Positions 1-64,000 of a stretch of DNA of 64,000 nt are shown one piece after another; the first letter of the stretch is position 1, and the number at the start of each line of letters is the position of its first letter. The notes beneath the pieces are model-generated. The model saw only the letters and a program-made list of their open reading frames with translations, was not told where the DNA came from and did no database searches. The DNA is from Microbacterium memoriense (lineage in GTDB: Bacteria > Actinomycetota > Actinomycetes > Actinomycetales > Microbacteriaceae), in NCBI RefSeq assembly GCF_025398275.1, contig NZ_JAODOR010000007.1, positions 1-64,000 of the forward strand, written 5' to 3'. The position numbers and the translations under genes were made by a program.

Positions 1-419
1 GATCCGGGGTCAAGGCCCATGACATCGAGGCGATGAGATGTCAGCAACCGCACGTCCACCGCGACCTGGTCCGCTCCCCGCACCGGTTGCAGGTCCGTCC
101 GCATACGCGCCTGGTCGGCGATGATCTTCGCGTCCTTCGCGTCCGTCTTCCCATCACCGCGATAGGTTGCCGCGGCGTGGTGAACGATCCTGCCGGGGAT
201 ATAGAGCACCCGCTGTCCGTGCGCGGTGAGCAACGCGATCAGCAGCGCAGCGCCACCGGCGTTTAGATCTGTCGCCCAGCAGACTTCACCGTCAACAGCA
301 AGCTCCGTGACCGCAGCGATGAGCTCGAGCAGCTCGGCCTCATCATTCTCGACGCGTTGAGACAGCAGGACAGTGCCGGCGTGGTCGATGACGACGCAAT
401 GGTGCGCCCGCTTCGTGCC
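1..419 (-). pseudogene. IS110-family transposase, N-terminal domain fragment
   Basis: Reading the minus strand from about 419 down to 1 gives an uninterrupted protein that matches the N-terminal DEDD domain of IS110-family transposases. It includes CVVIDHAG, then LLIALLTAHGQRVLYIPG, then the diagnostic GKTDAKDAKIIADQARMR. The first residues of the domain, normally a WxGIDxG-type start with the first catalytic Asp, are missing. The reading frame begins abruptly where IS3-type sequence starts on the other strand. The 3' part lies beyond the window edge, so the C-terminal domain cannot be judged. The 5' truncation indicates a non-functional remnant. No start codon or end of the element was found at the broken side. 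Confidence 0.75.
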
Positions 420-445
420 AGGTGATCAGCAGGCCGCCGAGGATC

Positions 446-625
446 GCGATGCAGACGAACGTGCTCAACCAGCAGCGGTGGACGAGCCGGCAGGAGCTGC
501 GGCTGGCCATCGTGGTCTGGATCGAACGGAAGTACCACCGCCAGCGAGCCCAGGACACCCTCGGCGGCTTGACGCCCATCGAGTTCGAAGCCAAGCTAGC
601 CGAGCCGCTCACACTCGCGGCCTAA
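446..625 (+). pseudogene. IS3-family transposase OrfB, C-terminal fragment
   Basis: An open frame from 422 to 625 contains, from about 446, the C-terminal end of an IS3-family OrfB integrase: NVLNQQRW, then ELRLAIVVWIERKYHR and LGGLTPIEFE before the stop. The catalytic DDE core is absent, so this is a scar of a once larger element. It abuts the IS110 fragment on the opposite strand within about 30 bp, so one element probably inserted into or recombined with the other. It has no ribosome binding site and is not expected to be expressed. Confidence 0.75.
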
Positions 626-976
626 ACCGAACCTGTCACCAGTTCGTTCCTCACGCCCCACAAGAACCGTCCGGGAAACCGGGTCAGGCTCCCATCGCCT
701 CAACTCAGGTGTCCGGAAAAGCGGGTCAGGCTCCGGGGGATTCAGACCCGCCCTACACCCTCGTTTGCGATGAGCCAGATTCGCTAAGCGCCGTCATAGC
801 ACCTGCCGGGTCAATCTTCTCGCGGGTGCCCGAGGTATCATCGACCTGGACAGGGTCTTGCCATCGACCGGATGCCAGGATCTCCGGATCGTCAGGCAGA
901 ACTACCAGATGTGTAACGCCGACCAATCACTCAAGCCAGCTTACGGAAGCGCCGGACGATCGGCGTACGAGACCTC
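626..976. other. Gene-free IS scar with a duplicated 24-bp motif
   Basis: No convincing gene lies here. Two near-identical 24-bp direct repeats occur at 669-692 and 711-734. Both have the form GTCCGGRAAA, then CGGGTCAGGCTCC, and they differ at about three positions. They resemble ends of IS3/IS481-type elements and probably mark the former right boundary of the IS scar just upstream. The stretch 740-976 shows no recognisable coding or structural signal. Confidence 0.45.
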
Positions 977-2098
977 CTAGCCTTCCGTGCTGGAACCTCG
1001 TATCCGTCGACCGAGCGAAGGCCAGCCTCGAAGAAACCCTGCTGGGCTCTCGTACAAGTAGCGGCCGTACTGCTGGCGACGGGCAAAGTGATGAATCACC
1101 AATGGGACCCAGATCGCAACAACCCAGAGCGCGACAGGAACCAGGACGTCACCTATCCAGGCCCATGCCCACGAGCCTGGGTGGACGAGATGGAGTGTGG
1201 ATACGACGAGCACGATCACAGCGATGTGCGCGACATAAATTGGAAGCGTTCGTTGCCCAAGATAGGAGAACAGTGACAGACGCTCGACAAGCCGCGCAAC
1301 TCCGAAGCCCGCTGCCACGGCAAAGATGCTCGCAGGAAAGTGCAAGAGGATCGCTGAGTCCGGGAATAGTGACGCCACTAGCGTCAGTGCAACCCAAGGC
1401 AAAGTCAGCAGGGCTGATTGCCACCAGTTGAGCGCCGTCACGATGGAGAGGATTCGTTTCGATAGTCGGGCGGCCGCGATGAAGAAGAAGAAGTACATCG
1501 GCACACCGGCCCAGCCAGCGCCGAGAAGCCGATTGACCTCGGGCGGCAATGCAGGGATACCAACCATTGCTGCGACGGAGACTGCTGCAGAAGCAACCAC
1601 TACTACTTTAGTAGAGATCCTCTTCAACGCGCGCCCGGCGATAAAGAACAGACAGAGGGCCCAGAGGAACCAAAGCTCGCCATTGGGACGAATCGGAGCT
1701 ACCAAGAACTTAAGCACTTGATCGGCGATGGTATTGCTGGGCTGGTTCGGGAGAACCTCAGTCTCGATGACCTTGTACATGAAGACCACGGGCTGCCATA
1801 CAAGGAACACCCAGGCAAGCAACGAGATCTTCCGGTCGAAGAGTTCAGTCCATGACGCTTGTGTCCACTTGTATGCGAACAACCCTGAGGCGGCGAAGAA
1901 GAGAGGCATACGCAAGGGCGCGAAAACCACGGAAGCCATCTGCAACCAGCTCGGAGCAGCCTCAATGAACGCGAGCTCAACCTCGACGTGAACCAACACC
2001 ACAAGGAGGATGGAGAACGACTTCGCCGCGTCCACCCACGCAAATCGAGTTACGGATGCGCCATCAGGTCGCCGCGTAGTCTTACGGTCATCAGCCAT
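977..2098 (-). CDS. Acyltransferase family 3 membrane protein
   Basis: 373-residue polytopic membrane protein of the acyltransferase 3 family, which typically O-acetylates or succinylates surface polysaccharides. The start has the family pattern: a charged N-terminus (FAWVDAAKSFSILLVVLVHV, residues 19-38) with the conserved His at 37, then about ten hydrophobic segments including MPLFFAASGLFAYKW. The ATG at 2098 has a GGAGAG about 11 nt upstream. It is the last gene of a minus-strand polysaccharide cluster, 58 bp after the flippase gene, so it probably modifies the polymer made there. The acyl donor and sugar target cannot be read from sequence. Confidence 0.88.
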   Translation of the reverse strand: MADDRKTTRRPDGASVTRFAWVDAAKSFSILLVVLVHVEVELAFIEAAPSWLQMASVVFAPLRMPLFFAASGLFAYKWTQASWTELFDRKISLLAWVFLVWQPVVFMYKVIETEVLPNQPSNTIADQVLKFLVAPIRPNGELWFLWALCLFFIAGRALKRISTKVVVVASAAVSVAAMVGIPALPPEVNRLLGAGWAGVPMYFFFFIAAARLSKRILSIVTALNWWQSALLTLPWVALTLVASLFPDSAILLHFPASIFAVAAGFGVARLVERLSLFSYLGQRTLPIYVAHIAVIVLVVSTLHLVHPGSWAWAWIGDVLVPVALWVVAIWVPLVIHHFARRQQYGRYLYESPAGFLRGWPSLGRRIRGSSTEG

Positions 2099-2156
2099 CG
2101 TGGCGTTCGCTCTCCACTCACTTCGTCACGTCATCAAGGCGAGACGGTAGCCCCCG

Positions 2157-3365
2157 TCACGGCGTTGCCCGTCGGCGCATCCGCCAGACCACCCACGACT
2201 GTAGCAGCGCGGCCAGGCCCCATCCCGCGGTCGCCGATAGCGCGGCCCCGTTCAGGCCAAGATGCGGCACTAGCAGCACGGCGGAGAGACCCAGCGCCAC
2301 CGCGGATCCCGCATTGATCCAAGCGGCCAACAGCTGGCGACCTGCAACCACAAGCTCGATCCCATACGACATTGAGAGCGCACCAAACAGGACGGCGGTC
2401 GCGCAGAGGCATACGAGCATGAGCGGGAACTGGTATCTCGGCCAAAGCGTGCTCCCCCACGCGTGCAGCACAGTGGCGCCGACTACAAGCGCACCAAGCG
2501 TCAGTACCAGGACTAGGACTCGAATTCGACGAGCTCGTGAGTAGTCCTTGACGCTCACGGATGCCTGAATCAGCGTCATCAAGGGTATGTATATGTACAT
2601 AGCCCCCGCCAGTGGCCGCAAGACGGCTTGATACTCGCCCATAGCCTCTTCCCCGAAGTAGGCGCCGAGCACATACGTTTCCGTCCATGAGAGAAGGAAG
2701 GCTGAGAAGGATGCGGCAAGCCCTGGTACCCAGTAGCGTGCTGTGCGGCGGAGATACTCGACTGACGCAGTGAATCGTGGAAGAAGCGGTCGTCCAGCGG
2801 CCGCCGACGCCAGTCCCCCAGACAGCATCGTCAGAGCCACATTCGCGGTCGGTAGCAGAAGAAACATCCCTGCCTTGTTCGCATTCTGCCAGGCAAACCC
2901 ATACCACAGCGCGTGACGCTCATTACCTCCTGCAGCGGCAGCATTCGCACGTAGCCTGTTGGGCGTAAGTAGCCAGCCTGTCAGTACGCCGATAGCCAAG
3001 GGGACTGCGACTTCCGCTCGAAACCCGGCGAAGAGCGTACTCATCCACAGTGCAACGAGCGCCAATAGAGCGACCCAGGATACGAGCGTGAACGCGGTCT
3101 CGCGGAAGTATGCGCGGGTTGCAGGCGACAGGTCCGTTCGAGTGGCCGCGTTCACGAACCCAAGATCCGCGGCCTGGTTCATGTATTGCACCAAGGACAG
3201 AGCCAGTATCGCGATACCGAAGCTGGCGGGGGACAGGAACAACGGCAACAGCAGCATCTGGCTCAGAGCTAACGCGGCGGACAAGGAGACCACCAGCAGA
3301 TACGAGCGCTTCGTTACTCGGGACCTCTTGTCACTCGCTTGAAAGCGGGGCCGCCTAATCGTCAC
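2157..3365 (-). CDS. Wzx-like polysaccharide repeat-unit flippase
   Basis: 402-residue integral membrane protein with about 12 hydrophobic segments and the overall pattern of MOP-superfamily polysaccharide exporters. Examples are the N-terminal LLVVSLSAALALSQMLLLPL and the later TETYVLGAYFGEEAMGEYQ, which resembles the D/E-x2-LG-ff motif of flippases. It would move lipid-linked repeat units to the outer face of the membrane. The GTG start at 3365 overlaps the stop of the upstream polymerase gene by four bases (GTGA), so the two are probably translationally coupled. Position next to a Wzy-like polymerase and three glycosyltransferases supports the role. Sequence conservation in this family is low, so the call rests on topology and context. 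Confidence 0.78.
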   Translation of the reverse strand: MTIRRPRFQASDKRSRVTKRSYLLVVSLSAALALSQMLLLPLFLSPASFGIAILALSLVQYMNQAADLGFVNAATRTDLSPATRAYFRETAFTLVSWVALLALVALWMSTLFAGFRAEVAVPLAIGVLTGWLLTPNRLRANAAAAGGNERHALWYGFAWQNANKAGMFLLLPTANVALTMLSGGLASAAAGRPLLPRFTASVEYLRRTARYWVPGLAASFSAFLLSWTETYVLGAYFGEEAMGEYQAVLRPLAGAMYIYIPLMTLIQASVSVKDYSRARRIRVLVLVLTLGALVVGATVLHAWGSTLWPRYQFPLMLVCLCATAVLFGALSMSYGIELVVAGRQLLAAWINAGSAVALGLSAVLLVPHLGLNGAALSATAGWGLAALLQSWVVWRMRRRATP

Positions 3366-4750
3366 GCTGTCGCTAGCCCAATCGGAGTAGAACTGCGACG
3401 CGGGGTAAGTTCACGGAGAGTTCCTCCTGCAGCGAAGTAAATAAGGAGGGGCGCGATGATGTACGCCAAGTAGGCAAACGGATGACCGTAGACAGACAGT
3501 AGAAGTTTTGAAAGCACATATGCGATCAAGATCACCCAAGCGGGTGAACTGAAGCGGGCGAGCCGATAGATCATTGCGATAAAGATGCCAAAAACGAACG
3601 GTCCCACGAAGCAGCCAATCAATCCCCAATCAAGATAGAAGGCGTTGACGAACCCGAGCGCCAACCCGAATCCGACGAAGTCAAGACCGAGGGCCTCCTT
3701 CAAGAAAAGGTCCGCGCTCGGACTGAACAAGATAGGGCCGAAGAACTGCTGGCCCATCTGAAAAGGAACCTGAGCCGGTATCAGGTGTATTGTTTGCGAG
3801 AACGTCCAACTAGTGCCCGATACGTAGCTGAGCACGGGGGCGAAGATGCGGTCCGCATCGGAGTATCCTGCAAGCGCGAGATCGTTGAGGTAGCTAGACC
3901 CCCACGCGGTCAAATTCCGTTCGAAGCCGGCATAGCTGAAGATGATCAGGCCTGCGCTCGCCAGCAGCATTCCCAGCACGATTGGCAGCGCTCGGTTCCA
4001 CAAGGCAATGATCAGCAGGATGACGGCGGGTCCTACGATGACGCCACGATTTCCGAGGCTCAGAAGTGCGAGGAGACTCAACGCAGCCACCCACATGAGT
4101 CCCCTCCGGTGCGGTATCTCCTCGCGCAGCAGCATGAGGCCGACGGGAACGATCAGTCCGACCTGATAGCCGATAGAGACCAAGGTGGAGGCCACCCCGC
4201 TAGTAAAGAACTGCGTCCTCGCGGTGTTGACATCATCGGCGAGCGCTGGGGGACCACCAGCCTGCAACCACATCAGAGCATAGACGGCTGTCGCTATCGC
4301 GAACAGTAGGAAGATCATCTTCACCCGCGGCTCTGAGGGGGGAAGCGGTGTCTCTGCAATCGCTCGCTGCTTTGCGCCGGAGAATGCGATGCTGTAGCCG
4401 AGCCCAAAACCCATCAGCGCAAGGACCAATGCCCACCATTCCAGTGTCGCTGTATCGCTGCCAGATAGCGATATTCCTGCTGACGTGTAGGTGAAGAGCA
4501 CTGGAAGGAAGACGCGAAGCGGCGACCAGCGCTCAACGGCACTTGATGCGGAACCGATGCTGGCGATCAGCCAGGAAGATCCAACGGCGACCGACAGCCC
4601 GAGCCCGAGATTCTGAAAGTAAAGCCCGATACCAGCGCCAGCAAGTACGCCCAACAGCACTGCCAAGAGTACACCTGTCTGCGATGCGGTCTCGTACGCA
4701 CGCGCCACGACGCGGTCATCGCGCTTCGCTAGAGGTTTGGTTGTGGCCAT
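3362..4750 (-). CDS. Wzy-like oligosaccharide repeat-unit polymerase
   Basis: 462-residue polytopic membrane protein with about 12 hydrophobic segments and a long central loop around residues 290-350, as in O-antigen and capsule polymerases. It would join undecaprenyl-linked repeat units on the outer membrane face. No strict motif defines the family. The call rests on topology, length and position directly before a flippase gene with a GTGA overlap. The start is the ATG at 4748-4750; a purine-rich GGGAGATGAAGA lies slightly far upstream. The gene follows a 346-bp gap and may have its own promoter there. Confidence 0.68.
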   Translation of the reverse strand: MATTKPLAKRDDRVVARAYETASQTGVLLAVLLGVLAGAGIGLYFQNLGLGLSVAVGSSWLIASIGSASSAVERWSPLRVFLPVLFTYTSAGISLSGSDTATLEWWALVLALMGFGLGYSIAFSGAKQRAIAETPLPPSEPRVKMIFLLFAIATAVYALMWLQAGGPPALADDVNTARTQFFTSGVASTLVSIGYQVGLIVPVGLMLLREEIPHRRGLMWVAALSLLALLSLGNRGVIVGPAVILLIIALWNRALPIVLGMLLASAGLIIFSYAGFERNLTAWGSSYLNDLALAGYSDADRIFAPVLSYVSGTSWTFSQTIHLIPAQVPFQMGQQFFGPILFSPSADLFLKEALGLDFVGFGLALGFVNAFYLDWGLIGCFVGPFVFGIFIAMIYRLARFSSPAWVILIAYVLSKLLLSVYGHPFAYLAYIIAPLLIYFAAGGTLRELTPRRSSTPIGLATA

Positions 4751-5096
4751 GGACTATCTTCATCTCCCTTCTGCTGGCTCGTTGTGGCTTGCGAAAGTAC
4801 GCCGCCTGATGAGGATCCGTCCACATGCTGTGATCCTGACTCCCGAATCCTGCTTTGGGTGTCCACTTCGGGTACGTCGCTTCCGCGAGCGTAGCGGAGG
4901 CGCGGGCCCCCTTAGAGCTCGGTTGTGTCGGTGTAGCGGGTGGTCGGTGGTTGGTGGACTCCTGGTACTAGATACGATTCCTCTGCTGTGATGAGTCTTT
5001 GGTGCGGATCTGCATCCTCGAGAACTGGCAGTATTTCACGATTGGACTCTGGTGTCTGACGTGTCGCGTCGCGTCCCACAGGAGACAGCCGATAGG
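4751..5096. other. Gene-free gap between glycosyltransferase and polymerase
   Basis: 346 bp with no recognisable gene on either strand. The only open frame is antisense to the neighbouring glycosyltransferase and has unrelated composition. A short imperfect inverted repeat, TCCGCGAGCGTAGCGGA, lies near 4877. The base composition is less GC-rich than in the flanking genes, as is the whole 1-8 kb cluster, which may indicate acquired DNA. It probably carries the promoter for the polymerase-flippase-acyltransferase genes, but no clear box was identified. Confidence 0.4.
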
Positions 5097-6032
5097 TCAA
5101 TTGCGACGAGCTCGGAAGGCCGCTCGCGCGTATGCGGCAAAGCGTGTTGACTCGGTGCGGTCGTGTGACGGGGAAAGTAGCGCAACGCAACTGCGGATCG
5201 CGTAGCCGGAGCCAACGATCGCACGCCAGGCCGCTCTGCGAACAACCCCAGCATGATAGTGGGATTGATACAAGTCGAAGAGGTTCTCCAGCCAAACCGT
5301 CTTGACCGCCGTCGTCGGCCCGCTGCTCGCGCCTACAGTATGGCTCGCGGATAGGTTCCCAGCGAGAACGACTCGGAAGCCTGCCCCCCGCGCACGCAGG
5401 CAGTACTCGACATCCTCGGCATACATGAACCACCTCTCGCTTAGGCCGCCGAGTGAAGTCCACGTATCCTTCCGTGAGAATAGGCATCCGCCCGAGACCC
5501 ACGCAACGTCGATCGGTGCATCACCTTCGATCTGGCCACGCAAGAGGTAGTGACCACGTAGGCAACGCCAACGCTTTGCCAACCGCGACATGCCGCTTGC
5601 GTGTGTGAACATGCGAATGATCGTCGGCTCGTAGCCGCCCGCCATAGTTCGTAGCGTTCCATCGGCTTCGACAACATCAGGAGCAAGGATGCCGATCGTG
5701 GCGTCCTCGGAGAGGATCTGAATGGCGCGGTGAATGGTCTCGGCCGATATCTGTGCATCCGGATTGAGCAACAGAAGGTGCTTCGCCGTTGATGCCGCGA
5801 CCCCCTTGTTCACAGCCTTCGCGAAGCCCAGGTTAGCGCCCGTTTGAATGACCTGCGCACTCGGAAACTCCGCAGAGACGAGCGCGACGGTCCCGTCTGC
5901 GGACCCGTTGTCTACCACGATCAGCTCGATCTCAGCCAGCGGGAGATCGGACAGCGCGGTCCTTACCACCTCGGCGCTGTTATAGGTAACGACGATCACC
6001 GAAAGCAGCGGGCTCGAAGAAGTGTCAGTCAT
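5097..6032 (-). CDS. Glycosyltransferase family 2 (rhamnosyltransferase-like)
   Basis: 311-residue GT-A-fold glycosyltransferase of family 2 that would add a sugar to the lipid-linked repeat unit in the cytoplasm. Near the N-terminus it has LSVIVVTYNS, then the nucleotide-binding VVDNGSADGT, then LGFAKAVNKG and the metal-site region LLLLNPDA. The later MYAEDVEYCLRARGAGF holds the catalytic-base region with ED. This layout is typical of dTDP-rhamnosyl and related transferases. I place the start at the ATG at 6032, which gives MTDTSSSP, has GAAGAGG nine bases upstream and overlaps the previous gene by eight bases. An upstream in-frame ATG at 6065 is possible but lies inside the previous gene. 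Confidence 0.85.
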   Translation of the reverse strand: MTDTSSSPLLSVIVVTYNSAEVVRTALSDLPLAEIELIVVDNGSADGTVALVSAEFPSAQVIQTGANLGFAKAVNKGVAASTAKHLLLLNPDAQISAETIHRAIQILSEDATIGILAPDVVEADGTLRTMAGGYEPTIIRMFTHASGMSRLAKRWRCLRGHYLLRGQIEGDAPIDVAWVSGGCLFSRKDTWTSLGGLSERWFMYAEDVEYCLRARGAGFRVVLAGNLSASHTVGASSGPTTAVKTVWLENLFDLYQSHYHAGVVRRAAWRAIVGSGYAIRSCVALLSPSHDRTESTRFAAYARAAFRARRN

Positions 6033-7110
6033 TGAGTTTGGCCTCTTCGCCAACGTCTCCATCAAGCCGTGCTCGAATCACCGCGACACAACGCTCCCAC
6101 TCGTGCTCGATACCACCTACTGGACGATGCACTCCTCGCCGCGCCGGAAGCAAGTCTATCGCGCGAGCCACTTCACGCGGTGAGTTGGGGCTCACGAACA
6201 CCGCTTCTGGCCCCGCGACCTCACGCATAACGGCGATATCCGAGACGATGACTGGTGCTCCAAAGTGCCTGGCCTCGATGGGGGGGAGGCCGAACCCCTC
6301 GTCGCGCGACACGAAGATGAAGCCGTCGGCCTGTTCGTACATCCAGCGCAACTCCTCGTCGCTGATCCGACCGAGGAACACCAGGCGACCGTCCGCAACA
6401 TAGTCCTTCACTGTCGGTGGCAAATCCGCGGCGGCTCCCGAATACTCGCTGCTGCCGACGATGACCAACGGCCGTTCGGAGGAAACGGAATGAGCGAGCA
6501 TCGCGCCCTCGATGGCTACTCCGAGGTTCTTACGAACATTCATCCGACCAACCGATAGGACGAATCGCCGGACATCACGCAGTGATGCCGGGCGGCGCGC
6601 TGTGGCAGCGGCCAGTTGAGATGAGACCCCGAGGCCTGTTGCGCTAACGGGACGAAGCCTGGGCTCGAGACGTTCGATCCGGTAGGCCTCCGTAAGCGAA
6701 GAAGTGCAAACCGCATCTGCTCGCCTTGCGAGTGGACCCATAGCTGCGAAGTACACGCGCTCCTTCGTCGTGAACCACTCCGGGTGATCCTTGAAAAGAA
6801 GATCGTGAATGAACACGGCTGATCTGCCGAAAAGCGGAGCATAGTTGTGAGCCACGACCGCATCGACGTGATGCTTCTTAGCAAGCACTCCGAGTTCGAG
6901 CGCATTGGTCGCGGCCTGCGGCGCGAGATGCGTGTAGACCGGGGCGGCGGTGGCTGGCAAGATAGCGTCGTCTCGATGGCGAGATCGGACCGCGACGAGA
7001 ACCTCGTCGCGGGGAAACGCCCGTACCCAGGCTTTCACGAACTCACGCATCACCGTTTGATTGGCGGTCGGGCCCTTGACCCACCAGAATCCGTCAAAGA
7101 GGACGCGCAT
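6025..7110 (-). CDS. Glycosyltransferase family 4 (GT-B fold)
   Basis: 361-residue GT-B glycosyltransferase of the GT4 type, probably a cytoplasmic enzyme of repeat-unit assembly. The C-terminal half carries the donor-binding signature: GRMNVRKN at 188-195 with the phosphate-binding Arg and Lys, FLGRIS with ADGFIFVSRDEGFGLPPIEA, and a correct EX7E motif at Glu271 and Glu279. APVIVSDIAVMREVAG follows. The N-terminal half is the variable acceptor domain. The start at 7110 overlaps the upstream glycosyltransferase by 17 bp, and the end overlaps the next by eight, so the three form one operon. The sugar specificity cannot be assigned. Confidence 0.87.
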   Translation of the reverse strand: MRVLFDGFWWVKGPTANQTVMREFVKAWVRAFPRDEVLVAVRSRHRDDAILPATAAPVYTHLAPQAATNALELGVLAKKHHVDAVVAHNYAPLFGRSAVFIHDLLFKDHPEWFTTKERVYFAAMGPLARRADAVCTSSLTEAYRIERLEPRLRPVSATGLGVSSQLAAATARRPASLRDVRRFVLSVGRMNVRKNLGVAIEGAMLAHSVSSERPLVIVGSSEYSGAAADLPPTVKDYVADGRLVFLGRISDEELRWMYEQADGFIFVSRDEGFGLPPIEARHFGAPVIVSDIAVMREVAGPEAVFVSPNSPREVARAIDLLPARRGVHRPVGGIEHEWERCVAVIRARLDGDVGEEAKLND

Positions 7111-8200
7111 TTGCGAGCTCCTTCAAGGTCTGATCATAGCGAGAGCACACGAGATCCCATGTGTACAGTCGTTCGCTACGTTCGCGAGCGTTGTGCCTTG
7201 CTCGCTCCTGCTCGTAAGGCGAACTGATCATGGCTTGCACCGACCGCGTAATCGCTTCAGGTACTGGGCTGACGTAGGTGCCCTGTTCACCTAGAACCTC
7301 GCGGTTGTAGATCGTGTCGCGGGCGACGATCGGCGCACCGCATGCCATTGCCTGTACGAGAGCGGGGTTGGTGCCGCCAACGCTGTGACCATGAAAGTAG
7401 GCGCCAGCGTTGTTGAGTAGCGCGAACAACAGACCGTCGTCATTCACGTGCCCGAGCCATCGCACATTCGCATGCTGCTCCGCTAGCCGTCTTGCGCTCT
7501 CATCCAGCTCTCCGCCGTAGCCTGTCGAGCCCACTATGACCACCGGGTACTCTCGTGATATCTGGGCGGCCGCGCTCAAGAACTCGGGAATCGTGTTCTC
7601 GGGGACGAATCGAGCAACTACGAGGGCGTATCCCCCAGGTTCGTACCCCAGCGGGACGGGGGCGGTGTCGATAGCTGTTCCACCGTAAGGAATGAACACT
7701 CCGCGTCTGCCAAAATCGGTCTCCCAGCGATCACCGATTGCGACAGCATCAACCACCAATTCGCTAGCATACTTTGCAGTTAGTTTCGCGCCTGTGCGGA
7801 ACAACCATTTGGCTACCCGCCCCCACTTGGCGCGGTCCCATTCGATGCCGTCCACATTGACTAAGGTGGGGATCCGTGCGCGCTTGAGAGCAGGGAGCCA
7901 AAACCCGTTGGCCACGTTCATTACCAGCGCGACATCCGGCTTTTCTTTTGCTGCATGGCGCGCAGCAGTGAACCCATATGTCAGGGTGCTTAGCGACTCC
8001 TTCTCGAGCCCCCAGGTTTGAATGACTCGCACGCGAGGGTCGCGCTCCGGGTCATCCGGCCTTGTCGCGCCGGGCCGACTGTAGACCGTAACGTCCCACC
8101 CCTGATCCACGAGGTATGGAGCGAGCTTGCGGATGGCGGTCTCAAATCCGCCGTAGTAGCTGGGATAACCGCGGGTTCCGATAATGGCAACTGAGGGCAA
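7094..8200 (-). CDS. DUF1972-type glycosyltransferase (GT4-like)
   Basis: About 368 residues. The N-terminus VAIIGTRGYPSYYGGFETAI is the hallmark of the DUF1972 glycosyltransferases, often annotated as rhamnosyltransferases, and a GT-B C-terminal domain follows. The usual EX7E motif is not kept: the equivalent stretch reads HGHSVGGTNPALVQAMACG. The open frame runs up to 8296, but homologues begin at the VAIIGTRGYP motif. I therefore favour the TTG at 8200, which has AGGATC a few bases upstream. That places the start 18 bp after the end of the decayed sugar-transferase pseudogene rather than inside it. It is probably the first gene of the glycosyltransferase operon. Confidence 0.82.
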   Translation of the reverse strand: MPSVAIIGTRGYPSYYGGFETAIRKLAPYLVDQGWDVTVYSRPGATRPDDPERDPRVRVIQTWGLEKESLSTLTYGFTAARHAAKEKPDVALVMNVANGFWLPALKRARIPTLVNVDGIEWDRAKWGRVAKWLFRTGAKLTAKYASELVVDAVAIGDRWETDFGRRGVFIPYGGTAIDTAPVPLGYEPGGYALVVARFVPENTIPEFLSAAAQISREYPVVIVGSTGYGGELDESARRLAEQHANVRWLGHVNDDGLLFALLNNAGAYFHGHSVGGTNPALVQAMACGAPIVARDTIYNREVLGEQGTYVSPVPEAITRSVQAMISSPYEQERARHNARERSERLYTWDLVCSRYDQTLKELANARPL

Positions 8201-8217
8201 GGAAGAGATCCTATTGT

Positions 8218-8694
8218 CTAGTGCGAACTGCCGTTGGCGGCAATCGCGGCTTTTGAGGTTCTCCGAAGAAGAACTTGGTCGCCCAGGAGCGGCCAACTCT
8301 CGTCGGAACCGAGGTCAAGTCGAACTGAATCATCCCACGGCAAGGATGAGCAGCCCGAGACCCGCCGCGCCTCGGTGATCCCGAAGCTCGCGAGAGCCCG
8401 CCGATGAGCATGCTCCGCTTGATCGGGGACTTCGCTCGCTCGTGGCGGGCGTCGCCTGGCGGGCAACATGGAGTCGCCGATCACACTGAAGTGCTGTGAC
8501 AGTGTGCTGAGACTCCCCGTCGTGAAGGGATCGGATGTTTCGCCTCGCTTCGCTTGTTCAGCCATCGCGAGGCGAGCGGCGGCGAGCGCGGCGTCTGCGT
8601 CCATCAGTGTGGCGTCCACGCAATCCTCCCGAAGGCTCTTGACGGGGTCGAGCGTAGCCGGGGCAGGTTTCGGAGGTGTGTCGTGCGGTTTCAT
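8218..8694 (-). pseudogene. Decayed, internally deleted priming sugar-phosphate transferase
   Basis: A 158-codon open frame that still resembles the neighbouring transferase at 9421-11073. The start MKPHDTPPKPAPATLD echoes MTHDTSPKPVLDTIAP. From about residue 70 it tracks the last 110 residues: FSVIGDSMLPARRRPPRASEV for FNVIGGSMSLVGPRPPLPSEV, then VSGCSSLPWDDSVRLDL for VSGRSTLSWEDSVRLDL. All membrane segments, the CoA-binding-like domain and most of the catalytic domain (PVLFRQTR, LKFRSM, DELPQ) are gone. Conserved residues in what remains are substituted, including SLVGPRP and KPGITGLWQVSGR. I read it as a fossil of a paralogue left after an internal deletion. It is not an enzyme even though the frame is open. 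Confidence 0.78.
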
Positions 8695-8957
8695 CTAGGA
8701 GGGCGATAGAGGGAGTCACTAACCAACAGGTCAATCTTCGCAGATGAAGAGGGTTCTTGCGCTCGAGCTGAGCGCTGTGGCGACCCCGGGCTGGCGTGGT
8801 TGCCTCTTCACCACTCCACTCTGCCGGCGGCCCGGCTTGCGCTCTCATCCGGTGTCAGGTCGCGTCACGTCATGCAACTCGCTGCGGTGCCGACGCGCCG
8901 GACACATATCTTGAGCGGGTTGGGCGCTCGCTGCCCACCCGACCCAAGGACACCACC

Positions 8958-9406
8958 ATGACAACCCTCACACTTTCCGCCGGGATCCGAAGCCGGCTGC
9001 TCGCGGGCCTCGCGGTGGTCGGTGCAGCCGCGCTCGCGCTTGGCGGCTGCGCATCCGCCACCCCCGAAGGTGAGCCCACCACGGCCTCGGCCGTCTACCG
9101 GATCGGAATCTCCGGGCCGGTGCTGAGCTCGACCCCTGACCGTAGCCGACACAATGCGCAACTCGTACAGGACCGGTAACCCAGCAGCTCGTCAGCTTCA
9201 CCGCCAAAGCTGAGACCGTACCTCGGGTGGCCACGGAGCGGCCGACGGCTGAAGTCGGGCTGACGTGGACCTTCTCGCTGCGGGACGGAGCGCTACTCAA
9301 TGACGGCTCGCCGGTCAGCGTAGATGCCCTCGCGGAGCGCTCGGGTCCGGCCGCTATTGCGGCCTCCCTCGGCGCGCGGCTCAGGACGCTCGCCGACGTG
9401 GGGTAG
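8958..9406 (+). pseudogene. Peptide/nickel ABC transporter substrate-binding lipoprotein, degenerate 5' fragment
   Basis: Begins at the ATG at 8958 with AAGGA upstream and encodes a clear lipoprotein signal: a hydrophobic LLAGLAVVGAAALALGGCAS with the lipobox LGGC. It then reads VYRIGISGPV, the usual first strand of an SBP_bac_5 protein, but this frame stops at 9179. The continuation lies in another frame from about 9166: VTQQLVSFTAK, later LTWTFSLRDGALLNDGSPVS, a textbook match to the family's WTFxLRDGvxFhDGtPl. It stops at 9404-9406. So there is at least one frameshift and only about a quarter of a normal 500-residue protein. It is non-functional, and no permease or ATPase genes accompany it. 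Confidence 0.75.
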
Positions 9407-9420
9407 GGCAGACCCGTTGC

Positions 9421-11073
9421 TTACGCGACCGTCTCGCCGGGCGCGATCGCGGCTCGCAGCGTCCTGAAGAGGATCGAGATATCGCCGAGCAGGCTCCAGT
9501 TCTCGACGTAGGAGAGGTCGAGGCGTACGGAATCCTCCCAAGAGAGCGTCGACCGTCCGCTGACCTGCCACAGCCCGGTGATGCCCGGTTTGGCGAGGAA
9601 CCGGCGGTGGACGTGGTCGGCATACTGCTCGACCTCAGAGGGCAGGGGCGGGCGGGGTCCGACCAGCGACATCGAGCCGCCGATCACGTTGAACAGCTGA
9701 GGGAGCTCGTCGAGGCTGAAGCGGCGCATGAACCGGCCGACGTTGGTCACGCGAGGGTCGTTTGTCATCTTGAAGAGGACCTCATTGCCGGCATCCTGCG
9801 CCTGTTGCGCTTTGAGGTCGGCAAGCAGATCCTCCGCATTGACGACCATCGAGCGGAACTTGAGCATCGAGAACTCGCGGCCGTGGTAGCCGATCCTGGT
9901 CTGGCGGAAGAGCACGGGGCCGGGGCTCGAAAGCTTGACGATCAAGGCGAGGATCAGCAGCAGTGGACTGATCACGATCACGCCCACACCGGACAGCAGC
10001 AGATCGACCGCGCGCTTGGTGAGTTGCTGGCCGGTGCTGAATCGCGGCGTCTCCACGTGGATCAGCGGCAGACCGGCCACCGGCCGGGTGTGCACACGCG
10101 GACCGGCGATGTCAGTGATGCTCGGGGCGAGCACGAGGTGCTGCTTGCCCGCTTCGAGACTCCACGAGATCTGCTTGACCTTGTTGGCGGGCAAGTCGTC
10201 GGTGCTCGTGACCGCGACCGTATCGGCGCCGGTGATCGCGAGCGCGCGCTCGACGCGGTCGACGCTGCCCATGATCGGGATGCCGGTGCCCTCGATCGTG
10301 TCGGCGACCTTGCCCGACGGCACACAGGCGCCCACGACGCGGTAGCCGGCGGAGGGGGTGCGCTGCAGTTCACGGGCGGTCTGCGCGACCGACTGCCGCG
10401 AACCGACCAGCAGCACCTTCGCGGTGTAGCGCCCCATCTGGCGCTGCGCGACGAGCCACTGGCGCCACAGCCAGCGGGTGAGCAGCAGCATGAACACACC
10501 GAGGGGCAACGAGATCAGCAGGTATCCACGTGCGACGTCGATGCGCAGCAGGAACGCGAGGATCGCGATCGTGCCGAAGACGCCGAAGCTGGCGCGGACG
10601 ATACGCGCGTACTCGGTCGGGCCGACGCCGATCACGCGCTCGCTGCGCGAGTCGGCGAGAGCGAGAGCGAGCATCCAGATGGCGATGAGCGCAGCCGAGA
10701 AGGCCCAGTAGGAGAACTCGCTCAGCCGGCTGTCTTCGCGAATCGAGACCTGAGCATTGCCTAGGCCGAACCACGCCAGCTGCGTGCCGTAGACGACCCA
10801 CACGAGCACGAGGAAGTCGGTGATACGCAGGCGGCGGGCGTAGCGCTCTCGCCAGGGGTCCAGAGGCAGGGCGGTCGGCGTCGGCGCGGTGGTGGCGCTG
10901 GGCTCAGCCATCGGCGCCTCGGCGTGGGAGCTCGGCGTGTGCATGACGGTCGACGACAGCCGCTCGGCAGGTGGGACGTGCTGCGCTTCCACTGTCACGT
11001 TGGTCACCTCCGAGATCGATGCGGCAGGCGCGATCGTATCGAGTACAGGTTTCGGTGATGTGTCGTGTGTCAT
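9421..11073 (-). CDS. Exopolysaccharide priming sugar-phosphate transferase (polyprenyl glycosylphosphotransferase)
   Basis: 550-residue WbaP/CpsE-type membrane enzyme that transfers a sugar 1-phosphate from a nucleotide sugar to undecaprenyl phosphate, the first step of repeat-unit synthesis. After a Pro/Ala-rich cytoplasmic tail of about 75 residues it has four to five membrane segments (about 85-215) and a CoA-binding-like Rossmann domain (VLLVGSRQSVAQTARELQ). One more membrane helix (VDLLLSGVGVIVISPLLLIL) precedes the catalytic domain. That domain has PVLFRQTRIG, MLKFRSMV, DELPQLFNVIGGSMSLVGPRP and KPGITGLWQVSGRSTLSWED. All signature blocks are intact. It sits 49 bp after a VanZ-like gene. 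The paralogue at 14942-16531 is closely similar, so the two may prime different polymers or be redundant. Confidence 0.93.
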   Translation of the reverse strand: MTHDTSPKPVLDTIAPAASISEVTNVTVEAQHVPPAERLSSTVMHTPSSHAEAPMAEPSATTAPTPTALPLDPWRERYARRLRITDFLVLVWVVYGTQLAWFGLGNAQVSIREDSRLSEFSYWAFSAALIAIWMLALALADSRSERVIGVGPTEYARIVRASFGVFGTIAILAFLLRIDVARGYLLISLPLGVFMLLLTRWLWRQWLVAQRQMGRYTAKVLLVGSRQSVAQTARELQRTPSAGYRVVGACVPSGKVADTIEGTGIPIMGSVDRVERALAITGADTVAVTSTDDLPANKVKQISWSLEAGKQHLVLAPSITDIAGPRVHTRPVAGLPLIHVETPRFSTGQQLTKRAVDLLLSGVGVIVISPLLLILALIVKLSSPGPVLFRQTRIGYHGREFSMLKFRSMVVNAEDLLADLKAQQAQDAGNEVLFKMTNDPRVTNVGRFMRRFSLDELPQLFNVIGGSMSLVGPRPPLPSEVEQYADHVHRRFLAKPGITGLWQVSGRSTLSWEDSVRLDLSYVENWSLLGDISILFRTLRAAIAPGETVA

Positions 11074-11122
11074 GTCGGCCCAGCGGAGAGGGGGGAGGGG
11101 AGCTGGTCAGCAAGTTCCCAGA

Positions 11123-11665
11123 TTAGCTCTCGTGGATGAGGGAGTCCTCATCCAAACGTCGAGGACGGTAACTGGCGCGCAGCGCGTCGATGAAAACGGC
11201 GATCAGGATTCCGATGCAGGCTCCGGCGGTGTTGGCGACGATGTCGAGGACGCTCGGCGTACGGGCATCCAGTAGCAGAGCCTGCACGCACTCGATCGTG
11301 ACCGTCGCGAGGAACGCGACCGGCAGCACGAGCCAGCGGTTGCGTACCAGGATGAGCGTCAGCAGTAGACCCAGCGGCACGAACAGCAGGATGTTCGCCG
11401 CGAACTCGATGCGCTCGTAGGTCAGCGCCGGGATCGCCCGCGTGATGAGGCGCAGCAGCGGACCGGCGCCCTGGTCGACGGGCACGGGCCAGAAGGCGAT
11501 GCCTGTGAGGAGCAGGGTGTAGGCGAGCAGGTATGCGCGGGGGTCGCGGGTGTTGCGGCGTTTCGACTCGGCCCTGGGGGTCTCGCTCAACGACCGGGGG
11601 GAAGAGAGGGCGGGGAGGGGAGGGCGCGGCGGGATGTGCAGCGGGGGTGATGGGGCATCGGTCAT
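11123..11665 (-). CDS. VanZ-family membrane protein
   Basis: About 180 residues. A Pro/Ser-rich cytoplasmic N-terminus of about 50 residues is followed by the VanZ-like core: LLAYTLLLTGIAFWPVPVD, YERIEFAANILLFVPLGLLL, then TIECVQALLLDARTPSVLDIVANTAGACIG. The EFAANILLFVPLG and RTPSVLDIVANTAGA blocks are the family signature. VanZ proteins are small four-helix membrane proteins of uncertain biochemical role, linked to teicoplanin tolerance and often found beside polysaccharide genes. The open frame extends to 11815, but the ATG at 11665 has an excellent GGGAGG four bases upstream and is the better start. It is followed by the priming transferase gene. Confidence 0.9.
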   Translation of the reverse strand: MTDAPSPPLHIPPRPPLPALSSPRSLSETPRAESKRRNTRDPRAYLLAYTLLLTGIAFWPVPVDQGAGPLLRLITRAIPALTYERIEFAANILLFVPLGLLLTLILVRNRWLVLPVAFLATVTIECVQALLLDARTPSVLDIVANTAGACIGILIAVFIDALRASYRPRRLDEDSLIHES

Positions 11666-11999
11666 GTGGCCTCCCAGACGAGTCGGGGCGTTGCCACGGT
11701 GCACGCGTGGAGGTGAGTGTACCGCGGACGGCCGGAGGCGTGCGGTTTGGTGGGGGATTGCGCGCTGAGCGGTGAGGGCGGGTCTGCGATCGCGGCATCC
11801 ACCTGCACTGGGCATTTTGTCGTTGTTGGTTTAGCGAAGGGTAGCGATGACAAACTCGCCAGGCGTGCGCGCCGGACAGGGAAGGCCGCGCCGCGCGGTC
11901 ATCGGAGGTGCGACGCATCCATGCCGTCGCGATGGCGAAGGTGTGGGATGTCTCTCCGCACTTCACCGCGCCGCCCGTTGTGCTGGACGTGGCGGCACC

Positions 12000-12053
12000 T
12001 TTCGAGTCGTGAGGCGACTCCGTCGTCGCATCGACCTGGATGTCGGTCGACAC
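12000..12053 (-). pseudogene. 5' stub of a third priming transferase with its leader
   Basis: Reading down from the ATG at 12053 gives 18 residues, MSTDIQVDATTESPHDSK, nearly the same as the start of the intact transferase at 16531 (MSTEVEVDATTQSPHDSN). Similarity is lost after that. The untranslated leader is also shared: CGACCTGGATGTCGGTCGAC and the following TTCGGCATCCTCC in this copy match the equivalents at 16515-16545, and similarity continues upstream to the inverted repeat at 12172-12189. This is the 5' end and promoter of a lost paralogue. Between it and the VanZ start at 11665 (about 330 bp) I see no other gene or structure. Confidence 0.72.
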
Positions 12054-12171
12054 TTCGGCATCCTCCTTGTCGGTCTGCCCCCCGGCAATCGGGAGAATAG
12101 CAGGTGCTTGTGACGGCCATGTATCACGTGACGAAGGCGTGATACAGCTCAGATCTTGAGCCTACGACACA

Positions 12172-12189
12172 GATGAGAAACCTCTCATC
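12172..12189. promoter_or_regulatory. Perfect inverted repeat, operator-like, in fossil promoter
   Basis: GATGAGA AACC TCTCATC is a perfect 7-bp inverted repeat with a 4-bp spacer. It lies at the position of the transferase promoter in the paralogous leader at 16640-16667, where the same repeat (ATGAGA, 4 bp, TCTCAT) sits between the -35 and -10 boxes. Here the equivalent -10 reads TGTCGT instead of TATCCT, so the promoter looks dead while the repeat survives. It is probably the binding site of a dimeric regulator, but the protein is unknown. Confidence 0.5.
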
Positions 12190-12235
12190 GACTTTTGAAT
12201 GAATTGGCCGACGTAGCGTGAAGCTGCCGTGGCGG

Positions 12236-13015
12236 CTAGGACAGCACGGTGCCTGCCACGACGAGCGCCAGATACGTCGCGTTGAACACCGCATGGGTCA
12301 GCACCGCAGGCCAGATGCGGCCGGTCAGCAGCACCAGCAAGGCACACGTCCCCCCGACAGCGAACAACGTCATGGCGTCGGTGACGGTGAGCGCCCCCGC
12401 GCTCGCGTGCAGCAGGATGAAGCCGCCGGTCGACACCAGAAGTCCCGTCACCGCCGCAGCCAGCCCGCCCGCCCGGCGGCGCAACAGCTGATAGACCGCA
12501 ACGAGCACCACGGCCCGAAAGAAGAGCTCCTCGACGACCGGCGCGACGACGGCAGCCGGCAGCGCCTCGGTGAGCCACCACGAGGTCGGCAGCGCACCGT
12601 CGAGCGTCGTGGCCGACGGGAAGGTCATGGCGTCCGCCCCGCTCATCCAGCCCTGCAGCAGGCGCAGCCCGAGTCCGAGACCGAGGCCCCAGAGCAGGTC
12701 GACCGGGCGAAGCTTCAGCAGACCCGCCGGACGCGCCCGGGCGAACGCGAAGACGATCGGCACGAGCATGCCGGCCCACAGCACGACGGTCGACGCGATC
12801 GGCGCCCACGGCGCAGCGATGCGACTGACCAGTCCCCCGCCGACCGCCCCGACCCCCAGCGCGATGAGCGCGACGGCGAGCACGGAAAGATCCCACTTGC
12901 GCACGGCGCGGCCGCCGAGCCGCCAGTCGGTGCGCCGACGCCGACGATGACGACTCGCGGATGACGCGGCCTCGGTGCTGGGCACGATGGCGGTGTCTCT
13001 AAGCTGATCGGGCAC
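12236..13015 (-). CDS. CPBP-family intramembrane metalloprotease homologue
   Basis: 259-residue membrane protein of the CPBP (Abi/CAAX-protease-like) family. It has a basic N-terminal tail of about 40 residues and then seven or eight hydrophobic segments. The three family motifs are all present: EELFFR at 162-167, FILLH at 199-203 and HAVFN at 241-245, which supply the putative catalytic Glu pair and the metal-binding His/Asn. Substrates are unknown for most bacterial members. It is divergent from the phosphatase gene, with a 60-bp gap. The same pair recurs at 21666-23113, where the homologue shares the WRLGGRxVRxWD block and all motifs. Location within polysaccharide genes may be incidental. 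Confidence 0.87.
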   Translation of the reverse strand: MPDQLRDTAIVPSTEAASSASRHRRRRRTDWRLGGRAVRKWDLSVLAVALIALGVGAVGGGLVSRIAAPWAPIASTVVLWAGMLVPIVFAFARARPAGLLKLRPVDLLWGLGLGLGLRLLQGWMSGADAMTFPSATTLDGALPTSWWLTEALPAAVVAPVVEELFFRAVVLVAVYQLLRRRAGGLAAAVTGLLVSTGGFILLHASAGALTVTDAMTLFAVGGTCALLVLLTGRIWPAVLTHAVFNATYLALVVAGTVLS

Positions 13016-13075
13016 GTGGCCAAACTACCGTCACGTAGCGCGACACGCATTTCCCACTCCCCCTACGGAGCAGCC

Positions 13076-13681
13076 GTGCTCGAGATTCTCACCGTATGCA
13101 CCGGCAATATCTGCCGCTCGCCCCTGGCCGCCCAGCTTCTCGCGACCCGGCTCGCCGACCGTGACGTCGTCGCGACCAGCGCGGGCACCCACGCCCGCGA
13201 GGGCGCACCGATGACCCCCGAGGCGGCGCAACTCGCCATCGAACGCGGAGTACCTGTGGCCGCGACGAGTGCGCACTCGGCGCGCTACCTGCTGCCACAG
13301 CATGTGCAGCGTCCTGACCTCGTCCTGGCGATGGCACGCGAGCATCGTCGCGCGATCGTCGAACTCGATCCGACGCGCGGACGCAGCACCTTTACTGCGC
13401 GGGAGTTCGCGCGCTTGAGCGCCGACGTCCCCAATGAGGAGCTGCGGGTCGCCGCCGCGACCGGCGGCGACGACGATCGCGCCCGCTTCGCCGCCGCGCT
13501 CGGCGTGATCGCGAGTCGTCGCGGGGTGACGCTGCCGCCGGCGTCGCCCGATGACGACGACATCATCGACCCCATCGGGCGGTCCGCTGCCACCTATGCG
13601 CGGTCGGCCGAGGAGCTCGCGCCTGGCATCAACGCCGTCGAGCGAGTCGTGCGGCTCGTGTTGGGCCGAGGCGTCGGGTGA
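13076..13681 (+). CDS. Low-molecular-weight protein tyrosine phosphatase
   Basis: 201-residue cytoplasmic phosphatase expected to dephosphorylate tyrosine kinases of the Wzc type. The P-loop CTGNICRSPL has the CX5R catalytic signature at Cys8 and Arg14, and the general-acid region near the C-terminus is DDDIIDPIGRS. It is about 50 residues longer than the usual 150, mainly through a middle insertion (about 105-150) shared with the paralogue at 22499. The GTG at 13076 is chosen because the paralogue starts at the same point and the motif sits right at the N-terminus. The upstream frame to 13016 would overlap the divergent gene's promoter. It precedes the chimeric kinase gene. Confidence 0.9.
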   Translation: MLEILTVCTGNICRSPLAAQLLATRLADRDVVATSAGTHAREGAPMTPEAAQLAIERGVPVAATSAHSARYLLPQHVQRPDLVLAMAREHRRAIVELDPTRGRSTFTAREFARLSADVPNEELRVAAATGGDDDRARFAAALGVIASRRGVTLPPASPDDDDIIDPIGRSAATYARSAEELAPGINAVERVVRLVLGRGVG

Positions 13682-13796
13682 GCGGGGAAGTGAGAAGAGA
13701 GTGCGACCGGATACCAGTTGGAAACACGGGCTGTGACAGACTGATCCGGTCACGTCCGGCAGCCCCCGTCGGCATCGCGTCCCCTCGAGAGGCACG

Positions 13797-14834
13797 ATGG
13801 AGCTCAGCGACTACATCCGCATCCTCCGCAAGAACTGGCTCGTCATCGTCGTGCTGACCCTCGTCGGTCTCGGCGCCGCGGCGGGCTATTCGCTGACCCG
13901 CACCCCAATCTACGAGTCGTCGAGCACCGTGTTCGTGTCGACGCAGACCGGAGGCACAGCCGCGGAACTGCAACAGGGCTCCAACTTCACCCAGGCACGC
14001 ATCAACACGTATGTCGGACTCGTATCGACCCCGGTCGTGCTTAACCCGGTGATTGCCGAACTCGACCTGGGCGTCACGGCATCCGAGCTGCGCAGCAGCA
14101 TCTCGGCATCCGCAGCCCTGAACTCGACGCTCATCACCGTCACCGTCTCCGACCCCGACCCGGTGCTGGCGGCGAACATCGCCAACGCGATCGCCGCGAG
14201 CCTGTCCAGCGCCGTCCCCCAGCTCGAGCCCGAGGCGGCCGACGGGTCGAGCCCTGTGTGCCTCAGCCGCGTCAGCGATGCCCAGCCTGCCTTGTCGCCC
14301 TCGAGCCCCAACGTGCCGCTCAACCTCGCGCTGGGCACGCTCGTGGGGCTCGCGCTCGGCGTCGGTGTCGCCGTGCTGCGCACGGTGCTCGACAACAAGG
14401 TCCGCAACCGCCGTGACGCCGAACAGATCACCGCCGCGCCCTCGATCGGCGCCATCGCGTACGACCCGAAGGCTAAAGACCGGCCACTCATCGTGCACGC
14501 CGACCCGCTGAGCCCGCGGGCCGAGTCGTTCCGCGCGCTGCGCACCAACCTGCAATTCCTCGACATGGGCGGGCGGGCGAGCTTCGTGATCACCAGCTCG
14601 ATTCCGAGCGAAGGCAAGTCGACCACGACGATCAACCTCGCGATCGCCCTCGCCGACGCCGGCAAGCGCGTTGCGCTGCTCGACACCGACCTGCGCAACC
14701 ACCGTCGCGAGCTGTCGCCGAGACATGCGGCATCCCTCGCCACCGGACGCATCGTCGTCGACGGACGCAACTGCCTCGACGCCGCCGCGTGGCGTGCAGC
14801 TGGCTGGGAATACTACGGTTTGGGCCGACCGTAG
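13797..14834 (+). CDS. Chimeric Wzc-like tyrosine kinase fused to UDP-glucose dehydrogenase tail
   Basis: 345 residues. Residues 1-300 match the intact kinase at 23162 almost position for position: two membrane helices (about 13-32 and 175-196), a Wzz-type periplasmic loop, Walker A PSEGKSTT at 270-277 and Walker A' ALLDTDLR at 293-300. From residue 301 the protein changes to NHRRELSPRHAASLATGRIV and then VDGRN, ending GWEYYGLGRP. This is the C-terminal 45 residues of a UDP-glucose dehydrogenase (compare YRRDLAPEHASTLTAGRVVV at 17920). Walker B and the tyrosine-rich tail are therefore missing, so kinase activity is very unlikely, although the Wzz part could still affect chain length. The junction is at about 14696. 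It may be a pseudogene with an open frame. Confidence 0.85.
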   Translation: MELSDYIRILRKNWLVIVVLTLVGLGAAAGYSLTRTPIYESSSTVFVSTQTGGTAAELQQGSNFTQARINTYVGLVSTPVVLNPVIAELDLGVTASELRSSISASAALNSTLITVTVSDPDPVLAANIANAIAASLSSAVPQLEPEAADGSSPVCLSRVSDAQPALSPSSPNVPLNLALGTLVGLALGVGVAVLRTVLDNKVRNRRDAEQITAAPSIGAIAYDPKAKDRPLIVHADPLSPRAESFRALRTNLQFLDMGGRASFVITSSIPSEGKSTTTINLAIALADAGKRVALLDTDLRNHRRELSPRHAASLATGRIVVDGRNCLDAAAWRAAGWEYYGLGRP

Positions 14835-14842
14835 CCGGCGAC

Positions 14843-14860
14843 CTCAGTCGGCCGACTGAG
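14843..14860. terminator. Palindrome between convergent genes, possible bidirectional terminator
   Basis: CTCAGTCGGCCGACTGAG is a perfect 18-bp palindrome, 8 bp after the stop of the chimeric kinase and about 80 bp from the end of the convergent transferase gene. In RNA it would form a 7-bp stem with a GGCC loop from either strand. No U-tract follows on either side, so factor-independent termination is uncertain. Confidence 0.45.
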
Positions 14861-14941
14861 ATGAGCGAGAGGTTCGTCCGATTGCGATGGTCTAGGACGA
14901 GAAATCGCACCAGCCACGATTCACGTTCTCGCGCGACCTCG

Positions 14942-16531
14942 TCAATGGGCCGTGTCGCCGGGGGCGACAGCGGCTTTCGCCGTCTTGGCGAGGATGGCCA
15001 GGTCGCCAAGCAGCGACCAGTTCTCGACGTAGGAAAGATCGAGCCTGACGGTTTCCTCCCACGACAGGCTCGACCGCCCGCTGACCTGCCAGAGCCCTGT
15101 GATCCCAGGCTTCACCAAGAACCGGCGGTGCACGTGCGTTGCGTATTGCTCGACCTCGCTCGGCAGCGGCGGGCGAGGGCCCACAAGAGACATCGACCCA
15201 CCAAGCGCGTTGAACAGCTGCGGAAGCTCATCGAGGCTGTACTTGCGCATGATGCGGCCGATGGGAGTGATGCGCGGGTCGTTCTTCATCTTGAACATGA
15301 CCTCGTTGCCCGAGTCAGCGCCCTGCTCCTGCCGCTCGCGTTGCAGGTTCTCGAGCAGCTCTTCGGCGTTCGTCACCATCGAGCGGAACTTCAGCATGGT
15401 GAACTCTTGGCCGCCGCGGCCGATCCGGGTCTGACGGAAGAGCACGGGGCCCTCCGACGACAGGCGAATGCTCATCGCGAGAAACGCGAGCACGGGGCTC
15501 AGCAGCACGATGGCGACAATGCTGACGCAGATGTCCAGCATCCGTTTGACGAAGTCTTGCCCTTTGCTGAAGCGCGGCGTCTCGACATGAATGAGGGGCA
15601 ACCCCGCGACCGGGCGCGTGTGCAACCGGGGGCCGGCGATATCCACAATGCTCGGCGCGAGCACCAGGTGCTGCCGGCCGGCCTGCAGGTTCCACGAGAT
15701 CTGCTTCACCTTGTCAGGCGGCAGTTCGTCGGTACTCGTCACGGCAACCGTGTCGGCACCCGTCAGCGCCATCGCACGTTCGACGGCTTTGACGCTGCCC
15801 ATCATCGGAATCTGGGTGCCGGGCACCACGTTGCCGATCTCTCCGCTCGTCGTGCACGCCCCCACGACGTGGTACCCCGCGCTGGGGTTGCGGCCGAGCT
15901 CGCGCGCGATCTGCGTGACCGACTCGCTCGACCCGACCAGCAGCACCCGTGCCGAGTAGCGTCCGTTGCTCCGCATGGTGACGAGCCAATTGCGCCACAG
16001 CCATCGGGTGAAGAGGAGTACGAGCACACCCGCGGGCAAGCTGATCAGCAAGAAGCCGCGCGCGACGTCGGTCTGCGTGAGAAACGCGATGATCGCGACC
16101 GCACCGAACAACCGCAGGCTCGCATCGACGACGCGCAAATATTCGTCGGGGCCTGAACCGAGCACCCGCACGCTGCGCGAATCACTCCACGACAAGGCCA
16201 GCATCCACGCAATGATCAGGGTCGTTGAAAACACCCAATACGACACCTCAGAGATGCGCGCGTCGGCGCGGATCGCCAGCTGCGCATTGCCGAGACCGAA
16301 CCAGGCGATCTGCGTACCGAAGACGACCCACACGAGAGAGAGGAAGTCACTGATGACCAGACGCGTCTGAAAACGGCGGCGCCAGTCATCAACAGCGGGC
16401 GTGGGGGGAGTCATAAGAAGGGGGCGCGCAGGCGGCACGGCTGGTCCGGTGGAGTCAGCGGGTGCGCTGCGGTGCATATTCGAGTCGTGAGGCGACTGCG
16501 TCGTCGCATCGACCTCAACTTCGGTCGACAC
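14942..16531 (-). CDS. Exopolysaccharide priming sugar-phosphate transferase, second copy
   Basis: 529-residue paralogue of the transferase at 9421-11073 with the same layout: cytoplasmic tail, four to five membrane helices, a Rossmann-like domain (VLLVGSSESVTQIARELGR), a further helix and the catalytic domain. Intact blocks are PVLFRQTRIG, MLKFRSMV, DELPQLFNALGGSMSLVGPRP and KPGITGLWQVSGRSSLSWEE. It loads sugar-1-phosphate on undecaprenyl phosphate at the inner membrane face. It is divergently transcribed from UDP-glucose dehydrogenase, whose product may feed the same polymer. A good promoter with an internal inverted repeat lies 109-136 bp upstream. The start MSTEVEVD at 16531 has AGGAGGATGCGA upstream, and a fossil 5' copy of the gene lies at 12000-12053. 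Confidence 0.93.
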   Translation of the reverse strand: MSTEVEVDATTQSPHDSNMHRSAPADSTGPAVPPARPLLMTPPTPAVDDWRRRFQTRLVISDFLSLVWVVFGTQIAWFGLGNAQLAIRADARISEVSYWVFSTTLIIAWMLALSWSDSRSVRVLGSGPDEYLRVVDASLRLFGAVAIIAFLTQTDVARGFLLISLPAGVLVLLFTRWLWRNWLVTMRSNGRYSARVLLVGSSESVTQIARELGRNPSAGYHVVGACTTSGEIGNVVPGTQIPMMGSVKAVERAMALTGADTVAVTSTDELPPDKVKQISWNLQAGRQHLVLAPSIVDIAGPRLHTRPVAGLPLIHVETPRFSKGQDFVKRMLDICVSIVAIVLLSPVLAFLAMSIRLSSEGPVLFRQTRIGRGGQEFTMLKFRSMVTNAEELLENLQRERQEQGADSGNEVMFKMKNDPRITPIGRIMRKYSLDELPQLFNALGGSMSLVGPRPPLPSEVEQYATHVHRRFLVKPGITGLWQVSGRSSLSWEETVRLDLSYVENWSLLGDLAILAKTAKAAVAPGDTAH

Positions 16532-16639
16532 TTCGCATCCTCCTTCGTCGTCTCTATCTCGGCTCTCGGGAGATTATCAGTCGTATGTGTCCGCCGTGTA
16601 TCGCGTGACGTCCACTCCTGATCTCCGTCGTTCGAGCCT

Positions 16640-16667
16640 AGGATAAGAATGAGAGCCGTCTCATCAA
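16640..16667 (-). promoter_or_regulatory. Promoter of the priming transferase with an internal operator-like inverted repeat
   Basis: On the minus strand TTGATG (16662-16667) and TATCCT (16640-16645) are spaced by 16 bp, a good vegetative -35/-10 pair about 110 bp before the start codon at 16531. The inverted repeat ATGAGA GCCG TCTCAT (16649-16664) fills the spacer and overlaps the -35 box, the classic position for a repressor. The same repeat occurs at 12172-12189 in a fossil copy of this leader. Confidence 0.6.
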
Positions 16668-16738
16668 CTTTCGGATGAGCTTTTCGGCGCGTTCGCCGGG
16701 GACCACAGCTGTAACACGGCGTCGATACGCTCTCCCGC

Positions 16739-18049
16739 ATGCGACTTTCTGTCATTGGGTGTGGATATCTGGGCGCCGTGCACGCGGCGGCGATGGCTTC
16801 GATCGGGCACGAGGTGGTCGGGATCGACGTCGACGAGCGCAAGATCGCGGCGCTCTCGGCGGGTGAGGCGCCGTTCTTCGAGCCCGGGCTGCCCGAGATT
16901 CTCGCCGAAGGAATCGCCTCGGGGCGGTTGAGCTTCACGACCGACATGTCTGCGGCTCGCGGCGCTGCGGTGCACTTCGTCGGGGTCGGCACGCCGCAGC
17001 AGAAAGACAGCTACGCCGCCGACCTCACCTACGTCAACGCGGCCGTCGATGCGCTCGTGCCGTTTCTCTCGCCCGGCGACATCGTCGCGGGCAAGTCGAC
17101 CGTGCCCGTCGGCACGGCGGCAGATCTCACCCCGCGGGTCGAGGCTGCCGGGGCGACGCTCGTCTGGAACCCGGAGTTCTTGCGTGAAGGCTTCGCCGTG
17201 GAGGACACGATTGACCCCGACCGGCTCGTTGTCGGTGTGCCCTCCGACGAGGCCGGAGCACGCGCCGCCGACGTGCTGCGCGAGGTCTACCACCCGGCTG
17301 TTGCCAAGGGCACGCCGTTCATCGTGACCGACCTCGCCACCGCCGAGCTCGTCAAGGTGGCGGCGAATGCGTTTCTCGCGACGAAGATCTCGTTCATCAA
17401 CGCCATGGCCGAAATCGCCGAGGTCACCGGCGCCGACGTCACGCAGCTTGCCGACGCGATCGGTCACGACGTCCGCATCGGCCGGCGCTTTCTCGGCGCG
17501 GGAATCGGCTTCGGGGGTGGATGCCTGCCGAAAGACATCCGTGCCTTCTCCGCGCGCGCTGAAGAGCTCGGTCGGGGCGAATCGGTCGCGTTCCTCCGCG
17601 AAGTCGACGAGATCAATCTGCGCCGGCGCGAACGTGCGGTGCAGCTTGTGATCGAAGGCCTCGGCGGCCAGGTGTTCGAGAAGAAGATCGCCGTGCTCGG
17701 TGCCGCGTTCAAACCCCACAGCGACGACATCCGCGACTCGCCCGCCCTCGACGTGGCCGTGCGCCTGCACGGTCTCGGTGCGGACGTGGTCGTCACCGAT
17801 CCGGAGGCGATTGCCAACGCACGCCGCGTGCATCCGCAGCTCACCTACATCGACGAGCGGGATGAGGCGATCCGCGACGCCGACGCCGTCATTCTTGTCA
17901 CCGAGTGGGACGAGTACCGCCGCGATCTCGCGCCCGAACACGCGTCGACGTTGACAGCGGGACGCGTCGTCGTCGACGGACGCAATGGGCTCGATGCCGC
18001 CGCATGGCGCGCGGCGGGATGGACGTATTACGGCATGGGGCGGCCGTAA
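16739..18049 (+). CDS. UDP-glucose 6-dehydrogenase
   Basis: 436-residue cytoplasmic enzyme that oxidises UDP-glucose to UDP-glucuronate with two NAD+, a precursor for acidic exopolysaccharides. It has the N-terminal NAD site (VIGCGYLGAVHAAAMASIGH, residues 5-24), the NPEFLREG block, the KVAANAFLATKISFINA segment and the catalytic Cys in FGGGCLPKDIRAF. The C-terminal UDP-binding domain ends VVVDGRN and YYGMGRP. All key residues are present. The related UDP-N-acetylmannosamine or GDP-mannose dehydrogenases are alternatives within the family, but the length and motifs fit UDP-glucose best. There is no Shine-Dalgarno sequence. TACGCT ends 7 nt before the ATG, so the mRNA is probably leaderless. 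It is divergent from the priming transferase. Confidence 0.9.
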   Translation: MRLSVIGCGYLGAVHAAAMASIGHEVVGIDVDERKIAALSAGEAPFFEPGLPEILAEGIASGRLSFTTDMSAARGAAVHFVGVGTPQQKDSYAADLTYVNAAVDALVPFLSPGDIVAGKSTVPVGTAADLTPRVEAAGATLVWNPEFLREGFAVEDTIDPDRLVVGVPSDEAGARAADVLREVYHPAVAKGTPFIVTDLATAELVKVAANAFLATKISFINAMAEIAEVTGADVTQLADAIGHDVRIGRRFLGAGIGFGGGCLPKDIRAFSARAEELGRGESVAFLREVDEINLRRRERAVQLVIEGLGGQVFEKKIAVLGAAFKPHSDDIRDSPALDVAVRLHGLGADVVVTDPEAIANARRVHPQLTYIDERDEAIRDADAVILVTEWDEYRRDLAPEHASTLTAGRVVVDGRNGLDAAAWRAAGWTYYGMGRP

Positions 18050-18055
18050 GGGGGC

Positions 18056-18330
18056 GCCTTTTGCGGGGGCGCCCGCTGCGGTGCGCCCCGGACACCTGTG
18101 ATGTACGGCACGAGCACCGCGCGACCGCGAACGCGGCCCACCTCGAGGTCAACGAAAGCCTGCGGATACGTCGTCGTGTCGACCGTGATGGCGCCCATAC
18201 GGGCCAAGTCGAGCACCTGACGCTGATCGGCGCGCGTCCCTCCGTACGACCGGCGCACGTCGACACCCCACGGGAGGGGCTCGGTGAGCGCATCTGCGGC
18301 GTAGCCCACGCCCACCCTGAGATCGCGCCG
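18056..18330 (-). pseudogene. Zinc alcohol dehydrogenase, C-terminal remnant
   Basis: On the minus strand a frame encodes about 75 residues typical of the C-terminus of a zinc-dependent alcohol dehydrogenase: SYGGTRADQRQVLDLARMGA, then ITVDTTTYP, AFVDLEVGRVRGRAVLVP. The normal preceding 250 residues with the zinc ligands and NAD site are absent. The frame also continues beyond the usual VLVP end into the convergent dehydrogenase gene. It is a truncated relic of a lost gene, next to another relic on the opposite strand. Confidence 0.62.
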
Positions 18331-18341
18331 GCGGTGGCCGG

Positions 18342-18506
18342 GGCCGGTCCGACGCGTTCGCACTTCGCGCGTTCGCTGCGTACGGCGGAGCCGGCACCGG
18401 GGGCGTGATCGAGGAGTGGCTCCGCAGCGATGATCCGGTGGACGTCGATACCCTCACCGATGTCATCCTCGCGGCGGCGCCGGAGTGGTGGCAGGGCCGG
18501 GTGTGA
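18342..18506 (+). pseudogene. TetR-family regulator, C-terminal remnant
   Basis: A plus-strand frame ending at 18506 reads DAFALRAFAAYGGAGTGGVI, then EEWLRSDDPVDVDTLTDVIL and AAAPEWWQG. This is the standard last helix region of many actinobacterial TetR/AcrR proteins. The DNA-binding N-terminus and most of the ligand domain are missing. It abuts the alcohol dehydrogenase remnant on the other strand, so the two may once have been divergent or convergent neighbours that were deleted together. Confidence 0.58.
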
Positions 18507-18552
18507 CCTGGGGGCTGGGGTCTGTGGATAACTTCGGACGAGTGTCGGAGGT

Positions 18553-19905
18553 ATGTTCTACATTGAGGGTATGAACAACCCGCTGCTCACCTCCATCGCC
18601 GAAGCGCTCGACGCGCTCGCGATGGCAGGCGGCGACCGGGCCCCCGAGGCACTGACCCCGGGCGAGTTGGTGTCGTTGAACGCCGCTTTCGGGTCACTCA
18701 AGCGCCGAGTTGATGCGGCGTTCGCGCCCGTCGCGGCCGAGATCGCCCGTCAGTCACGCACCGAACTCGGCAAAGACTCACTGGCGAAGAGACAGGGCTT
18801 CCGCTCTCCCGTCGCGCTTATTCAGGCCACGACCGGCTCGAGCGTGGGCGAGGCCATCAAGATCGTCCAGGTGGCCGAAGCAACCGCGCCGCGCCTCTCG
18901 CTCACGGGCGAAGCGTTGCCGTCACCGCACCCGTTCGTGGCGGATGCCGTGGCCTCCGCCACACTCAGTGTCACCGCCGCCTTCGCGATCGTGACGCTCC
19001 TCGACCGCCTTGCCCTGCGGGTCAGCCCGGAACGCCGCGCCACGGCCGAGCGCGAACTTGTAGCGCTTGCGCCCGGGCTGCGCGCCGACGAACTCTCCCG
19101 CCTCATCTGCCGGGCCGAAGCCCACCTCGACCCCGACGGCGTCGCACCCCGCCACGAAGAAGCCCGCGCCGAGCGCTCTCTCACCCTGAGCGAACGCGAC
19201 GGACGGCTACACCTCACCGGCATCTTCGACATCGGCACCGGCGCCCCCATCAAAACCGCGCTCGACAGCATGCTCACCCAGATCTTTCGCACGAATGAGA
19301 ATGCCGACGACGCCACCCGCGACCAGCGCTCACCTCGCCAGATGCGCGCCGACGCCCTGGCCGACCTGTGCCAGCACGCCCTCGGGTGCACCACCGTGCC
19401 CACCGGGCCGACCACGACCGTCGTCGTGCGCATGACGCTTGCCGATCTTGAAACCGGCACCGGCCTCGCCGCCGTCGATGGCATCGACCAGCCCCTCCCC
19501 GCGGCCGCCATCCGCCGCATCGCCGCCGACACGCAGGTCATCCCCTGCGTGCTCGGTGGCGACAGCGACATCATCGACTGGGGTCGTGCCAAGCGCCTCT
19601 TCACCCCCGCTCAAAAGCTCGCCCTCGCCGAACGTGACGGCGGATGTGCCCTGTGCGGGGCACCCGTCGCCTGGACCATCGCCCACCACATCGACTGGTG
19701 GCAACGCGACACCGGGGCGACCGACCTCCGCAACGGCGTGCTCCTCTGCACCGGATGCCATCACCAGGTGCACGACGACGGGTGGGAGATCAGAATCGAC
19801 GGCCCCGGCATCGACGCGCACGTCTGGTTCATCCCACCCCCGTGGATCGACCCCGACCGCGCGCCCCGTCCGGGCGGGCGAAACCGATACCGACTCAGCG
19901 CGTGA
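18553..19905 (+). CDS. DUF222 / HNH-endonuclease (13E12-type) protein
   Basis: 450 residues. An N-terminal DUF222 domain (about 20-350) precedes an HNH nuclease domain near the C-terminus: CALCGAP, then IAHHIDWW, then NGVLLCTGCHHQVHDDGW, with the His-His pair, Asn and zinc cysteines expected of the fold. These proteins are abundant and often repeated in actinobacterial genomes (the mycobacterial 13E12 family) and may be mobile or self-replicating units. Substrates are not established. The ATG at 18553 has GGAGG just upstream; an alternative ATG at 18571 (MNNPLL) has TTGAGGG. It stands alone next to gene relics. Confidence 0.9.
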   Translation: MFYIEGMNNPLLTSIAEALDALAMAGGDRAPEALTPGELVSLNAAFGSLKRRVDAAFAPVAAEIARQSRTELGKDSLAKRQGFRSPVALIQATTGSSVGEAIKIVQVAEATAPRLSLTGEALPSPHPFVADAVASATLSVTAAFAIVTLLDRLALRVSPERRATAERELVALAPGLRADELSRLICRAEAHLDPDGVAPRHEEARAERSLTLSERDGRLHLTGIFDIGTGAPIKTALDSMLTQIFRTNENADDATRDQRSPRQMRADALADLCQHALGCTTVPTGPTTTVVVRMTLADLETGTGLAAVDGIDQPLPAAAIRRIAADTQVIPCVLGGDSDIIDWGRAKRLFTPAQKLALAERDGGCALCGAPVAWTIAHHIDWWQRDTGATDLRNGVLLCTGCHHQVHDDGWEIRIDGPGIDAHVWFIPPPWIDPDRAPRPGGRNRYRLSA

Positions 19906-19949
19906 CCCACGCCCCGCCCCGCGCGTCCACCCCTCGCTAGCGTGAACAC

Positions 19950-20714
19950 ATGAGCCCACCGACGACCGCACTGCAGCGCACCTACCGCTACCTGAGACTC
20001 ACGCTGGTCGGCGCCGTCGTCGCGATCTTCACCGCCGTCGCCGTCGCCGCATCCGACGTCGGCTGGCTTCCCTCCCTCAGCGACTACTACTACTCCCCCG
20101 CCCGCACCACCTTCACCGGCGCTCTTTTCGTCGCCGCCGCCGTGCTCCTCGCCCTCTCCGGCCGCGGCCCCGAGCGCGCCCTCCTCGACGCATGCGCCGT
20201 TCTCGCGCCCCTCATCGCCCTCATCCCCACACCGCACATCCCCCCTGCCGCACTCCCCGACGTCGCCAACGGCATCACCACCTACCTCGTGATCACGACC
20301 CTCGCGCTGATCGTCGCGGTCACCCTCACCCTCACCGGCGACATGCCGGTCGCCGGTGTCGCCGCAAGCGGCAGCGTCGCCGCCCTCGTCATCCTCACAC
20401 TCGGCCTCGCCTGGATGCTCGCGCCGCACGCGGTTCTCACCCACGGGCACGTCATCGCCACCGTCGCGTTCTTCGCCCTCTTCGGCGCCGTCGCGATTCT
20501 CCATGCCTTCCCGCGCACCACCGCGCCCCCGCCGCGCGCGCTCCGCGTGATCTACACGGGGATCGCAGCACTCCTCGGCCTTGTGCTCGTCGCCTACCTG
20601 ACCACATCGAACGTCGTGCTGCTCGCCGAAAGCGTCGCGCTCGCCCTCTTCGCCGTGTTCTGGATCGTCCAAAGCATCGAGAAGTGGAACGACCCCGACC
20701 CCAGCCTTCGCTGA
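19950..20714 (+). CDS. Seven-helix hypothetical membrane protein
   Basis: 254 residues with about seven hydrophobic helices and short loops. After the first helix it has WLPSLSDYYYSPARTTFTGA, a Tyr-rich extracytoplasmic loop I have seen in uncharacterised actinobacterial membrane proteins; I do not know a function. There is no enzymatic motif. The start at 19950 has no ribosome binding site, but TAGCGT ends six bases before the ATG, so translation is probably leaderless. It is convergent with the universal stress protein gene, 12 bp away. Confidence 0.78.
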   Translation: MSPPTTALQRTYRYLRLTLVGAVVAIFTAVAVAASDVGWLPSLSDYYYSPARTTFTGALFVAAAVLLALSGRGPERALLDACAVLAPLIALIPTPHIPPAALPDVANGITTYLVITTLALIVAVTLTLTGDMPVAGVAASGSVAALVILTLGLAWMLAPHAVLTHGHVIATVAFFALFGAVAILHAFPRTTAPPPRALRVIYTGIAALLGLVLVAYLTTSNVVLLAESVALALFAVFWIVQSIEKWNDPDPSLR

Positions 20715-20726
20715 ACGACCCCGCGC

Positions 20727-21554
20727 TCAGCGCACGATCGCGGTGACCGTCGCCAGCCGGGCCAGCACCTCCTGGCTGATCGAACCCAGGAGGAAGCGGA
20801 CGAGTGCGCTGCGCCCGTGCGTCCCCAACACGGCCATCCGCGCCCCGTGCGCTCGCGCATTGATGATGTGCGACGGGTAGCCCTGCTCCACCACCCGCTC
20901 GACAACGAGGTCGGGATAGTCCGACGCGAGGCCCGCCAGCGCCACGGCCTGCACCTCCTCGGTCACCGCCTGCATGTTCGCGAGATACACCTCGGGGTAC
21001 ACCGCCAGCGAATTGCGCGGCGCCGTGAGCGGCGTCCACACGCTCACCGCCACCAGCTTCTCGCCCAGCCGATCAGCCTCCGCCGCCGCAAACGCGAGCG
21101 CCCGCTCCGACACAGCCGACCCGTCGAGCCCCACCACCACACCAACCCCCGCATCGAGGTCGAGATCGGGCACGACGACAACCGGGCACATCGCCCCCGC
21201 CACAATGCGAATACCGTGCGCGCCGCGAGCCGGCCCCTCGCCCGGACCGCGATAGTCGCTCCCGATGACGAGCAGCGCCGCGTCCTTGGACGCATCGATC
21301 AGATGCGTCACCGGATTCCCCGTCAGGACCCGCGTCGTCACGGGCACCCCGATGCGAGCGACATGCTCGTCGAGAAGATCCTGAGCCGCACTCGCCGCCG
21401 CAGAGACGACCGACCCTTCTCCGACAGCCCCGACCGCTCCCCCGACGACGGCAATCAGCTCGATGCTCTGCCCGCGCGCCAACGCCCGCGCGACCGCCCA
21501 CTGCACGGCACGGTCCGAAGCCCCCGCAACTCCGACGACGATCTTCTCTGACAT
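20727..21554 (-). CDS. Tandem universal stress protein
   Basis: 275-residue cytoplasmic protein with two UspA domains. The second (about 145-275) has an intact ATP-binding signature of the GX2GX9GS form, GTHGRSALVRFLLGS. The first has VIGSDYRGPGEG in that place and looks degenerate, so probably only one site binds nucleotide. The open frame reaches 21608, but the ATG at 21554 (MSEKIVVGV) has GGAGGG eight bases upstream and matches the start of homologues. The role is generic stress or dormancy adaptation. Confidence 0.9.
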   Translation of the reverse strand: MSEKIVVGVAGASDRAVQWAVARALARGQSIELIAVVGGAVGAVGEGSVVSAAASAAQDLLDEHVARIGVPVTTRVLTGNPVTHLIDASKDAALLVIGSDYRGPGEGPARGAHGIRIVAGAMCPVVVVPDLDLDAGVGVVVGLDGSAVSERALAFAAAEADRLGEKLVAVSVWTPLTAPRNSLAVYPEVYLANMQAVTEEVQAVALAGLASDYPDLVVERVVEQGYPSHIINARAHGARMAVLGTHGRSALVRFLLGSISQEVLARLATVTAIVR

Positions 21555-21665
21555 GGCACGTCCCTCCGTTGGGCTCCCCTGTAGCCCGCACGCTACTCGC
21601 GGCGACACCGGGCGGCCACGGTTCGGGCCGTGAAAAACCCGGTCGGACGCATCAGCGTCGGAGCA

Positions 21666-22433
21666 TCAACTCAGCGCGGTCCCCACGACCATGAGAACGA
21701 CGTAGGCCGCGTTGAAGACCACGTGGGTGAGCACGGCCCCCCACACGCGCCCCGTCAAGAGGACGAGCAGACCGCACGTCAGCCCGACGGCGCCGAAGAC
21801 CACGGCATCCGCAACCGACAAGGTCCCGCCGATCGCGTGCACCAGGATGAACGCGCCCGTCGACACCAGCAACGCCGCGAACCCGGCGGCCAGCGACCCC
21901 GCCGCGCGGCGCAACAGCTGATAGACGACGACGAGCAGCACACCGCGGAAGAGGAACTCCTCGAGCACCGGAGCCACGAGCACGGCCGGCAGGGCGTCGG
22001 TCAGCCACCAGGATGCGGGCAGAGAACTGTCGAGCATCCCCGCCGTCGGAAACGGCGCGACGCCCGCAACCGCCCCCTGCATCCCGCGCAACGCCAACCC
22101 CACACCGACGCCGAAAAGCACGTCGACCGGACGGAAGCGGAGAAGCCCGATCGGCCGCGACCGCGCGAACGCGAAACCGATGGCCACGGCGAATCCCACC
22201 CACAGCGTGAGCGACGACGCGATCGGCGCCCACGGCGCATCGACCCGGCTGAGAAGCCCGCCGCCGACGATGCCGAGTCCTACCGAGACGAGCGCGACCG
22301 CCAGCACCACGACGTCCCACCGGCGGACCGTGCGCCCACCGAGTCGCCAATCCTGGCGCGGCGCGCGTCGCCGCCGTCGGGGTGCGGGCGCGGCGTCGGA
22401 CACGTCAGGAGCGTCGATAAGCTGATCGGACAC
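21666..22433 (-). CDS. CPBP-family intramembrane metalloprotease homologue, second copy
   Basis: 255-residue paralogue of the protein at 12236-13015. The motifs are complete: EEFLFR at 158-163, FILVH at 195-199 and HVVFN near 237-241. The basic N-terminal tail and the WRLGGRTVRRWD block are shared. It is divergent from the phosphatase gene with a 65-bp gap, exactly as in the first copy, so the pair was duplicated as a unit. Its substrate is unknown, and a role in EPS regulation would be guesswork. Confidence 0.87.
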   Translation of the reverse strand: MSDQLIDAPDVSDAAPAPRRRRRAPRQDWRLGGRTVRRWDVVVLAVALVSVGLGIVGGGLLSRVDAPWAPIASSLTLWVGFAVAIGFAFARSRPIGLLRFRPVDVLFGVGVGLALRGMQGAVAGVAPFPTAGMLDSSLPASWWLTDALPAVLVAPVLEEFLFRGVLLVVVYQLLRRAAGSLAAGFAALLVSTGAFILVHAIGGTLSVADAVVFGAVGLTCGLLVLLTGRVWGAVLTHVVFNAAYVVLMVVGTALS

Positions 22434-22498
22434 GCGCTAAACCTACCCGGCGCAGCCTCCGCACCACGATTTCCCCCCTCACGAGGAAGGTCACCGCC

Positions 22499-23113
22499 GT
22501 GCTCGAGATCCTCACGGTTTGCACCGGAAACATCTGCCGCTCCCCCCTCGCCGCCCAGCTCCTCACCGCGCGCCTGCACGATCTCGACGTCGTCGCCTTA
22601 TCCGCCGGCACGCGCGCCCGCGGAGGCGAACCCATGACCCCGGAAGCCGCCCAGCTCGCCGCCGACCGCGGCATCCCCGCCGACACCGCCGCCGCCCACC
22701 GGGCGCGCTACCTTCAGCCCGCACATCTCCAGGAGCCTGTCCTGCTCCTCGCTATGGCACGCGAGCACCGCCGCGCCATCGTCGAAGCCGACCCCACGCG
22801 GCTCCGCTCCACGTTCACGATCCGCGAGTTCGCCCGCCTTGCCGCCGACGTCACCGACAACGAGATCCGCGCCGCCGCGCATGCCGCCGGAGACGATCCC
22901 GCCTCCCGCGTCGCCGCCGCCCTCGACGTCGTCGGCGGCCGTCGTGGGCTCACCCTCCCGCCCGCCGATCCCGACGACGACGATGTGATCGACCCGTTCG
23001 GCCGCTCGGCCGCCACGTACGAGCGCTCCGCAGCCCAGCTCATTCCCGCCGTCGACGCAGTCACACGGGTCTTTCACGCGTCACTGACACGAAACACGCC
23101 TGTGGCAGACTGA
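22499..23113 (+). CDS. Low-molecular-weight protein tyrosine phosphatase, second copy
   Basis: 204-residue paralogue of 13076-13681. The P-loop CTGNICRSPL (Cys8, Arg14) and the general-acid block DDDVIDPFGRS are intact, with the same long middle insertion. The GTG start at 22499 follows GAGGAAGG at a usual distance. It lies 48 bp before the intact tyrosine kinase gene, which is probably its substrate. Kinase and phosphatase pairs of this kind cycle the tyrosine-rich tail to control polysaccharide polymerisation and export. Confidence 0.93.
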   Translation: MLEILTVCTGNICRSPLAAQLLTARLHDLDVVALSAGTRARGGEPMTPEAAQLAADRGIPADTAAAHRARYLQPAHLQEPVLLLAMAREHRRAIVEADPTRLRSTFTIREFARLAADVTDNEIRAAAHAAGDDPASRVAAALDVVGGRRGLTLPPADPDDDDVIDPFGRSAATYERSAAQLIPAVDAVTRVFHASLTRNTPVAD

Positions 23114-23161
23114 TTCCGTACCGCCCGGCGCATCCGTGCAGCCACGTCACCGAGAGGCACC

Positions 23162-24676
23162 ATGGAGCTCACCGATTACATCCGCGTCCTGAGAAAGAGT
23201 TGGCTGCTGATCGTCGTGCTGACCCTCCTGGGGCTCGGAGCGTCCGCCGCGTACTCCCTCACCCGTACGCCCGTGTTCGAGTCGTCGAGCACGGTGTTCG
23301 TCTCGACGCAGACCGGTGGCACGGCCGCTGAGCTGCAGCAGGGCTCGAACTTCACGCAGGCCCGCATCAACACGTACGTCGGCCTCGTCCGCACGCCCGT
23401 CGTGCTCAACCCGGTCATCGCCGAACTCGAGCTCGGCATCACATCGGAAGAACTCTCCGGGTCGGTGAGTGCTGCCGCGCCGCTGAACTCCACCCTCATC
23501 TCGGTCACGGTGTCCGACCCCGACCCCGTCGCGGCCGCCGACATCGCCAACGCCGTCGCCGCGAGCCTCTCCAGCGCGGTCCCGCGCCTCGAGCCCGAGG
23601 CCGCCGACGGGTCGAGCCCCGTGCGTCTCAGCCGCGTCAGCGACGCCCAGCCGGCGCTGGCTCCCTCGAGTCCCAACGTGCCGCTCAATCTCGCGCTCGG
23701 CACCCTCGTCGGTCTCGCTCTCGGCATCGGACTCGCCGTGCTCCGGAGCGTCCTCGACAACCGCGTGCGCACGCCCCGCGATGCGGAGCAGATCACCGCG
23801 GCACCGTCGATCGGTGCGATCGCCTTCGACGCCAAGGCGAAAGAGCGTCCGCTCATCGTCCACGCCGACCCGCTCAGCCCGCGCGCCGAGTCGTTCCGTG
23901 CGCTCCGCACCAACCTGCAATTCCTGGACATGGGCGGACGTGCGAGTTTCGTCGTCACGAGCTCCGTCCCGAGCGAAGGCAAGTCGACGACGACGATCAA
24001 CCTCGCGATCGCCCTCGCCGACGCCGGCAAGCGCGTCGCCCTGCTCGACACCGACCTGCGTAAGCCCAAGGTCGCCGAATACCTCGGCATCGAAGGCGGC
24101 GTCGGCCTCACCGACGTGCTCATCGGGCGTGCGCGCGTCGGCGACGTCATGCTGCCCTGGGGTGGCCGCACCCTCTTCGTCCTCCCCGCCGGGAAGATTC
24201 CGCCGAACCCGAGCGAACTCCTCGGCTCGACGCAGATGGCGACTCTTCTCGAGATCCTCGAGCGCGATTTCGACGTCGTCCTCTGCGACGCGCCGCCCCT
24301 CTTGCCCGTGACGGATGCCGCCATCCTCGCCCGCGCCACGAGCGGCGCCCTCATGGTCGTCGCCGCGGGCCGCACGACGAAGCACCAACTCACCGGCGCC
24401 GTCGAATCGCTCAGCACGGTCGGCGCCAAGCTCGCCGGGTTCGTCATGTCGATGGTGCCCACGCGCGGCCCCGACTCGTACTACTCCGCATACGGATACG
24501 GGTATGGATACGGGTACGGCGCCTACGTGCAAGACCAGCCGAAGGGCCGGAAGGCCAAGAAGGCTGGAGGCCGCCGCCGCACCGCACCCGTCGCGTCGGT
24601 TCCCCCCGCACCGACGCTGACCGATCTCGGCATCGAGACCCGGCGCGACGCGCGCGGAGCCGACCGAGAGAGCTGA
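23162..24676 (+). CDS. Wzc-like bacterial tyrosine kinase / chain-length determinant
   Basis: 504-residue inner-membrane protein. The N-terminal Wzz domain is framed by two helices (about 13-32 and 175-196). The cytoplasmic BY-kinase domain has Walker A PSEGKSTT (270-277), Walker A' ALLDTDLR (293-300) and Walker B VVLCDAPP (372-379). Residues 440-455 form an autophosphorylation cluster, SYYSAYGYGYGYGYGAY, with eight tyrosines. A Lys/Arg-rich tail follows. All functional parts are present, so this is the active counterpart of the chimera at 13797. It would assemble into rings that control chain length and export. The 48-bp gap to the phosphatase indicates one operon, and the next gene starts one base after its stop. 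Confidence 0.94.
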   Translation: MELTDYIRVLRKSWLLIVVLTLLGLGASAAYSLTRTPVFESSSTVFVSTQTGGTAAELQQGSNFTQARINTYVGLVRTPVVLNPVIAELELGITSEELSGSVSAAAPLNSTLISVTVSDPDPVAAADIANAVAASLSSAVPRLEPEAADGSSPVRLSRVSDAQPALAPSSPNVPLNLALGTLVGLALGIGLAVLRSVLDNRVRTPRDAEQITAAPSIGAIAFDAKAKERPLIVHADPLSPRAESFRALRTNLQFLDMGGRASFVVTSSVPSEGKSTTTINLAIALADAGKRVALLDTDLRKPKVAEYLGIEGGVGLTDVLIGRARVGDVMLPWGGRTLFVLPAGKIPPNPSELLGSTQMATLLEILERDFDVVLCDAPPLLPVTDAAILARATSGALMVVAAGRTTKHQLTGAVESLSTVGAKLAGFVMSMVPTRGPDSYYSAYGYGYGYGYGAYVQDQPKGRKAKKAGGRRRTAPVASVPPAPTLTDLGIETRRDARGADRES

Positions 24677-24677
24677 G

Positions 24678-25538
24678 ATGGCCCGTAGGTCAGCCCTCGG
24701 CCGCGCCGCGGGCGCCGCGGCCCTCACGGCGATCGCGGTCGCTGCCGTCGCGCTCGCCGTGCTCGCGATCCAGCACGGACGGCCGCCCGCATCCGCCGCC
24801 ACCGCCCGGCCCGTGCCGACATTCGAGATCGAGTCACCCTCCCCGACGCCCACGCCCACGCCGACGCCTTCCGCACCCACCGCCGACCGGTTTCTGAGCG
24901 TGGGCGCCGCGGCCGCGTGGCGTGCCACCAGCGGCGCCTGCGACGGCACCTCCCCCGTGATCGAATGGTCCGGCGACGACGGCCTCACGTGGACGGATGT
25001 CACCCCGGAGGGGATCGGCGCGGTCCGCTCGCTCACCTCATTCGGTGGCGTGAACGCCACGGCTGTCGTCGACGCGGCGAGCGCGTGCGACACCGTGGCT
25101 CTCAGCAGCTTCACCTCGGGCGCATACTGGCAGACCTACGACAACCTCTTCGCCGCCGCGAGCTACCTCACCGCCGACCCCGGCCAAGTCGTCGTCGCCG
25201 GAGACGCAATTGCGGCGCCGTGCTCGACCCCCCGCAATCTCCGTGTCGACGGCACCATCGCCCTCCTCTGCGAGGATGTCGCGTACGCGCGTTCCGGCAC
25301 GGAGTGGAACCAGCTCGCGACCGGTGTCGTCGCTCTCGCGGTCGACCCCGCCGGCGTCGTCACCGCCGCCCGGACCGATGCGTGCGCCGGCATCGAGCTC
25401 ACCCGCTACGACGGTCAGGCGGGCGGCACGCCCGCCTGTCTCACGGTTGCCGACCCTGCCGCACCCCTCGCGATCGACCTCGATCAGGGTGAGGTCGTCG
25501 CATGGTCCGGGGACGAAGTCGCCCGGCTCAGCCGATAA
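24678..25538 (+). CDS. Secreted or membrane-anchored hypothetical protein behind the kinase
   Basis: 286 residues, unrecognised. A basic start and a helix at about 15-32 (ALTAIAVAAVALAVLAIQHG) form a signal anchor. A Pro/Thr spacer with TPTPTPTPS comes next, then an extracytoplasmic domain rich in small residues and Trp/Cys: WRATSGACDG, IEWSGDDGLTW, four further cysteines. The repeated SGDDGLTWTDVTP-like wording hints at a beta-propeller or sialidase-type repeat, but no motif is complete. The ATG follows the kinase stop after one base (TGAGATG), so translation is coupled and a role in the same exopolysaccharide system is likely. It ends 11 bp inside the convergent response-regulator gene. Confidence 0.78.
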   Translation: MARRSALGRAAGAAALTAIAVAAVALAVLAIQHGRPPASAATARPVPTFEIESPSPTPTPTPTPSAPTADRFLSVGAAAAWRATSGACDGTSPVIEWSGDDGLTWTDVTPEGIGAVRSLTSFGGVNATAVVDAASACDTVALSSFTSGAYWQTYDNLFAAASYLTADPGQVVVAGDAIAAPCSTPRNLRVDGTIALLCEDVAYARSGTEWNQLATGVVALAVDPAGVVTAARTDACAGIELTRYDGQAGGTPACLTVADPAAPLAIDLDQGEVVAWSGDEVARLSR

Positions 25539-25890
25539 GGGCCGCCACCCGCGCACGCAGCTCGCGCGGCGCGAACGGCTTCACGAAGAAATCGTCGGCC
25601 CCGGCGTTCTTGGCTCGTGCGACATCGTCTGCGGATGACCGTGCGGTCAGCATCATGATTCGCGTCGCCGCGAACGCGTCGTCGGCGCGCAACGTCTCGC
25701 AGACCTCGATGCCGTTTTTGACGGGCATCATCCAATCCAGGACCATGACGTCAGGCCGGCGCGCCTGAGCAGCGGCGACACCGGCGCCACCATCGCGGGC
25801 CACATCCACCTCATGCCCCGCCGCGCTGAGCACCGCGGAAACAAGCGCAGCGACATCGGGGTCGTCTTCGACGACCAGTACGTATGCCAC
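25528..25890 (-). CDS. Stand-alone receiver-domain response regulator
   Basis: 120-residue single REC domain with no output domain. The acidic pair is Glu8-Asp9-Asp10, the phosphoacceptor is Asp52 in MVLDWMMP, the switch Thr is at 82 and the conserved Lys at 104 in FFVKPF. It probably acts by protein contact, as CheY or SpoIIA-type shuttle receivers do. The open frame reaches 25932, but the GTG at 25890 has AAGGA five bases upstream and gives the expected VAYVLVVEDD start. It is divergent from the two histidine kinases, the nearest candidate partners, across a 76-bp gap. Confidence 0.9.
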   Translation of the reverse strand: MAYVLVVEDDPDVAALVSAVLSAAGHEVDVARDGGAGVAAAQARRPDVMVLDWMMPVKNGIEVCETLRADDAFAATRIMMLTARSSADDVARAKNAGADDFFVKPFAPRELRARVAALIG

Positions 25891-25966
25891 GGTGATCCTT
25901 CGCGAGCTTGCCGGTTTTCCTTTACCGTACACGCGTCCGAGCGCCGATCGGCGCTAGCGTCGAGTC

Positions 25967-27610
25967 ATGCGCTTCCCCCGGCCGACCCCTCGTGCACTCT
26001 TGCTGTGGGTGGGGGGACCGGCCACCATCTTCGCCCTGAGCGTCATCGGTGTGTGGATGATCGTGCCCCGCTTGCCCATCTCCCTCTGGTGGCCTGCCGC
26101 CGGCGCCGCGGCGTGCTTCGCTCTGTTCACGCCGGCGCGGCAGCGAGCCTTCGCCTACGCGGCGATCTTCGCCGCGATCTCGCTGGCGGGCATCGCCGCC
26201 GGCACGGCGCCGATGACCGCCGTCGCCTACGCCGCCGCCGGTACCGGCGAGACGGTGCTGTTCGTCAGCCTGCTCTTCTTCCGCCGCCCCGACTTCCGTT
26301 TGACGTCCCTGCGCGACGCGACGCGCTTCGCCGCGGCCGCGACGATTGCGGCGAGCGCCTACGGTGTCACCGTCGGCATGGTGAGCGCCCTCGCCGCTGG
26401 CGGAGATATCCTCCTCACAGCGATCATCGCGGCGGCGTCCCACGCCTCGGCAGTCTTGCTGGCGGCCCCGTTTGCACTTCTCCCCCCACGCGAAGAAGAC
26501 GCGGTCGGGTGGTGGGAGGTGGCGATCCAAACCGTCCTGCTGGCCGGTGCTCTGTCCGTCGCCTTCGCCCCCGCCTCGCGCCTGCCGCTGAGCTTTCTCG
26601 TCTTCGTGGTCCTCATCTGGGCCGTCCTACGCTTCCCGCCGATCATCGCCTACGCCCAGTCCCTGATCCTCGGCATCACGGTGGTGATCCTCACCCGTGC
26701 CGGGTACGCGTCGTTCCCCGAAGCGCTCACCCCCACCGAGGTCGCGGTCACGACCGTCACCCTGCTCGGCACCATCGGACTCGTGACAGTTGCCGTTGTC
26801 TCATCACGCTATGACAGCGTCCTCCGCAACCGCACCGCCGTGGCGTCGGCGCGCGCAATCGCGGACGCCGAACGCGAAACGGCCGCCGCCCTCCGCGCCC
26901 GCTATGAGCTCGAGCGACAGCGCGAAGACTTCATCGCGACGACGAGCCATGAGCTGCGGACTCCGGTGACGATCATCGCCGGGTACGCCTCACTGCTCGG
27001 CGACGGCGACCTCGACACCCACTCGCGCGAATGGGTGCAAGCGATCACCCGCAATACGGCACGCCTCGGTCTTCTCCTCAGCAACCTCCTCTCCCTCGCC
27101 CACCCGCAAGACGATCCCGATCCGTGGCCGAGGTCGACGTCCGCATCCGATCTCATCGCCGGAGCGCTCGCCCCCCTCAGCGATGCGATCGGTGCCGCGG
27201 GTGTCTCGATTGCCATGACGGCTCCGGCCGACCTCGCCGTCTGGGCCGACCGTGAAGACGCGAAGCGAATCCTCCGCAGCCTCATCTCCAACGCCGTGAA
27301 CTTCAGTCCGGTGGGCGGTGAGGTCGCGGTCTCGGCCGAGCGGATCGGCAGCGACATCATGTTCTCGGTTCGCGATCAGGGCCCGGGCATGCCCCCCGAG
27401 GTCGCCGAGCACGTGTTCGAACCGTTCTACCGAGGCTCCAACGCCGCGCTCCACTCGACCCCGGGTGTCGGGCTCGGTCTCCCCATCGCGCGCATGCTCG
27501 CGCGCCGCAACCACGGCGAGCTCTCCCTCGTCACCAGCACGGGTGCCGGCGTGCGCGCGACGCTGCTCCTCCGCGCGGCGGGCCCCCTCGCCGTAGAGGG
27601 TCTCACATGA
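25967..27610 (+). CDS. MASE1-like membrane sensor histidine kinase
   Basis: 547 residues. The N-terminal 280 residues hold about eight membrane helices in the manner of MASE1 sensor domains (LPISLWWPAAGAAACFAL). A coiled segment (about 285-320) precedes the HisKA box TTSHELRTP with His328, and a HATPase domain has the N box (SLISNAVNFSP), G1 (VRDQGPGMPP) and G2 (GVGLGLPIA). It autophosphorylates at His328 in response to an unknown membrane signal. There is no RBS; TAGCGT ends six bases before the ATG, so a leaderless transcript is likely. Its stop overlaps the start of the next kinase (ATGA), so the two are co-translated. Confidence 0.92.
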   Translation: MRFPRPTPRALLLWVGGPATIFALSVIGVWMIVPRLPISLWWPAAGAAACFALFTPARQRAFAYAAIFAAISLAGIAAGTAPMTAVAYAAAGTGETVLFVSLLFFRRPDFRLTSLRDATRFAAAATIAASAYGVTVGMVSALAAGGDILLTAIIAAASHASAVLLAAPFALLPPREEDAVGWWEVAIQTVLLAGALSVAFAPASRLPLSFLVFVVLIWAVLRFPPIIAYAQSLILGITVVILTRAGYASFPEALTPTEVAVTTVTLLGTIGLVTVAVVSSRYDSVLRNRTAVASARAIADAERETAAALRARYELERQREDFIATTSHELRTPVTIIAGYASLLGDGDLDTHSREWVQAITRNTARLGLLLSNLLSLAHPQDDPDPWPRSTSASDLIAGALAPLSDAIGAAGVSIAMTAPADLAVWADREDAKRILRSLISNAVNFSPVGGEVAVSAERIGSDIMFSVRDQGPGMPPEVAEHVFEPFYRGSNAALHSTPGVGLGLPIARMLARRNHGELSLVTSTGAGVRATLLLRAAGPLAVEGLT

Positions 27611-29241
27611 GCGTCGACCGGTGGGCCGAGCGCAGTCTTGTGGGGTCGATTGCGCGATCGGTGTGGCAGTGGCAACTCATCCTCACGTTGAGCGTCGTCG
27701 TGATGGGTGCGGTCGTCGCCGTGCTCGACCCGCATCTCTTCGGATCCGTCCCCTTCCTGACGGGGCTGCTGCTCATCGTCGCCATCGGCCTCGCGGCCAT
27801 CGGTCTTGATTGGACTCGCCATCCCACGCGCGTCGCGCTGACCGTCCCGCTCCTCGATACTGCGGCGATCGGTCTTCTTGCCGCGAGCACGCAGTCGTTC
27901 AGTTTTCTCTGGTGCTTCCCGGTCGCCTGGATCGCCACGTACTACGGCACGCCTGCCCTGGTCTCCGCCCTCGGCATCGCGCTCGCCACACAGGTCCCGC
28001 AGTGGTGGAACGGCGGACGCACGGTCGAGACGACTCTGACCCTGCTGATCATCATCGTCTCGCTCGGCTTCCTCGGCGTCACGATCTCGATCGGCACGCG
28101 TCGCACGCGTGCTCTGCGCCACCTCATGCGCCGGCAGTCCCAGCAGCTCGACCGCGCGATCCAGCGGATCGTGGCCGAGGGGCACCGCGCCGACGCCCTC
28201 TTCGATGCGGTCGGCGTCGCGCTCGCGCGCGTCGACGAAGACGGACAACTCCTCGCCGCCAACGCTGCCTATCGCGCGCTGTACTCGTACCCCGGCGACG
28301 ATCTCACCCATCCGTCCTCCGCCGTCGAATACGCCGACTACCTCGGCGACGCTCTCTCCCCCGACCAGACCTCCGTCGCGCGCGCGGCCGCCGGAGCGCG
28401 GGTGACGAACGAACGCATGTGGCTGTACGACGCCGAGGGAGAGTGGCGTGCGCTCAGCCTGTCCATCCGCGAACGCAACATCGACGCGGGAGGCGCCCGC
28501 GGTGCCATCATCGAGATCGTCGACGACAGCGACAGCGTCCGGCAGCAGGCGGAGAGCCGGTCGCAGGCCAGTGCGGTCTCGCACGAGCTGCGCAACCCGC
28601 TGACCGCGATCCTCGGGCATGCCGACCTGCTGCTCGACGACGACACTCTCGATCCCGCCGCCAAAGAGCACGCCACGGTCATCGAGAACGCTGCCGAGCG
28701 GATGCTGGTGCTCATCCGCGGCCTGCTCGGCAACACCCAGCCGTCCGACCGCGCACCGCGCGACTTCGATCTCGGCAGCGTTGCTGCGAGCGCCGTCGCC
28801 GCCTTCTCCCCGACCGCGGCCGCCAAGAACGTGACGGTCGTCAAGGAGATGGGCGCGTCGCTACCGGTGAGTGGCGACGGATTCCGGATGCGTCAGGTCG
28901 TGGACAACCTCATCAGCAACGCCATCAAGTACACGCCCCGCGGGGGCACCGTCGTGGTGTCCACGAGCTCCACCGCCGACACGGCGGAGCTCCGCATCGC
29001 CGATACCGGCATCGGAATCGGGTCGGACGATCTCGCGCGCATCTTCGACCCCTACTTCCGAGCGCAGAGCGCCACCGACGGTCATGTCGGCGGCACGGGA
29101 CTCGGCATGGGGATCGCTCGCGAAATCGTCCGTCGCCATCATGGCGATATCACCGTGACCAGCACGCTCGGACAAGGGACCACGGTCACGGTCACCCTGC
29201 CGGCCGCATCGACGCTCGAAGGAGAAGGTCGTGATCGATAA
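27607..29241 (+). CDS. PAS-containing membrane sensor histidine kinase
   Basis: 544 residues. Five or six N-terminal helices (about 20-162) are followed by a PAS-like domain (about 195-305), a HisKA box VSHELRNP with His326, and a HATPase domain with NLISNAIKYTP, IADTGIGI and GTGLGMGIA. All catalytic boxes are intact. It overlaps the upstream kinase by ATGA and overlaps the next gene by 11 bp, so the three are one operon. Two tandem hybrid-free kinases with a single divergent receiver suggest a branched or heterodimeric sensing arrangement. The signal is unknown. Confidence 0.92.
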   Translation: MSVDRWAERSLVGSIARSVWQWQLILTLSVVVMGAVVAVLDPHLFGSVPFLTGLLLIVAIGLAAIGLDWTRHPTRVALTVPLLDTAAIGLLAASTQSFSFLWCFPVAWIATYYGTPALVSALGIALATQVPQWWNGGRTVETTLTLLIIIVSLGFLGVTISIGTRRTRALRHLMRRQSQQLDRAIQRIVAEGHRADALFDAVGVALARVDEDGQLLAANAAYRALYSYPGDDLTHPSSAVEYADYLGDALSPDQTSVARAAAGARVTNERMWLYDAEGEWRALSLSIRERNIDAGGARGAIIEIVDDSDSVRQQAESRSQASAVSHELRNPLTAILGHADLLLDDDTLDPAAKEHATVIENAAERMLVLIRGLLGNTQPSDRAPRDFDLGSVAASAVAAFSPTAAAKNVTVVKEMGASLPVSGDGFRMRQVVDNLISNAIKYTPRGGTVVVSTSSTADTAELRIADTGIGIGSDDLARIFDPYFRAQSATDGHVGGTGLGMGIAREIVRRHHGDITVTSTLGQGTTVTVTLPAASTLEGEGRDR

Positions 29242-30409
29242 CGACGTGTTCATCGTCTTCGTCGCCCTGGCGACGCTGTGCACCATCATCATCATCGGGT
29301 TGGGGTTCCTGCCTCGGCCCTCCCGCGAGGCCGCGATCTGGTCGGGAGCGTTCGTCGGAGCGATGTGCGCCTCGTACGTCTGGCTCGCCGGCAACGTCCT
29401 GGGCCTCGCTCCCCTCCGCTCCGCCGGCATCGGCATCGTCCTGACGGCGTCGATGTGCATGTGGGTGGGTCTGCGCGCGCGTCGCGCCGCCGAGCGCACC
29501 TACCTCGCCCCGATCCTTCTCCTCGGTGTCGCTTTGACGGCGCTCATCGTCATCTCAGCAGAGACCTCGTGGGCGGAGATCGGCTTCCGCGCGGCGTTGC
29601 TGGTCGCCGCCGCGGTAGCCGCAGCGACGACCAGTGAGCTCTTCCGAATGGGGCCACTGCACCGCGACGAGATCCTCCCGCTCGCGCTCGCCTCGCTCGC
29701 GTTCATCATCGTCACCGCGGCCGGCGTGGTCGACGGCGCCCTCCGCCTCGCGCGCGGTGAATCCCTCGAGATCGACGGGGGTGTCCTCGCGCTCCGCGCC
29801 CTCGGTGTGCTCGGCGGGGCGGTGTACTTCGTCGCGGCGCTCGTGACACTCCTGCTGCTCGTGCGCGAAGAACGTGCCGGCACCCATCACGCGCTGCGTT
29901 TCGACTTCAGCGCGATCGCCCGCGATCGCCTGGCACGCGCGGAGGTCGCCAACGACCTGTGGTGGTCGGTCCTGGAGATCCGCCTCGACGACCCCATCGC
30001 GATCCGCGAGGCGACGAGCACCGCGGCGTACAACCGCGTCGTCGCCCGCTTCGCCAGCGACGTGCTCTCGATGCTTCCCGCCGAAGCCGACATCGACCAG
30101 AAGTCGGCGAGCCGCTACGTCGTCCTCCTTCCCCGGCCCGACGCATCCGTGCGCCCCCTCCTCAGCCGCCTCTTGGCGCGGGTTGCCACTCCCACCGAGG
30201 GGCAGGGGATCGAGACCCGACTGTCGGCGAGCATCGGCTGGGCGCCAGTCGGCCTCCTCAGCTTCTCCCTCGACACGCTCCTGGCCGCCGCCGCCGACGC
30301 TGCCGACACCGCACAACGTGAAGGAGGCGACCGCTGGGAGCGCGCGGACGATCTCGCCTTCCTGGACAACGCGCCGACCGGAAACATCACCGACGCACGC
30401 CCCGCGTAG
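29231..30409 (+). CDS. Membrane protein with degenerate GGDEF-like domain
   Basis: 392 residues. Six or seven helices fill residues 5-215 and a cytoplasmic domain follows. Its C-terminal part, LSASIGWAPV and then DTLLAAAADAADTAQREGGD, resembles the second half of GGDEF domains (SiGvA, then aDxAlYxAKxxGrn). Where the GGDEF signature belongs, the sequence is KSASRYVVLLPRP, so the catalytic and metal residues are absent. Cyclic-di-GMP synthesis is therefore very unlikely, and a scaffold or nucleotide-sensing role is possible. The start overlaps the kinase gene by 11 bp. The GGDEF relation is my inference from pattern only. Confidence 0.7.
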   Translation: MIDNDVFIVFVALATLCTIIIIGLGFLPRPSREAAIWSGAFVGAMCASYVWLAGNVLGLAPLRSAGIGIVLTASMCMWVGLRARRAAERTYLAPILLLGVALTALIVISAETSWAEIGFRAALLVAAAVAAATTSELFRMGPLHRDEILPLALASLAFIIVTAAGVVDGALRLARGESLEIDGGVLALRALGVLGGAVYFVAALVTLLLLVREERAGTHHALRFDFSAIARDRLARAEVANDLWWSVLEIRLDDPIAIREATSTAAYNRVVARFASDVLSMLPAEADIDQKSASRYVVLLPRPDASVRPLLSRLLARVATPTEGQGIETRLSASIGWAPVGLLSFSLDTLLAAAADAADTAQREGGDRWERADDLAFLDNAPTGNITDARPA

Positions 30410-30419
30410 GATCGGGCGG

Positions 30420-32219
30420 GTGACTGCGCCCGTTCTCCCTCCTGCCGCGCGCACCGCCGGGCGCATCTTCGTGATCGCCCTCGGCGCCTGCCTGCTCGCC
30501 GTAATCGCGATCGCCGGATGGATCGGCGTCCGCGGCGCCGAGGCCTACGGCCATGTCCGCGCCGTCCAAGACGGCACGTCGGACGCGATCGCGGCGCTCT
30601 CGGCCGATCCCGCCGCCGCGAGCACCACGCTCGAAGGCCTCGCCGCACACGCCGCCGCCGCCCGCGATCTCACCTCCGATCCCATCTGGCGACTCGGCGA
30701 GAGCGTTCCATGGATCGGCCCGCAGCTGTCCGCCTTCGCCACCGTCGCGGCAGGCCTTGACGCCGTCCTCACCGAGGGCCTCACCCCGATCGCCCGCTCG
30801 GCGGGGGGTCTCTCGCTCGACGCACTGAAGCCGGTGGATGGTCGCATCGACCCCGCACCGCTCGCCACGATCGCCGAACCAGCCCGCGCCGGCGCCGATG
30901 CCGTGGCCCGCTCGTCGGCGCGCATCCACGCGATCGACACGGTTCCCCTCGCGGGTGTCGTGGCGGATGCCGTCCGCGACGCCGACGCACAGTTCGCCGA
31001 GGTCGCCACGGCGACCGACGCGCTCGCCCGCGCCGCGGCGCTCCTCCCCGGCATGCTGGGGCAAGACGGTCCGCGCACCTATCTGGTCATCGTCCAGAAC
31101 AACGCCGAGTGGCGCTCCCTCGGGGGCATTGCCGGCGCGGGTGTGCTGCTGCATACCGAGGATGGGGTCCTCACGCTGTCCGGCACGTTGTCCTCCACGG
31201 ACTTTCCTTCCGGTTTCCCTGACCCGGTCGCGCCCCTCTCCGACGAGATCGTGGCCCTCTTCGACACCAAACCCGCGCGCTACATCCAGAACACCACGCA
31301 GATCCCGGACTTCGCCGTGGGCGCCCCCCTCGCCGCCGAGATGGTTCGGAGTGAGACGGGCCTCACCGTGGATGGAGTCCTCGCCGTCGACCCCGTCGTC
31401 CTCTCATACCTCCTCGACGCGACAGGACCGGTCACCGTACCCACGGGCGACGTCCTGACGGCCGACAACGCCGTGAGCCTTCTTCTCAATGAGGTGTATT
31501 TCCGATACGACAAGCCCGCCGATCAGGATGCGTTCTTCTCTGCGGCGGCCGGCGCCGTCTTCGACGCGCTCGCGCGCGGGACGGCATCGCCGGGCGACCT
31601 CGTCTCGGCACTCGGGCAGGCCGGCGCCGAACGGCGCCTCCTGCTGTGGAGCGCCGACCCTGATGAGCAGCTCATCCTCGCAGACACCACCCTCGCGGGC
31701 CCTTTGCCCACAACCAACGACCAGACCGCGCAGTTCGGCGTGTACCTCAACGAGGGCGGCGGTTCGAAAATGAGCTACTACACGCATCCGAGCGTGCAGC
31801 TCGCGTGGAACACGTGCGCCCCCTCCGAGACGGTCGCCGCTCGCTCCCTCACTCTGACCCTCACCCTCGAGAGCACGGCGCCCGCGGATGCCGCGACCTC
31901 CCTCCCGCCGTACCTCACGGCGGACGGGGCGTTCGGAACAGCCCCCGGAGACTCCGATGTGGTCGGCAACATCTATCTGCCCACTGGCTACGAGCTCACG
32001 GAATCATCGCTCAGCACCGGCGGCGGGTTCGGCGGCGGCATGCACGACGGGCGGCAGGTCCTCACGCTCGGCGTCGTCCTCGCCCCCGGCGCCTCCGCGA
32101 CGGCCACCGTCACCGTGCGCGCCGTGACCGGAGCGGATCACGCGGAAGCGCTGGTCACCCCCACCGCCGACGCGGACCTGGCGACCACCGTGTCCGCCGG
32201 CTGCGGAGCCCTCGGGTAA
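30420..32219 (+). CDS. DUF4012-domain surface protein
   Basis: 599 residues with an N-terminal signal anchor (IFVIALGACLLAVIAIAGWI) and a large extracytoplasmic part that matches DUF4012: RTYLVIVQNNAEWRSLGGI, then DGVLAVDPVVLSYLLDATGP and YLNEGGGSKMSYYT. The family occurs in Gram-positive bacteria, often near surface polysaccharide genes. Its activity is not established, and a link to the LytR-CpsA-Psr superfamily has not been shown here. The long open frame extends back to 29874 through the preceding gene. The GTG at 30420 is the sensible start, with TAGGAT seven bases before it (overlapping the upstream stop codon), the pattern of a leaderless start. Alternatively it is read through from the operon. 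Confidence 0.87.
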   Translation: MTAPVLPPAARTAGRIFVIALGACLLAVIAIAGWIGVRGAEAYGHVRAVQDGTSDAIAALSADPAAASTTLEGLAAHAAAARDLTSDPIWRLGESVPWIGPQLSAFATVAAGLDAVLTEGLTPIARSAGGLSLDALKPVDGRIDPAPLATIAEPARAGADAVARSSARIHAIDTVPLAGVVADAVRDADAQFAEVATATDALARAAALLPGMLGQDGPRTYLVIVQNNAEWRSLGGIAGAGVLLHTEDGVLTLSGTLSSTDFPSGFPDPVAPLSDEIVALFDTKPARYIQNTTQIPDFAVGAPLAAEMVRSETGLTVDGVLAVDPVVLSYLLDATGPVTVPTGDVLTADNAVSLLLNEVYFRYDKPADQDAFFSAAAGAVFDALARGTASPGDLVSALGQAGAERRLLLWSADPDEQLILADTTLAGPLPTTNDQTAQFGVYLNEGGGSKMSYYTHPSVQLAWNTCAPSETVAARSLTLTLTLESTAPADAATSLPPYLTADGAFGTAPGDSDVVGNIYLPTGYELTESSLSTGGGFGGGMHDGRQVLTLGVVLAPGASATATVTVRAVTGADHAEALVTPTADADLATTVSAGCGALG

Positions 32220-32248
32220 GATCAAAGTCTCCCGGGGAAAGGGTGAGC

Positions 32249-32791
32249 ATGCCGCTCCGCTTCCGCGCTGCCATCACGGCCGCGGCGATCATACTGCTGA
32301 CTCTCGGTGCGCCTTTCGCAGCGCAGGCGTCGAGCATCTACCCGCCCGTGGACGCGTGCGAAAGCTCGCAGTCCGCCGCCGCTGCCGGCGCAACCATCAC
32401 GTTCTCGTGCAACGCCGGGACCTTCGGCGCCGACGAGGCGGTCACGGTCACCCTCACGGGAGAGAACGCGGCCTCCGCCCGCTTCGCCCTCGTTCGCCTC
32501 GAGGTGTCGACCTTGAGCGGCGCCTACACGTCGACGTCGAGCGGCGCCCTGGATGCCGTCCGCATCACGCTGCCGAGCAACAGCTCCGGCATCTACAACA
32601 TCGCCGCCGTCTCTGCGACATCGGCCGGCGGCACCTCGAGCGTCTCGGCGCTCGGAGCGGACGGCTTGCCGTCGACCGGCGGCGATAGCTCGCAGCTCCT
32701 CGGTCTGTGGATCGGCGGTGGCGCCGTCGTTCTCGCCGGGGTCGTCATCCTCGTGGCCGTGTGGCTCCGCCGCCGTCGCGACGACGACTGA
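32249..32791 (+). CDS. Small LPXTG cell-wall-anchored protein
   Basis: 180 residues. It has a signal peptide (MPLRFRAAITAAAIILLTLG, cleavage near AQA), a mature part of about 110 residues rich in Ser, Thr and Ala, and a sorting signal LPSTG at 140-144. A hydrophobic helix and RRRRDDD end the protein. It should be linked to peptidoglycan by a housekeeping sortase, although no sortase gene is in the window. The mature domain shares VTVTLTGENAASA with the second LPXTG protein (VTFTLTGENGAGA), so the two are paralogues. The ATG at 32249 follows GGGGAAAGGG; a GTG six bases earlier is also possible. The function is unknown and may be structural. Confidence 0.85.
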   Translation: MPLRFRAAITAAAIILLTLGAPFAAQASSIYPPVDACESSQSAAAAGATITFSCNAGTFGADEAVTVTLTGENAASARFALVRLEVSTLSGAYTSTSSGALDAVRITLPSNSSGIYNIAAVSATSAGGTSSVSALGADGLPSTGGDSSQLLGLWIGGGAVVLAGVVILVAVWLRRRRDDD

Positions 32792-32813
32792 TCCCGCTCG
32801 ATAGAGTGCAGTG

Positions 32814-33839
32814 GTGGCCCATTCCCGCTCTCCCCGGCGCCGACGACGCCCGTCGACACGCACCTGGATCGTCGTCGGGCTCATCGCCGCGGGCATCCTC
32901 GTCGTCTCCGTGCTCGCCGTCGTCGGGTGGGTCGTGACGCGGGGCTTCTACGCCGCCGTGGCGACGCCCCCTGCGCACGGCACGACCGTCATCGCGCCGG
33001 AGCAGTCGAAGGCGACCGTCGCCCTCAAGACGATGGGGATGGATGCCGATGCCGTCACCGCGACGGAGTATCTCGCCGCGCAGCCGACCGCCTACTGGCT
33101 CACCCCCGAGCAAGACCCGATCGGCACCGCCGGCGCGACGGTGACATCCCTCCTTGCCCAGGCGCGCACAGAGAAGCGCACACTGGCCGTGGTCGTCTAC
33201 GGCCTTCCCGAACGCGATTGCGGCAACCATTCTGCGGGCGGCCTCGAAGAGGACGACTATCGCGTGTGGGTGAAGGAGATCGCGGCGGGTATCGCGACCG
33301 GACCCGACGTGCGGACGATCGTCATCCTCGAGCCCGACAGCATCGCCCTCGCCTCCGATTGCGGCGACATCGCTGACCGCGCGCGGACGCTCCAGGCCGC
33401 CGTCGGCTCGCTCGTTGCCCCCCACACCTGGATCTACGTCGACGGCGGTCACAGCCGGTGGCGCAGTGCCGCCGAGATGGCCGACCTCATCCGTCAGATC
33501 GGCGTCATCGACCGCGTGCGGGGGGTTGCTCTCAACGTGTCGAACTATCAGTCCTCCTACGACGAGTTCGCCTTCGCTCACGCCCTCTCCGACGCCCTCG
33601 GGGGCACGCACGCCATCATCGACACATCCCGCAACGGGGCGGCCACCGCAGGCGCCACGTGGTGCAACCCGCGGGGCCAGCGCATCGGCGAACCGGGCGG
33701 GACCTTCGGAGACGAGGTCGTCGACACGAACCTGTGGATCAAGCCCCCGGGAGAGAGCGACGGCACCTGCAACGGCGGCCCGGCAGCCGGCGTGTGGTGG
33801 CCCGATGTCGCCGTCGAGCTCACCCAGGACGTGGGCTGA
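32814..33839 (+). CDS. Glycoside hydrolase family 6 (endoglucanase-like), membrane-anchored
   Basis: About 341 residues: a basic start, one signal-anchor helix (about 18-42) and a GH6 catalytic domain. The family landmarks are VVVYGLPERDCG with the Asp of RDC at about 135, VILEPDSIAL with the catalytic-acid Asp at about 175, YVDGGHSRW, VALNVSNYQS and the C-terminal LWIKPPGESDGTC. GH6 enzymes cleave beta-1,4-glucan with inversion. In actinobacteria a GH6 enzyme also accompanies the CslA glucan synthase, so processing of a self-made glucan is more likely than cellulose digestion. Two GTG codons at 32811 and 32814 compete. I prefer 32814 because TAGAGT ends six bases before it, the leaderless spacing. 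Confidence 0.9.
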   Translation: MAHSRSPRRRRRPSTRTWIVVGLIAAGILVVSVLAVVGWVVTRGFYAAVATPPAHGTTVIAPEQSKATVALKTMGMDADAVTATEYLAAQPTAYWLTPEQDPIGTAGATVTSLLAQARTEKRTLAVVVYGLPERDCGNHSAGGLEEDDYRVWVKEIAAGIATGPDVRTIVILEPDSIALASDCGDIADRARTLQAAVGSLVAPHTWIYVDGGHSRWRSAAEMADLIRQIGVIDRVRGVALNVSNYQSSYDEFAFAHALSDALGGTHAIIDTSRNGAATAGATWCNPRGQRIGEPGGTFGDEVVDTNLWIKPPGESDGTCNGGPAAGVWWPDVAVELTQDVG

Positions 33840-33911
33840 CGCCGCCGTGGCGGCACGCCTGTAGCATGTGACTCACCGACGCCCCTTCCATCCCCCCCGG
33901 AGCACCGTCCT

Positions 33912-34910
33912 ATGACCGATCCCTCGGCTCTGCTGAAGACTGCCGTCATCATTGAGGACGACCCCGACATCCGCCACCTCATCGTCGAGGTCCTCGAGGC
34001 GGCGGGCTTCTCGACCGTGTCGGTGGGCAACGGCATCGACGGGGTGCGCGCGGTGCTCTCCTACCAGCCGCTCATCACGACCCTCGACGTCAATATGCCG
34101 GGAATCGACGGCTTCGAAGCCGCACGCCGCATCCGGGCGCAGAGCGACACGTTCATCATCATGATCACCGGACTCGAAGAAGAGGCCGACGTCGTGATCG
34201 GACTCGGAGCCGGCGCGGACGACTACATCGTCAAGCCGTTTCGCCCGCGCGAGCTGCGCGCGCGCATCGACTCGCTCCTGCGCCGTCCCCGGGCTGGGGC
34301 GAGCGCGGCCCCCGCCATTCCTCGCCAGGAATCCGCCGGACCGTCCTTCCCCGGCGCTCGGCCCGCGGCCCGGCCGGATGCGCCGTCCGCATACCCGCCG
34401 CCCACATGGATGCCACCGGTCGATCCGATGGCCGACATCGACCTGCAGCAGCCCCCCACGCCGGTCTTCGCCGAGAACCCCGGCTACGCGGCGCCGATCG
34501 TCGTCCCCTCCCACGTGGGCCCACAAGACGCTGCTCCGGGCACCGACCTCGCCACCCCGGGCGCCCCCGGCGTGGGACCGGGATGGGTGATCCACCGCGA
34601 CCTCGCCGTCAACCCGGATCAGCGCGCGGTGATCGTCGGGGGCCGCGACCTGCCCCTGACCCGCACCGAGTTCGATCTCCTTGCAACGCTCATGGAATCC
34701 AAGCGTCGTGTGCGCAGCAAGGCGGATCTGACACTCGTCCTCCGCGGCGAGTCCTATGTCACGAGCTACTTCGTCGGCGACGCGGACAAGCGCGCGATCG
34801 AGGCCCACATGACGAACCTGCGACGCAAGCTCGGCGACAACCCGAACAATCCGCGGTACATCGAGACCGTGCGCGGCGTCGGCTACCGGCTGACGGCCGA
34901 AGCGGCCTGA
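33912..34910 (+). CDS. OmpR-type response regulator with a long proline-rich linker
   Basis: 332 residues. The REC domain (about 10-125) has the acidic pair at Glu15-Asp16-Asp17, phosphoacceptor Asp59 in LDVNMPG, and Lys108 in YIVKPF. The DNA-binding winged helix (about 235-330) ends with AHMTNLRRKLGD and TVRGVGYRL. Between them lies a linker of about 110 residues rich in Pro, Ala and Gly, where related proteins have 10-20. It is a transcription factor, probably phosphorylated by one of the kinases 5-8 kb upstream, and may control this surface-polymer locus. It is convergent with the GT2 synthase gene, 47 bp away. Confidence 0.92.
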   Translation: MTDPSALLKTAVIIEDDPDIRHLIVEVLEAAGFSTVSVGNGIDGVRAVLSYQPLITTLDVNMPGIDGFEAARRIRAQSDTFIIMITGLEEEADVVIGLGAGADDYIVKPFRPRELRARIDSLLRRPRAGASAAPAIPRQESAGPSFPGARPAARPDAPSAYPPPTWMPPVDPMADIDLQQPPTPVFAENPGYAAPIVVPSHVGPQDAAPGTDLATPGAPGVGPGWVIHRDLAVNPDQRAVIVGGRDLPLTRTEFDLLATLMESKRRVRSKADLTLVLRGESYVTSYFVGDADKRAIEAHMTNLRRKLGDNPNNPRYIETVRGVGYRLTAEAA

Positions 34911-34957
34911 TCGCGGGTCCCCCAGAAACCCGTATCAGGCCGTCCCGGCCCTTCCGC

Positions 34958-36436
34958 TCAGACGCGGAAGCCCTGATGACGTCGGAACAGCTTGAACGAC
35001 ATCAACACCGTCTGAATCACGGTGACGACGCCGACGACGGGCCACCCCACCCAGAGGATCGCAGACTGAGCCACGGGGCTCAGGAGGTTCCAGATCACGG
35101 CGACGGCGACGGCGACGATCGCGAGCAGGATGAAGGGCACCCAGTGCCCGATGCTCCCGCCGCCCTTTTCCGCCTTGGCCTGCATAGCCCAGTTGTCGAC
35201 CTTCTTGCGCGAGAGGAACCGCGTCCACGAACGCAGGAAGTGACTGATCCGGATCCACATGAACATCTCAGCCGGAATCATGAACACCGCGAAGCCGATA
35301 TCACGCGAATTACTGTTTTTCATCGCCCGCGCGACACGCAGGTTCAAGAGCATCGCGACGACGGGCGGCAGGAGCCACCACGGCGAGAAGACGAACGCGT
35401 TGATCGACAGCGATGCGATCAACAAGGTGAGGAACGCGACCCGCACGAACAGATTCGTGAGCATCGAGAAGTTCTCGAACCACCGCAGCCGCAGGTTCGG
35501 GTGGAACGGCTGGCCCTTCGTGTCACCGCGCTGGCCTGGCCACATGAGCTCGATCGCTCCATAGGTCCATTTGACCTGCTGCGCGTCGTAGCCCTTGAGG
35601 GTCGTCATTCCGCCGACCTCGGCCCGAGCGAACGGGCTGATCTTGGTCAGATAGCCCGCGCTCTTGATCTGCAGAGACAGAAGCGAGTCCTCGACCTCGC
35701 TGTCCTTGACCCACGGCGAGTTCTGGTGATTCGCCTTCATGACATCGCGCAGCGCCGTCGTCGAGAAGATCGAGAATTGCCCACCGAGGACCGCCATGTT
35801 GCGACCGCGAAGCAGGTTCTGCAAGTTGAAGGCCGCGAACTGGGTGCGCTGCCCCGCGATGAGGAACTTGGCGATCGTGCCCTTGATCGGCTGATCGTCG
35901 ATCGTGTAAATCGCGGAGATCCCCCCGATGCGTGAGTCGGAGACGGCTTCGGACTCGAGGTACTCGACGGCGCGACGGTCGGCGGTCGTGTCGCCGTCCA
36001 CGCCGAGCAGGTAGTCGTATCCCTCGACGAGAGAGTAGCCGTAGTTGAGCGCGCCGACCTTCTTGTCGGGGTTCTTGCCGATGTCGTGCACGAAGACCTC
36101 GGTGAACTGCTCGCCGAGCTCCGTGGTGATCTCGTGCGGACCGCTGAATTCGCTCGCGATGCGCACCGTGGCATCCGTCGTGTTGTTGACGACGACGTGA
36201 ATGACGTCGGGCACGCGCGTCTGATCCAGGAGCGACCGCAGCACGTCGCCGATCGACTCTTCCTCGTTGTACGCCGGGACGACGCATCCGATCGTCGATC
36301 GGTGGACGGTCGTGTTCTCCAACACCGACGAGAAATCATCGGCCAGGGGATCCATTCCCGCCGGCGTCAGCGGGTGTTCGTAGGCATCGACCGCAGCCGA
36401 CGGCGCAGGTTGCGCCTGCTCATAGGGAAATGTCAC
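34958..36436 (-). CDS. Processive family 2 glycosyltransferase (glucan or chitin-like synthase)
   Basis: 492-residue membrane synthase. The GT2 domain starts IGCVVPAYNEEESIGDVL and has the D,D,D,QxxRW series: GVDGDT with Asp147/Asp149, GGQFSIFS, VEDSLLSLQI with the catalytic Glu249-Asp250, and QQVKW at 286-290 (Lys in place of the usual Arg). Four C-terminal helices follow. This layout is shared by cellulose, chitin and hyaluronan synthases, which extrude a beta-linked chain. No PilZ domain is present, so cyclic-di-GMP control of the BcsA type is not expected. The GTG at 36436 with GGAGGA upstream is chosen. The frame reaches 36604 but would overlap the lipoprotein gene 28 bp upstream. Confidence 0.88.
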   Translation of the reverse strand: MTFPYEQAQPAPSAAVDAYEHPLTPAGMDPLADDFSSVLENTTVHRSTIGCVVPAYNEEESIGDVLRSLLDQTRVPDVIHVVVNNTTDATVRIASEFSGPHEITTELGEQFTEVFVHDIGKNPDKKVGALNYGYSLVEGYDYLLGVDGDTTADRRAVEYLESEAVSDSRIGGISAIYTIDDQPIKGTIAKFLIAGQRTQFAAFNLQNLLRGRNMAVLGGQFSIFSTTALRDVMKANHQNSPWVKDSEVEDSLLSLQIKSAGYLTKISPFARAEVGGMTTLKGYDAQQVKWTYGAIELMWPGQRGDTKGQPFHPNLRLRWFENFSMLTNLFVRVAFLTLLIASLSINAFVFSPWWLLPPVVAMLLNLRVARAMKNSNSRDIGFAVFMIPAEMFMWIRISHFLRSWTRFLSRKKVDNWAMQAKAEKGGGSIGHWVPFILLAIVAVAVAVIWNLLSPVAQSAILWVGWPVVGVVTVIQTVLMSFKLFRRHQGFRV

Positions 36437-36464
36437 GGTGGTGTCCTCCGCTCTCACGCTCAGA

Positions 36465-37196
36465 CTATTCACTCGCGGTGCTCGGTGAGTAGATCGCAAT
36501 CGGCAGAACCTGGTAGACGGTCTGCGTCGCGAAGCTGTTGTCGTCGTTGGCGCTGCCCTCGACGGCGATCTGCAGCGCGAACTGGAGGGTGATGCCGTAT
36601 GCATCGGCCGGCAGCTGGTGAATGGTCGTCTCGGGAACGAGCAGACCGCCCTGGAAGCTGTTGAGCAAGAGCCCGCGGTCCGAGCGGAGCGTGTCGGTCG
36701 GCACGAGGGTGCGGGGATCTGCCGAGAACTGGAACGGCGACATCATTTGGCCCTGGTTCATCGCCGACTGCGACACCTGGGAGGTGATGCTCACCATCGA
36801 GAGGTAGACGCGGCGCTTTTGGGCGAGGACCGCTTTCTCGTCGACGCGGGAGTCGTAGACATTGACGGCGAAGCCGAAAGCCTTTTCACTGTCGGGCGTC
36901 CACTCCTGCGTGCGCTTGGGATCGGCCGCCCACACATCGATGCGCAGCTCGAGTCCGTCCGCGACCTCGCTCGAGAGCGTGGTGCTGCCGTCGTAGCTGA
37001 AGTCGGAGTCGAACGGCCGCGCGACATCTGACGCGGTCGGGTTCGGGGTGGGTATGGCGATGGTCGCGTTTTGCCCGGCGTTCAGCCCGTTGAACGCTTC
37101 GACGACCTGCGAGCACCCCGTCAGCGAAGCGATGAGTGCCGCGGCAAGGCCGATCGTGGCCAGGAAGCGCGCGCGAGGGCGGGAGATAATTCGCAT
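36465..37196 (-). CDS. Hypothetical lipoprotein upstream of the GT2 synthase
   Basis: 243 residues. A lipoprotein signal with lipobox SLTGC (Cys28) is followed by a soluble domain that I cannot assign to a family. Residues such as RRVYLSMVSITSQVSQSA and LPADAYGITLQFALQI have parallels in the neighbouring lipoprotein (KVYLQKATM, VPADATFVTLQFTYDF), so the two are distant paralogues and probably share a fold. The ATG at 37196 is preferred over the frame start at 37235 because it begins the signal peptide directly. The gap to the synthase is 28 bp, indicating one operon. A role in attaching or guiding the extruded polymer at the cell surface is plausible but not shown. Confidence 0.82.
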   Translation of the reverse strand: MRIISRPRARFLATIGLAAALIASLTGCSQVVEAFNGLNAGQNATIAIPTPNPTASDVARPFDSDFSYDGSTTLSSEVADGLELRIDVWAADPKRTQEWTPDSEKAFGFAVNVYDSRVDEKAVLAQKRRVYLSMVSITSQVSQSAMNQGQMMSPFQFSADPRTLVPTDTLRSDRGLLLNSFQGGLLVPETTIHQLPADAYGITLQFALQIAVEGSANDDNSFATQTVYQVLPIAIYSPSTASE

Positions 37197-37311
37197 GGGG
37201 AGACTTTCGGGAGACGAACCGGGGTTTCGCTCCACGGTACGTGCCTGGTCATCCTGATCGCCCGGACTTCAGCCGATCTCGACGCAGTCTTGCGCTGGCC
37301 TTGAGGTTGGC

Positions 37312-37941
37312 TCAGTCTTCGGAATCCGCGGCACTGCCGGCGATCGCCACCGTGAGCGTGTCGGTCGCGGTCTGCTTCGCGAACTCATTCGAGGTCGGCG
37401 TCGTCTGCACGAGGAAGTCGTAGGTGAACTGGAGCGTCACAAACGTCGCGTCCGCCGGGACCGTGCCCACGTTGAAGGTCTGCGAATAGCTGTAGGGCGC
37501 GAGCACGAGATACCCGGGCGACACGGTCGACTGGTCGATCTGGGTGGCGAGCGGCTCGAAACCCGTCGATCCGTTGGCCGGCACGGCGATCATCGTCGCC
37601 TTCTGCAGATAGACCTTCTGGCCGTCATCCGGGCTGACGGTGGTCACCATCGAGAGGCTGACGGGCTTGACGGCGTCCGCTGTCCAGCGGTCCATACGCA
37701 ATGTGGACCAGTAGGAGATCGTCGCCGAGACGGCGCCCGCCACGACTTCACGCTCGGTCGATCCTCCCGACAGGTCGTTGGAGATCGGTGGGGCGACCGC
37801 GGTCGCCGTTGCCGTGGGAGTCTCCCCGCCGGAGTTCCAGGGTGCGGGGCCGCATCCAGCGAGCAGCGCGACGGACACCGTGGTCCCCGCCAGCGCCCCC
37901 AGCGTCCGGATTCGTCGAGATCGCCGATCATCACGGTGCAC
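37312..37941 (-). CDS. Hypothetical lipoprotein, paralogue of the next gene
   Basis: 209 residues with a clear lipobox LLAGC at Cys30, a Thr/Ala-rich spacer and then a domain of about 150 residues related to that of the following lipoprotein (shared blocks SLSMVTTVS / YLSMVSITS and FVTLQFTYDF / GITLQFALQI). No known domain is recognised. The GTG at 37941 has AGGAGA six bases upstream. TAGACT at 37971-37976 on the minus strand is a likely -10 box, with only a weak -35. It is probably the first gene of the lipoprotein-lipoprotein-synthase operon, with a 115-bp gap before the second gene. Confidence 0.82.
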   Translation of the reverse strand: MHRDDRRSRRIRTLGALAGTTVSVALLAGCGPAPWNSGGETPTATATAVAPPISNDLSGGSTEREVVAGAVSATISYWSTLRMDRWTADAVKPVSLSMVTTVSPDDGQKVYLQKATMIAVPANGSTGFEPLATQIDQSTVSPGYLVLAPYSYSQTFNVGTVPADATFVTLQFTYDFLVQTTPTSNEFAKQTATDTLTVAIAGSAADSED

Positions 37942-38023
37942 TCGGGTCTCCTGTCGTCACGCTCGGAGCGAGTCTAGCGAGATGAACGATGACGAAAGTT
38001 TACATACACGAAATCCTCTCAGC

Positions 38024-38052
38024 TTGCACTCAGCGAGGCCCTCCGCAATACT
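38024..38052 (+). promoter_or_regulatory. Candidate promoter of the second LPXTG gene
   Basis: TTGCAC (38024-38029) and AATACT (38047-38052) are spaced by 17 bp, a plausible vegetative promoter. Transcription would start near 38059 and give a leader of about 110 nt before the ATG at 38172. The region is divergent from the lipoprotein-synthase operon. Confidence 0.5.
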
Positions 38053-38171
38053 CGAAGAGTCTTCATAGACAAACGGAGTTCCCCCCAACCACCGTCGGTC
38101 ACGCCCTCGACGGTGTGTGCGCGCGGTGAGCGACATCCCCCTGCACCACCCGCTCAACGAAAGCAGAAATC

Positions 38172-38711
38172 ATGAAGCACCGTCTGACCAAGGCTGCCGC
38201 CGCTCTGGCCATCGCCACGGCCGCGGTGTTCGCTGCACCCGCCATGGCGAACGCCTACACCCCCAGCGGCCCCGACAGCAGCACCACCACGATCACTCCG
38301 GGTGGCACTGCAAACCTCACGTTCACCGGGTTCGAGCCCGGCGAAAGCGTCACCTTCACGCTCACCGGCGAGAACGGAGCGGGCGCAACGCTCGCGTTCG
38401 TCAAGTTCGCCGTGAGCAGCGCGTCGCTCACCAAGTCGGCGACGGCAGCGGGCGCAGCACCGGTTTCGGTGACGCTCCCGACCAACGCCTCCGGCACCTA
38501 CACGCTCGCTGCATCGGCTGCCAGCGGCAACGCGACGCAGCAGATCGTCGTGGGGTCCGCTGCCGGTGGCGCGGCAACGCTCCCCAGCACCGGATTCGAC
38601 GGCGACGGCCTCCTCGGCGTCTGGATCGGCGGCGGCGCACTCGTCCTCGCCGGCTCGGCTGTAGCCGTGGCTGCGACCGTTCGTCGCAACCGTCAGAACG
38701 TCGCGGCGTAA
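38172..38711 (+). CDS. Small LPXTG cell-wall-anchored protein, second paralogue
   Basis: 179 residues: a signal peptide (MKHRLTKAAAALAIATAAVF, cleavage after MANA), a Thr/Gly/Ala-rich mature region of about 110 residues, LPSTG at 137-141, a hydrophobic helix and a basic end (RRNRQNVAA). It has no catalytic motif. GFEPGESVTFTLTGENGAGA resembles an Ig-like strand pattern and matches the paralogue at 32249. The strong terminator just after it and its own promoter suggest a well-expressed single gene. It may be an abundant wall protein of the polymer layer. No sortase gene is in view. Confidence 0.87.
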   Translation: MKHRLTKAAAALAIATAAVFAAPAMANAYTPSGPDSSTTTITPGGTANLTFTGFEPGESVTFTLTGENGAGATLAFVKFAVSSASLTKSATAAGAAPVSVTLPTNASGTYTLAASAASGNATQQIVVGSAAGGAATLPSTGFDGDGLLGVWIGGGALVLAGSAVAVAATVRRNRQNVAA

Positions 38712-38724
38712 CACCCGCAACAAC

Positions 38725-38760
38725 AAGAGCGAGCCGCACCTTCGGGTGCGGCTCGCTCTT
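38725..38760 (+). terminator. Strong intrinsic terminator
   Basis: A perfect 16-bp stem, AAGAGCGAGCCGCACC, with a TTCG tetraloop and the exact complement, followed by TGTTTTG. It begins 14 bp after the LPXTG stop codon. On the minus strand the same hairpin is followed by TTGTTGTTG and could also serve the convergent nuclease-like gene at 38777. Confidence 0.88.
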
Positions 38761-38776
38761 GTTTTGTGCCGCCCCG

Positions 38777-39451
38777 TCAGCGCCGGGTCAGCTCGGCAGT
38801 GATAAGGATCGGCAGGTGGTCGCTGAGCCCCTGCGGCAACGTCGTGATGTCACCGATGTCGACACCGACCGACGTCGCGAAGTCGTAGTGCCCCTTGAAG
38901 AACTTGTACCGGGTGTAGGTCCGCGTGTCGCTGAGGGTCAGCTCGTATCCGGCCTCGCGCACCTTCTGGCTCAGGTTCTCCTTGAAGACGGGGTAGTTGT
39001 AGTCGCCCACCATGAGGATGGGGAGGTCTTCGCCGAGCGTCGACAGCTCGGCGAGAGCTGCCTGGATCTGCTTGCGGCGAAGGGAGTTGAGAGCCGTGAG
39101 CGGCGCCGCGTGGAAGCTTGCCACGGTGAACTCGCGGCCGTGGTCGATGTCGCGCAGGCGCACGGCCAGCATCCGCTCTTCGGCCGGCTTCAGCACGCGG
39201 TCGTGGAGCGACTTCTTCAGCGCGAGGGTGCGGATCTCCATCGCCTCGAACGTGTTGCGACGGTAGTACACGGCAAGACCGAGCCGATTGCGCGCGGTCG
39301 CCTCGGCCAGTTGCAGGCCGGCGATCTCCGCGGGCAACGCCTCGGTGACCGCCTCCTGCAGGCAGAGGATATCGGCGTGGGTCGACTCGACGAGGGCGTC
39401 GAGCTCCAAGGCGGCCTTGTGCTTGTTGAGGTTGTACGAGATGACCTTCAC
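38777..39451 (-). CDS. Endonuclease/exonuclease/phosphatase-family protein
   Basis: 224 residues. It has the EEP fold signatures: ISYNLNKHK with the N-terminal Asn, LCLQEA with the metal-binding Glu, SFHAAPLT, MVGDYNYP with the Asp-x-Asn pair, and LSDHLPI with the C-terminal His. These residues bind a divalent metal and hydrolyse phosphodiester or phosphomonoester bonds. The target (DNA, RNA, sphingomyelin-like lipid or other) cannot be told. It has no signal peptide, so it is probably cytoplasmic. It lies 5 bp after truA and is likely co-transcribed with it. Confidence 0.88.
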   Translation of the reverse strand: MKVISYNLNKHKAALELDALVESTHADILCLQEAVTEALPAEIAGLQLAEATARNRLGLAVYYRRNTFEAMEIRTLALKKSLHDRVLKPAEERMLAVRLRDIDHGREFTVASFHAAPLTALNSLRRKQIQAALAELSTLGEDLPILMVGDYNYPVFKENLSQKVREAGYELTLSDTRTYTRYKFFKGHYDFATSVGVDIGDITTLPQGLSDHLPILITAELTRR

Positions 39452-39456
39452 TCGGC

Positions 39457-40317
39457 TCAGCCTAGGTGCTCGACGCCCCGTCGGGCACGTGTCTGCTCAG
39501 CGCGGAGGGCCAGCAGATCCTCAGCCGGGTAGCCGACTTCGATGAGCGTGAGGCCGCGGGCCGCGAGAACCGGAAACTCGCTCGTGCGGAGGGCCTCGTC
39601 GCGCAGACGCACGACGTCGGCGGGCGTGAGCCGCCCCTCCCCGACCCGTGTACAGGCACCGACGAGAGCGCGCACCATGCTGTGGCAGAAGGCATCCGCT
39701 TTGACGTTCGCGATCAGGATGCCGTGGTCATCCCGGTGCCAGCCGAAATCGAGCAGTGTGCGGATCGTGGTCGCACCCTCGCGCCACTTGCAGTAGGCCG
39801 CGAAGTCGTGGAGGCCGATGAGGGAGCGGGCCGCGGCATCCATCGCCTCGACGTCGAGCGGGGCCTTCACGGTCGTCGTGCGGCCGCGCTCGAGCGGGTC
39901 GTAGGGCCCGTCTGAGATGCGGTACTCGTAGCGACGCCAGACGGCCGAGAAGCGGGCGTCGAAGCCGTCGGGCGCCGCTGCCACGCGGTGGACGGCGACG
40001 TCGGAGTACGGGCCGAGCACGCCGTTCAGCCGTGCAGCGAGCGCCTCGGGCTCGGGCGAGCGCCCCTTCGTCAACCGGTTGCGCTGCGCATCGGTGAGGT
40101 CGAGGTGGGCGACTTGGCCCGCCGCGTGCACCCCGGCATCCGTTCGCCCGGCGACGACCAGTTGCGGGTCGCCGCCGAGGATGCGGGCGATCGCTGCCTC
40201 GAGAGTGCCCTGGACGGTGCGGAGCCCGGGTTGGCGCGCCCAGCCCCGGAAGGCGCTGCCGTCGTAGGCGAGATCGAGGCGCAGACGCGCGTGTCCAGCC
40301 TCCTCAGAGCGCAGCAT
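39457..40317 (-). CDS. truA: tRNA pseudouridine synthase A
   Basis: 286 residues. The enzyme isomerises U38-U40 in the anticodon stem of tRNAs. The catalytic Asp60 lies in VVAGRTDAGVHA, and the C-terminal half has the usual DFAAYCKWREGA and FCHSMVRALVGACTRVGEGR blocks. In many actinobacteria truA follows rplQ directly. Here it lies about 2.8 kb from rplQ, separated by the PfkB kinase, the DUF559 gene and repeat elements. The start at 40317 overlaps the kinase end by 14 bp. Confidence 0.95.
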   Translation of the reverse strand: MLRSEEAGHARLRLDLAYDGSAFRGWARQPGLRTVQGTLEAAIARILGGDPQLVVAGRTDAGVHAAGQVAHLDLTDAQRNRLTKGRSPEPEALAARLNGVLGPYSDVAVHRVAAAPDGFDARFSAVWRRYEYRISDGPYDPLERGRTTTVKAPLDVEAMDAAARSLIGLHDFAAYCKWREGATTIRTLLDFGWHRDDHGILIANVKADAFCHSMVRALVGACTRVGEGRLTPADVVRLRDEALRTSEFPVLAARGLTLIEVGYPAEDLLALRAEQTRARRGVEHLG

Positions 40318-41191
40318 CGACCTCGGCCCGAGCCGGCGGGTTCGCGCCCGGGCGCGACACCGTGATCCCGGCCATCACCGCGGCGCGGCGGAGGGCCCGT
40401 TCGAACGCCGCCTCGGATTCGAACAGAAGTGGATCGTCGAGGGCGCTGGAGATGAGGCTGGCCATGGCGGCATCGCCGGCGCCGATCGTGTCGGCGACGT
40501 CGACGGAATACGGGTCGACCTCGGTGATTCCGCCGGGACCGAGTCCCAGCGCGCCCTCACCGCCGCGGGTGATGACGACGATGCGCGGGCCGTAGGCGGC
40601 GATCTCGGCGAGCACCTGCTCGGGCAGGAGACCCGGGAAGAGCCACGCGGCATCCTCATCGCTGAGCTTGACGAGGTCGGCCGTGCGGGCGGCGGCGACG
40701 AAGCGCGCGTGGGCCTCGCGGTGCTCGCCGACGAGCGCCGGGCGGATGTTGGGGTCGAGCGTAATCAGGGCGCGGCCCTTCGCGCGCTGCAGGGCGTCGA
40801 GGACGGCCGTTCCGCCGGGCTCGAGAAACAGCGCGATCGAGCCGGTGTGGACGGCGCTGGCGTCACGGAGCGCCGGGGCGGCGATCGTCCAATTGATGTC
40901 GAAGTCATACTCGGCCGAGCCGTCGGTGCGCAGGCGCGCCCGCGCGGTGGAGGTGGCGGCATCCGACCACGACTCATCGGCAACGACGGCGCCGGACTCT
41001 TCGACCTGGGCGGCGATGCGCGCGCCGCGGTCATCGCGGCCGAGGCGTGTCAGCAGCGTGACATCGTGGCCCTGCCGCGCGAGGCCGATCGCGACGTTGG
41101 CGGGGCTGCCGCCGACGAGCTCCCGGTCGCCGCCGACAGTTTCGACGATGTCGATGAGAGCCTCACCGATCACCAGCACCTGAGATGTCAT
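40304..41191 (-). CDS. PfkB-family carbohydrate kinase (fructokinase-like)
   Basis: 295 residues. It phosphorylates a sugar with ATP; fructose is the commonest substrate for this subgroup, but the specificity is not proven. Features are the N-terminal GGSPANVAIGLARQGHDV, the middle LDPNIRPAL and the C-terminal DTIGAGDAAMA with the catalytic Asp and anion hole. The ATG at 41191 (MTSQVLVIGE) has GGGGGA directly upstream and is preferred over the frame start at 41281. It ends 14 bp inside truA, so the two are coupled, which is unusual for truA. Confidence 0.88.
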   Translation of the reverse strand: MTSQVLVIGEALIDIVETVGGDRELVGGSPANVAIGLARQGHDVTLLTRLGRDDRGARIAAQVEESGAVVADESWSDAATSTARARLRTDGSAEYDFDINWTIAAPALRDASAVHTGSIALFLEPGGTAVLDALQRAKGRALITLDPNIRPALVGEHREAHARFVAAARTADLVKLSDEDAAWLFPGLLPEQVLAEIAAYGPRIVVITRGGEGALGLGPGGITEVDPYSVDVADTIGAGDAAMASLISSALDDPLLFESEAAFERALRRAAVMAGITVSRPGANPPARAEVDAAL

Positions 41192-41278
41192 TCCCCCAGT
41201 CTGGCCGACGCAGCGGGATCTGCGCGCGTTGCGACGCCCTGGGGTGTGACCGGGGTTTGCGCCGCAACGCGGGCACCT

Positions 41279-41382
41279 CACCTAAATAACTCCTGCGCCC
41301 CGAGGTCCTCACTGCCGCCCGACCCCGTGTTCCCGGGCTATTCGCCCTCGTCGCTCTCCAGGCTGCAGGAGTTATCCATGCA
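41279..41382. repeat. Terminal-inverted-repeat element, copy 1
   Basis: About 105 bp. The left end is CACCTAAATAACTCCTGC and the right end is GCAGGAGTTATCCATG. The ends match the family consensus CCTGAATAACTCCTGC and its complement with one to three changes. The core contains TTCCCGGGC, a degenerate form of the conserved GAAATCCGGG block. It lies 90 bp upstream of the PfkB start, in a 524-bp gene-free gap that also holds copy 2. The gap further contains two nearly identical 22-bp stretches around GCCCCTGCATCCGC (near 41490 and 41531). Confidence 0.72.
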
Positions 41383-41577
41383 GGCGCGCCATCACTGGCT
41401 TCCACACGACGGCGAGAGGGGGGTGAGGTCCCGTCGGCGGCGGCGGCGGCCTCACCCTGCCCTCCGGCGCCTCCGGTAGTCCGGGCGTCGATTGCCCCTG
41501 CATCCGCATCCGGGTCGCGACTGCCGGTCGACTTGCCCCTGCATCCGCGTGGCGCGGCCAACCACCCTCCACCGCCG

Positions 41578-41681
41578 CCACCTGAACATCTCCTGCTGGT
41601 TGCGTCGTCGCTGGGGGCGAAGCCTCGAAATCCGGGCGACCAATTGCGTTGTCGACCGTGCTGCAGGAGATATTCAGGTGG
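41578..41681. repeat. Terminal-inverted-repeat element, copy 2
   Basis: About 104 bp. The left end is CCACCTGAACATCTCCTGC and the right end is GCAGGAGATATTCAGGTGG, a 19-bp inverted pair with one mismatch. The core has CGAAATCCGGGCG at about 41626. It lies 35 bp from the end of the DUF559 gene. It contains no open frame of note and could fold into a long hairpin. Confidence 0.78.
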
Positions 41682-41715
41682 GCGCTGGATGACAACCGAT
41701 GCGGCGGCCGGCAGA

Positions 41716-42573
41716 TCAGAGTCGGCACGCGAGGATCTCTCGCAGTGCAGCGCGCACCTCATCCGGGCGATAGAGGATGTCTTCGGCAAGCGGGCGGATG
41801 GTCGTGTAGCCCTGGCGCGCTGCGGCGATATCGCGACGGCGATCTTCCTGCTGCTTCTCCCATCCCTGGTGATGAGCCTTACTGTCGCACTCGACGATCA
41901 ACCAGCCGTCGATGATGAAGTCGACGCGACCGACGCCCCGCACTTTCACCTGCAGCTCGTATGTCGCGCCGATCTGGCGCAACATGAGACGCACGAGCGA
42001 TTCTGTGCCCGACTCGCTGCGGGCATCGACCACGGCCAGCACTGCGGCGTACCGCCCCGGGAGGCTCGCGAAGACCTCGCGGACTTCCGCCATCGTGGCC
42101 AGCCCCACGTGCAGCACGCTATCGACGGTGGCGACCGCGAGGGGCGGCGTCTGGCACCGCACGGCACAGCGGAGGGCATCGAGGATCGCGACGGTGTGAC
42201 GGTTCGGCGCAACGTGCCGCAGGTTCACCCAGTGCAGGGCGACCTTTCGATGCGCCGTGGCCGAACGCACCCACCGCGCGCCTCGGTCGTCGGCCGCGCG
42301 TAATCGGGAAGCGCGACGTTCGACCTGCAGATGGAGAACCGAGCTATCGAAAACGAATGCGCCCCAGAGCGCGAGGAGCGTCACGCACGACAGCCGGGCA
42401 CCAATGCGCACGGCGCGGTCGATATCGGGGTGGGAGGACACGACATACCGGTCGCGTCGAAGACGGATGAGGTGGCCGGCGGCGACGTCGCGCTCGATGC
42501 GCCATGTCGTGAAGCCTGAGGCTCGGAGATCGCTGCGCGAGTACACCTGGGTAGAGAGGAGATCTGATGGCAT
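41716..42573 (-). CDS. AbiEi-like N-terminus plus DUF559 (Vsr-fold) nuclease-like protein
   Basis: 285 residues. The N-terminal 60 residues (SRSDLRASGFTTWRIERDVA, then LIRLRRDRYVV) resemble the winged-helix part of AbiEi-type antitoxins and related regulators. The C-terminal 110 residues contain VDFIIDGWLIVECDSKAHH, the DUF559 / very-short-patch-repair endonuclease-like motif with the Asp, Glu and Lys of a PD-(D/E)XK core. Proteins of this layout are common and often multicopy in Microbacteriaceae. Their role is not known, and defence or repair is a guess. No partner toxin gene is adjacent. It is flanked on both sides by copies of the inverted-repeat element. Confidence 0.82.
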   Translation of the reverse strand: MPSDLLSTQVYSRSDLRASGFTTWRIERDVAAGHLIRLRRDRYVVSSHPDIDRAVRIGARLSCVTLLALWGAFVFDSSVLHLQVERRASRLRAADDRGARWVRSATAHRKVALHWVNLRHVAPNRHTVAILDALRCAVRCQTPPLAVATVDSVLHVGLATMAEVREVFASLPGRYAAVLAVVDARSESGTESLVRLMLRQIGATYELQVKVRGVGRVDFIIDGWLIVECDSKAHHQGWEKQQEDRRRDIAAARQGYTTIRPLAEDILYRPDEVRAALREILACRL

Positions 42574-42665
42574 GCCCTGAAGCGTGCCGGTCGTGAACCG
42601 CGTATGGGGCGGGCACGATCCAATCGGGGGACAACGCGAGAGATCTGCGCGCTGGGGAGGAAGCT

Positions 42666-42818
42666 ATGCCCTCCTGCCACCTGAACAGCTCCGGCCACAC
42701 GGCGCTGGCGGTCTGGCTGGACTACGCCACCAGCCGGCCGAGCCGGCGCGCCCGCATCGGTGAGCTGGCCAGCGCAGCCGCGGAACCGCCGCCTGACCCG
42801 GAGGCTGCGGTGACCTGA
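42666..42818 (+). CDS. Possible 50-residue hypothetical protein
   Basis: An ATG at 42666 with GAGGAAG just upstream opens 50 codons: MPSCHLNSSGHTAL, then WLDYATSRPSRRARIGELAS and a Pro/Ala/Glu-rich end. The stop codon lies in the left end of repeat copy 3. Early in the frame CCACCTGAACAGCTCC resembles the left end of the repeat family. The SRPSRRARIGEL segment has coding-like character, but I know no homologue. It could be real, a gene fragment or chance. Confidence 0.35.
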   Translation: MPSCHLNSSGHTALAVWLDYATSRPSRRARIGELASAAAEPPPDPEAAVT

Positions 42819-42924
42819 ATAACTCCTGCGTTGCGGAGTCCGGGAGCAGAGACCAGAGCGGAAATCCTCACAAATGCGGTGAGCGGAGTATCCCGCCGCA
42901 GGATGCTGCAGGAGTTATTCAGGT
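42813..42924. repeat. Terminal-inverted-repeat element, copy 3
   Basis: About 112 bp with near-perfect ends: ACCTGAATAACTCCTGC on the left and GCAGGAGTTATTCAGGT on the right, an exact 17-bp inverted pair. The core has GGAAATCC at about 42860. It is the best preserved copy and lies about 100 bp beyond the rplQ terminator. Confidence 0.82.
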
Positions 42925-43020
42925 GGGACGCGCGAACACACAGCGAGGGAACGAGCGAGCGGTGGAACACGAGGGAACGCGAAGCGAGGAACGCACCAAC
43001 CGTGGGACCCCGGCGTGCGC

Positions 43021-43057
43021 GAAGAGGCCCGCACCGATAGACGGTGCGGGCCTCTTC
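43021..43057 (-). terminator. Terminator hairpin at the end of the rpoA-rplQ operon
   Basis: A perfect 16-bp GC-rich stem (43021-43036 with 43042-43057, GAAGAGGCCCGCACCG and its complement) and a 5-nt loop, 17 bp after the rplQ stop. No U-tract follows, as is common in high-GC actinobacteria. Confidence 0.82.
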
Positions 43058-43073
43058 AGCTACAGCGAGAGAG

Positions 43074-43622
43074 TTACTTCTCGTCGGCGGGAGCCTCGAC
43101 GGCCTCGTCGGCCGCAGCCTCAGCGGCTGCGCCCTCCTCGGGCGACTCAGCGCCGGCGTCGGCAGCCTCGTCAGCGACAGGCGTCTCCTCGACCTCAGCC
43201 GAAGCCTCGGCGGCCGGAGCAGCCGCGGCAGCGGACTTCTTGGCCGACTTGGGCTTCGGGTTGACCGGCTCGAGAACGAGCTCGATGACAGCCATGGGGG
43301 CGTTGTCGCCCTTGCGGTTGCCGATCTTCGTGATGCGGGTGTAACCACCCTCACGCTCGGCGACGAGCGGCGCGATCTCGGCGAAGAGCTCGTGCACGAC
43401 GCCCTTGTCGCCGATGACCGACAGCACCCGGCGACGGGCGTGCAGGTCGCCGCGCTTGGCGAACGTGATCAGGCGCTCGGCGAGCGGACGCACGCGCTTG
43501 GCCTTGGTCTCGGTCGTCGTGATCGACTTGTGGGTGAAGAGGGCCGCGGCGAGGTTCGCAAGCAGCAGGCGCTCGTGTGCGGGGCCGCCTCCGAGGCGGG
43601 GACCCTTTGTGGGCTTGGGCAT
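43074..43622 (-). CDS. rplQ: 50S ribosomal protein L17
   Basis: 182 residues. The core [20 protein letters not shown] and [20 protein letters not shown] is standard L17, near the peptide exit of the 50S subunit. About 60 C-terminal residues beyond the usual 120 form an Ala/Glu-rich acidic tail, which is variable and long in actinobacteria. It is the last gene of the ribosomal block, 41 bp after rpoA, and a terminator hairpin follows. Confidence 0.97.
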
Positions 43623-43663
43623 GTCAGTTACTCCAGATGAAAGATGTCAGCGAGGGCCGAGAC

Positions 43664-44653
43664 TCAGACGGTCTCGTCGTCGTAGCCGCCGTAGAAGTGT
43701 GCGCCGTCGAACCCGGGGACCGAGTCCTTCAGCGACAGACCGAGCGAGATGAGCTTGTCGCGCACCTCGTCGACCGACTTCTGGCCGAAGTTGCGGATGT
43801 TCATGAGCTGCGTCTCCGACAGGGCGACGAGCTCGGACACCGTGTTGATGCCTTCGCGCTTGAGGCAGTTGTACGAGCGGACGGACAGATCGAGGTCCTC
43901 GATCGGCATCGACAGTTCGTTCGTGAGGACCTGCTCGACCGGCGCGGGGCCGATCTCGATGCCCTCGGCCTCGACGTTGAGCTCGCGCGCCAGACCGAAC
44001 AGCTCAGTCAGGGTGCGGCCGGCCGATGCGACAGCATCGCGCGGCGACATCGAGGACTTGCTCTCGACATCCAGCACGAGCTTGTCGAAGTCGGTGCGCT
44101 CACCGGCACGGGTCGCGTCGACGCGGTAGCTGACCTTCAGAACGGGCGAGTAGATCGAGTCGATCGGCACCTGGCCGGCCTCGGCGTACTCGTTGCGGTT
44201 CTGGGTCGCCGAGACGTAGCCACGGCCACGCTCGATCGTCAGCTCGAGCTCGAACTTGGCCGAGTCGTTGAGCGTCGCGATGACCAGCTCGGGGTTGTGG
44301 ATCTCGACACCGGCGGGAGCGGAGATGTCGGCAGCCGTAACCTCGCCGGCACCGGTCTTGCGCAGGTACGCCGTGATCGGCTCGTCGCGCTCCGAAGAGA
44401 CGACCAGCGTCTTGATGTTGAGGATGATCTCGGTGACATCCTCCTTCACGCCCGGAATGGTGCTGAACTCGTGCAGCACTCCGTCGATCCGGATGCTGGT
44501 GACCGCGGCGCCGGGGATCGACGACAGCAGGCTGCGACGCAGAGCGTTGCCGATGGTGTAGCCGAAGCCGGGCTCCAGCGGTTCGATGACGAACCGGCTG
44601 CGGAACTCGCCGATCTTCTCCTCGGTCAGAGTGGGACGCTGTGCAATAAGCAC
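43664..44653 (-). CDS. rpoA: RNA polymerase alpha subunit
   Basis: 329 residues with the N-terminal dimerisation domain ([40 protein letters not shown]) and the C-terminal DNA-binding domain ([19 protein letters not shown]). Length and motifs are normal. Usually rpsD lies between rpsK and rpoA; here there is only a 146-bp gap containing a hairpin repeat. The next gene, rplQ, is 41 bp downstream. Confidence 0.98.
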
Positions 44654-44756
44654 TATGTGTTCCTTTCGATCACGTGACCGCTATATGACACGTGTGGGTG
44701 GTGAGTGTTGAGTTTTGAGCGGCCGGATGACAGCGGCATCCGGCAAAGTGACCGAC

Positions 44757-44797
44757 GGGCTCAGGAACGCCCGGAGGGTCCCTGAGCCTGTCGAAAG
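44757..44797. repeat. Hairpin repeat between rpsK and rpoA
   Basis: GGCTCAGG (44758-44765) pairs with CCTGAGCC (44781-44788) around a GC-rich loop, followed by TGTCGAAAG. The segment TCCCTGAGCCTGTCGAAAG looks like an intergenic repeat I recall from many Microbacteriaceae chromosomes. This is from memory only and no second copy is in the window. It may act as an intercistronic RNA structure in place of the missing rpsD. Confidence 0.45.
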
Positions 44798-44799
44798 AG

Positions 44800-45198
44800 T
44801 CAGACGCGGCGGCGCTTCGGGGGACGGCAGCCGTTGTGAGCCTGGGGCGTGACGTCGCTGATCGAGCCGACCTCGAGGCCGGCGGCGGTGAGCGAACGGA
44901 TCGCGGTCTCGCGTCCCGAGCCGGGGCCCTTGACGAAGACGTCGACCTTCTTGACGCCGTGCTCCTGCGCCTGGCGAGCGGCCGATTCGGCGGCCATGCC
45001 GGCGGCGTACGGCGTGGACTTGCGCGAGCCCTTGAAGCCCACACCACCCGAGGATGCCCAGCTGATGACGGCGCCCGAGGGGTCCGTGATCGAGACGATC
45101 GTGTTGTTGAACGTCGACTTGATGTGGGCGTGGCCCAGCGCGATGTTCTTCTTTTCCTTGCGGCGCGGCTTGCGCGCTGCGGACTTGGCCTGTGCCAT
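44800..45198 (-). CDS. rpsK: 30S ribosomal protein S11
   Basis: 132 residues, full length. It contains [20 protein letters not shown] and [20 protein letters not shown], and the C-terminal end [15 protein letters not shown] is exactly that of S11. It belongs to the platform of the 30S subunit. It lies 43 bp after rpsM in the infA-rpmJ-rpsM-rpsK-rpoA-rplQ operon. Confidence 0.98.
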
Positions 45199-45241
45199 GT
45201 GCGTTATCTCCTAGAACCTGTGAGAAGCCGAGGGCCGCGCG

Positions 45242-45616
45242 TCAGCGCGCCTTCTTCTTGCCGGCGACGGTGCGCTTGGGGCCCTTGCGGGTGCGCGCGT
45301 TGGTCTTGGTGCGCTGACCGCGCACGGGAAGGCCACGACGGTGGCGGATGCCCTCGTACGAGCCGATCTCCACCTTGCGGCGGATGTCGGCGGCGACCTC
45401 ACGGCGGAGGTCACCTTCCACCTTGTACTCGGCGTCGATGTGATCGCGCAGGGCGATCAGCTGGTCGTCGGTGAGGTCCTTGACGCGGATCGACTCGTCG
45501 ATCTCGGTGGCCTTGAGGATCTCGACCGAGCGGGTACGGCCGATGCCGTAGATGTAGGTGAGGGCGATCACCACGCGCTTGTCGCGCGGGATGTCAACGC
45601 CGGCAAGACGTGCCAT
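45242..45616 (-). CDS. rpsM: 30S ribosomal protein S13
   Basis: 124 residues, standard S13 at the head of the 30S subunit. It begins [20 protein letters not shown], has [10 protein letters not shown], and the basic C-terminal tail [20 protein letters not shown] reaches the tRNA sites. The 126-bp gap to rpmJ contains a small GC hairpin. Confidence 0.98.
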
Positions 45617-45660
45617 GCGGTTTCTCCTAGGAGTAATGGAGGTGTGGGGCAGGATCGGTG

Positions 45661-45679
45661 CCCGGGCCTCCAGCCCGGG
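45661..45679 (-). other. Small GC hairpin between rpmJ and rpsM
   Basis: CCCGGGC CTCCA GCCCGGG is a 7-bp stem with a 5-nt loop in the 126-bp rpmJ-rpsM spacer. It could modulate downstream expression or mRNA stability; there is no U-tract. Confidence 0.4.
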
Positions 45680-45742
45680 GTGTCCCCTCCGAAGAGGTTC
45701 TGAACCTGCCTGTTATGTATTCAGTTGTGAAATCTGGTGGGT

Positions 45743-45859
45743 TCAGCCCTGGCGCTGCTTGTGGCGCGGGTTGGACTTGCAGATGACCATGACGCGACCG
45801 TGGCGACGGATGACCTTGCAGTGGTCGCAGATGGGCTTGACGGAGGGGTTAACCTTCAT
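45743..45859 (-). CDS. rpmJ: 50S ribosomal protein L36
   Basis: 38 residues, [20 protein letters not shown] followed by [18 protein letters not shown]. It is the zinc-ribbon form, with Cys11, Cys14, Cys27 and His32 as ligands. It starts at the ATG at 45857-45859 and ends at 45743. It lies in its expected place, 71 bp after infA and before rpsM. It is shorter than usual ORF length cut-offs and easily missed. Confidence 0.97.
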
Positions 45860-45930
45860 GATTTTTCTTTCGCTGTCTTCGAGTCGCGCGGATGCCGCGG
45901 CATCCGTCCGCTCGTTACTTCTCGACCGGC

Positions 45931-46152
45931 CTAGCGGTATCGGTAGACGATGCGCCCGCGGGTGAGGTCGTAGGGCGAGAGCTCCACGACGACACGGTCC
46001 TCGGGAATGATGCGGATGTAGTTCTGCCGCATCTTGCCGGAAATCGTCGCGAGGACCTTGTGTCCGTTGCTCAACTCAACGCGGAACATCGCATTGGGCA
46101 GGGCCTCGGAGATCACACCCTCGATCTCGATGACTCCGTCTTTTTTCGCCAT
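45931..46152 (-). CDS. infA: Translation initiation factor IF-1
   Basis: 73 residues with the OB fold of IF-1: [20 protein letters not shown], then [33 protein letters not shown] and GRIVYRYR. It binds the A site of the 30S subunit during initiation. The frame is open to 46233, but MAKKDGVIE is the conserved start. It is the first gene of its operon, about 90 nt downstream of a good promoter. Confidence 0.98.
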
Positions 46153-46247
46153 ACGCTCGCTAACGCTGGGCAGACCGGTCGGTCTGCGGTGGATGTTGGG
46201 GTTCGGTGCAATGACACGCCAATGGAGGCGCAACGCACCAAAGATCT

Positions 46248-46276
46248 AGTGTACGTGATAGTGGAGGATGCGGCAA
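46248..46276 (-). promoter_or_regulatory. Promoter of the infA-rplQ operon
   Basis: On the minus strand TTGCCG (46271-46276) and TACACT (46248-46253) are spaced by exactly 17 bp, a strong vegetative promoter. Transcription would start near 46241 and give a leader of about 89 nt before infA. The -35 box lies inside the terminator stem of the upstream gene. Confidence 0.72.
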
Positions 46277-46288
46277 ACCACCGCATCC
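46266..46288 (-). terminator. Terminator hairpin of the DsbA-like gene, overlapping the infA promoter
   Basis: GGATGCGG, a 7-nt loop, and CCGCATCC form an 8-bp perfect stem that starts 3 bp after the stop codon at 46291. The downstream arm contains part of the infA -35 hexamer, so terminator and promoter share bases. Confidence 0.6.
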
Positions 46289-46290
46289 GC

Positions 46291-46977
46291 TCAGTTGAAG
46301 AGCGTGGCGAACTGGCCCGTCGCCGGGATCGTCGAGTTCGAGATGACCTCACCGTTGACGGCGAGCGTGGGCGTACCGATGCCCGACGAGCCCGGCTGGA
46401 CCGGCGTCTTCTGGGTCATCGCGGTCACGAAATCGGTGTAGGTGCCGTCACTGACGCAAGACTCGATGCCCTCGACACCGACGCCGGAGGCGATCTCCAG
46501 GATCTGTTCGTCGGTGAGGCCGGCGGAGTTCTCTTCGGGCTGCTCCTCGAACATCGCCTGCATGAAGGGGACCGCGGCATCCGGATCGGCTTCAGCGACG
46601 CAGTACATGGCATTCGCCGCGCGTGTGGAGAACGCCGTGCCCTGCGAGTAGCGGTCGAGGATCGCGATCGGGTGGATGTTCAGCGTGATCGTGCCGGCGT
46701 TCACGAGGTCGAGGATCTCACCGCCGTAGGTCTGCTCGAACTGGCCGCAGATCGGGCACATGAAGTCGATGTAGGTGTCGAGGGACTGCTCGCCCTCCCC
46801 CACGATGATCGCGCCGGTCGTCTGATCGATGCCGGATCCGGTCGGCAGGGTGCCGGGGTCGTTCGCGGAGTTGTTCATCCACACGACGAGGGCGATCACG
46901 AGAGCGACGATGGCGACGACGGCCACACTCACCCAGATCGCGAACCAGTTGGTCTTGCCCGCTGCTGCCTGTGCCAT
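46291..46977 (-). CDS. DsbA-family thioredoxin-fold protein, membrane-anchored
   Basis: 228 residues. A single N-terminal helix (about 12-34, VSVAVVAIVALVIALVVW) anchors an extracytoplasmic DsbA-type domain with active site CPIC (Cys74, Cys77) and the cis-Pro loop GTPTLAVNG. It probably oxidises or isomerises disulfides in secreted proteins, as the actinobacterial MdbA/DsbA-like proteins do. A VKOR partner is not in the window. It lies between map and infA, where many actinobacteria have no gene, and has its own terminator. The start at 46977 follows AGAAGG. Confidence 0.92.
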   Translation of the reverse strand: MAQAAAGKTNWFAIWVSVAVVAIVALVIALVVWMNNSANDPGTLPTGSGIDQTTGAIIVGEGEQSLDTYIDFMCPICGQFEQTYGGEILDLVNAGTITLNIHPIAILDRYSQGTAFSTRAANAMYCVAEADPDAAVPFMQAMFEEQPEENSAGLTDEQILEIASGVGVEGIESCVSDGTYTDFVTAMTQKTPVQPGSSGIGTPTLAVNGEVISNSTIPATGQFATLFN

Positions 46978-47082
46978 GTTCGTGTGCCTTCTTCTCGCGC
47001 CGCCGCTTATCTCCTCTATCTTCCCTCATCCCCCGCTATGCATTCCCCGTGAACGGCGCTAGGTCACCGGGCAGTCACCCTC

Positions 47083-47187
47083 CACCTGAATAACTCCTGC
47101 AGCTGGCGGACTGGACCGGGAGCGACCCGTGGGAATCCCGCTGTTGTGCCACCAATGCGGGGCGAGCCCGCAGGAGTTATCCAGGAG
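47083..47187. repeat. Terminal-inverted-repeat element, copy 4
   Basis: About 105 bp with left end CACCTGAATAACTCCTGC and right end GCAGGAGTTATCCAGG. The core has GGGAATCCCG. It is the first of three copies in the 612-bp gap between the DsbA-like gene and map; no gene was found in that gap. Confidence 0.8.
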
Positions 47188-47247
47188 GTCACGCCAACGA
47201 GCACAGCGAGCCCCACCGCGGTGTTCCTCGCGAGCCACGCACCGTAC

Positions 47248-47348
47248 GCCTGAACAATTCCTGCAGCCACGCACCGCTCGGCGGATGAGCGCCCGGATTT
47301 CCGCGGCTATCACCCCGCCGAGGGCTGTCGCGCAGGAGATATTCAGGC
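47248..47348. repeat. Terminal-inverted-repeat element, copy 5 (core inverted)
   Basis: About 101 bp. The left end is GCCTGAACAATTCCTGC and the right end is GCAGGAGATATTCAGGC. The core block reads CCCGGATTTCCG, the reverse complement of GAAATCCGGG in copies 2 and 6, so this copy lies in the opposite orientation. It is 60 bp from copy 4. Confidence 0.78.
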
Positions 47349-47444
47349 CGCGGCGCAGTGACAGCGCGGCGCGTTGAACCACCGGCAGTCGAGGCGCCCG
47401 CTGCGGGGCCCATCGACGCGGCGCGGTGTCTCTCGGGTGCTCTC

Positions 47445-47545
47445 CCTGAAGAACTCCTGCGGGACTCGCGCCTGACGGCGAGGACACCACCGAAATCCGG
47501 GTATGCGTGGCGCAGCGGGCGCGGGCCTGCAGGAATTACTCAGGC
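47445..47545. repeat. Terminal-inverted-repeat element, copy 6
   Basis: About 101 bp. The left end is CCTGAAGAACTCCTGC and the right end is GCAGGAATTACTCAGG; the core has CGAAATCCGGGT at about 47490. It lies 45 bp from the end of map. Together with copies 4 and 5 it fills most of the gap. Confidence 0.78.
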
Positions 47546-47589
47546 GACACCGCAGCGAGGGAGTATCGCACGCCGGAGCGCGCGCGGGG

Positions 47590-48420
47590 TTAGGGGACGG
47601 GGACCGGGGTCACGCCGAAGGGGGCGAGAGCGGCCGCGCCGCCGTCGGGCGAGGTCAGTACCCAGATGCCGGTCTCGTGCACCGCGACGCTGTGCTCCCA
47701 ATGCGCGCCGTCGCTGCCGTCGACCGTGGATACGGTCCAGTCGTCGTCTTCGACGAACGTCGCGTCGGATCCGGCGGTCACCATCGGCTCGATCGCCAGG
47801 CACAGGCCCGGCTTCACTTCGGCGCCGGGATCGGACACGTGGTAGTTGAAGACCGTGGGCGCCTCGTGCATCTTGCGGCCGATGCCGTGGCCGACGTAGT
47901 CGCGCAGGATGCCGTACTCCCCCTGCGCGTCGATGTAGCTCTGCACGGCGTCACCGACCTCGCCGACGCGGCGAGCCGACGCGAGCGCCGCGATCCCCGC
48001 CCAGAGGGAGCCCTCCGTCACATCCGACAGCCGCTGCCGCGAAGACGCCACGACCGGGTCGCCGCCGGGAACGACGATCGTCGTCGCCGAGTCGCCGTTC
48101 CACCCCTGGTACTGCGCGCCCGAATCGATCGAGACGATGTCGCCGGGCTCGAGGACACGCGAGCCGGGGATGCCGTGGACCACCTGGTCGTTGACCGAGA
48201 TGCAGGTCGTGTGGCGATAGCCGCGCACGAGCTGGAAATTCGACTCCGCGCCGCGCGAGCGGATGACGTCGAACGCCGCGGCATCCAACTCCCCCGTGGT
48301 CACACCGGGAGCGATCAGCGCCCGCACCGCGTCGAGGGATGCTGCCGTGATCAGACCCGGCTCCACCATCGACCGCAGCTGCGCGGGCGTCTTGTAGATC
48401 GAGCGACGAAGCCCCATCAC
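47590..48420 (-). CDS. map: Methionine aminopeptidase, type I
   Basis: 276 residues. It removes the initiator Met from nascent proteins. The metal ligands and signature blocks are present: VSIDSGAQYQGWNGDSATT with the two Asp, GHGIGRKMHEAP with His, LAIEPMVT with Glu, and the final Glu in WEHSVAVHETG. It overlaps the end of adk by four bases (ATGA), so secY, adk and map form one translationally coupled series. It is followed by the repeat-filled gap. Confidence 0.96.
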   Translation of the reverse strand: MMGLRRSIYKTPAQLRSMVEPGLITAASLDAVRALIAPGVTTGELDAAAFDVIRSRGAESNFQLVRGYRHTTCISVNDQVVHGIPGSRVLEPGDIVSIDSGAQYQGWNGDSATTIVVPGGDPVVASSRQRLSDVTEGSLWAGIAALASARRVGEVGDAVQSYIDAQGEYGILRDYVGHGIGRKMHEAPTVFNYHVSDPGAEVKPGLCLAIEPMVTAGSDATFVEDDDWTVSTVDGSDGAHWEHSVAVHETGIWVLTSPDGGAAALAPFGVTPVPVP

Positions 48421-49004
48421 GCCGTGATGCCGCGTGCGGATAGCGCCGCGATGATGCGTTCGAACACCTCGTCGAGCGAACCGACACCGTCGATCTCCAC
48501 CGCAATCCCGCGCGAGCGGTAGACGTCGAGAATAGGTGCGGTCTCGGATTCATAGATAGCGAGGCGCTTGGCGATGGACTCTTCGTTGTCATCGGCGCGG
48601 CCCTGCTCGGCGGCGCGCAGCGACAGGCGCTGAATCGACTCGTCGCGCGGCACAGAGAGCTCGATGACGGCCGTGAGCGGCTCGCCGCGGCCCTCGAGGA
48701 ACCCGTCGAGGTCACCGACCTGACCGAGGTTGCGCGGATACCCGTCGAGCAGGAATCCCGCGGCAGCGTCGTCCTGCGCGAGGCGATCGCGCACGATCGC
48801 CGAGGTGAGCTCGTCGGGGACGAGATCTCCGGCCTCGATGATGGCCTGCACCTGGAGCCCGAGGTCCGTGCCGTCCTTCACGTTCGCCCGGAAGACATCT
48901 CCGGTCGACACAGCCGGAATCCCGAAGGCTTCGGCGATGCGGACGCCCTGCGTCCCCTTGCCGGAGCCCTGCGGTCCGATGATCAGGAGGCGAGCGGCGG
49001 TCAT
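48417..49004 (-). CDS. adk: Adenylate kinase
   Basis: 195 residues. It interconverts ATP + AMP and 2 ADP. The P-loop is GPQGSGKGT (usually GPPGAGKGT), the AMP-binding part has STGDVFRA, and the lid region includes FLLDGYPRN. The lid is the short form seen in actinobacteria, with DDNEESIAKRLAIYESETAP. The start overlaps the secY stop (ATGA) and the end overlaps the map start (ATGA). Confidence 0.97.
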   Translation of the reverse strand: MTAARLLIIGPQGSGKGTQGVRIAEAFGIPAVSTGDVFRANVKDGTDLGLQVQAIIEAGDLVPDELTSAIVRDRLAQDDAAAGFLLDGYPRNLGQVGDLDGFLEGRGEPLTAVIELSVPRDESIQRLSLRAAEQGRADDNEESIAKRLAIYESETAPILDVYRSRGIAVEIDGVGSLDEVFERIIAALSARGITA

Positions 49005-50329
49005 CGCAGGAGCCCTTCGTAGTGGCGCTGCTGCAGCTGCGCATCGATCTGCTTGACGGTCTCCAGGCCGACGCCGACGATGATGAGGATCGACGCGCCA
49101 CCGAACGGGAAGTTCTGGTTGGCACCGACGGTCGCCAGGGCGATCAGCGGGAGCAGGGCGATGAGACCCAGGTAGATCGAGCCGGGCAACGTGATGCGGG
49201 TGAGCACGTAGTCGAGGTACTCGGCCGTCGGGCGCCCGGCACGGATGCCGGGGATGAACCCGCCGTACTTCTTCATGTTGTCGGCGACCTCAACCGGGTT
49301 GAAGGTGATCGCGACGTAGAAGTACGTGAAGCCGATGATCAGCAGGAAGTACGTGAGCATGTACAGCGGCTGGTCGCCGGTCGTGAAGTTCGCCTGGATC
49401 CAGCTGACCCATCCGGGGATGTTGCCGTCGGCATCCGGAGTCTGGTTGAACTGGGCGATCAGCGCGGGAATGTACAGCAGCGAGGAGGCGAAGATGACGG
49501 GCACGACGCCGGCCATGTTCACCTTGATCGGGATGTAGGTGTTCGTGCCGCCGAGCGTGCGGCGTCCCACCATCCGCTTGGCGTACTGCACCGGCACACG
49601 CCGCTGCGACTGCTCGACGAAGACGACGAGCGCCACGACGATCACGCCGACAGCGAGCACCAGGAGGAAGACCTCGAAGCCGCGCGCCTGCTGGATCGAC
49701 CACATCGCGGCCGGGAAGGTCGCGGCGATCGAGGTGAAGATGAGGATCGACATGCCGTTGCCGACGCCACGCTCGGTGACGAGCTCGGCGAACCACATGA
49801 TGAGGCCGGTACCGGCGGTCAGCGTGATGATCATCAGCAGCTGCGCCCACCAGGCGGTGTTGGTCAGCAGCGCGTTGCACTCGGCGATGTTCGTCGAACC
49901 GAACAGCTGGCCGGACCGTGCGACGGTCACGAGCGTCGTCGACTGCAGGAGCGCCAGCGCGATCGTGAGGTAACGCGTGTATTGCGTCAGCTTCGCCTGG
50001 CCCGACTGGCCCTCCTTGTAGAGGGTCTCGAAGTGCGGGATCACCACGCGCAGCAGCTGGACGATGATCGTCGCGGTGATGTACGGCATGACGCCGAGCG
50101 CGAAGATCGACAACTGCAGAAGCGCGCCGCCCGAGAACAGGTTCACGAGCGAGAGCAGGCCCTCGCTGGCGGAACCGGTCTGGTCGAGGCACGACTGGAC
50201 ATTCGGGAAGCTCACGAACGGCGCCGGCACGTGCGCGCCGAGACGATAGATCGCGATGATGGCCAGGGTGAAGCCGATCTTCCGCCGGAGGTCCGGGGTG
50301 CGGAAGACCCGCGCAATAGCGCTGAACAA
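49001..50329 (-). CDS. secY: Protein translocase subunit SecY
   Basis: 442 residues with ten membrane helices, the channel of the Sec translocon. Standard segments include IGFTLAIIAIYRLGAHVPAP at the first helix, the plug region after it, and the cytoplasmic loop YAKRMVGRRTLGGTNTYIPI. The open frame reaches 50404, but the TTG at 50329 (LFSAIARVFRTPDLRRKI) has GGAGGAAAT eight bases upstream and gives the conserved N-terminus. It lies 131 bp after rplO. Confidence 0.97.
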   Translation of the reverse strand: MFSAIARVFRTPDLRRKIGFTLAIIAIYRLGAHVPAPFVSFPNVQSCLDQTGSASEGLLSLVNLFSGGALLQLSIFALGVMPYITATIIVQLLRVVIPHFETLYKEGQSGQAKLTQYTRYLTIALALLQSTTLVTVARSGQLFGSTNIAECNALLTNTAWWAQLLMIITLTAGTGLIMWFAELVTERGVGNGMSILIFTSIAATFPAAMWSIQQARGFEVFLLVLAVGVIVVALVVFVEQSQRRVPVQYAKRMVGRRTLGGTNTYIPIKVNMAGVVPVIFASSLLYIPALIAQFNQTPDADGNIPGWVSWIQANFTTGDQPLYMLTYFLLIIGFTYFYVAITFNPVEVADNMKKYGGFIPGIRAGRPTAEYLDYVLTRITLPGSIYLGLIALLPLIALATVGANQNFPFGGASILIIVGVGLETVKQIDAQLQQRHYEGLLR

Positions 50330-50460
50330 AGGAATTTCCTCCAGTGGGATTTCCGCCTGCGGGTGGCGGGTGCTTCGGGAGCACCGTTTCCCAGCGTACG
50401 GCAACAGGGACCGGCACCGGTTCTCGAGCGAATCGAGATCGGGCCGGCCCCTGCCGTGGA

Positions 50461-51027
50461 TTACTTGATCGAACCGCCCGCGGCGATGATCTTCTCGCTG
50501 GCCGAACCCGAGACCTTGTCGACCGACACGGTGAGCTTGACCGAGATGTCGCCGGTGCCGAGCACCTTGACCTTCTCGTTCTTGCGCACGGCGCCCTTGG
50601 CGACGAGGTCCGTGATGGTGACGTCGCCTCCCGTCGGGTACAGCTCGGCGAGCTTGTCGAGGTTGACCACCTGGTACTCGACGCGGAACGGGTTCTTGAA
50701 CCCGCGCAGCTTCGGTGTACGCATGTGGAGGGGCATCTGCCCACCCTCGAAGCCGGCCTTCACCTGGTAACGGGCCTTCTGACCCTTGGTGCCGCGACCG
50801 GCGGTCTTGCCCTTCGAGCCCTCACCGCGACCCACGCGGGTCTTGGCCTTGTTGGACCCGGGGACCGGACGCAGGTGGTGGACCTTCAGGACGCCGGGAC
50901 GCTTGGTCTCAGATTCCTTCTTCGGAGCCGCAGCCTTCGTCGCAGGCGCCTTTTTGGCGGCCGGCTTCTTGGCGGGGGCCTTCTTCTCGACGACCTCTTC
51001 GGTCGCCTTCGTGGCCTTCTCAGCCAT
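50461..51027 (-). CDS. rplO: 50S ribosomal protein L15 with a Lys/Ala-rich N-terminal extension
   Basis: 188 residues. The L15 core starts at about residue 44 ([20 protein letters not shown]) and contains [20 protein letters not shown]. The first 43 residues are a tail of KKAPA-like repeats ([16 protein letters not shown]) absent from most L15 proteins. A similar tail occurs on S17 in this cluster. The ATG overlaps the rpmD stop by one base (TAATG). Confidence 0.97.
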
Positions 51028-51212
51028 TAGTCGATCTCCTCAACCTTGACGAGGTGCGCGACGGTCTTGATGTAGCCGCGCGTCTGCGCGTCATCCGGAC
51101 GAACGACGGAGTCGTTGATCCGCTTCAGACCGAGCGAACGCAGCGTGTCACGCTGGTTCTGCTTTTCGCTCACCTTGGACTTGACCTGGGTCACCTTCAG
51201 ACGGGCAGCCAT
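51027..51212 (-). CDS. rpmD: 50S ribosomal protein L30
   Basis: 61 residues, [20 protein letters not shown] and [18 protein letters not shown], standard bacterial L30. The one-base overlaps with rpsE and rplO indicate tight coupling. Confidence 0.97.
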
Positions 51213-51895
51213 CAGGCACCTACCTTTGCAGCGGCCGCGGCGTCAGCCTCGGCGCGGATCAGACGGGCCGGAGCCACCTGGTCGAAGTCGAGACCACGAC
51301 GGGCGGCGACGGCACGGGGCTCCTCGAGCTGCTTCAGAGCGGCGACGGTCGCGTGCACGATGTTGATCGTGTTCGACGAACCGAGCGACTTCGAGAGCAC
51401 ATCGTGGATGCCGGCGCACTCGAGCACGGCACGCACCGGGCCACCGGCGATAACACCGGTACCCGAGGAGGCCGGACGGAGAAGGACGACACCGGCAGCG
51501 GCCTCACCCTGCACGGGGTGCGGGATGGTGGAGCCGGAGCGGGGCACGCGGAAGAAGTTGCGCTTGGCCTCTTCAACACCCTTGGAGATGGCCAGGGGCA
51601 CCTCGCGGGCCTTGCCGTAGCCGACGCCGACGAGTCCGTTGCCATCGCCCACGACGACCAGCGCCGTGAAGCTGAAGCGACGACCGCCCTTGACGACCTT
51701 CGACACGCGGTTGATGGTCACGACGCGCTCGAGGAACTGGCTCTTCTCGGCGTCACGGCCACCGCGGTCGCGGGTCTGGCTGCGCTCGCGGCCACCGCGA
51801 CGCGGCTCACGCTCACGCTCGACGGGTGCCTCGGCGACGACAGCAGGCTGCTCGGTCACTTCGGTGTTCTCCACATTCACAGTTGCATCGCTCAC
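51212..51895 (-). CDS. rpsE: 30S ribosomal protein S5
   Basis: 227 residues. The core begins at about 55 ([20 protein letters not shown]) and has [20 protein letters not shown], the mRNA-entrance protein involved in accuracy. The first 50 residues are an acidic then Arg-rich extension ([20 protein letters not shown]). The GTG start overlaps the rplR stop by four bases. Confidence 0.97.
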
Positions 51896-52251
51896 AGGTT
51901 CAGACCTCCCTCGCGGGCGCCCTCGGCGATCGCCGCGACACGTCCCGCGTAGCGGTTGCCACCGCGGTCGAACACGACATCCTCGACGCCGACAGCCTTC
52001 GCACGCTCGGCGACGAGCTCGCCGACCTTGCGGGCCTTGGCGGTCTTGTCACCGTCGAACACGCGCAGGTCTGCTTCGAGCGTCGAAGCGGATGCCACGG
52101 TCACGCCCTTGCTGTCGTCCACGAGCTGGACGAAGACGTGGCGAGCCGAACGGTTGACGACCAGGCGCGGACGCGCCTCGGTTCCCACGACCTTCTTGCG
52201 AAGACGCAGGTGACGACGCGTACGTGCGTCGCTCTTCGACTTAACAGCCAT
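51892..52251 (-). CDS. rplR: 50S ribosomal protein L18
   Basis: 119 residues with the 5S-rRNA-binding core [20 protein letters not shown] and the C-terminal [20 protein letters not shown]. It starts [20 protein letters not shown], two bases after rplF. Confidence 0.97.
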
Positions 52252-52253
52252 GA

Positions 52254-52790
52254 TTACTTACCACTCTTTCCGGCCTTGCGACGAACGACCTCGCCGGCGT
52301 ACCGCACACCCTTGCCCTTGTAGGGCTCGGGCTTACGGATCTTGCGGATGTTCGCAGCTGCCTCGCCGACAGCCTGCTTGTCGATGCCCGCGACGGTCAC
52401 CTTGTTGTTGCCCTCGACGGTCAGCGTGATGCCGGTCGGAGCCTCGATCAGAACCGGGTGCGAGAAGCCGAGAGCGAACTCGACCGCCGTACCCTTCTGT
52501 GCGACGCGGTAACCGGTACCGACGACCTCGAGGCCCTTGGTGTAACCCGTGGTGACGCCGATGATGTTGTTGTTGATCAGGGTGCGGGTGAGTCCGTGCA
52601 GCGAACGCGATTCGCGCTCGTCGTCGGGACGCGAGACCAGAACCTGGCTCTCCTCGACCTGAACCTCGATGGGCTTGGCCACGGCGAGCGTCAGCTCACC
52701 CTTGGGGCCCTTGACTGCGACATTCTGGCCGTCGACCGAAACGGTCACTCCGGCGGGGATGTCGATGGGAAGACGTCCAATACGCGACAT
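52254..52790 (-). CDS. rplF: 50S ribosomal protein L6
   Basis: 178 residues. It starts [20 protein letters not shown] and ends with [20 protein letters not shown], the classic L6 signature. It lies 6 bp after rpsH. Confidence 0.98.
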
Positions 52791-52796
52791 GTCAGA

Positions 52797-53195
52797 TCAC
52801 CACACGTAGGCGAGGACTTCCCCGCCGACGCCCTTCTGGTCAGCCTGACGGTCCGTGAGGAGGCCAGAGGAGGTGGACAGGATCGCGACGCCCAGGCCAC
52901 CGAGGACCGTGGGGAGCTCAGTGGACTTCGCGTAGACGCGGAGGCCGGGCTTGGAGACGCGCTTGATGCCGACGATCGACCGCTCGCGGTTCGGGCCGTA
53001 CTTGAGCGTCAGGGTCAGCGTCTGGCCGACCCGTGCGTCCGAGACCTCCCAGGAGGCGATGAAGCCCTCCTGCTGCAGGATCTCCGCGATGTGGGTCTTG
53101 AGCTTGGAGCTCGGCAGCGACACAGAGTCGTGATGCGCCGAGTTCGCGTTGCGCAGACGGGTCAGCAGATCTGCGACCGGGTCTGTCATTGTCAT
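52797..53195 (-). CDS. rpsH: 30S ribosomal protein S8
   Basis: 132 residues. It starts [20 protein letters not shown] and has [20 protein letters not shown] and [13 protein letters not shown], binding 16S rRNA centrally. The gap before it (from rplE, 66 bp) is where rpsN is often found; it is too short for even a 61-residue zinc-type S14. Confidence 0.98.
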
Positions 53196-53261
53196 GAGTT
53201 GTTTCCTTTGTTCATGCGGTTTCGGATGCCGTTACACGGCAGCCGACCTTCAATGGGGGTC

Positions 53262-53849
53262 TTACTTGGCGTCGTCCGTCTTGAACGGGAAGCCGATGTG
53301 ACGCAGCAGCGCACGACCTTCGTCATCCGTCTTCGCCGTCGTGACGATCGTGATGTCGAAGCCGCGGACGCGGTCGATCTTGTCCTGGTTGATCTCGTGG
53401 AAGACCGACTGCTCCTGCAGACCGAACGTGTAGTTGCCGTTGCCGTCGAACTGCTTCGGCGACAGGCCACGGAAGTCACGGATGCGGGGAAGCGACAGGT
53501 TCACGAGGCGATCCAGGAACTCCCACGCGCGGTCACCACGGAGGGTGACGTGCGCGCCGATGGGCTGTCCTTCACGCAGCTTGAACTGCGCGATGGACTT
53601 GCGGGCCTTCGTCACGATCGGCTTCTGGCCGGTGATCTTGGTGAGATCGTCGACCGCACCATCGATCACCTTGGAGTCGCGAGCTGCCTCACCGACACCG
53701 GTGTTGACGATGACCTTGACGATCCCGGGGATCTGCATGACGTTCGGGTACCCGAACTCTTCCTGCAGAGCCTTCTTGATCTCGCCCTGGTACTTCTGCT
53801 TCAGGCGGGGCTGGATCTTGCCAGTCTCCGCGGCAGTGGTGGTGCTCAT
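53262..53849 (-). CDS. rplE: 50S ribosomal protein L5
   Basis: 195 residues with [20 protein letters not shown], the [20 protein letters not shown] segment and [20 protein letters not shown], standard L5 that binds 5S rRNA and contacts the P-site tRNA. The start overlaps the rplX stop by one base. Confidence 0.98.
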
Positions 53850-54208
53850 CAGAGGTCCTTACCGCTCTTCTTCGCGTAGCGCACACGGACGGTGCGCTTC
53901 ACGCCATCCTTCGTCTGCTCCTCGACGCGGTGTCCGACCTTGGTCGGCTTCTTGGTCGAGGGGTCGACGATGGCGACGTTGGAGATGTGAATCGGGGCTT
54001 CCATCGTCTCGATGCCGCCCGTCTTCGTGCCGCGCTGGGACTGGCCCACGCGCGTGTGCTTCGTGACGTAGTTGACGCCCTCGACAATGACACGGTTCTT
54101 CTCGACGAGAATGTCGAGAACCTTGCCCTGCTTGCCGCGGTCGCCGCCCTTGTCCTGCTTCTTGCCTGTGATGACCTGAACCAGGTCACCCTTCTTGATC
54201 TTGGCCAT
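53849..54208 (-). CDS. rplX: 50S ribosomal protein L24
   Basis: 119 residues with the KOW motif [20 protein letters not shown] and [20 protein letters not shown], an assembly initiator of the 50S subunit. It lies 4 bp after rplN. Confidence 0.98.
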
Positions 54209-54212
54209 GAGG

Positions 54213-54581
54213 TCAGATCACCTCCGGTGCGAGCGACACGATCTTCATGAACTTCTTGTCACGAAGTTCGCGACCGACGGGTCCGAAGATGCGGGTGCCG
54301 CGGGGCTCCCCGTCGTTCTTCAGGATCACGGCGGCGTTCTCATCGAACTTGATGTAAGAACCGTCGGGACGACGGGTCTCCTTGACGGTGCGGACAACGA
54401 CGGCCTTGACCACGTCACCCTTCTTCACGCTGCCACCGGGGATGGCATCCTTGACGGTCGCGACGATGATGTCGCCGAGACCGGCATAGCGGCGGTTGGA
54501 CCCACCGAGCACGCGAATCGTGAGCAGCTGCTTGGCGCCGGTGTTGTCGGCAACCTTGATGCGGGACTCAGTCTGAATCAT
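54213..54581 (-). CDS. rplN: 50S ribosomal protein L14
   Basis: 122 residues, [20 protein letters not shown] and [20 protein letters not shown], highly conserved and full length. It lies 3 bp after rpsQ. Confidence 0.98.
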
Positions 54582-54584
54582 TTC

Positions 54585-55016
54585 TTACTTCGCCTTCTCG
54601 AGGACCTCGACCAGACGCCACCGCTTGGTGGCGCTCAGCGGCCGGGTCTCGTTGATGAGAACGAGGTCGCCGATGCCGGCGGTGTTCGCCTCGTCGTGCG
54701 CCTTGACCTTCGACGTGCGGCGGATGACCTTGCCGTAAAGCGGGTGCTTCACGCGGTCTTCGACCTCGACGACGATCGTCTTGTCCATCTTGTCGCTGAC
54801 CACGTAGCCGCGACGCGACTTGCGGTAGCCACGAGCGTCCGCATCGCGGACGTCGTTGGCACCGTGCTCGTGACCGGCGGCGACGACGGGCGTCTCCACG
54901 ACGGTGTCGACCTGGGCGGCCGGAGCCTTCTTGGCCGGAGCCTTCTTGGCGGCGGGTGCCTTGGGGGCAGCGGGCGCCTTCTTGACGGGCGCCTTCTTCT
55001 CAGTTGCGTCAGCCAT
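54585..55016 (-). CDS. rpsQ: 30S ribosomal protein S17 with an N-terminal extension
   Basis: 143 residues. The S17 core starts at about 62 ([20 protein letters not shown]) and ends with [20 protein letters not shown]. The first 60 residues are extra: [20 protein letters not shown] and then an acidic, His-containing stretch. Ordinary S17 has about 85 residues. The start overlaps the rpmC stop by one base. Confidence 0.96.
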
Positions 55017-55330
55017 TACTCGGCCTCTTCCTTCTCGGCCACGTCGGCGGCATCCGCCTTCTTGGCCTTGGTCTTCTTCGCCTTCGTCGCTACCTCGACC
55101 GGAGCGGGCGTGGCACGGATGCCCAGCTCGCGCTCACGGATCACGGTGTAGAGCCGCGCGATGTCGCGCTTGACGGCGCGAATGCGGCCGTGGCTCTCGA
55201 GCTGGCCGGTGGCCGACTGGAAGCGCAGGTTGAACAGCTCTTCCTTGGCCTTGCGCAGCTCCTCGACGAGGCGCTGGTCCTCGAACGTGTCGAGCTCGCT
55301 CGGTGCGAGCGTCTTGGTTCCGACAGACAT
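55016..55330 (-). CDS. rpmC: 50S ribosomal protein L29
   Basis: 104 residues. The core [20 protein letters not shown] and [20 protein letters not shown] is standard L29, next to the exit tunnel. About 35 extra C-terminal residues are rich in Lys, Ala and Glu ([20 protein letters not shown]). One-base overlaps link it to rplP and rpsQ. Confidence 0.97.
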
Positions 55331-55749
55331 TACGCGTCGCCCTCCTCGCGCTTGATGATGCGTGCCTTCAGCGGCAGCTTGTGAATTGCACGGGTCAGAG
55401 CCTCACGTGCGAGCTCTTCGCTGACACCGGCGACCTCGAAGAGGACGCGACCCGGCTTGACGTTGGCAACCCACCACTCCGGCGAACCCTTACCGGAACC
55501 CATGCGGGTTTCGGCCGGCTTCTTGGTCAGCGGACGGTCGGGGTAGATGTTGATCCACACCTTTCCACCACGCTTGATGTGACGGGTCATGGCGATACGA
55601 GCGGACTCGATCTGGCGGTTGGTGACATACGCAGGCGTGAGCGCCTGGATGCCGTACTCGCCGAACGAGACCTTCGTGCCACCGGTCGCCTGGCCGGAAC
55701 GGCCGGGGTGGTGCTGCTTGCGGTACTTGACCTTGCGGGGAATAAGCAT
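55330..55749 (-). CDS. rplP: 50S ribosomal protein L16
   Basis: 139 residues, [20 protein letters not shown] and [20 protein letters not shown], standard L16 near the A-site tRNA. It overlaps rpsC by one base (TAATG). Confidence 0.98.
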
Positions 55750-56510
55750 TATGCCGATGCTCCTTCTGCGACGGGTGCGTCGCTGCGGGGGCCACGACGA
55801 CGGTCGCCACCACGGTCATCGCGACCACGGGGCGCCTTCGGCGCGTTCGCCTGCTCGCGTGCGAGCTCCTTGTTGGTGAGGTCGCCCTTGTAGATCCAGA
55901 CCTTCACGCCGATGCGACCGAAGGTGGTCTTGGCTTCGTAGAAGCCGTAGTCGATGTTCGCGCGCAGGGTGTGCAGGGGCACACGGCCTTCGCGGTAGAA
56001 CTCCGAGCGGCTCATCTCGGCGCCGCCGAGACGGCCCGAGACCTGAATCCGGATGCCCTTGGCGCCGGCGCGCTGAGCGCCCTGCAGACCCTTGCGCATC
56101 GCCCGACGGAACGCCACACGAGCAGAAAGCTGCTCGGCGATGCCCTGCGCGACGAGCTGAGCGTCGGCCTCGGGGTTCTTGACCTCGAGGATGTTCAGCT
56201 GGATCTGCTTGCCGGTGAGCTTCTCGAGGTCGGCGCGGATGCGCTCGGCCTCGGCGCCGCGGCGGCCGATCACGATGCCCGGGCGGGCGGTGTGGATGTC
56301 GACACGGACACGGTCACGCGTGCGCTCGATCTCGATCCCACTCACGCCGGCGCGGTCGAGCTGCGTCTGCAGGAGCTTGCGGATCTTGATGTCCTCAGCC
56401 ACGTAGTCGGCGTAACGCTGACCGGGCTTCGTCGAGTCGGAGAACCAACGCGACACGTGGTCAGTGGTGATACCGAGGCGGAAGCCGTACGGGTTTACCT
56501 TCTGTCCCAT
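55749..56510 (-). CDS. rpsC: 30S ribosomal protein S3
   Basis: 253 residues. It starts [20 protein letters not shown], has the KH-domain motif [20 protein letters not shown], and then [11 protein letters not shown]. The C-terminal tail is longer than in E. coli and rich in Arg, Gly and Asp ([19 protein letters not shown]). Confidence 0.98.
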
Positions 56511-56902
56511 TACTTGCTCGCCTTCTTGTCGGTCGAGGGTGCGGTTGCGACCTCAGGGGTCGCGAGCACGATCGTGATGTGGCTCGTGCGCTTCTTGATC
56601 TGGAACGCGCGGCCCTGTGCACGGGGGCGGAAACGCTTGAGCGTCGCGCCCTCGTCGACGTAGGCATTCGCCACGTACAGGTCCTGCTCGTCCAGGAACT
56701 CGCCGTTCTTGTCCGCGGTGACGCGGGCGTTGGCCATAGCCGAAGCGACGAGCTTGTAGATCGGCTCGCTGGCGCTCTGCGGGGCGAACTTCAGGATGGC
56801 CAAGGCCTCCTGAGCCTGCTTGCCCTTGATGAGCGCGACGACACGACGAGCCTTCTGAGGGGTCACGCGAATGTGCTTGACGCGTGCGATGGAATCCACC
56901 AT
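56510..56902 (-). CDS. rplV: 50S ribosomal protein L22
   Basis: 130 residues with [20 protein letters not shown] and [20 protein letters not shown], the tunnel-lining L22. The frame extends to 56974, but the ATG at 56902 ([10 protein letters not shown]) has GAGGAGGAG upstream and is the conserved start. Confidence 0.97.
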
Positions 56903-56939
56903 TTGTCTCCTCCTCTGTCCTCTCTGGGTACGCCCCGCG

Positions 56940-57221
56940 TTAGCGGCGGCGACCCTTCTTGTCGTCCTTCTCATGGCCGCGGAAGGTGCGGGTGGGCGCG
57001 AATTCGCCCAGCTTGTGACCGACCATGGTCTCGGACACGAACACGGGGATGTGCTTGCGTCCGTCGTGCACGGCGATCGTGTGACCCAGCATGGCCGGGA
57101 TGATCATCGAGCGACGTGACCAGGTCTTGATGACGTTCTTGGTACCGGCTTCGTTCTGAACAACGACCTTGCGAAGCAAGTGCTCGTCGACGAAGGGGCC
57201 CTTCTTGAGACTGCGAGGCAT
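56940..57221 (-). CDS. rpsS: 30S ribosomal protein S19
   Basis: 93 residues, [20 protein letters not shown] and [20 protein letters not shown], full-length S19 of the 30S head. It lies 12 bp after rplB. Confidence 0.98.
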
Positions 57222-57233
57222 CTTCCTCTACTC

Positions 57234-58073
57234 CTACTTACGCTTCTTGCCGGCGTTACGGCGGCGGACGATGTACTTGTCGCTTTCCTTGTTGGCGTGG
57301 CGGGTGCGACCCTCAGCCTGGCCCCAAGGAGAGACGGGGTGACGACCACCGGAGGTCTTACCCTCACCACCACCGTGCGGGTGGTCGACCGGGTTCATCG
57401 CGACACCACGGACGGTCGGGCGGACGCCCTTCCAGCGCATACGGCCGGCCTTACCCCAGTTGATGTTCGACTGCTCGGCGTTGCCGACCTCGCCGATGGT
57501 CGCGCGGCAGCGCGCATCGACGTTGCGGATCTCGCCCGAGGGGAGACGCAGCTGAGCGAAGTTGCCATCCTTGGCGACCAGACGCACCGAGGTGCCGGCC
57601 GAACGTGCCAGCTTCGCGCCGCCACCGGGGCGGAGCTCGATGGCGTGGATGACGGTACCCGTCGGGATGTTCTTCAGCGGGAGGTTGTTGCCCGGCTTGA
57701 TGTCAGCCGAGGCGCCCGACTCGACGACGTCGCCCTGCTGCAGTTTCGCCGGTGCGAGGATGTAGCGCTTCTCACCGTCGAAGTAGTGCAGGAGCGCGAT
57801 GCGCGCGGTGCGGTTGGGGTCGTACTCGATGTGAGCGACCTTGGCGTTGACGCCGTCCTTGTCGTGACGACGGAAGTCGATCACGCGGTACTGGCGCTTG
57901 TGGCCACCACCGATGTGACGGGTCGTGATGCGGCCCTGGTTGTTGCGGCCACCGGTCTTGGAAAGCGGGCGCAGCAGCGACTTCTCGGGCGTCGATCGGG
58001 TGATCTCAGCGAAGTCCGCCACCGACGAACCGCGACGACCGGGGGTCGTGGGCTTGTACTTGCGAATAGCCAT
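57234..58073 (-). CDS. rplB: 50S ribosomal protein L2
   Basis: 279 residues. The peptidyl-transferase-associated loop [20 protein letters not shown] contains the conserved His. It starts [20 protein letters not shown] and is full length. Confidence 0.98.
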
Positions 58074-58097
58074 GTTGGTTGTCCTCTATCCCGACCG

Positions 58098-58409
58098 TCA
58101 GCCGACTGCCGTGAAGATGTCGATGGTGCCCGAGCGCAGGGTCACGATGGCGCGCTTGGTGTCCTTGCGCTTTCCCGTGCCGAAGCGCGTGCGACGCGCC
58201 TTGCCCGTGCGGTTGAGCGTGTTGACCGCGGCGACCTTGACGTCGAAGATCTTCTCGATCGCAAGCTTGATCTCGGTCTTCGAGGAGCGCGGGTCCACCA
58301 GGAAGGTGTACTTGCCCTCGTCGATGAGCCCATAGCTCTTCTCGGAGACGACCGGCTTCAGGATGATGTCGCGCGGGTCCTTGTTCAGAGCGGCGTGTGC
58401 GGTGGTCAT
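58098..58409 (-). CDS. rplW: 50S ribosomal protein L23
   Basis: 103 residues with [20 protein letters not shown] and [20 protein letters not shown], the exit-tunnel protein that docks trigger factor and SRP. It overlaps the rplD stop by four bases (ATGA). Confidence 0.98.
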
Positions 58410-59068
58410 GCGGAGACCTCCTCGGTCGCGCCGGTCTTCGAAGCGACGAATGCTTCGAAGGCGGACTTGGTGAAGACGATGTCGTCGGAAACGAGCACGT
58501 CGTAGGCGTTGAGCTGATCGAAGTTCAGCACGTGCACGAAGTCGAGGTTGCGCACGCTCTTGACCGTGATCTCGTCACCGCGTTCGATGACGATCATGAC
58601 GTTCTTGGTCGCGGCGAGCGTCGACATGACGACCGATGCAGCCTTGGTCGAGGGGGCACCCTCGATCGCGAGCGATTCGATGACGTGCAGACGGCCACCG
58701 CGAGCACGGTCGCTGAGCGAGCCCAGCAGGGCCGCGGCGATCATCTTCTTGGGGGTGCGCTGCGAGTAGTCACGCGGCTTCGGTCCGTGGACGATGCCAC
58801 CACCGGTCATGTGCGGCGCGCGGATCGAGCCCTGACGGGCGTTACCGGTGCCCTTCTGCTTGAAGGGCTTGCGGCCGGCACCCGAGACCTCACCGCGACG
58901 CTTGGTCGAGTGGGTTCCCTGGCGAGCCGCCGCGAGCTGCGCGACGACGACCTGGTGGATGAGGGGGATGTTCGTCTTGACGTCGAAGATGGCGGCGGGC
59001 AGCTCCACGGAGCCTGCCTTCTTGCCGTCGGCCTTCAGGACGTCGAGCGAGAGAGTGGAGTCAGCCAT
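58406..59068 (-). CDS. rplD: 50S ribosomal protein L4
   Basis: 220 residues with the tunnel loop [20 protein letters not shown] and [20 protein letters not shown]. In proteobacteria L4 autoregulates the S10 operon through the leader; whether that applies to this long leader is unknown. It lies 2 bp after rplC. Confidence 0.98.
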
Positions 59069-59070
59069 GT

Positions 59071-59730
59071 TCAGGCACCCTTCACTGCGTTGCGGACGTA
59101 AACGATGCGGCCACGAGCACCCGGGACGGCGCCCTTGACGAGCAGCAGGCCCTTCTCGGCGTCGATGGCGTGGACCGTGAGGTTCATGACGGTCACGCGC
59201 TCGCCACCCATACGGCCGGCCATGCGCATGCCCTTGAAGACGCGGCTGGGGGTCGACGATGCGCCGATCGAGCCGGGCTTGCGGTGGTTGCGGTGCGCAC
59301 CGTGCGAAGCGGAGACGCCCTTGAAGTTGTGACGCTTCATGACACCCGCGGTGCCCTTGCCCTTGCTGGTGCCGACGACGTCGACCAGCTGGCCGGCCTC
59401 GAAGGTGGCGTCGACGGTGAGCTCCTGGCCCAGCGTGTAGTCACCGGCATCCGCCGTGCGCACCTCGGTGAGGTGACGGCGCGGGGTCACGCCGGCGGCC
59501 TCGAAGTGAGCCGTCAGGGGCTGGTTGACCTTGCGCGGGTCGATCTGCCCGTAGGCGATCTGCACGGCCTTGTAGCCGTCGCGCTCGGGGGTGCGAACCT
59601 GGGTGACGACGTTCGGTGCAACCTCGATCACGGTGACGGGAACGAGCTTGCCGTTCTCATCCCAGACCTGGGTCATGCCGAGCTTGGTGCCCAGGAGTCC
59701 CTTGGAAATCTTGGAGTTGATGTCAGTCAT
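59071..59730 (-). CDS. rplC: 50S ribosomal protein L3
   Basis: 219 residues with [20 protein letters not shown] and [20 protein letters not shown], and [20 protein letters not shown], standard L3. It lies 8 bp after rpsJ. Confidence 0.98.
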
Positions 59731-59738
59731 CGCGAGCC

Positions 59739-60047
59739 TCAGAGCTTGATCTCGATGTTGACGTCAGCCGGGAGGTCGAGACGCATCAGCGAGTCGACGG
59801 CCTTGGGCGTCGGGTCGATGATGTCGATGAGGCGCTTGTGGGTGCGCATCTCGAAGTGCTCGCGGCTGTCCTTGTACTTGTGGGGCGACCGGATGACGCA
59901 CACGACGTTCTTCTCGGTCGGAAGGGGCACGGGGCCCACAACCGTCGCGCCTGCGCGGGTCACCGTGTCGACGATCTTGCGCGCCGACGTGTCGATGACC
60001 TCGTGGTCATACGACTTCAGGCGAATGCGGATCTTCTGTCCCGCCAT
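59739..60047 (-). CDS. rpsJ: 30S ribosomal protein S10
   Basis: 102 residues, [20 protein letters not shown], then [20 protein letters not shown] and [14 protein letters not shown]10 also acts as NusE in antitermination. The open frame extends to 60074; the ATG at 60047 is the conserved start. It is the first gene of the S10-spc block, behind a leader of about 270 nt. Confidence 0.98.
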
Positions 60048-60327
60048 TGTCTGCTCTCTCTCTTCTCGCGTCATACCTCATTGGGCATCGGACGCACGTG
60101 GCACAGGGGTGGTGTGCCGGGCACTTTCCCGCGCGGTTGCGAGGGATGCTGCACCGCTGTTCTGGTGTCATTCCCACTCATCCGCACGCATGCGGAACCT
60201 GTTGCCAGGTGGGAGTGGGGTTGTGGTGTTCTGACTGCCCGCGGCCTAGGACCCTGCGCTCTCGCGCCGCCTATGCACTGTCGTGACAGTGATCCCGCGC
60301 CGAAGCGCTGGAATGTGGAACTGGTCT
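60048..60327 (-). other. Long structured leader of the S10 operon
   Basis: About 270 nt between the promoter and rpsJ with no gene. It contains CACTGTC GT GACAGTG at 60276-60291 (perfect 7-bp arms, 2-nt spacer), which begins 30-45 nt after the predicted start of transcription. It also has TCCGCA CGCA TGCGGA at 60181-60196. These could be RNA hairpins for translational feedback or a DNA operator. The remaining gene-free part, 60357-60400, holds nothing I recognise. Confidence 0.5.
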
Positions 60328-60356
60328 AGTCTACGTGTCCCCCGGGCGTGTCGCAA
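60328..60356 (-). promoter_or_regulatory. Promoter of the S10-spc ribosomal operon
   Basis: On the minus strand TTGCGA (60351-60356) and TAGACT (60328-60333) are separated by exactly 17 bp, a near-consensus vegetative promoter. Transcription would start near 60321. It faces the ribosomal genes and is preceded by the terminator hairpin of the antitoxin-like gene. Confidence 0.75.
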
Positions 60357-60400
60357 ACTCGGGCGTGTCGCGCTCGGCGAATGGTCAGCTCTCGCACGAC

Positions 60401-60431
60401 GGAGGGGCCGGGAAGCACTCCCGGCCCCTCC
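60401..60431 (-). terminator. Terminator hairpin after the antitoxin-like gene
   Basis: A 13-bp perfect GC stem, GGAGGGGCCGGGA, with loop AGCAC and its complement, 14 bp after the stop at 60445. There is no U-tract. It insulates the S10 promoter from upstream transcription. Confidence 0.78.
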
Positions 60432-60444
60432 GCGGCGACGTCCG

Positions 60445-60660
60445 CTATTCGGTACCGACAGCTTTGTCGAGGCTGTCGCGCACGCCGTCGACCTTGGCAT
60501 CGACGCTGTCCGGAGCGACCTTCTTGACGAACTCGGCAGCAGCGTCCAGGACGCTGTCGCTGATGCCTTCGGCTTGTTCAGACTTCAGCGCCTCGTCGAT
60601 CTTGCCCTTGTTCTGCTCGAGGAACGCTTTCCCCTGGTTGACCACATCGTCGATTCCCAT
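60445..60660 (-). CDS. MT0933/Rv0909-type antitoxin-like small protein
   Basis: 71 residues, MGIDDVVNQGKAFLEQNKGK and then IDEALKSEQAEGISDSVLDA, a helical and acidic protein of the MT0933_antitox family (Rv0909-like). In Mycobacterium the partner is Rv0910, but no such toxin gene adjoins here. Solitary members are common in actinobacteria, so its antitoxin role is doubtful. A good terminator hairpin follows. Confidence 0.85.
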   Translation of the reverse strand: MGIDDVVNQGKAFLEQNKGKIDEALKSEQAEGISDSVLDAAAEFVKKVAPDSVDAKVDGVRDSLDKAVGTE

Positions 60661-60747
60661 GCCTACTCGTTTCTGTTCGCCTACGCTGACACGCTCATTG
60701 TTGCGACTTTGCTGGGGCAGTGGAAGGCCTGAGGGAGGATGCGCCCG

Positions 60748-62778
60748 CTACGGAAGAATCTGCAGGATCACCCCATTCTGGGGGATCTGCACTTCGGCTA
60801 CACCAGCAACCGGCACAACGGTCGTCACTCGGCCATCAGCGGAGGTCACCTGAACGTCACCCGACGCGGGCATGCTCACCGTTGTGGGGCCGCTCGGCGC
60901 CCAGGCGAACGTGACGAGATCATCGCCGGCACCAAAGGCGTAGGAGGCCACGGCGGTGGAGAGCTGCTCCGCAACGACCAGGTCCTTCCCCGCGAGGTTG
61001 TTGATCACCAATGCAACCGTCATTGCCGCAGGTTTTGGGGGCAGCGCTGTCACACCGGGGATCGGCTGGAAGAAGAGACCGAAGTTTCCTTCGTGCTCGG
61101 CCGGGTCGGGGCTGTCGTTGATCAGATCGTACCAAAAGAACTTCTCGACGTTGTTGCCCAGCGCGGTGACAGATGCTTTGAATGCAAAGTCGGATTGTTC
61201 GATGAGTGAAGCCGTGCCCGACTTCGACGGCGACCCCAGCTCGGTGATCCAGATCGGGATCGTCCGCCCCGAGTACGCCTGCATGCTCGCGCGCGACGTG
61301 GCAATGATGTCGGCCAACGCCGTCGGGTTCGTGACGATTTGGTAGGGGTGATAGCTCGCCGCGTCGGCGTAGTCCATCCCCCCGGCTTGCCAGAGCCCGT
61401 CGAACCACGGTGCGTCATAGTTTGCCGTGGACCCGGCCACGATCGGGAGATCCGGCGCTACGGCGCGCACGTTGTCGTGAACGGACCGCAGCAGGGGAAC
61501 GTAGCAGGACGGGGCGGTGCCGCATCCTGCCTTGTTAAAGCGCTCGTGATTGAACTCGTTGAAGACTTCAAGCCCGACGAGGTCAAAGCGTTGCGCGATC
61601 GCCGCCGCATAGCGCCCGTATGCCGCGATCGCTTCATCGTTGTCAGGGGTCACTTCGGTGCTGCCGTACAGCGTGTTGCCGTAATTGACGATCCCCATGA
61701 CCTTCAAGCCGTTGACGTGCAGCCGCGTGAACTCCCGCACGTAGGCCGCGTCCCAGTCATACTGGCCGCGCACCTTTTCGTTGAGGTGCCAGAGGATGTC
61801 GTTTCGCGCCTCAGCGAGCCCCAGCGAGCCCGCGTAGCGTGCCGCGCCGGCGTAGATCTCATTCTCAACGTGAAGCCCAACGCCGAAGCGCGAATCGGGG
61901 GCGATGCCATAGCCTTCCGCATCGACAACAGCGATCGGAGTTGTTATCGACGACCCCACGCTGTCTGTGACGGTGAAATCGAAGTATCCCTGTTGTATAC
62001 CGGCGAGCGGTACAGCTGAGACGGCCCCGGCCAAGGTCGCTTCTCCCGCGATGACTTCGTCACCGCGCTGCGCCGTCCATGTTGCCGCCCCGGGAGCCAA
62101 CGCCACCGCCACCGCTGCGGTGCCTGTGTTCATCACAAGAGAGTCGCTGACGATACCCGCGCTCGCCGTCGTTTCCTCGAAAGAGGGGTTGGGAACAAGA
62201 TTGCCCCCCGTGGAGCCGGTGACCGAGAAGTCGTCGAAGCTCACACCGCTGACAGCCGCATCAACCACGATCTGCACCGTCACCTCGGTGGCATCGGCAG
62301 GCACCGTCAGCTGCTCCTCCACCGTGACCCAGCGCGCGGAAAGCTCCGGCAGGTCGATCCGCTTGCCCGCGATGATGACCGCGGCCGGCACCGCGGCGGG
62401 AAGTGAAGTGAGAGCACGAACTTGAAAAGAGACGTCGAGCGAGTCCCCGGGCGCCGCGGCAACAGTCACCTGAGCGGCTGTGGCCGCTTCCGCATCCACT
62501 ACGGGGGCATCGATGCGAAGCGCTACCGAACCCGCCGCTGCATCACCGACCTCAGGGAGAACGGCCGCGAGCGCCGTGCCATCCGCCAGTGACCATGACC
62601 CGACCCCCGCACGCGCTAGCGCGACGCGGGGCAGCTCAACTGGCTGGGGCGCCTGAGCAGTTGGCGTCGGAGAAGAACTGGCTGCTGGTTCCTCCGCCGG
62701 CGCCGTGCACGCCGTGAGCGCAAGCACGGCCAGCAGGGAGAGGCAGACAAGCCGTCGCGGGAATGCGTGCGTGGACAT
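60748..62778 (-). CDS. Secreted glycoside hydrolase (clan GH-A, GH39/GH5-like) lipoprotein
   Basis: 676 residues. A lipoprotein signal with LTAC (Cys24) is followed by a Ser/Pro/Thr linker and a beta-sandwich carbohydrate-binding-like region (about 50-195, ending FDDFSVTG with LVPNPSFEE). A second sandwich follows, then a TIM-barrel at about 295-590. The barrel has the acid/base in LEVFNEFNH (Glu408) and the nucleophile in IWITELGSP (Glu513), with HPYQ between. The overall plan resembles PslG-type GH39 hydrolases that trim a self-made exopolysaccharide. The substrate is unproven. The ATG at 62778 with GGAAGG is preferred to the frame start at 62826. It precedes the antitoxin-like gene by 87 bp and follows the VanZ and priming transferase genes. 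Confidence 0.83.
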   Translation of the reverse strand: MSTHAFPRRLVCLSLLAVLALTACTAPAEEPAASSSPTPTAQAPQPVELPRVALARAGVGSWSLADGTALAAVLPEVGDAAAGSVALRIDAPVVDAEAATAAQVTVAAAPGDSLDVSFQVRALTSLPAAVPAAVIIAGKRIDLPELSARWVTVEEQLTVPADATEVTVQIVVDAAVSGVSFDDFSVTGSTGGNLVPNPSFEETTASAGIVSDSLVMNTGTAAVAVALAPGAATWTAQRGDEVIAGEATLAGAVSAVPLAGIQQGYFDFTVTDSVGSSITTPIAVVDAEGYGIAPDSRFGVGLHVENEIYAGAARYAGSLGLAEARNDILWHLNEKVRGQYDWDAAYVREFTRLHVNGLKVMGIVNYGNTLYGSTEVTPDNDEAIAAYGRYAAAIAQRFDLVGLEVFNEFNHERFNKAGCGTAPSCYVPLLRSVHDNVRAVAPDLPIVAGSTANYDAPWFDGLWQAGGMDYADAASYHPYQIVTNPTALADIIATSRASMQAYSGRTIPIWITELGSPSKSGTASLIEQSDFAFKASVTALGNNVEKFFWYDLINDSPDPAEHEGNFGLFFQPIPGVTALPPKPAAMTVALVINNLAGKDLVVAEQLSTAVASYAFGAGDDLVTFAWAPSGPTTVSMPASGDVQVTSADGRVTTVVPVAGVAEVQIPQNGVILQILP

Positions 62779-62834
62779 AGAAGTCCTTCCGGGGGTAAAG
62801 CGGTCACGGTGATGGGTTCGAGCCAAGAGTGTGC

Positions 62835-63398
62835 TCAGAATGGTTGCGCGCCGGGGGTTCTAGAAGCGGTTCGCTGTGACTGGAGCTCCCCCTCCGAAGC
62901 CGTGCGTTGCGCCACATGGCGCGCAATGACCTTCTCGTCTCTCACAGCCACGATCGCACGAATCGTGGCGGCAATGAGCACGCCGATCGTCGCCCCCAGC
63001 GAGTTCGCCACGACGTCCGCCACGGTCGCGTAGCGGGCCGAGAGCAAGAAGTGTTGCCCCATCTCGATGGCCCCCGATAGCGCCGGGCCGAGGAGCAGAG
63101 CGATCAGAGTGAACCTGACCGGCACGATCAGCCCGAAGACGAGCCCCGCAGGGATGAACAGGACGATGTTGGCGCAGAACTCGATGAACGCGTAGTCGAT
63201 GAAGCCGGGTACTCCGCGCTCGTGGAGCTCGGCAATCACACGGTCGAGTAGCGACGCAACGGGTTTGTCGACCGGGCTCGGCCAGAACGCAACGAACGCC
63301 AGAAAAACACCGTAGACCGCGGAAAACGCGGCGACGATCGCATGACGGGGGCCGCTCGTCGAGGGGAGCTTGAGCTCCCGATCAGTGCGCACTGTCAC
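62835..63398 (-). CDS. VanZ-family membrane protein
   Basis: 187 residues. It has the VanZ helices VYGVFLAFVAFWPSPVDKPV, YAFIEFCANIVLFIPAGLVF, ALSGAIEMGQHFLLSARYAT and VADVVANSLGATIGVLIAAT, matching blocks of the paralogue at 11123 (EFAANILLFVPLG, SVLDIVANTAGA). The C-terminal 25 residues are hydrophilic. It overlaps the upstream priming transferase gene by 17 bp, so the two are co-translated. The family function is uncertain; repeated pairing with priming transferases suggests a role in exopolysaccharide production. Confidence 0.9.
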   Translation of the reverse strand: MTVRTDRELKLPSTSGPRHAIVAAFSAVYGVFLAFVAFWPSPVDKPVASLLDRVIAELHERGVPGFIDYAFIEFCANIVLFIPAGLVFGLIVPVRFTLIALLLGPALSGAIEMGQHFLLSARYATVADVVANSLGATIGVLIAATIRAIVAVRDEKVIARHVAQRTASEGELQSQRTASRTPGAQPF

Positions 63399-64000
63399 CG
63401 GGAGCCACCACCGCGCGAATGGTGCGGAAGAGGATCTGGATGTCCTGCGTGAACGACCAGTTCTCCACGTAGTAGAGATCCAGCCGGATCGCGTCTTCCC
63501 AGGAAAGGGCGGATCGGCCGCTCACTTGCCAGAGACCACTCATGCCGGGTTTGACGAGAAGCCGACGGTGCGCATCGTCATCGTAGAGGGCGACTTCGGC
63601 GGGGCGCTGCGGGCGCGGGCCCACCAGACTCATCGCGCCGAGGAACACGTTGAACAACTGCGGAATCTCGTCGATCGAGTGCTTGCGAATGAAGCGGCCG
63701 ACCTTCGTGATCCGCGGGTCGTCAACGACCTTGTGGAGCGGCTGGTCAGTCGTTCCCTGCAAATCGAGCAGGCTCGCAAGTTGATCGTCGGCGTTGGCAT
63801 TCATCGAACGGAACTTGATCATCCCGAAAGGGCGGCCACCCCGGCCGACCCGGGTCTGCTGATAGAAGACCGCGCCGGGTGAATCGACTCTGACGGCGAT
63901 GGCAGTGCCAATCAAGATCGGCGAGAAGATCACGATAAGCACGGACGATGCGATGATGTCGAACGAGCGTTTCGCGAAGCGGCGCCATCCTTCCAGCGTC
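63382..64000 (-). CDS. Exopolysaccharide priming sugar-phosphate transferase, partial (runs off the window)
   Basis: The catalytic domain and one preceding helix lie in the window, reading from the edge: WRRFAKRSFDIIASSVLIVI, then PGAVFYQQTRVGRGG, MIKFRSMN, DEIPQLFNVFLGAMSLVGPR, KPGMSGLWQVSGRSALSWED. All catalytic blocks are intact. The remaining N-terminal part with membrane helices must lie beyond 64000. It is clearly diverged from the two copies at 9.4 and 14.9 kb, so it is not a recent duplicate. It is linked by a 17-bp overlap to the VanZ gene and then to the GH-A hydrolase, and probably starts another polysaccharide operon. Confidence 0.9.
   Translation of the reverse strand, partial: TLEGWRRFAKRSFDIIASSVLIVIFSPILIGTAIAVRVDSPGAVFYQQTRVGRGGRPFGMIKFRSMNANADDQLASLLDLQGTTDQPLHKVVDDPRITKVGRFIRKHSIDEIPQLFNVFLGAMSLVGPRPQRPAEVALYDDDAHRRLLVKPGMSGLWQVSGRSALSWEDAIRLDLYYVENWSFTQDIQILFRTIRAVVAPGDSAH

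Follow-up and report, generated by a model that had tools for sequence, protein, structure and literature searches.

The block studied here occupies positions 25528-38711 of the window, i.e. the whole 64-kb stretch of DNA that was analysed. All the genes that a sequence-only reading had listed for this block were recovered by gene calling and Pfam searches at the same positions. The features are the following, in window coordinates:

25528..25890, minus strand: RR1, stand-alone receiver domain (PF00072, E 1e-28); genus-level extra, outside the core.
25967..27610, plus strand: HK1, histidine kinase with a MASE1-like membrane sensor (PF00512, PF02518, MASE1 below cut-off); genus-level extra.
27607..29241, plus strand: HK2, membrane histidine kinase with a PAS domain (PF00512, PF02518, PF08448); core.
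29231..30409, plus strand: pseudo-GGDEF membrane protein, about 5 predicted TM segments followed by a dead GGDEF domain; core.
30420..32219, plus strand: DUF4012 protein (PF13196, E 1.8e-44); genus-level neighbour.
32243..32791, plus strand: LPXTG protein 1 (LPXTG1), with LPSTG, TM segment and Arg-rich tail (from sequence and TM prediction); genus-level extra.
32811..33839, plus strand: GH6 glucanase with N-terminal membrane anchor and no CBM (PF01341, E 6.8e-57); core.
33912..34910, plus strand: RR2, OmpR-type response regulator with a long linker (PF00072 and PF00486); core.
34958..36457, minus strand: GT2 membrane synthase (PF00535, E 9.4e-13; PF13641; PF13632); core.
36465..37196, minus strand: lipoprotein A (LipA), with lipobox; core (Lip family).
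37266..37305, minus strand: tandem 11-bp repeats CTCAAGGCCAG CGCAAGACTGC GTCGAGATCGG CTGAAGT, candidate RR2 operator upstream of lipA-GT2.
37312..37941, minus strand: lipoprotein B (LipB), single beta-sandwich domain; core.
38172..38711, plus strand: LPXTG protein 2 (LPXTG2), paralogue of LPXTG1 with which it clusters by sequence; genus-level extra.

From gene calls, Pfam and more than 100 related neighbourhoods, a conserved core was defined which consists of the GT2 synthase, the membrane-anchored GH6, RR2, HK2, the pseudo-GGDEF protein and one or two related lipoproteins. Neighbours were counted gene by gene in 64 full-length named loci: GH6 and RR2 flank GT2 in 64/64, and LipB (61/64), the pseudo-GGDEF protein (54/64), HK2 (53/64, within 10 kb) and LipA (42/64) are found near it. 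Outside Microbacterium, the same core was found in 13 further Microbacteriaceae genera and in a second family of the same class, where its flanks differ and its internal order is reshuffled; HK2 is present in most of the other genera read and GH6 in 10 of 15 class-level loci (10 of 12 in the second family). A close GH6 relative was detected in 25 of 200 Microbacteriaceae genomes, all 25 of which possess the synthase (GT2 with close GH6: 25/5/0/170; Fisher p=3e-27). Co-occurrence in relatives, on which the sequence-only reading depended, is far beyond chance, and the proposed set of synthase, GH6, lipoprotein and kinase/regulator is supported as a conserved one. Pairwise distances of GT2 track those of GH6 (r 0.87) and LipB (r 0.79), a correlation for which species descent alone may account. 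GH6 is not indispensable, since two Microbacteriaceae loci (L086 and L088) with intact GT2 motifs have no GH6 nearby and three diverged GT2s are likewise devoid of it. In most of the sampled members of the class and phylum, no strong match to the cassette synthase was obtained. The six-gene core set is apparently undescribed; no paper describing it was found in the open-access literature, to which the search was confined.

The GT2 protein carries the D, DxD, ED and Q(Q/R)xxW signatures of a processive synthase as D..DGD..EVED..QQVKW, followed by predicted C-terminal TM helices. Residues D95, D154/D156, E256/D257, Q293, Q294, K296 and W297 are invariant in the 23 aligned members and V295 is near-invariant; in the QQVKW motif, Lys replaces the Arg of QxxRW. 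The Pfam scan returned GT2 domains alone, PilZ being unmatched, and the best NCBIfam match, PgaC/IcaA, lies far below cut-off. For GT2 the usable alignment was shallow and the structure model has low confidence (mean pLDDT 62); the best full-length Foldseek matches of this model are hyaluronan synthases. The enzyme would polymerise a nucleotide sugar and export the chain by way of its own TM helices; because of the low confidence of the model, this export through its own channel is deduced from the family. As in the proteobacterial bcsABZC genes, a processive GT2 is accompanied by a dedicated endoglucanase, and BcsA, which makes beta-1,4-glucan from UDP-glucose, is a weak match of the GT2 profile (E 2.8e-5 to 3.8e-5). 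In contrast to that system, the C-terminal PilZ c-di-GMP domain of BcsA was not found by Pfam in the cassette GT2, the hydrolase is a GH6 instead of the BcsZ glucanase, and no homologue of BcsB or BcsC was recognised among the core genes.

The GH6 assignment is based on the PF01341 match and the retained catalytic aspartates. The four catalytic-site Asp are kept in 48/48 cassette GH6s, the N-terminal hydrophobic anchor is present in 43/48, and the best PDB match is the GH6 cellulase 1uoz (E 1.9e-49). No CBM was found in 20 scanned cassette GH6s; at E 0.001 no CBM family was matched in cassette or other GH6s, so that the two groups show no contrast in this respect. By analogy with BcsZ and CslZ, which are thought to trim or release cellulose, the anchored GH6 may trim or release the chain where it emerges outside the membrane, or attack the wall there. 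LipA and LipB are distantly related (alignment about 20-28%). The AF2 model of LipB (mean pLDDT 87) has an arrestin/ApaG-like beta-sandwich fold (Z about 10), and the fold search gave generic beta-sandwich matches alone, with no sugar-binding match and no functional clue. Both lipoproteins would be beta-sandwich proteins tethered to the membrane on the same face as GH6, where they probably guide or hold the chain.

The arrangement had been likened to that of Streptomyces CslA/CslZ, which is correct as an analogy but not as membership. As in cslA-glxA-cslZ(-lpmP), the neighbourhood of a GT2 gene includes a GH6 gene of opposite orientation, whose CBM-free product is membrane-associated (PMC9040799, PMC11022532), the cassette GH6 being convergent with the synthase. 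The absence of GlxA, also part of the sequence-only reading, holds for the block, in which no gene for a radical copper oxidase coupled to the synthase was seen; genome-wide, PF09118 gave no match in a search whose controls also gave none. Unlike the Streptomyces system, the cassette has a GT2 without PilZ match and with QQVKW in place of QxxRW, and adds its own two-component pair, a pseudo-GGDEF protein, lipoproteins and an operator box.

Besides cellulose, CslZ hydrolyses peptidoglycan and alpha-chitin, and together with LpmP it has been proposed to open peptidoglycan locally for polymer exit (PMC9040799, PMC11022532). The cassette GH6, which is also membrane-anchored, could accordingly open the wall without cutting the polymer, and the GT2 product could be a non-glucan (e.g. 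hyaluronan-, PNAG- or chitin-like), as the hyaluronan synthase and PgaC/IcaA matches would suggest. We consider this rather unlikely: the GT2 model behind the first of these matches is weak, no LPMO was identified among the core genes, and the cassette GH6, whose catalytic Asp are all retained, is a close match to beta-1,4-glucanases. The GH6 chemistry points to a beta-1,4-linked product, putatively a glucan or a related glycan.

Concerning the control of this putative beta-glycan synthesis, the presence of a degenerate-GGDEF membrane protein, as first read, proved right. The GGDEF match of the window protein is weak alone (Pfam E 0.019); the assignment is firm for the family, as PF00990 is matched by 24/32 members and the family profile finds GGDEF structures of the PDB with a best E of 1.7e-17. 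In the window protein SASRY replaces GG[DE]EF, the catalytic motif is present in 0/129 cassette homologues and the RxxD I-site in 0/32 aligned members, i.e. both sites are dead. In many other genera, the synthase is accompanied by a Hpt-like protein which is absent from the window and whose gene overlaps the synthase gene by start/stop codons in several genera. Pfam Hpt is matched weakly in 11/12 of these partners, and Leu occupies the aligned position of the phosphorylatable histidine in 12/12. Because the active site and the I-site are lost and no GGDEF domain is detectable by Pfam in the genome, the pseudo-GGDEF protein would be a non-catalytic part that acts without c-di-GMP; with the Hpt-like protein in many other genera, it would serve in signalling or as a scaffold, setting synthase activity or HK2 output.

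Bacillus ydaJKLMN and Listeria pss likewise combine GT2 polysaccharide genes with a membrane protein whose GGDEF domain is dead. In Listeria pssA-E, the enzymatically dead PssE keeps its I-site and binds c-di-GMP (PMC4125290). The cassette protein shares with PssE a GGDEF fold without catalytic motif; the cassette differs from Pss in having no I-site in any aligned member, a GH6 as hydrolase and a kinase/regulator pair within the core. The cassette resembles both CslA/CslZ and Listeria Pss and lacks defining features of each. The pseudo-GGDEF protein might still bind c-di-GMP or another nucleotide at a non-canonical site and activate the synthase, which would make the system a c-di-GMP-type one after all. 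Degenerate GGDEF proteins are c-di-GMP receptors in Listeria Pss (PMC4125290) and c-di-GMP effects are known for CslA-GlxA without a full PilZ domain (PMC11022532). Nevertheless, this alternative is improbable in view of the missing RxxD in all 32 aligned members and of the PF00990 search of the window genome, which gave no match while 8/14 control searches were positive, cyclases too diverged for the model being possible.

Throughout the family, the synthase genes are preceded by a direct-repeat box. With a PWM trained on genera other than that of the window, the two best matches in the 64 kb searched adjoin lipA-GT2, and matches are few genome-wide. The best box fell in core-upstream intergenic DNA in 58/67 named loci, versus 1-8/67 with permuted matrices. 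HK2 and RR2 co-occur, and the box is conserved. HK2 would sense a signal and phosphorylate RR2, its putative partner, and RR2 would then bind the 11-bp repeats that precede the synthase genes. Switching is most likely achieved by this sensor pair and its DNA box and not by the usual c-di-GMP messenger.

The block as one system was rejected, because HK1, RR1, DUF4012 and the LPXTG genes do not accompany the core from genus to genus. They lie near the synthase in Microbacterium only (DUF4012 in 39/64 loci, LPXTG in 41/64, HK1 in 6/64 and RR1 in 4/64, RR1 within 10 kb); in the 13 other genera covered, none of them reappears beside the core. The distances of DUF4012 and GT2 correlate weakly (r=0.20), and DUF4012 and LPXTG1 probably form a separate unit. 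Of the kinases and regulators first read as controlling the system, HK2 and RR2 belong to the core, and HK1 and RR1 are genus-level extras. Since LPXTG genes are near the synthase in Microbacterium only and absent at the core elsewhere, the wall-tethering role first attributed to their products is unsupported. A capsule/EPS locus with Wzz/BY-kinase and glycosylphosphotransferases abuts the block at 8-25 kb. This contiguity, and the occurrence of DUF4012 and LPXTG genes as neighbours in Microbacterium, would suit a block that is merely the end of the EPS locus without a module of its own; this is very unlikely, as other genera carry the same core in different flanks without those EPS genes, the core has its own candidate operator, and joint loss of core and EPS locus across genomes was not seen. 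Least credible is a chance neighbour, namely a conventional cellulase secreted to degrade plant matter: GH6 is a cellulase family with other members in many Microbacteriaceae, but the 48 cassette rows cluster together (SH-aLRT 99) to the exclusion of 27 other GH6s from genomes of Microbacteriaceae, among them additional copies of three genomes in which both kinds occur, and the window enzyme is membrane-anchored, belongs to a type that adjoins GT2 in all 64 loci and is the sole GH6 found in its genome.

Altogether, the core probably makes an extracellular beta-glycan by a synthase-dependent route that is switched by a two-component pair of its own. The conserved synthase/GH6/lipoprotein/kinase system of the sequence-only reading is maintained, with the extras narrowed out of the core; the dead active site and I-site of the GGDEF protein, the His-less Hpt-like partner and the conserved direct-repeat operator are additions to it. 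More tentatively, the cassette may represent an Actinobacteria family of extracellular glycan synthases controlled not by c-di-GMP but by a dedicated kinase/regulator pair and dead GGDEF and Hpt relatives. If so, a widespread and testable surface-glycan system would be added for a large group of Actinobacteria, in which a protein of GGDEF type has apparently been retained for a function that is neither synthesis nor binding of c-di-GMP at the known sites, and the operator sequence would offer a ready handle for finding the signal that switches the system on.

The sequence-only reading had placed a polymer synthase, a GH6 enzyme and their accessory genes in one block, and the gene calls matched its gene map. 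The window belongs to one contig of a 2.76 Mb genome (26 contigs), which by its named relatives falls in Microbacterium. Pfam and NCBIfam searches of the block identified two kinases, two receivers (one of OmpR type), a DUF4012 protein, GH6 and the GT2 synthase; the lipoproteins and the first LPXTG protein had no match in either collection.

Among 200 Microbacteriaceae genomes, the synthase (E < 1e-140) was found in 30 and a close GH6 (> 200 bits) in 25, and all 25 GH6 carriers also had the synthase (Fisher p=3e-27). Neighbourhoods were examined in 46 cases (26 from the family sample and 20 from the genus), then in 80 named loci and 15 class-level loci. Outside Microbacterium, the usual order in 13 genera, with variable flanks, is GH6> RR2> (Hpt-like<) GT2< Lip> pseudo-GGDEF< HK2< (arrowheads give orientation), whereas Microbacterium has the same core set in a rearranged order. 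In the window, HK2 and the pseudo-GGDEF gene lie upstream of GH6-RR2, with DUF4012 and LPXTG1 in between. As counted in 64 full named loci, the genes near the synthase were GH6 (64/64), RR2 (64/64), LipB (61/64), pseudo-GGDEF (54/64), HK2 (53/64) and LipA (42/64); the non-core neighbours were LPXTG (41/64), DUF4012 (39/64), the kinase HK1 (6/64) and the regulator RR1 (4/64). In a second family of the class, 10 of 12 loci kept GH6-RR2-Lip-GT2, and some of them also have pseudo-GGDEF and HK2. The distribution is patchy: a full-length close synthase occurs in 44 of 99 sampled Microbacterium genomes and, in a phylum-wide sample, in 3 of 396. In one other genus, three genomes carry distant GT2 homologues (∼30% identity) in a conserved neighbourhood of their own without GH6, possibly a separate system.

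All four catalytic-site aspartates were present in 48/48 cassette GH6 proteins, and a hydrophobic anchor at the N terminus in 43 of them. A tree of 75 GH6 proteins places the cassette members in one group (SH-aLRT 99), separate from 27 others of Microbacteriaceae, which include extra copies from genomes with both kinds; the cassette GH6 is the sole one of the window genome. The D, DGD, ED and QQxKW motifs were invariant across 23 GT2 members. BcsA matched the GT2 profile weakly, and the predicted GT2 model is poor (mean pLDDT 62), its best full-length matches being hyaluronan synthases. In one Microbacterium locus without GH6 (L151), QQVKW is replaced by HEVRR and other motif residues are gone too; in two more that lack GH6 (L086, L088) the motifs are intact, and the GT2-GH6 link is therefore not strict. 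LipA and LipB are distantly related to each other. The LipB model is a high-confidence beta-sandwich (mean pLDDT 87) with arrestin and ApaG-type proteins as nearest folds, a predicted likeness that tells little about function.

The GGDEF fold of the membrane protein was recognized by profile comparison with the PDB (best E 1.7e-17). The catalytic motif was found in 0 of 129 cassette copies and the I-site in 0 of 32 aligned members. In the whole window genome no Pfam GGDEF match was obtained at E 0.001, a search positive in 8 of 14 control genomes, and one that very diverged cyclases could escape. In four Microbacterium loci (L139, L142, L150, L151), a pseudo-GGDEF family gene (352-359 aa) directly adjoins GT2, either as an extra member or in place of the usual one. 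Twelve loci of other genera encode an Hpt-like protein of ∼125 residues, its start usually overlapping the GT2 stop; 11 gave a weak Pfam Hpt match and all 12 have Leu at the histidine position.

At 16 loci from other genera, the LipB/GT2 intergenic region contains a direct repeat with the consensus CTCAAGATTTGCTCAAGA; in 13 of these regions the seed match was higher than in any of 50 shuffles, and in the other 3 it equalled the best of them. The matrix built from these regions was tested on named loci outside the training set, nearly all from Microbacterium. For 58 of the 67 loci, its single best site fell within core-upstream intergenic DNA, which makes up 3.2% of the sequence; column-permuted matrices placed theirs there for 1 to 8 loci. 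The window has the following feature:

37266-37305 (40 bp): tandem-repeat box in the lipB-lipA intergenic DNA, upstream of lipA-GT2, with the two best matrix sites in 64 kb

The sites score 12.8 and 12.6 and shuffled windows reach up to 12.4; the weight therefore lies on placement, not on score. A whole-genome pattern search returned few sites per genome, frequently adjoining the synthase, and missed the window genome's own box, which is too diverged. We infer that this candidate box would be bound by RR2.

In the neighbouring sugar-polymer region, the gene at 13797-14834 matches the Wzz/BY-kinase protein at 23162 over its first 303 residues (87% identity) and closes with a tail resembling the one on the UDP-sugar dehydrogenase at 16739. 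This suggests a fusion, produced either by recombination or by misassembly, within sequence that is present twice (at 12-15 kb and again at 21.6-24.1 kb). Polyprenyl glycosylphosphotransferase genes are whole at 9421-11073 and 14942-16531 and partial at 8218-8694 and 63382-63942, the last of which, near the window end, may be cut there. The GC content drops to ∼60% over the sugar-polymer genes at 1-8000, compared with ∼70% at 18-34 kb, suggesting an acquired capsule/EPS segment.

By analogy, the cassette would resemble two known systems in its mode of working. Streptomyces CslZ is a membrane-associated GH6 without CBM, required with LpmP for deposition of the CslA glycan (PMC9040799), and CslA-GlxA makes cellulose in vitro (PMC11022532). 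Listeria PssE is a c-di-GMP receptor with a dead GGDEF domain, serving exopolysaccharide (PMC4125290). Unlike these systems, the cassette has no GlxA in the window, no PilZ domain and no I-site in its pseudo-GGDEF protein. On this likeness and these differences, we call it a putative new variant among synthase-dependent exopolysaccharide systems.
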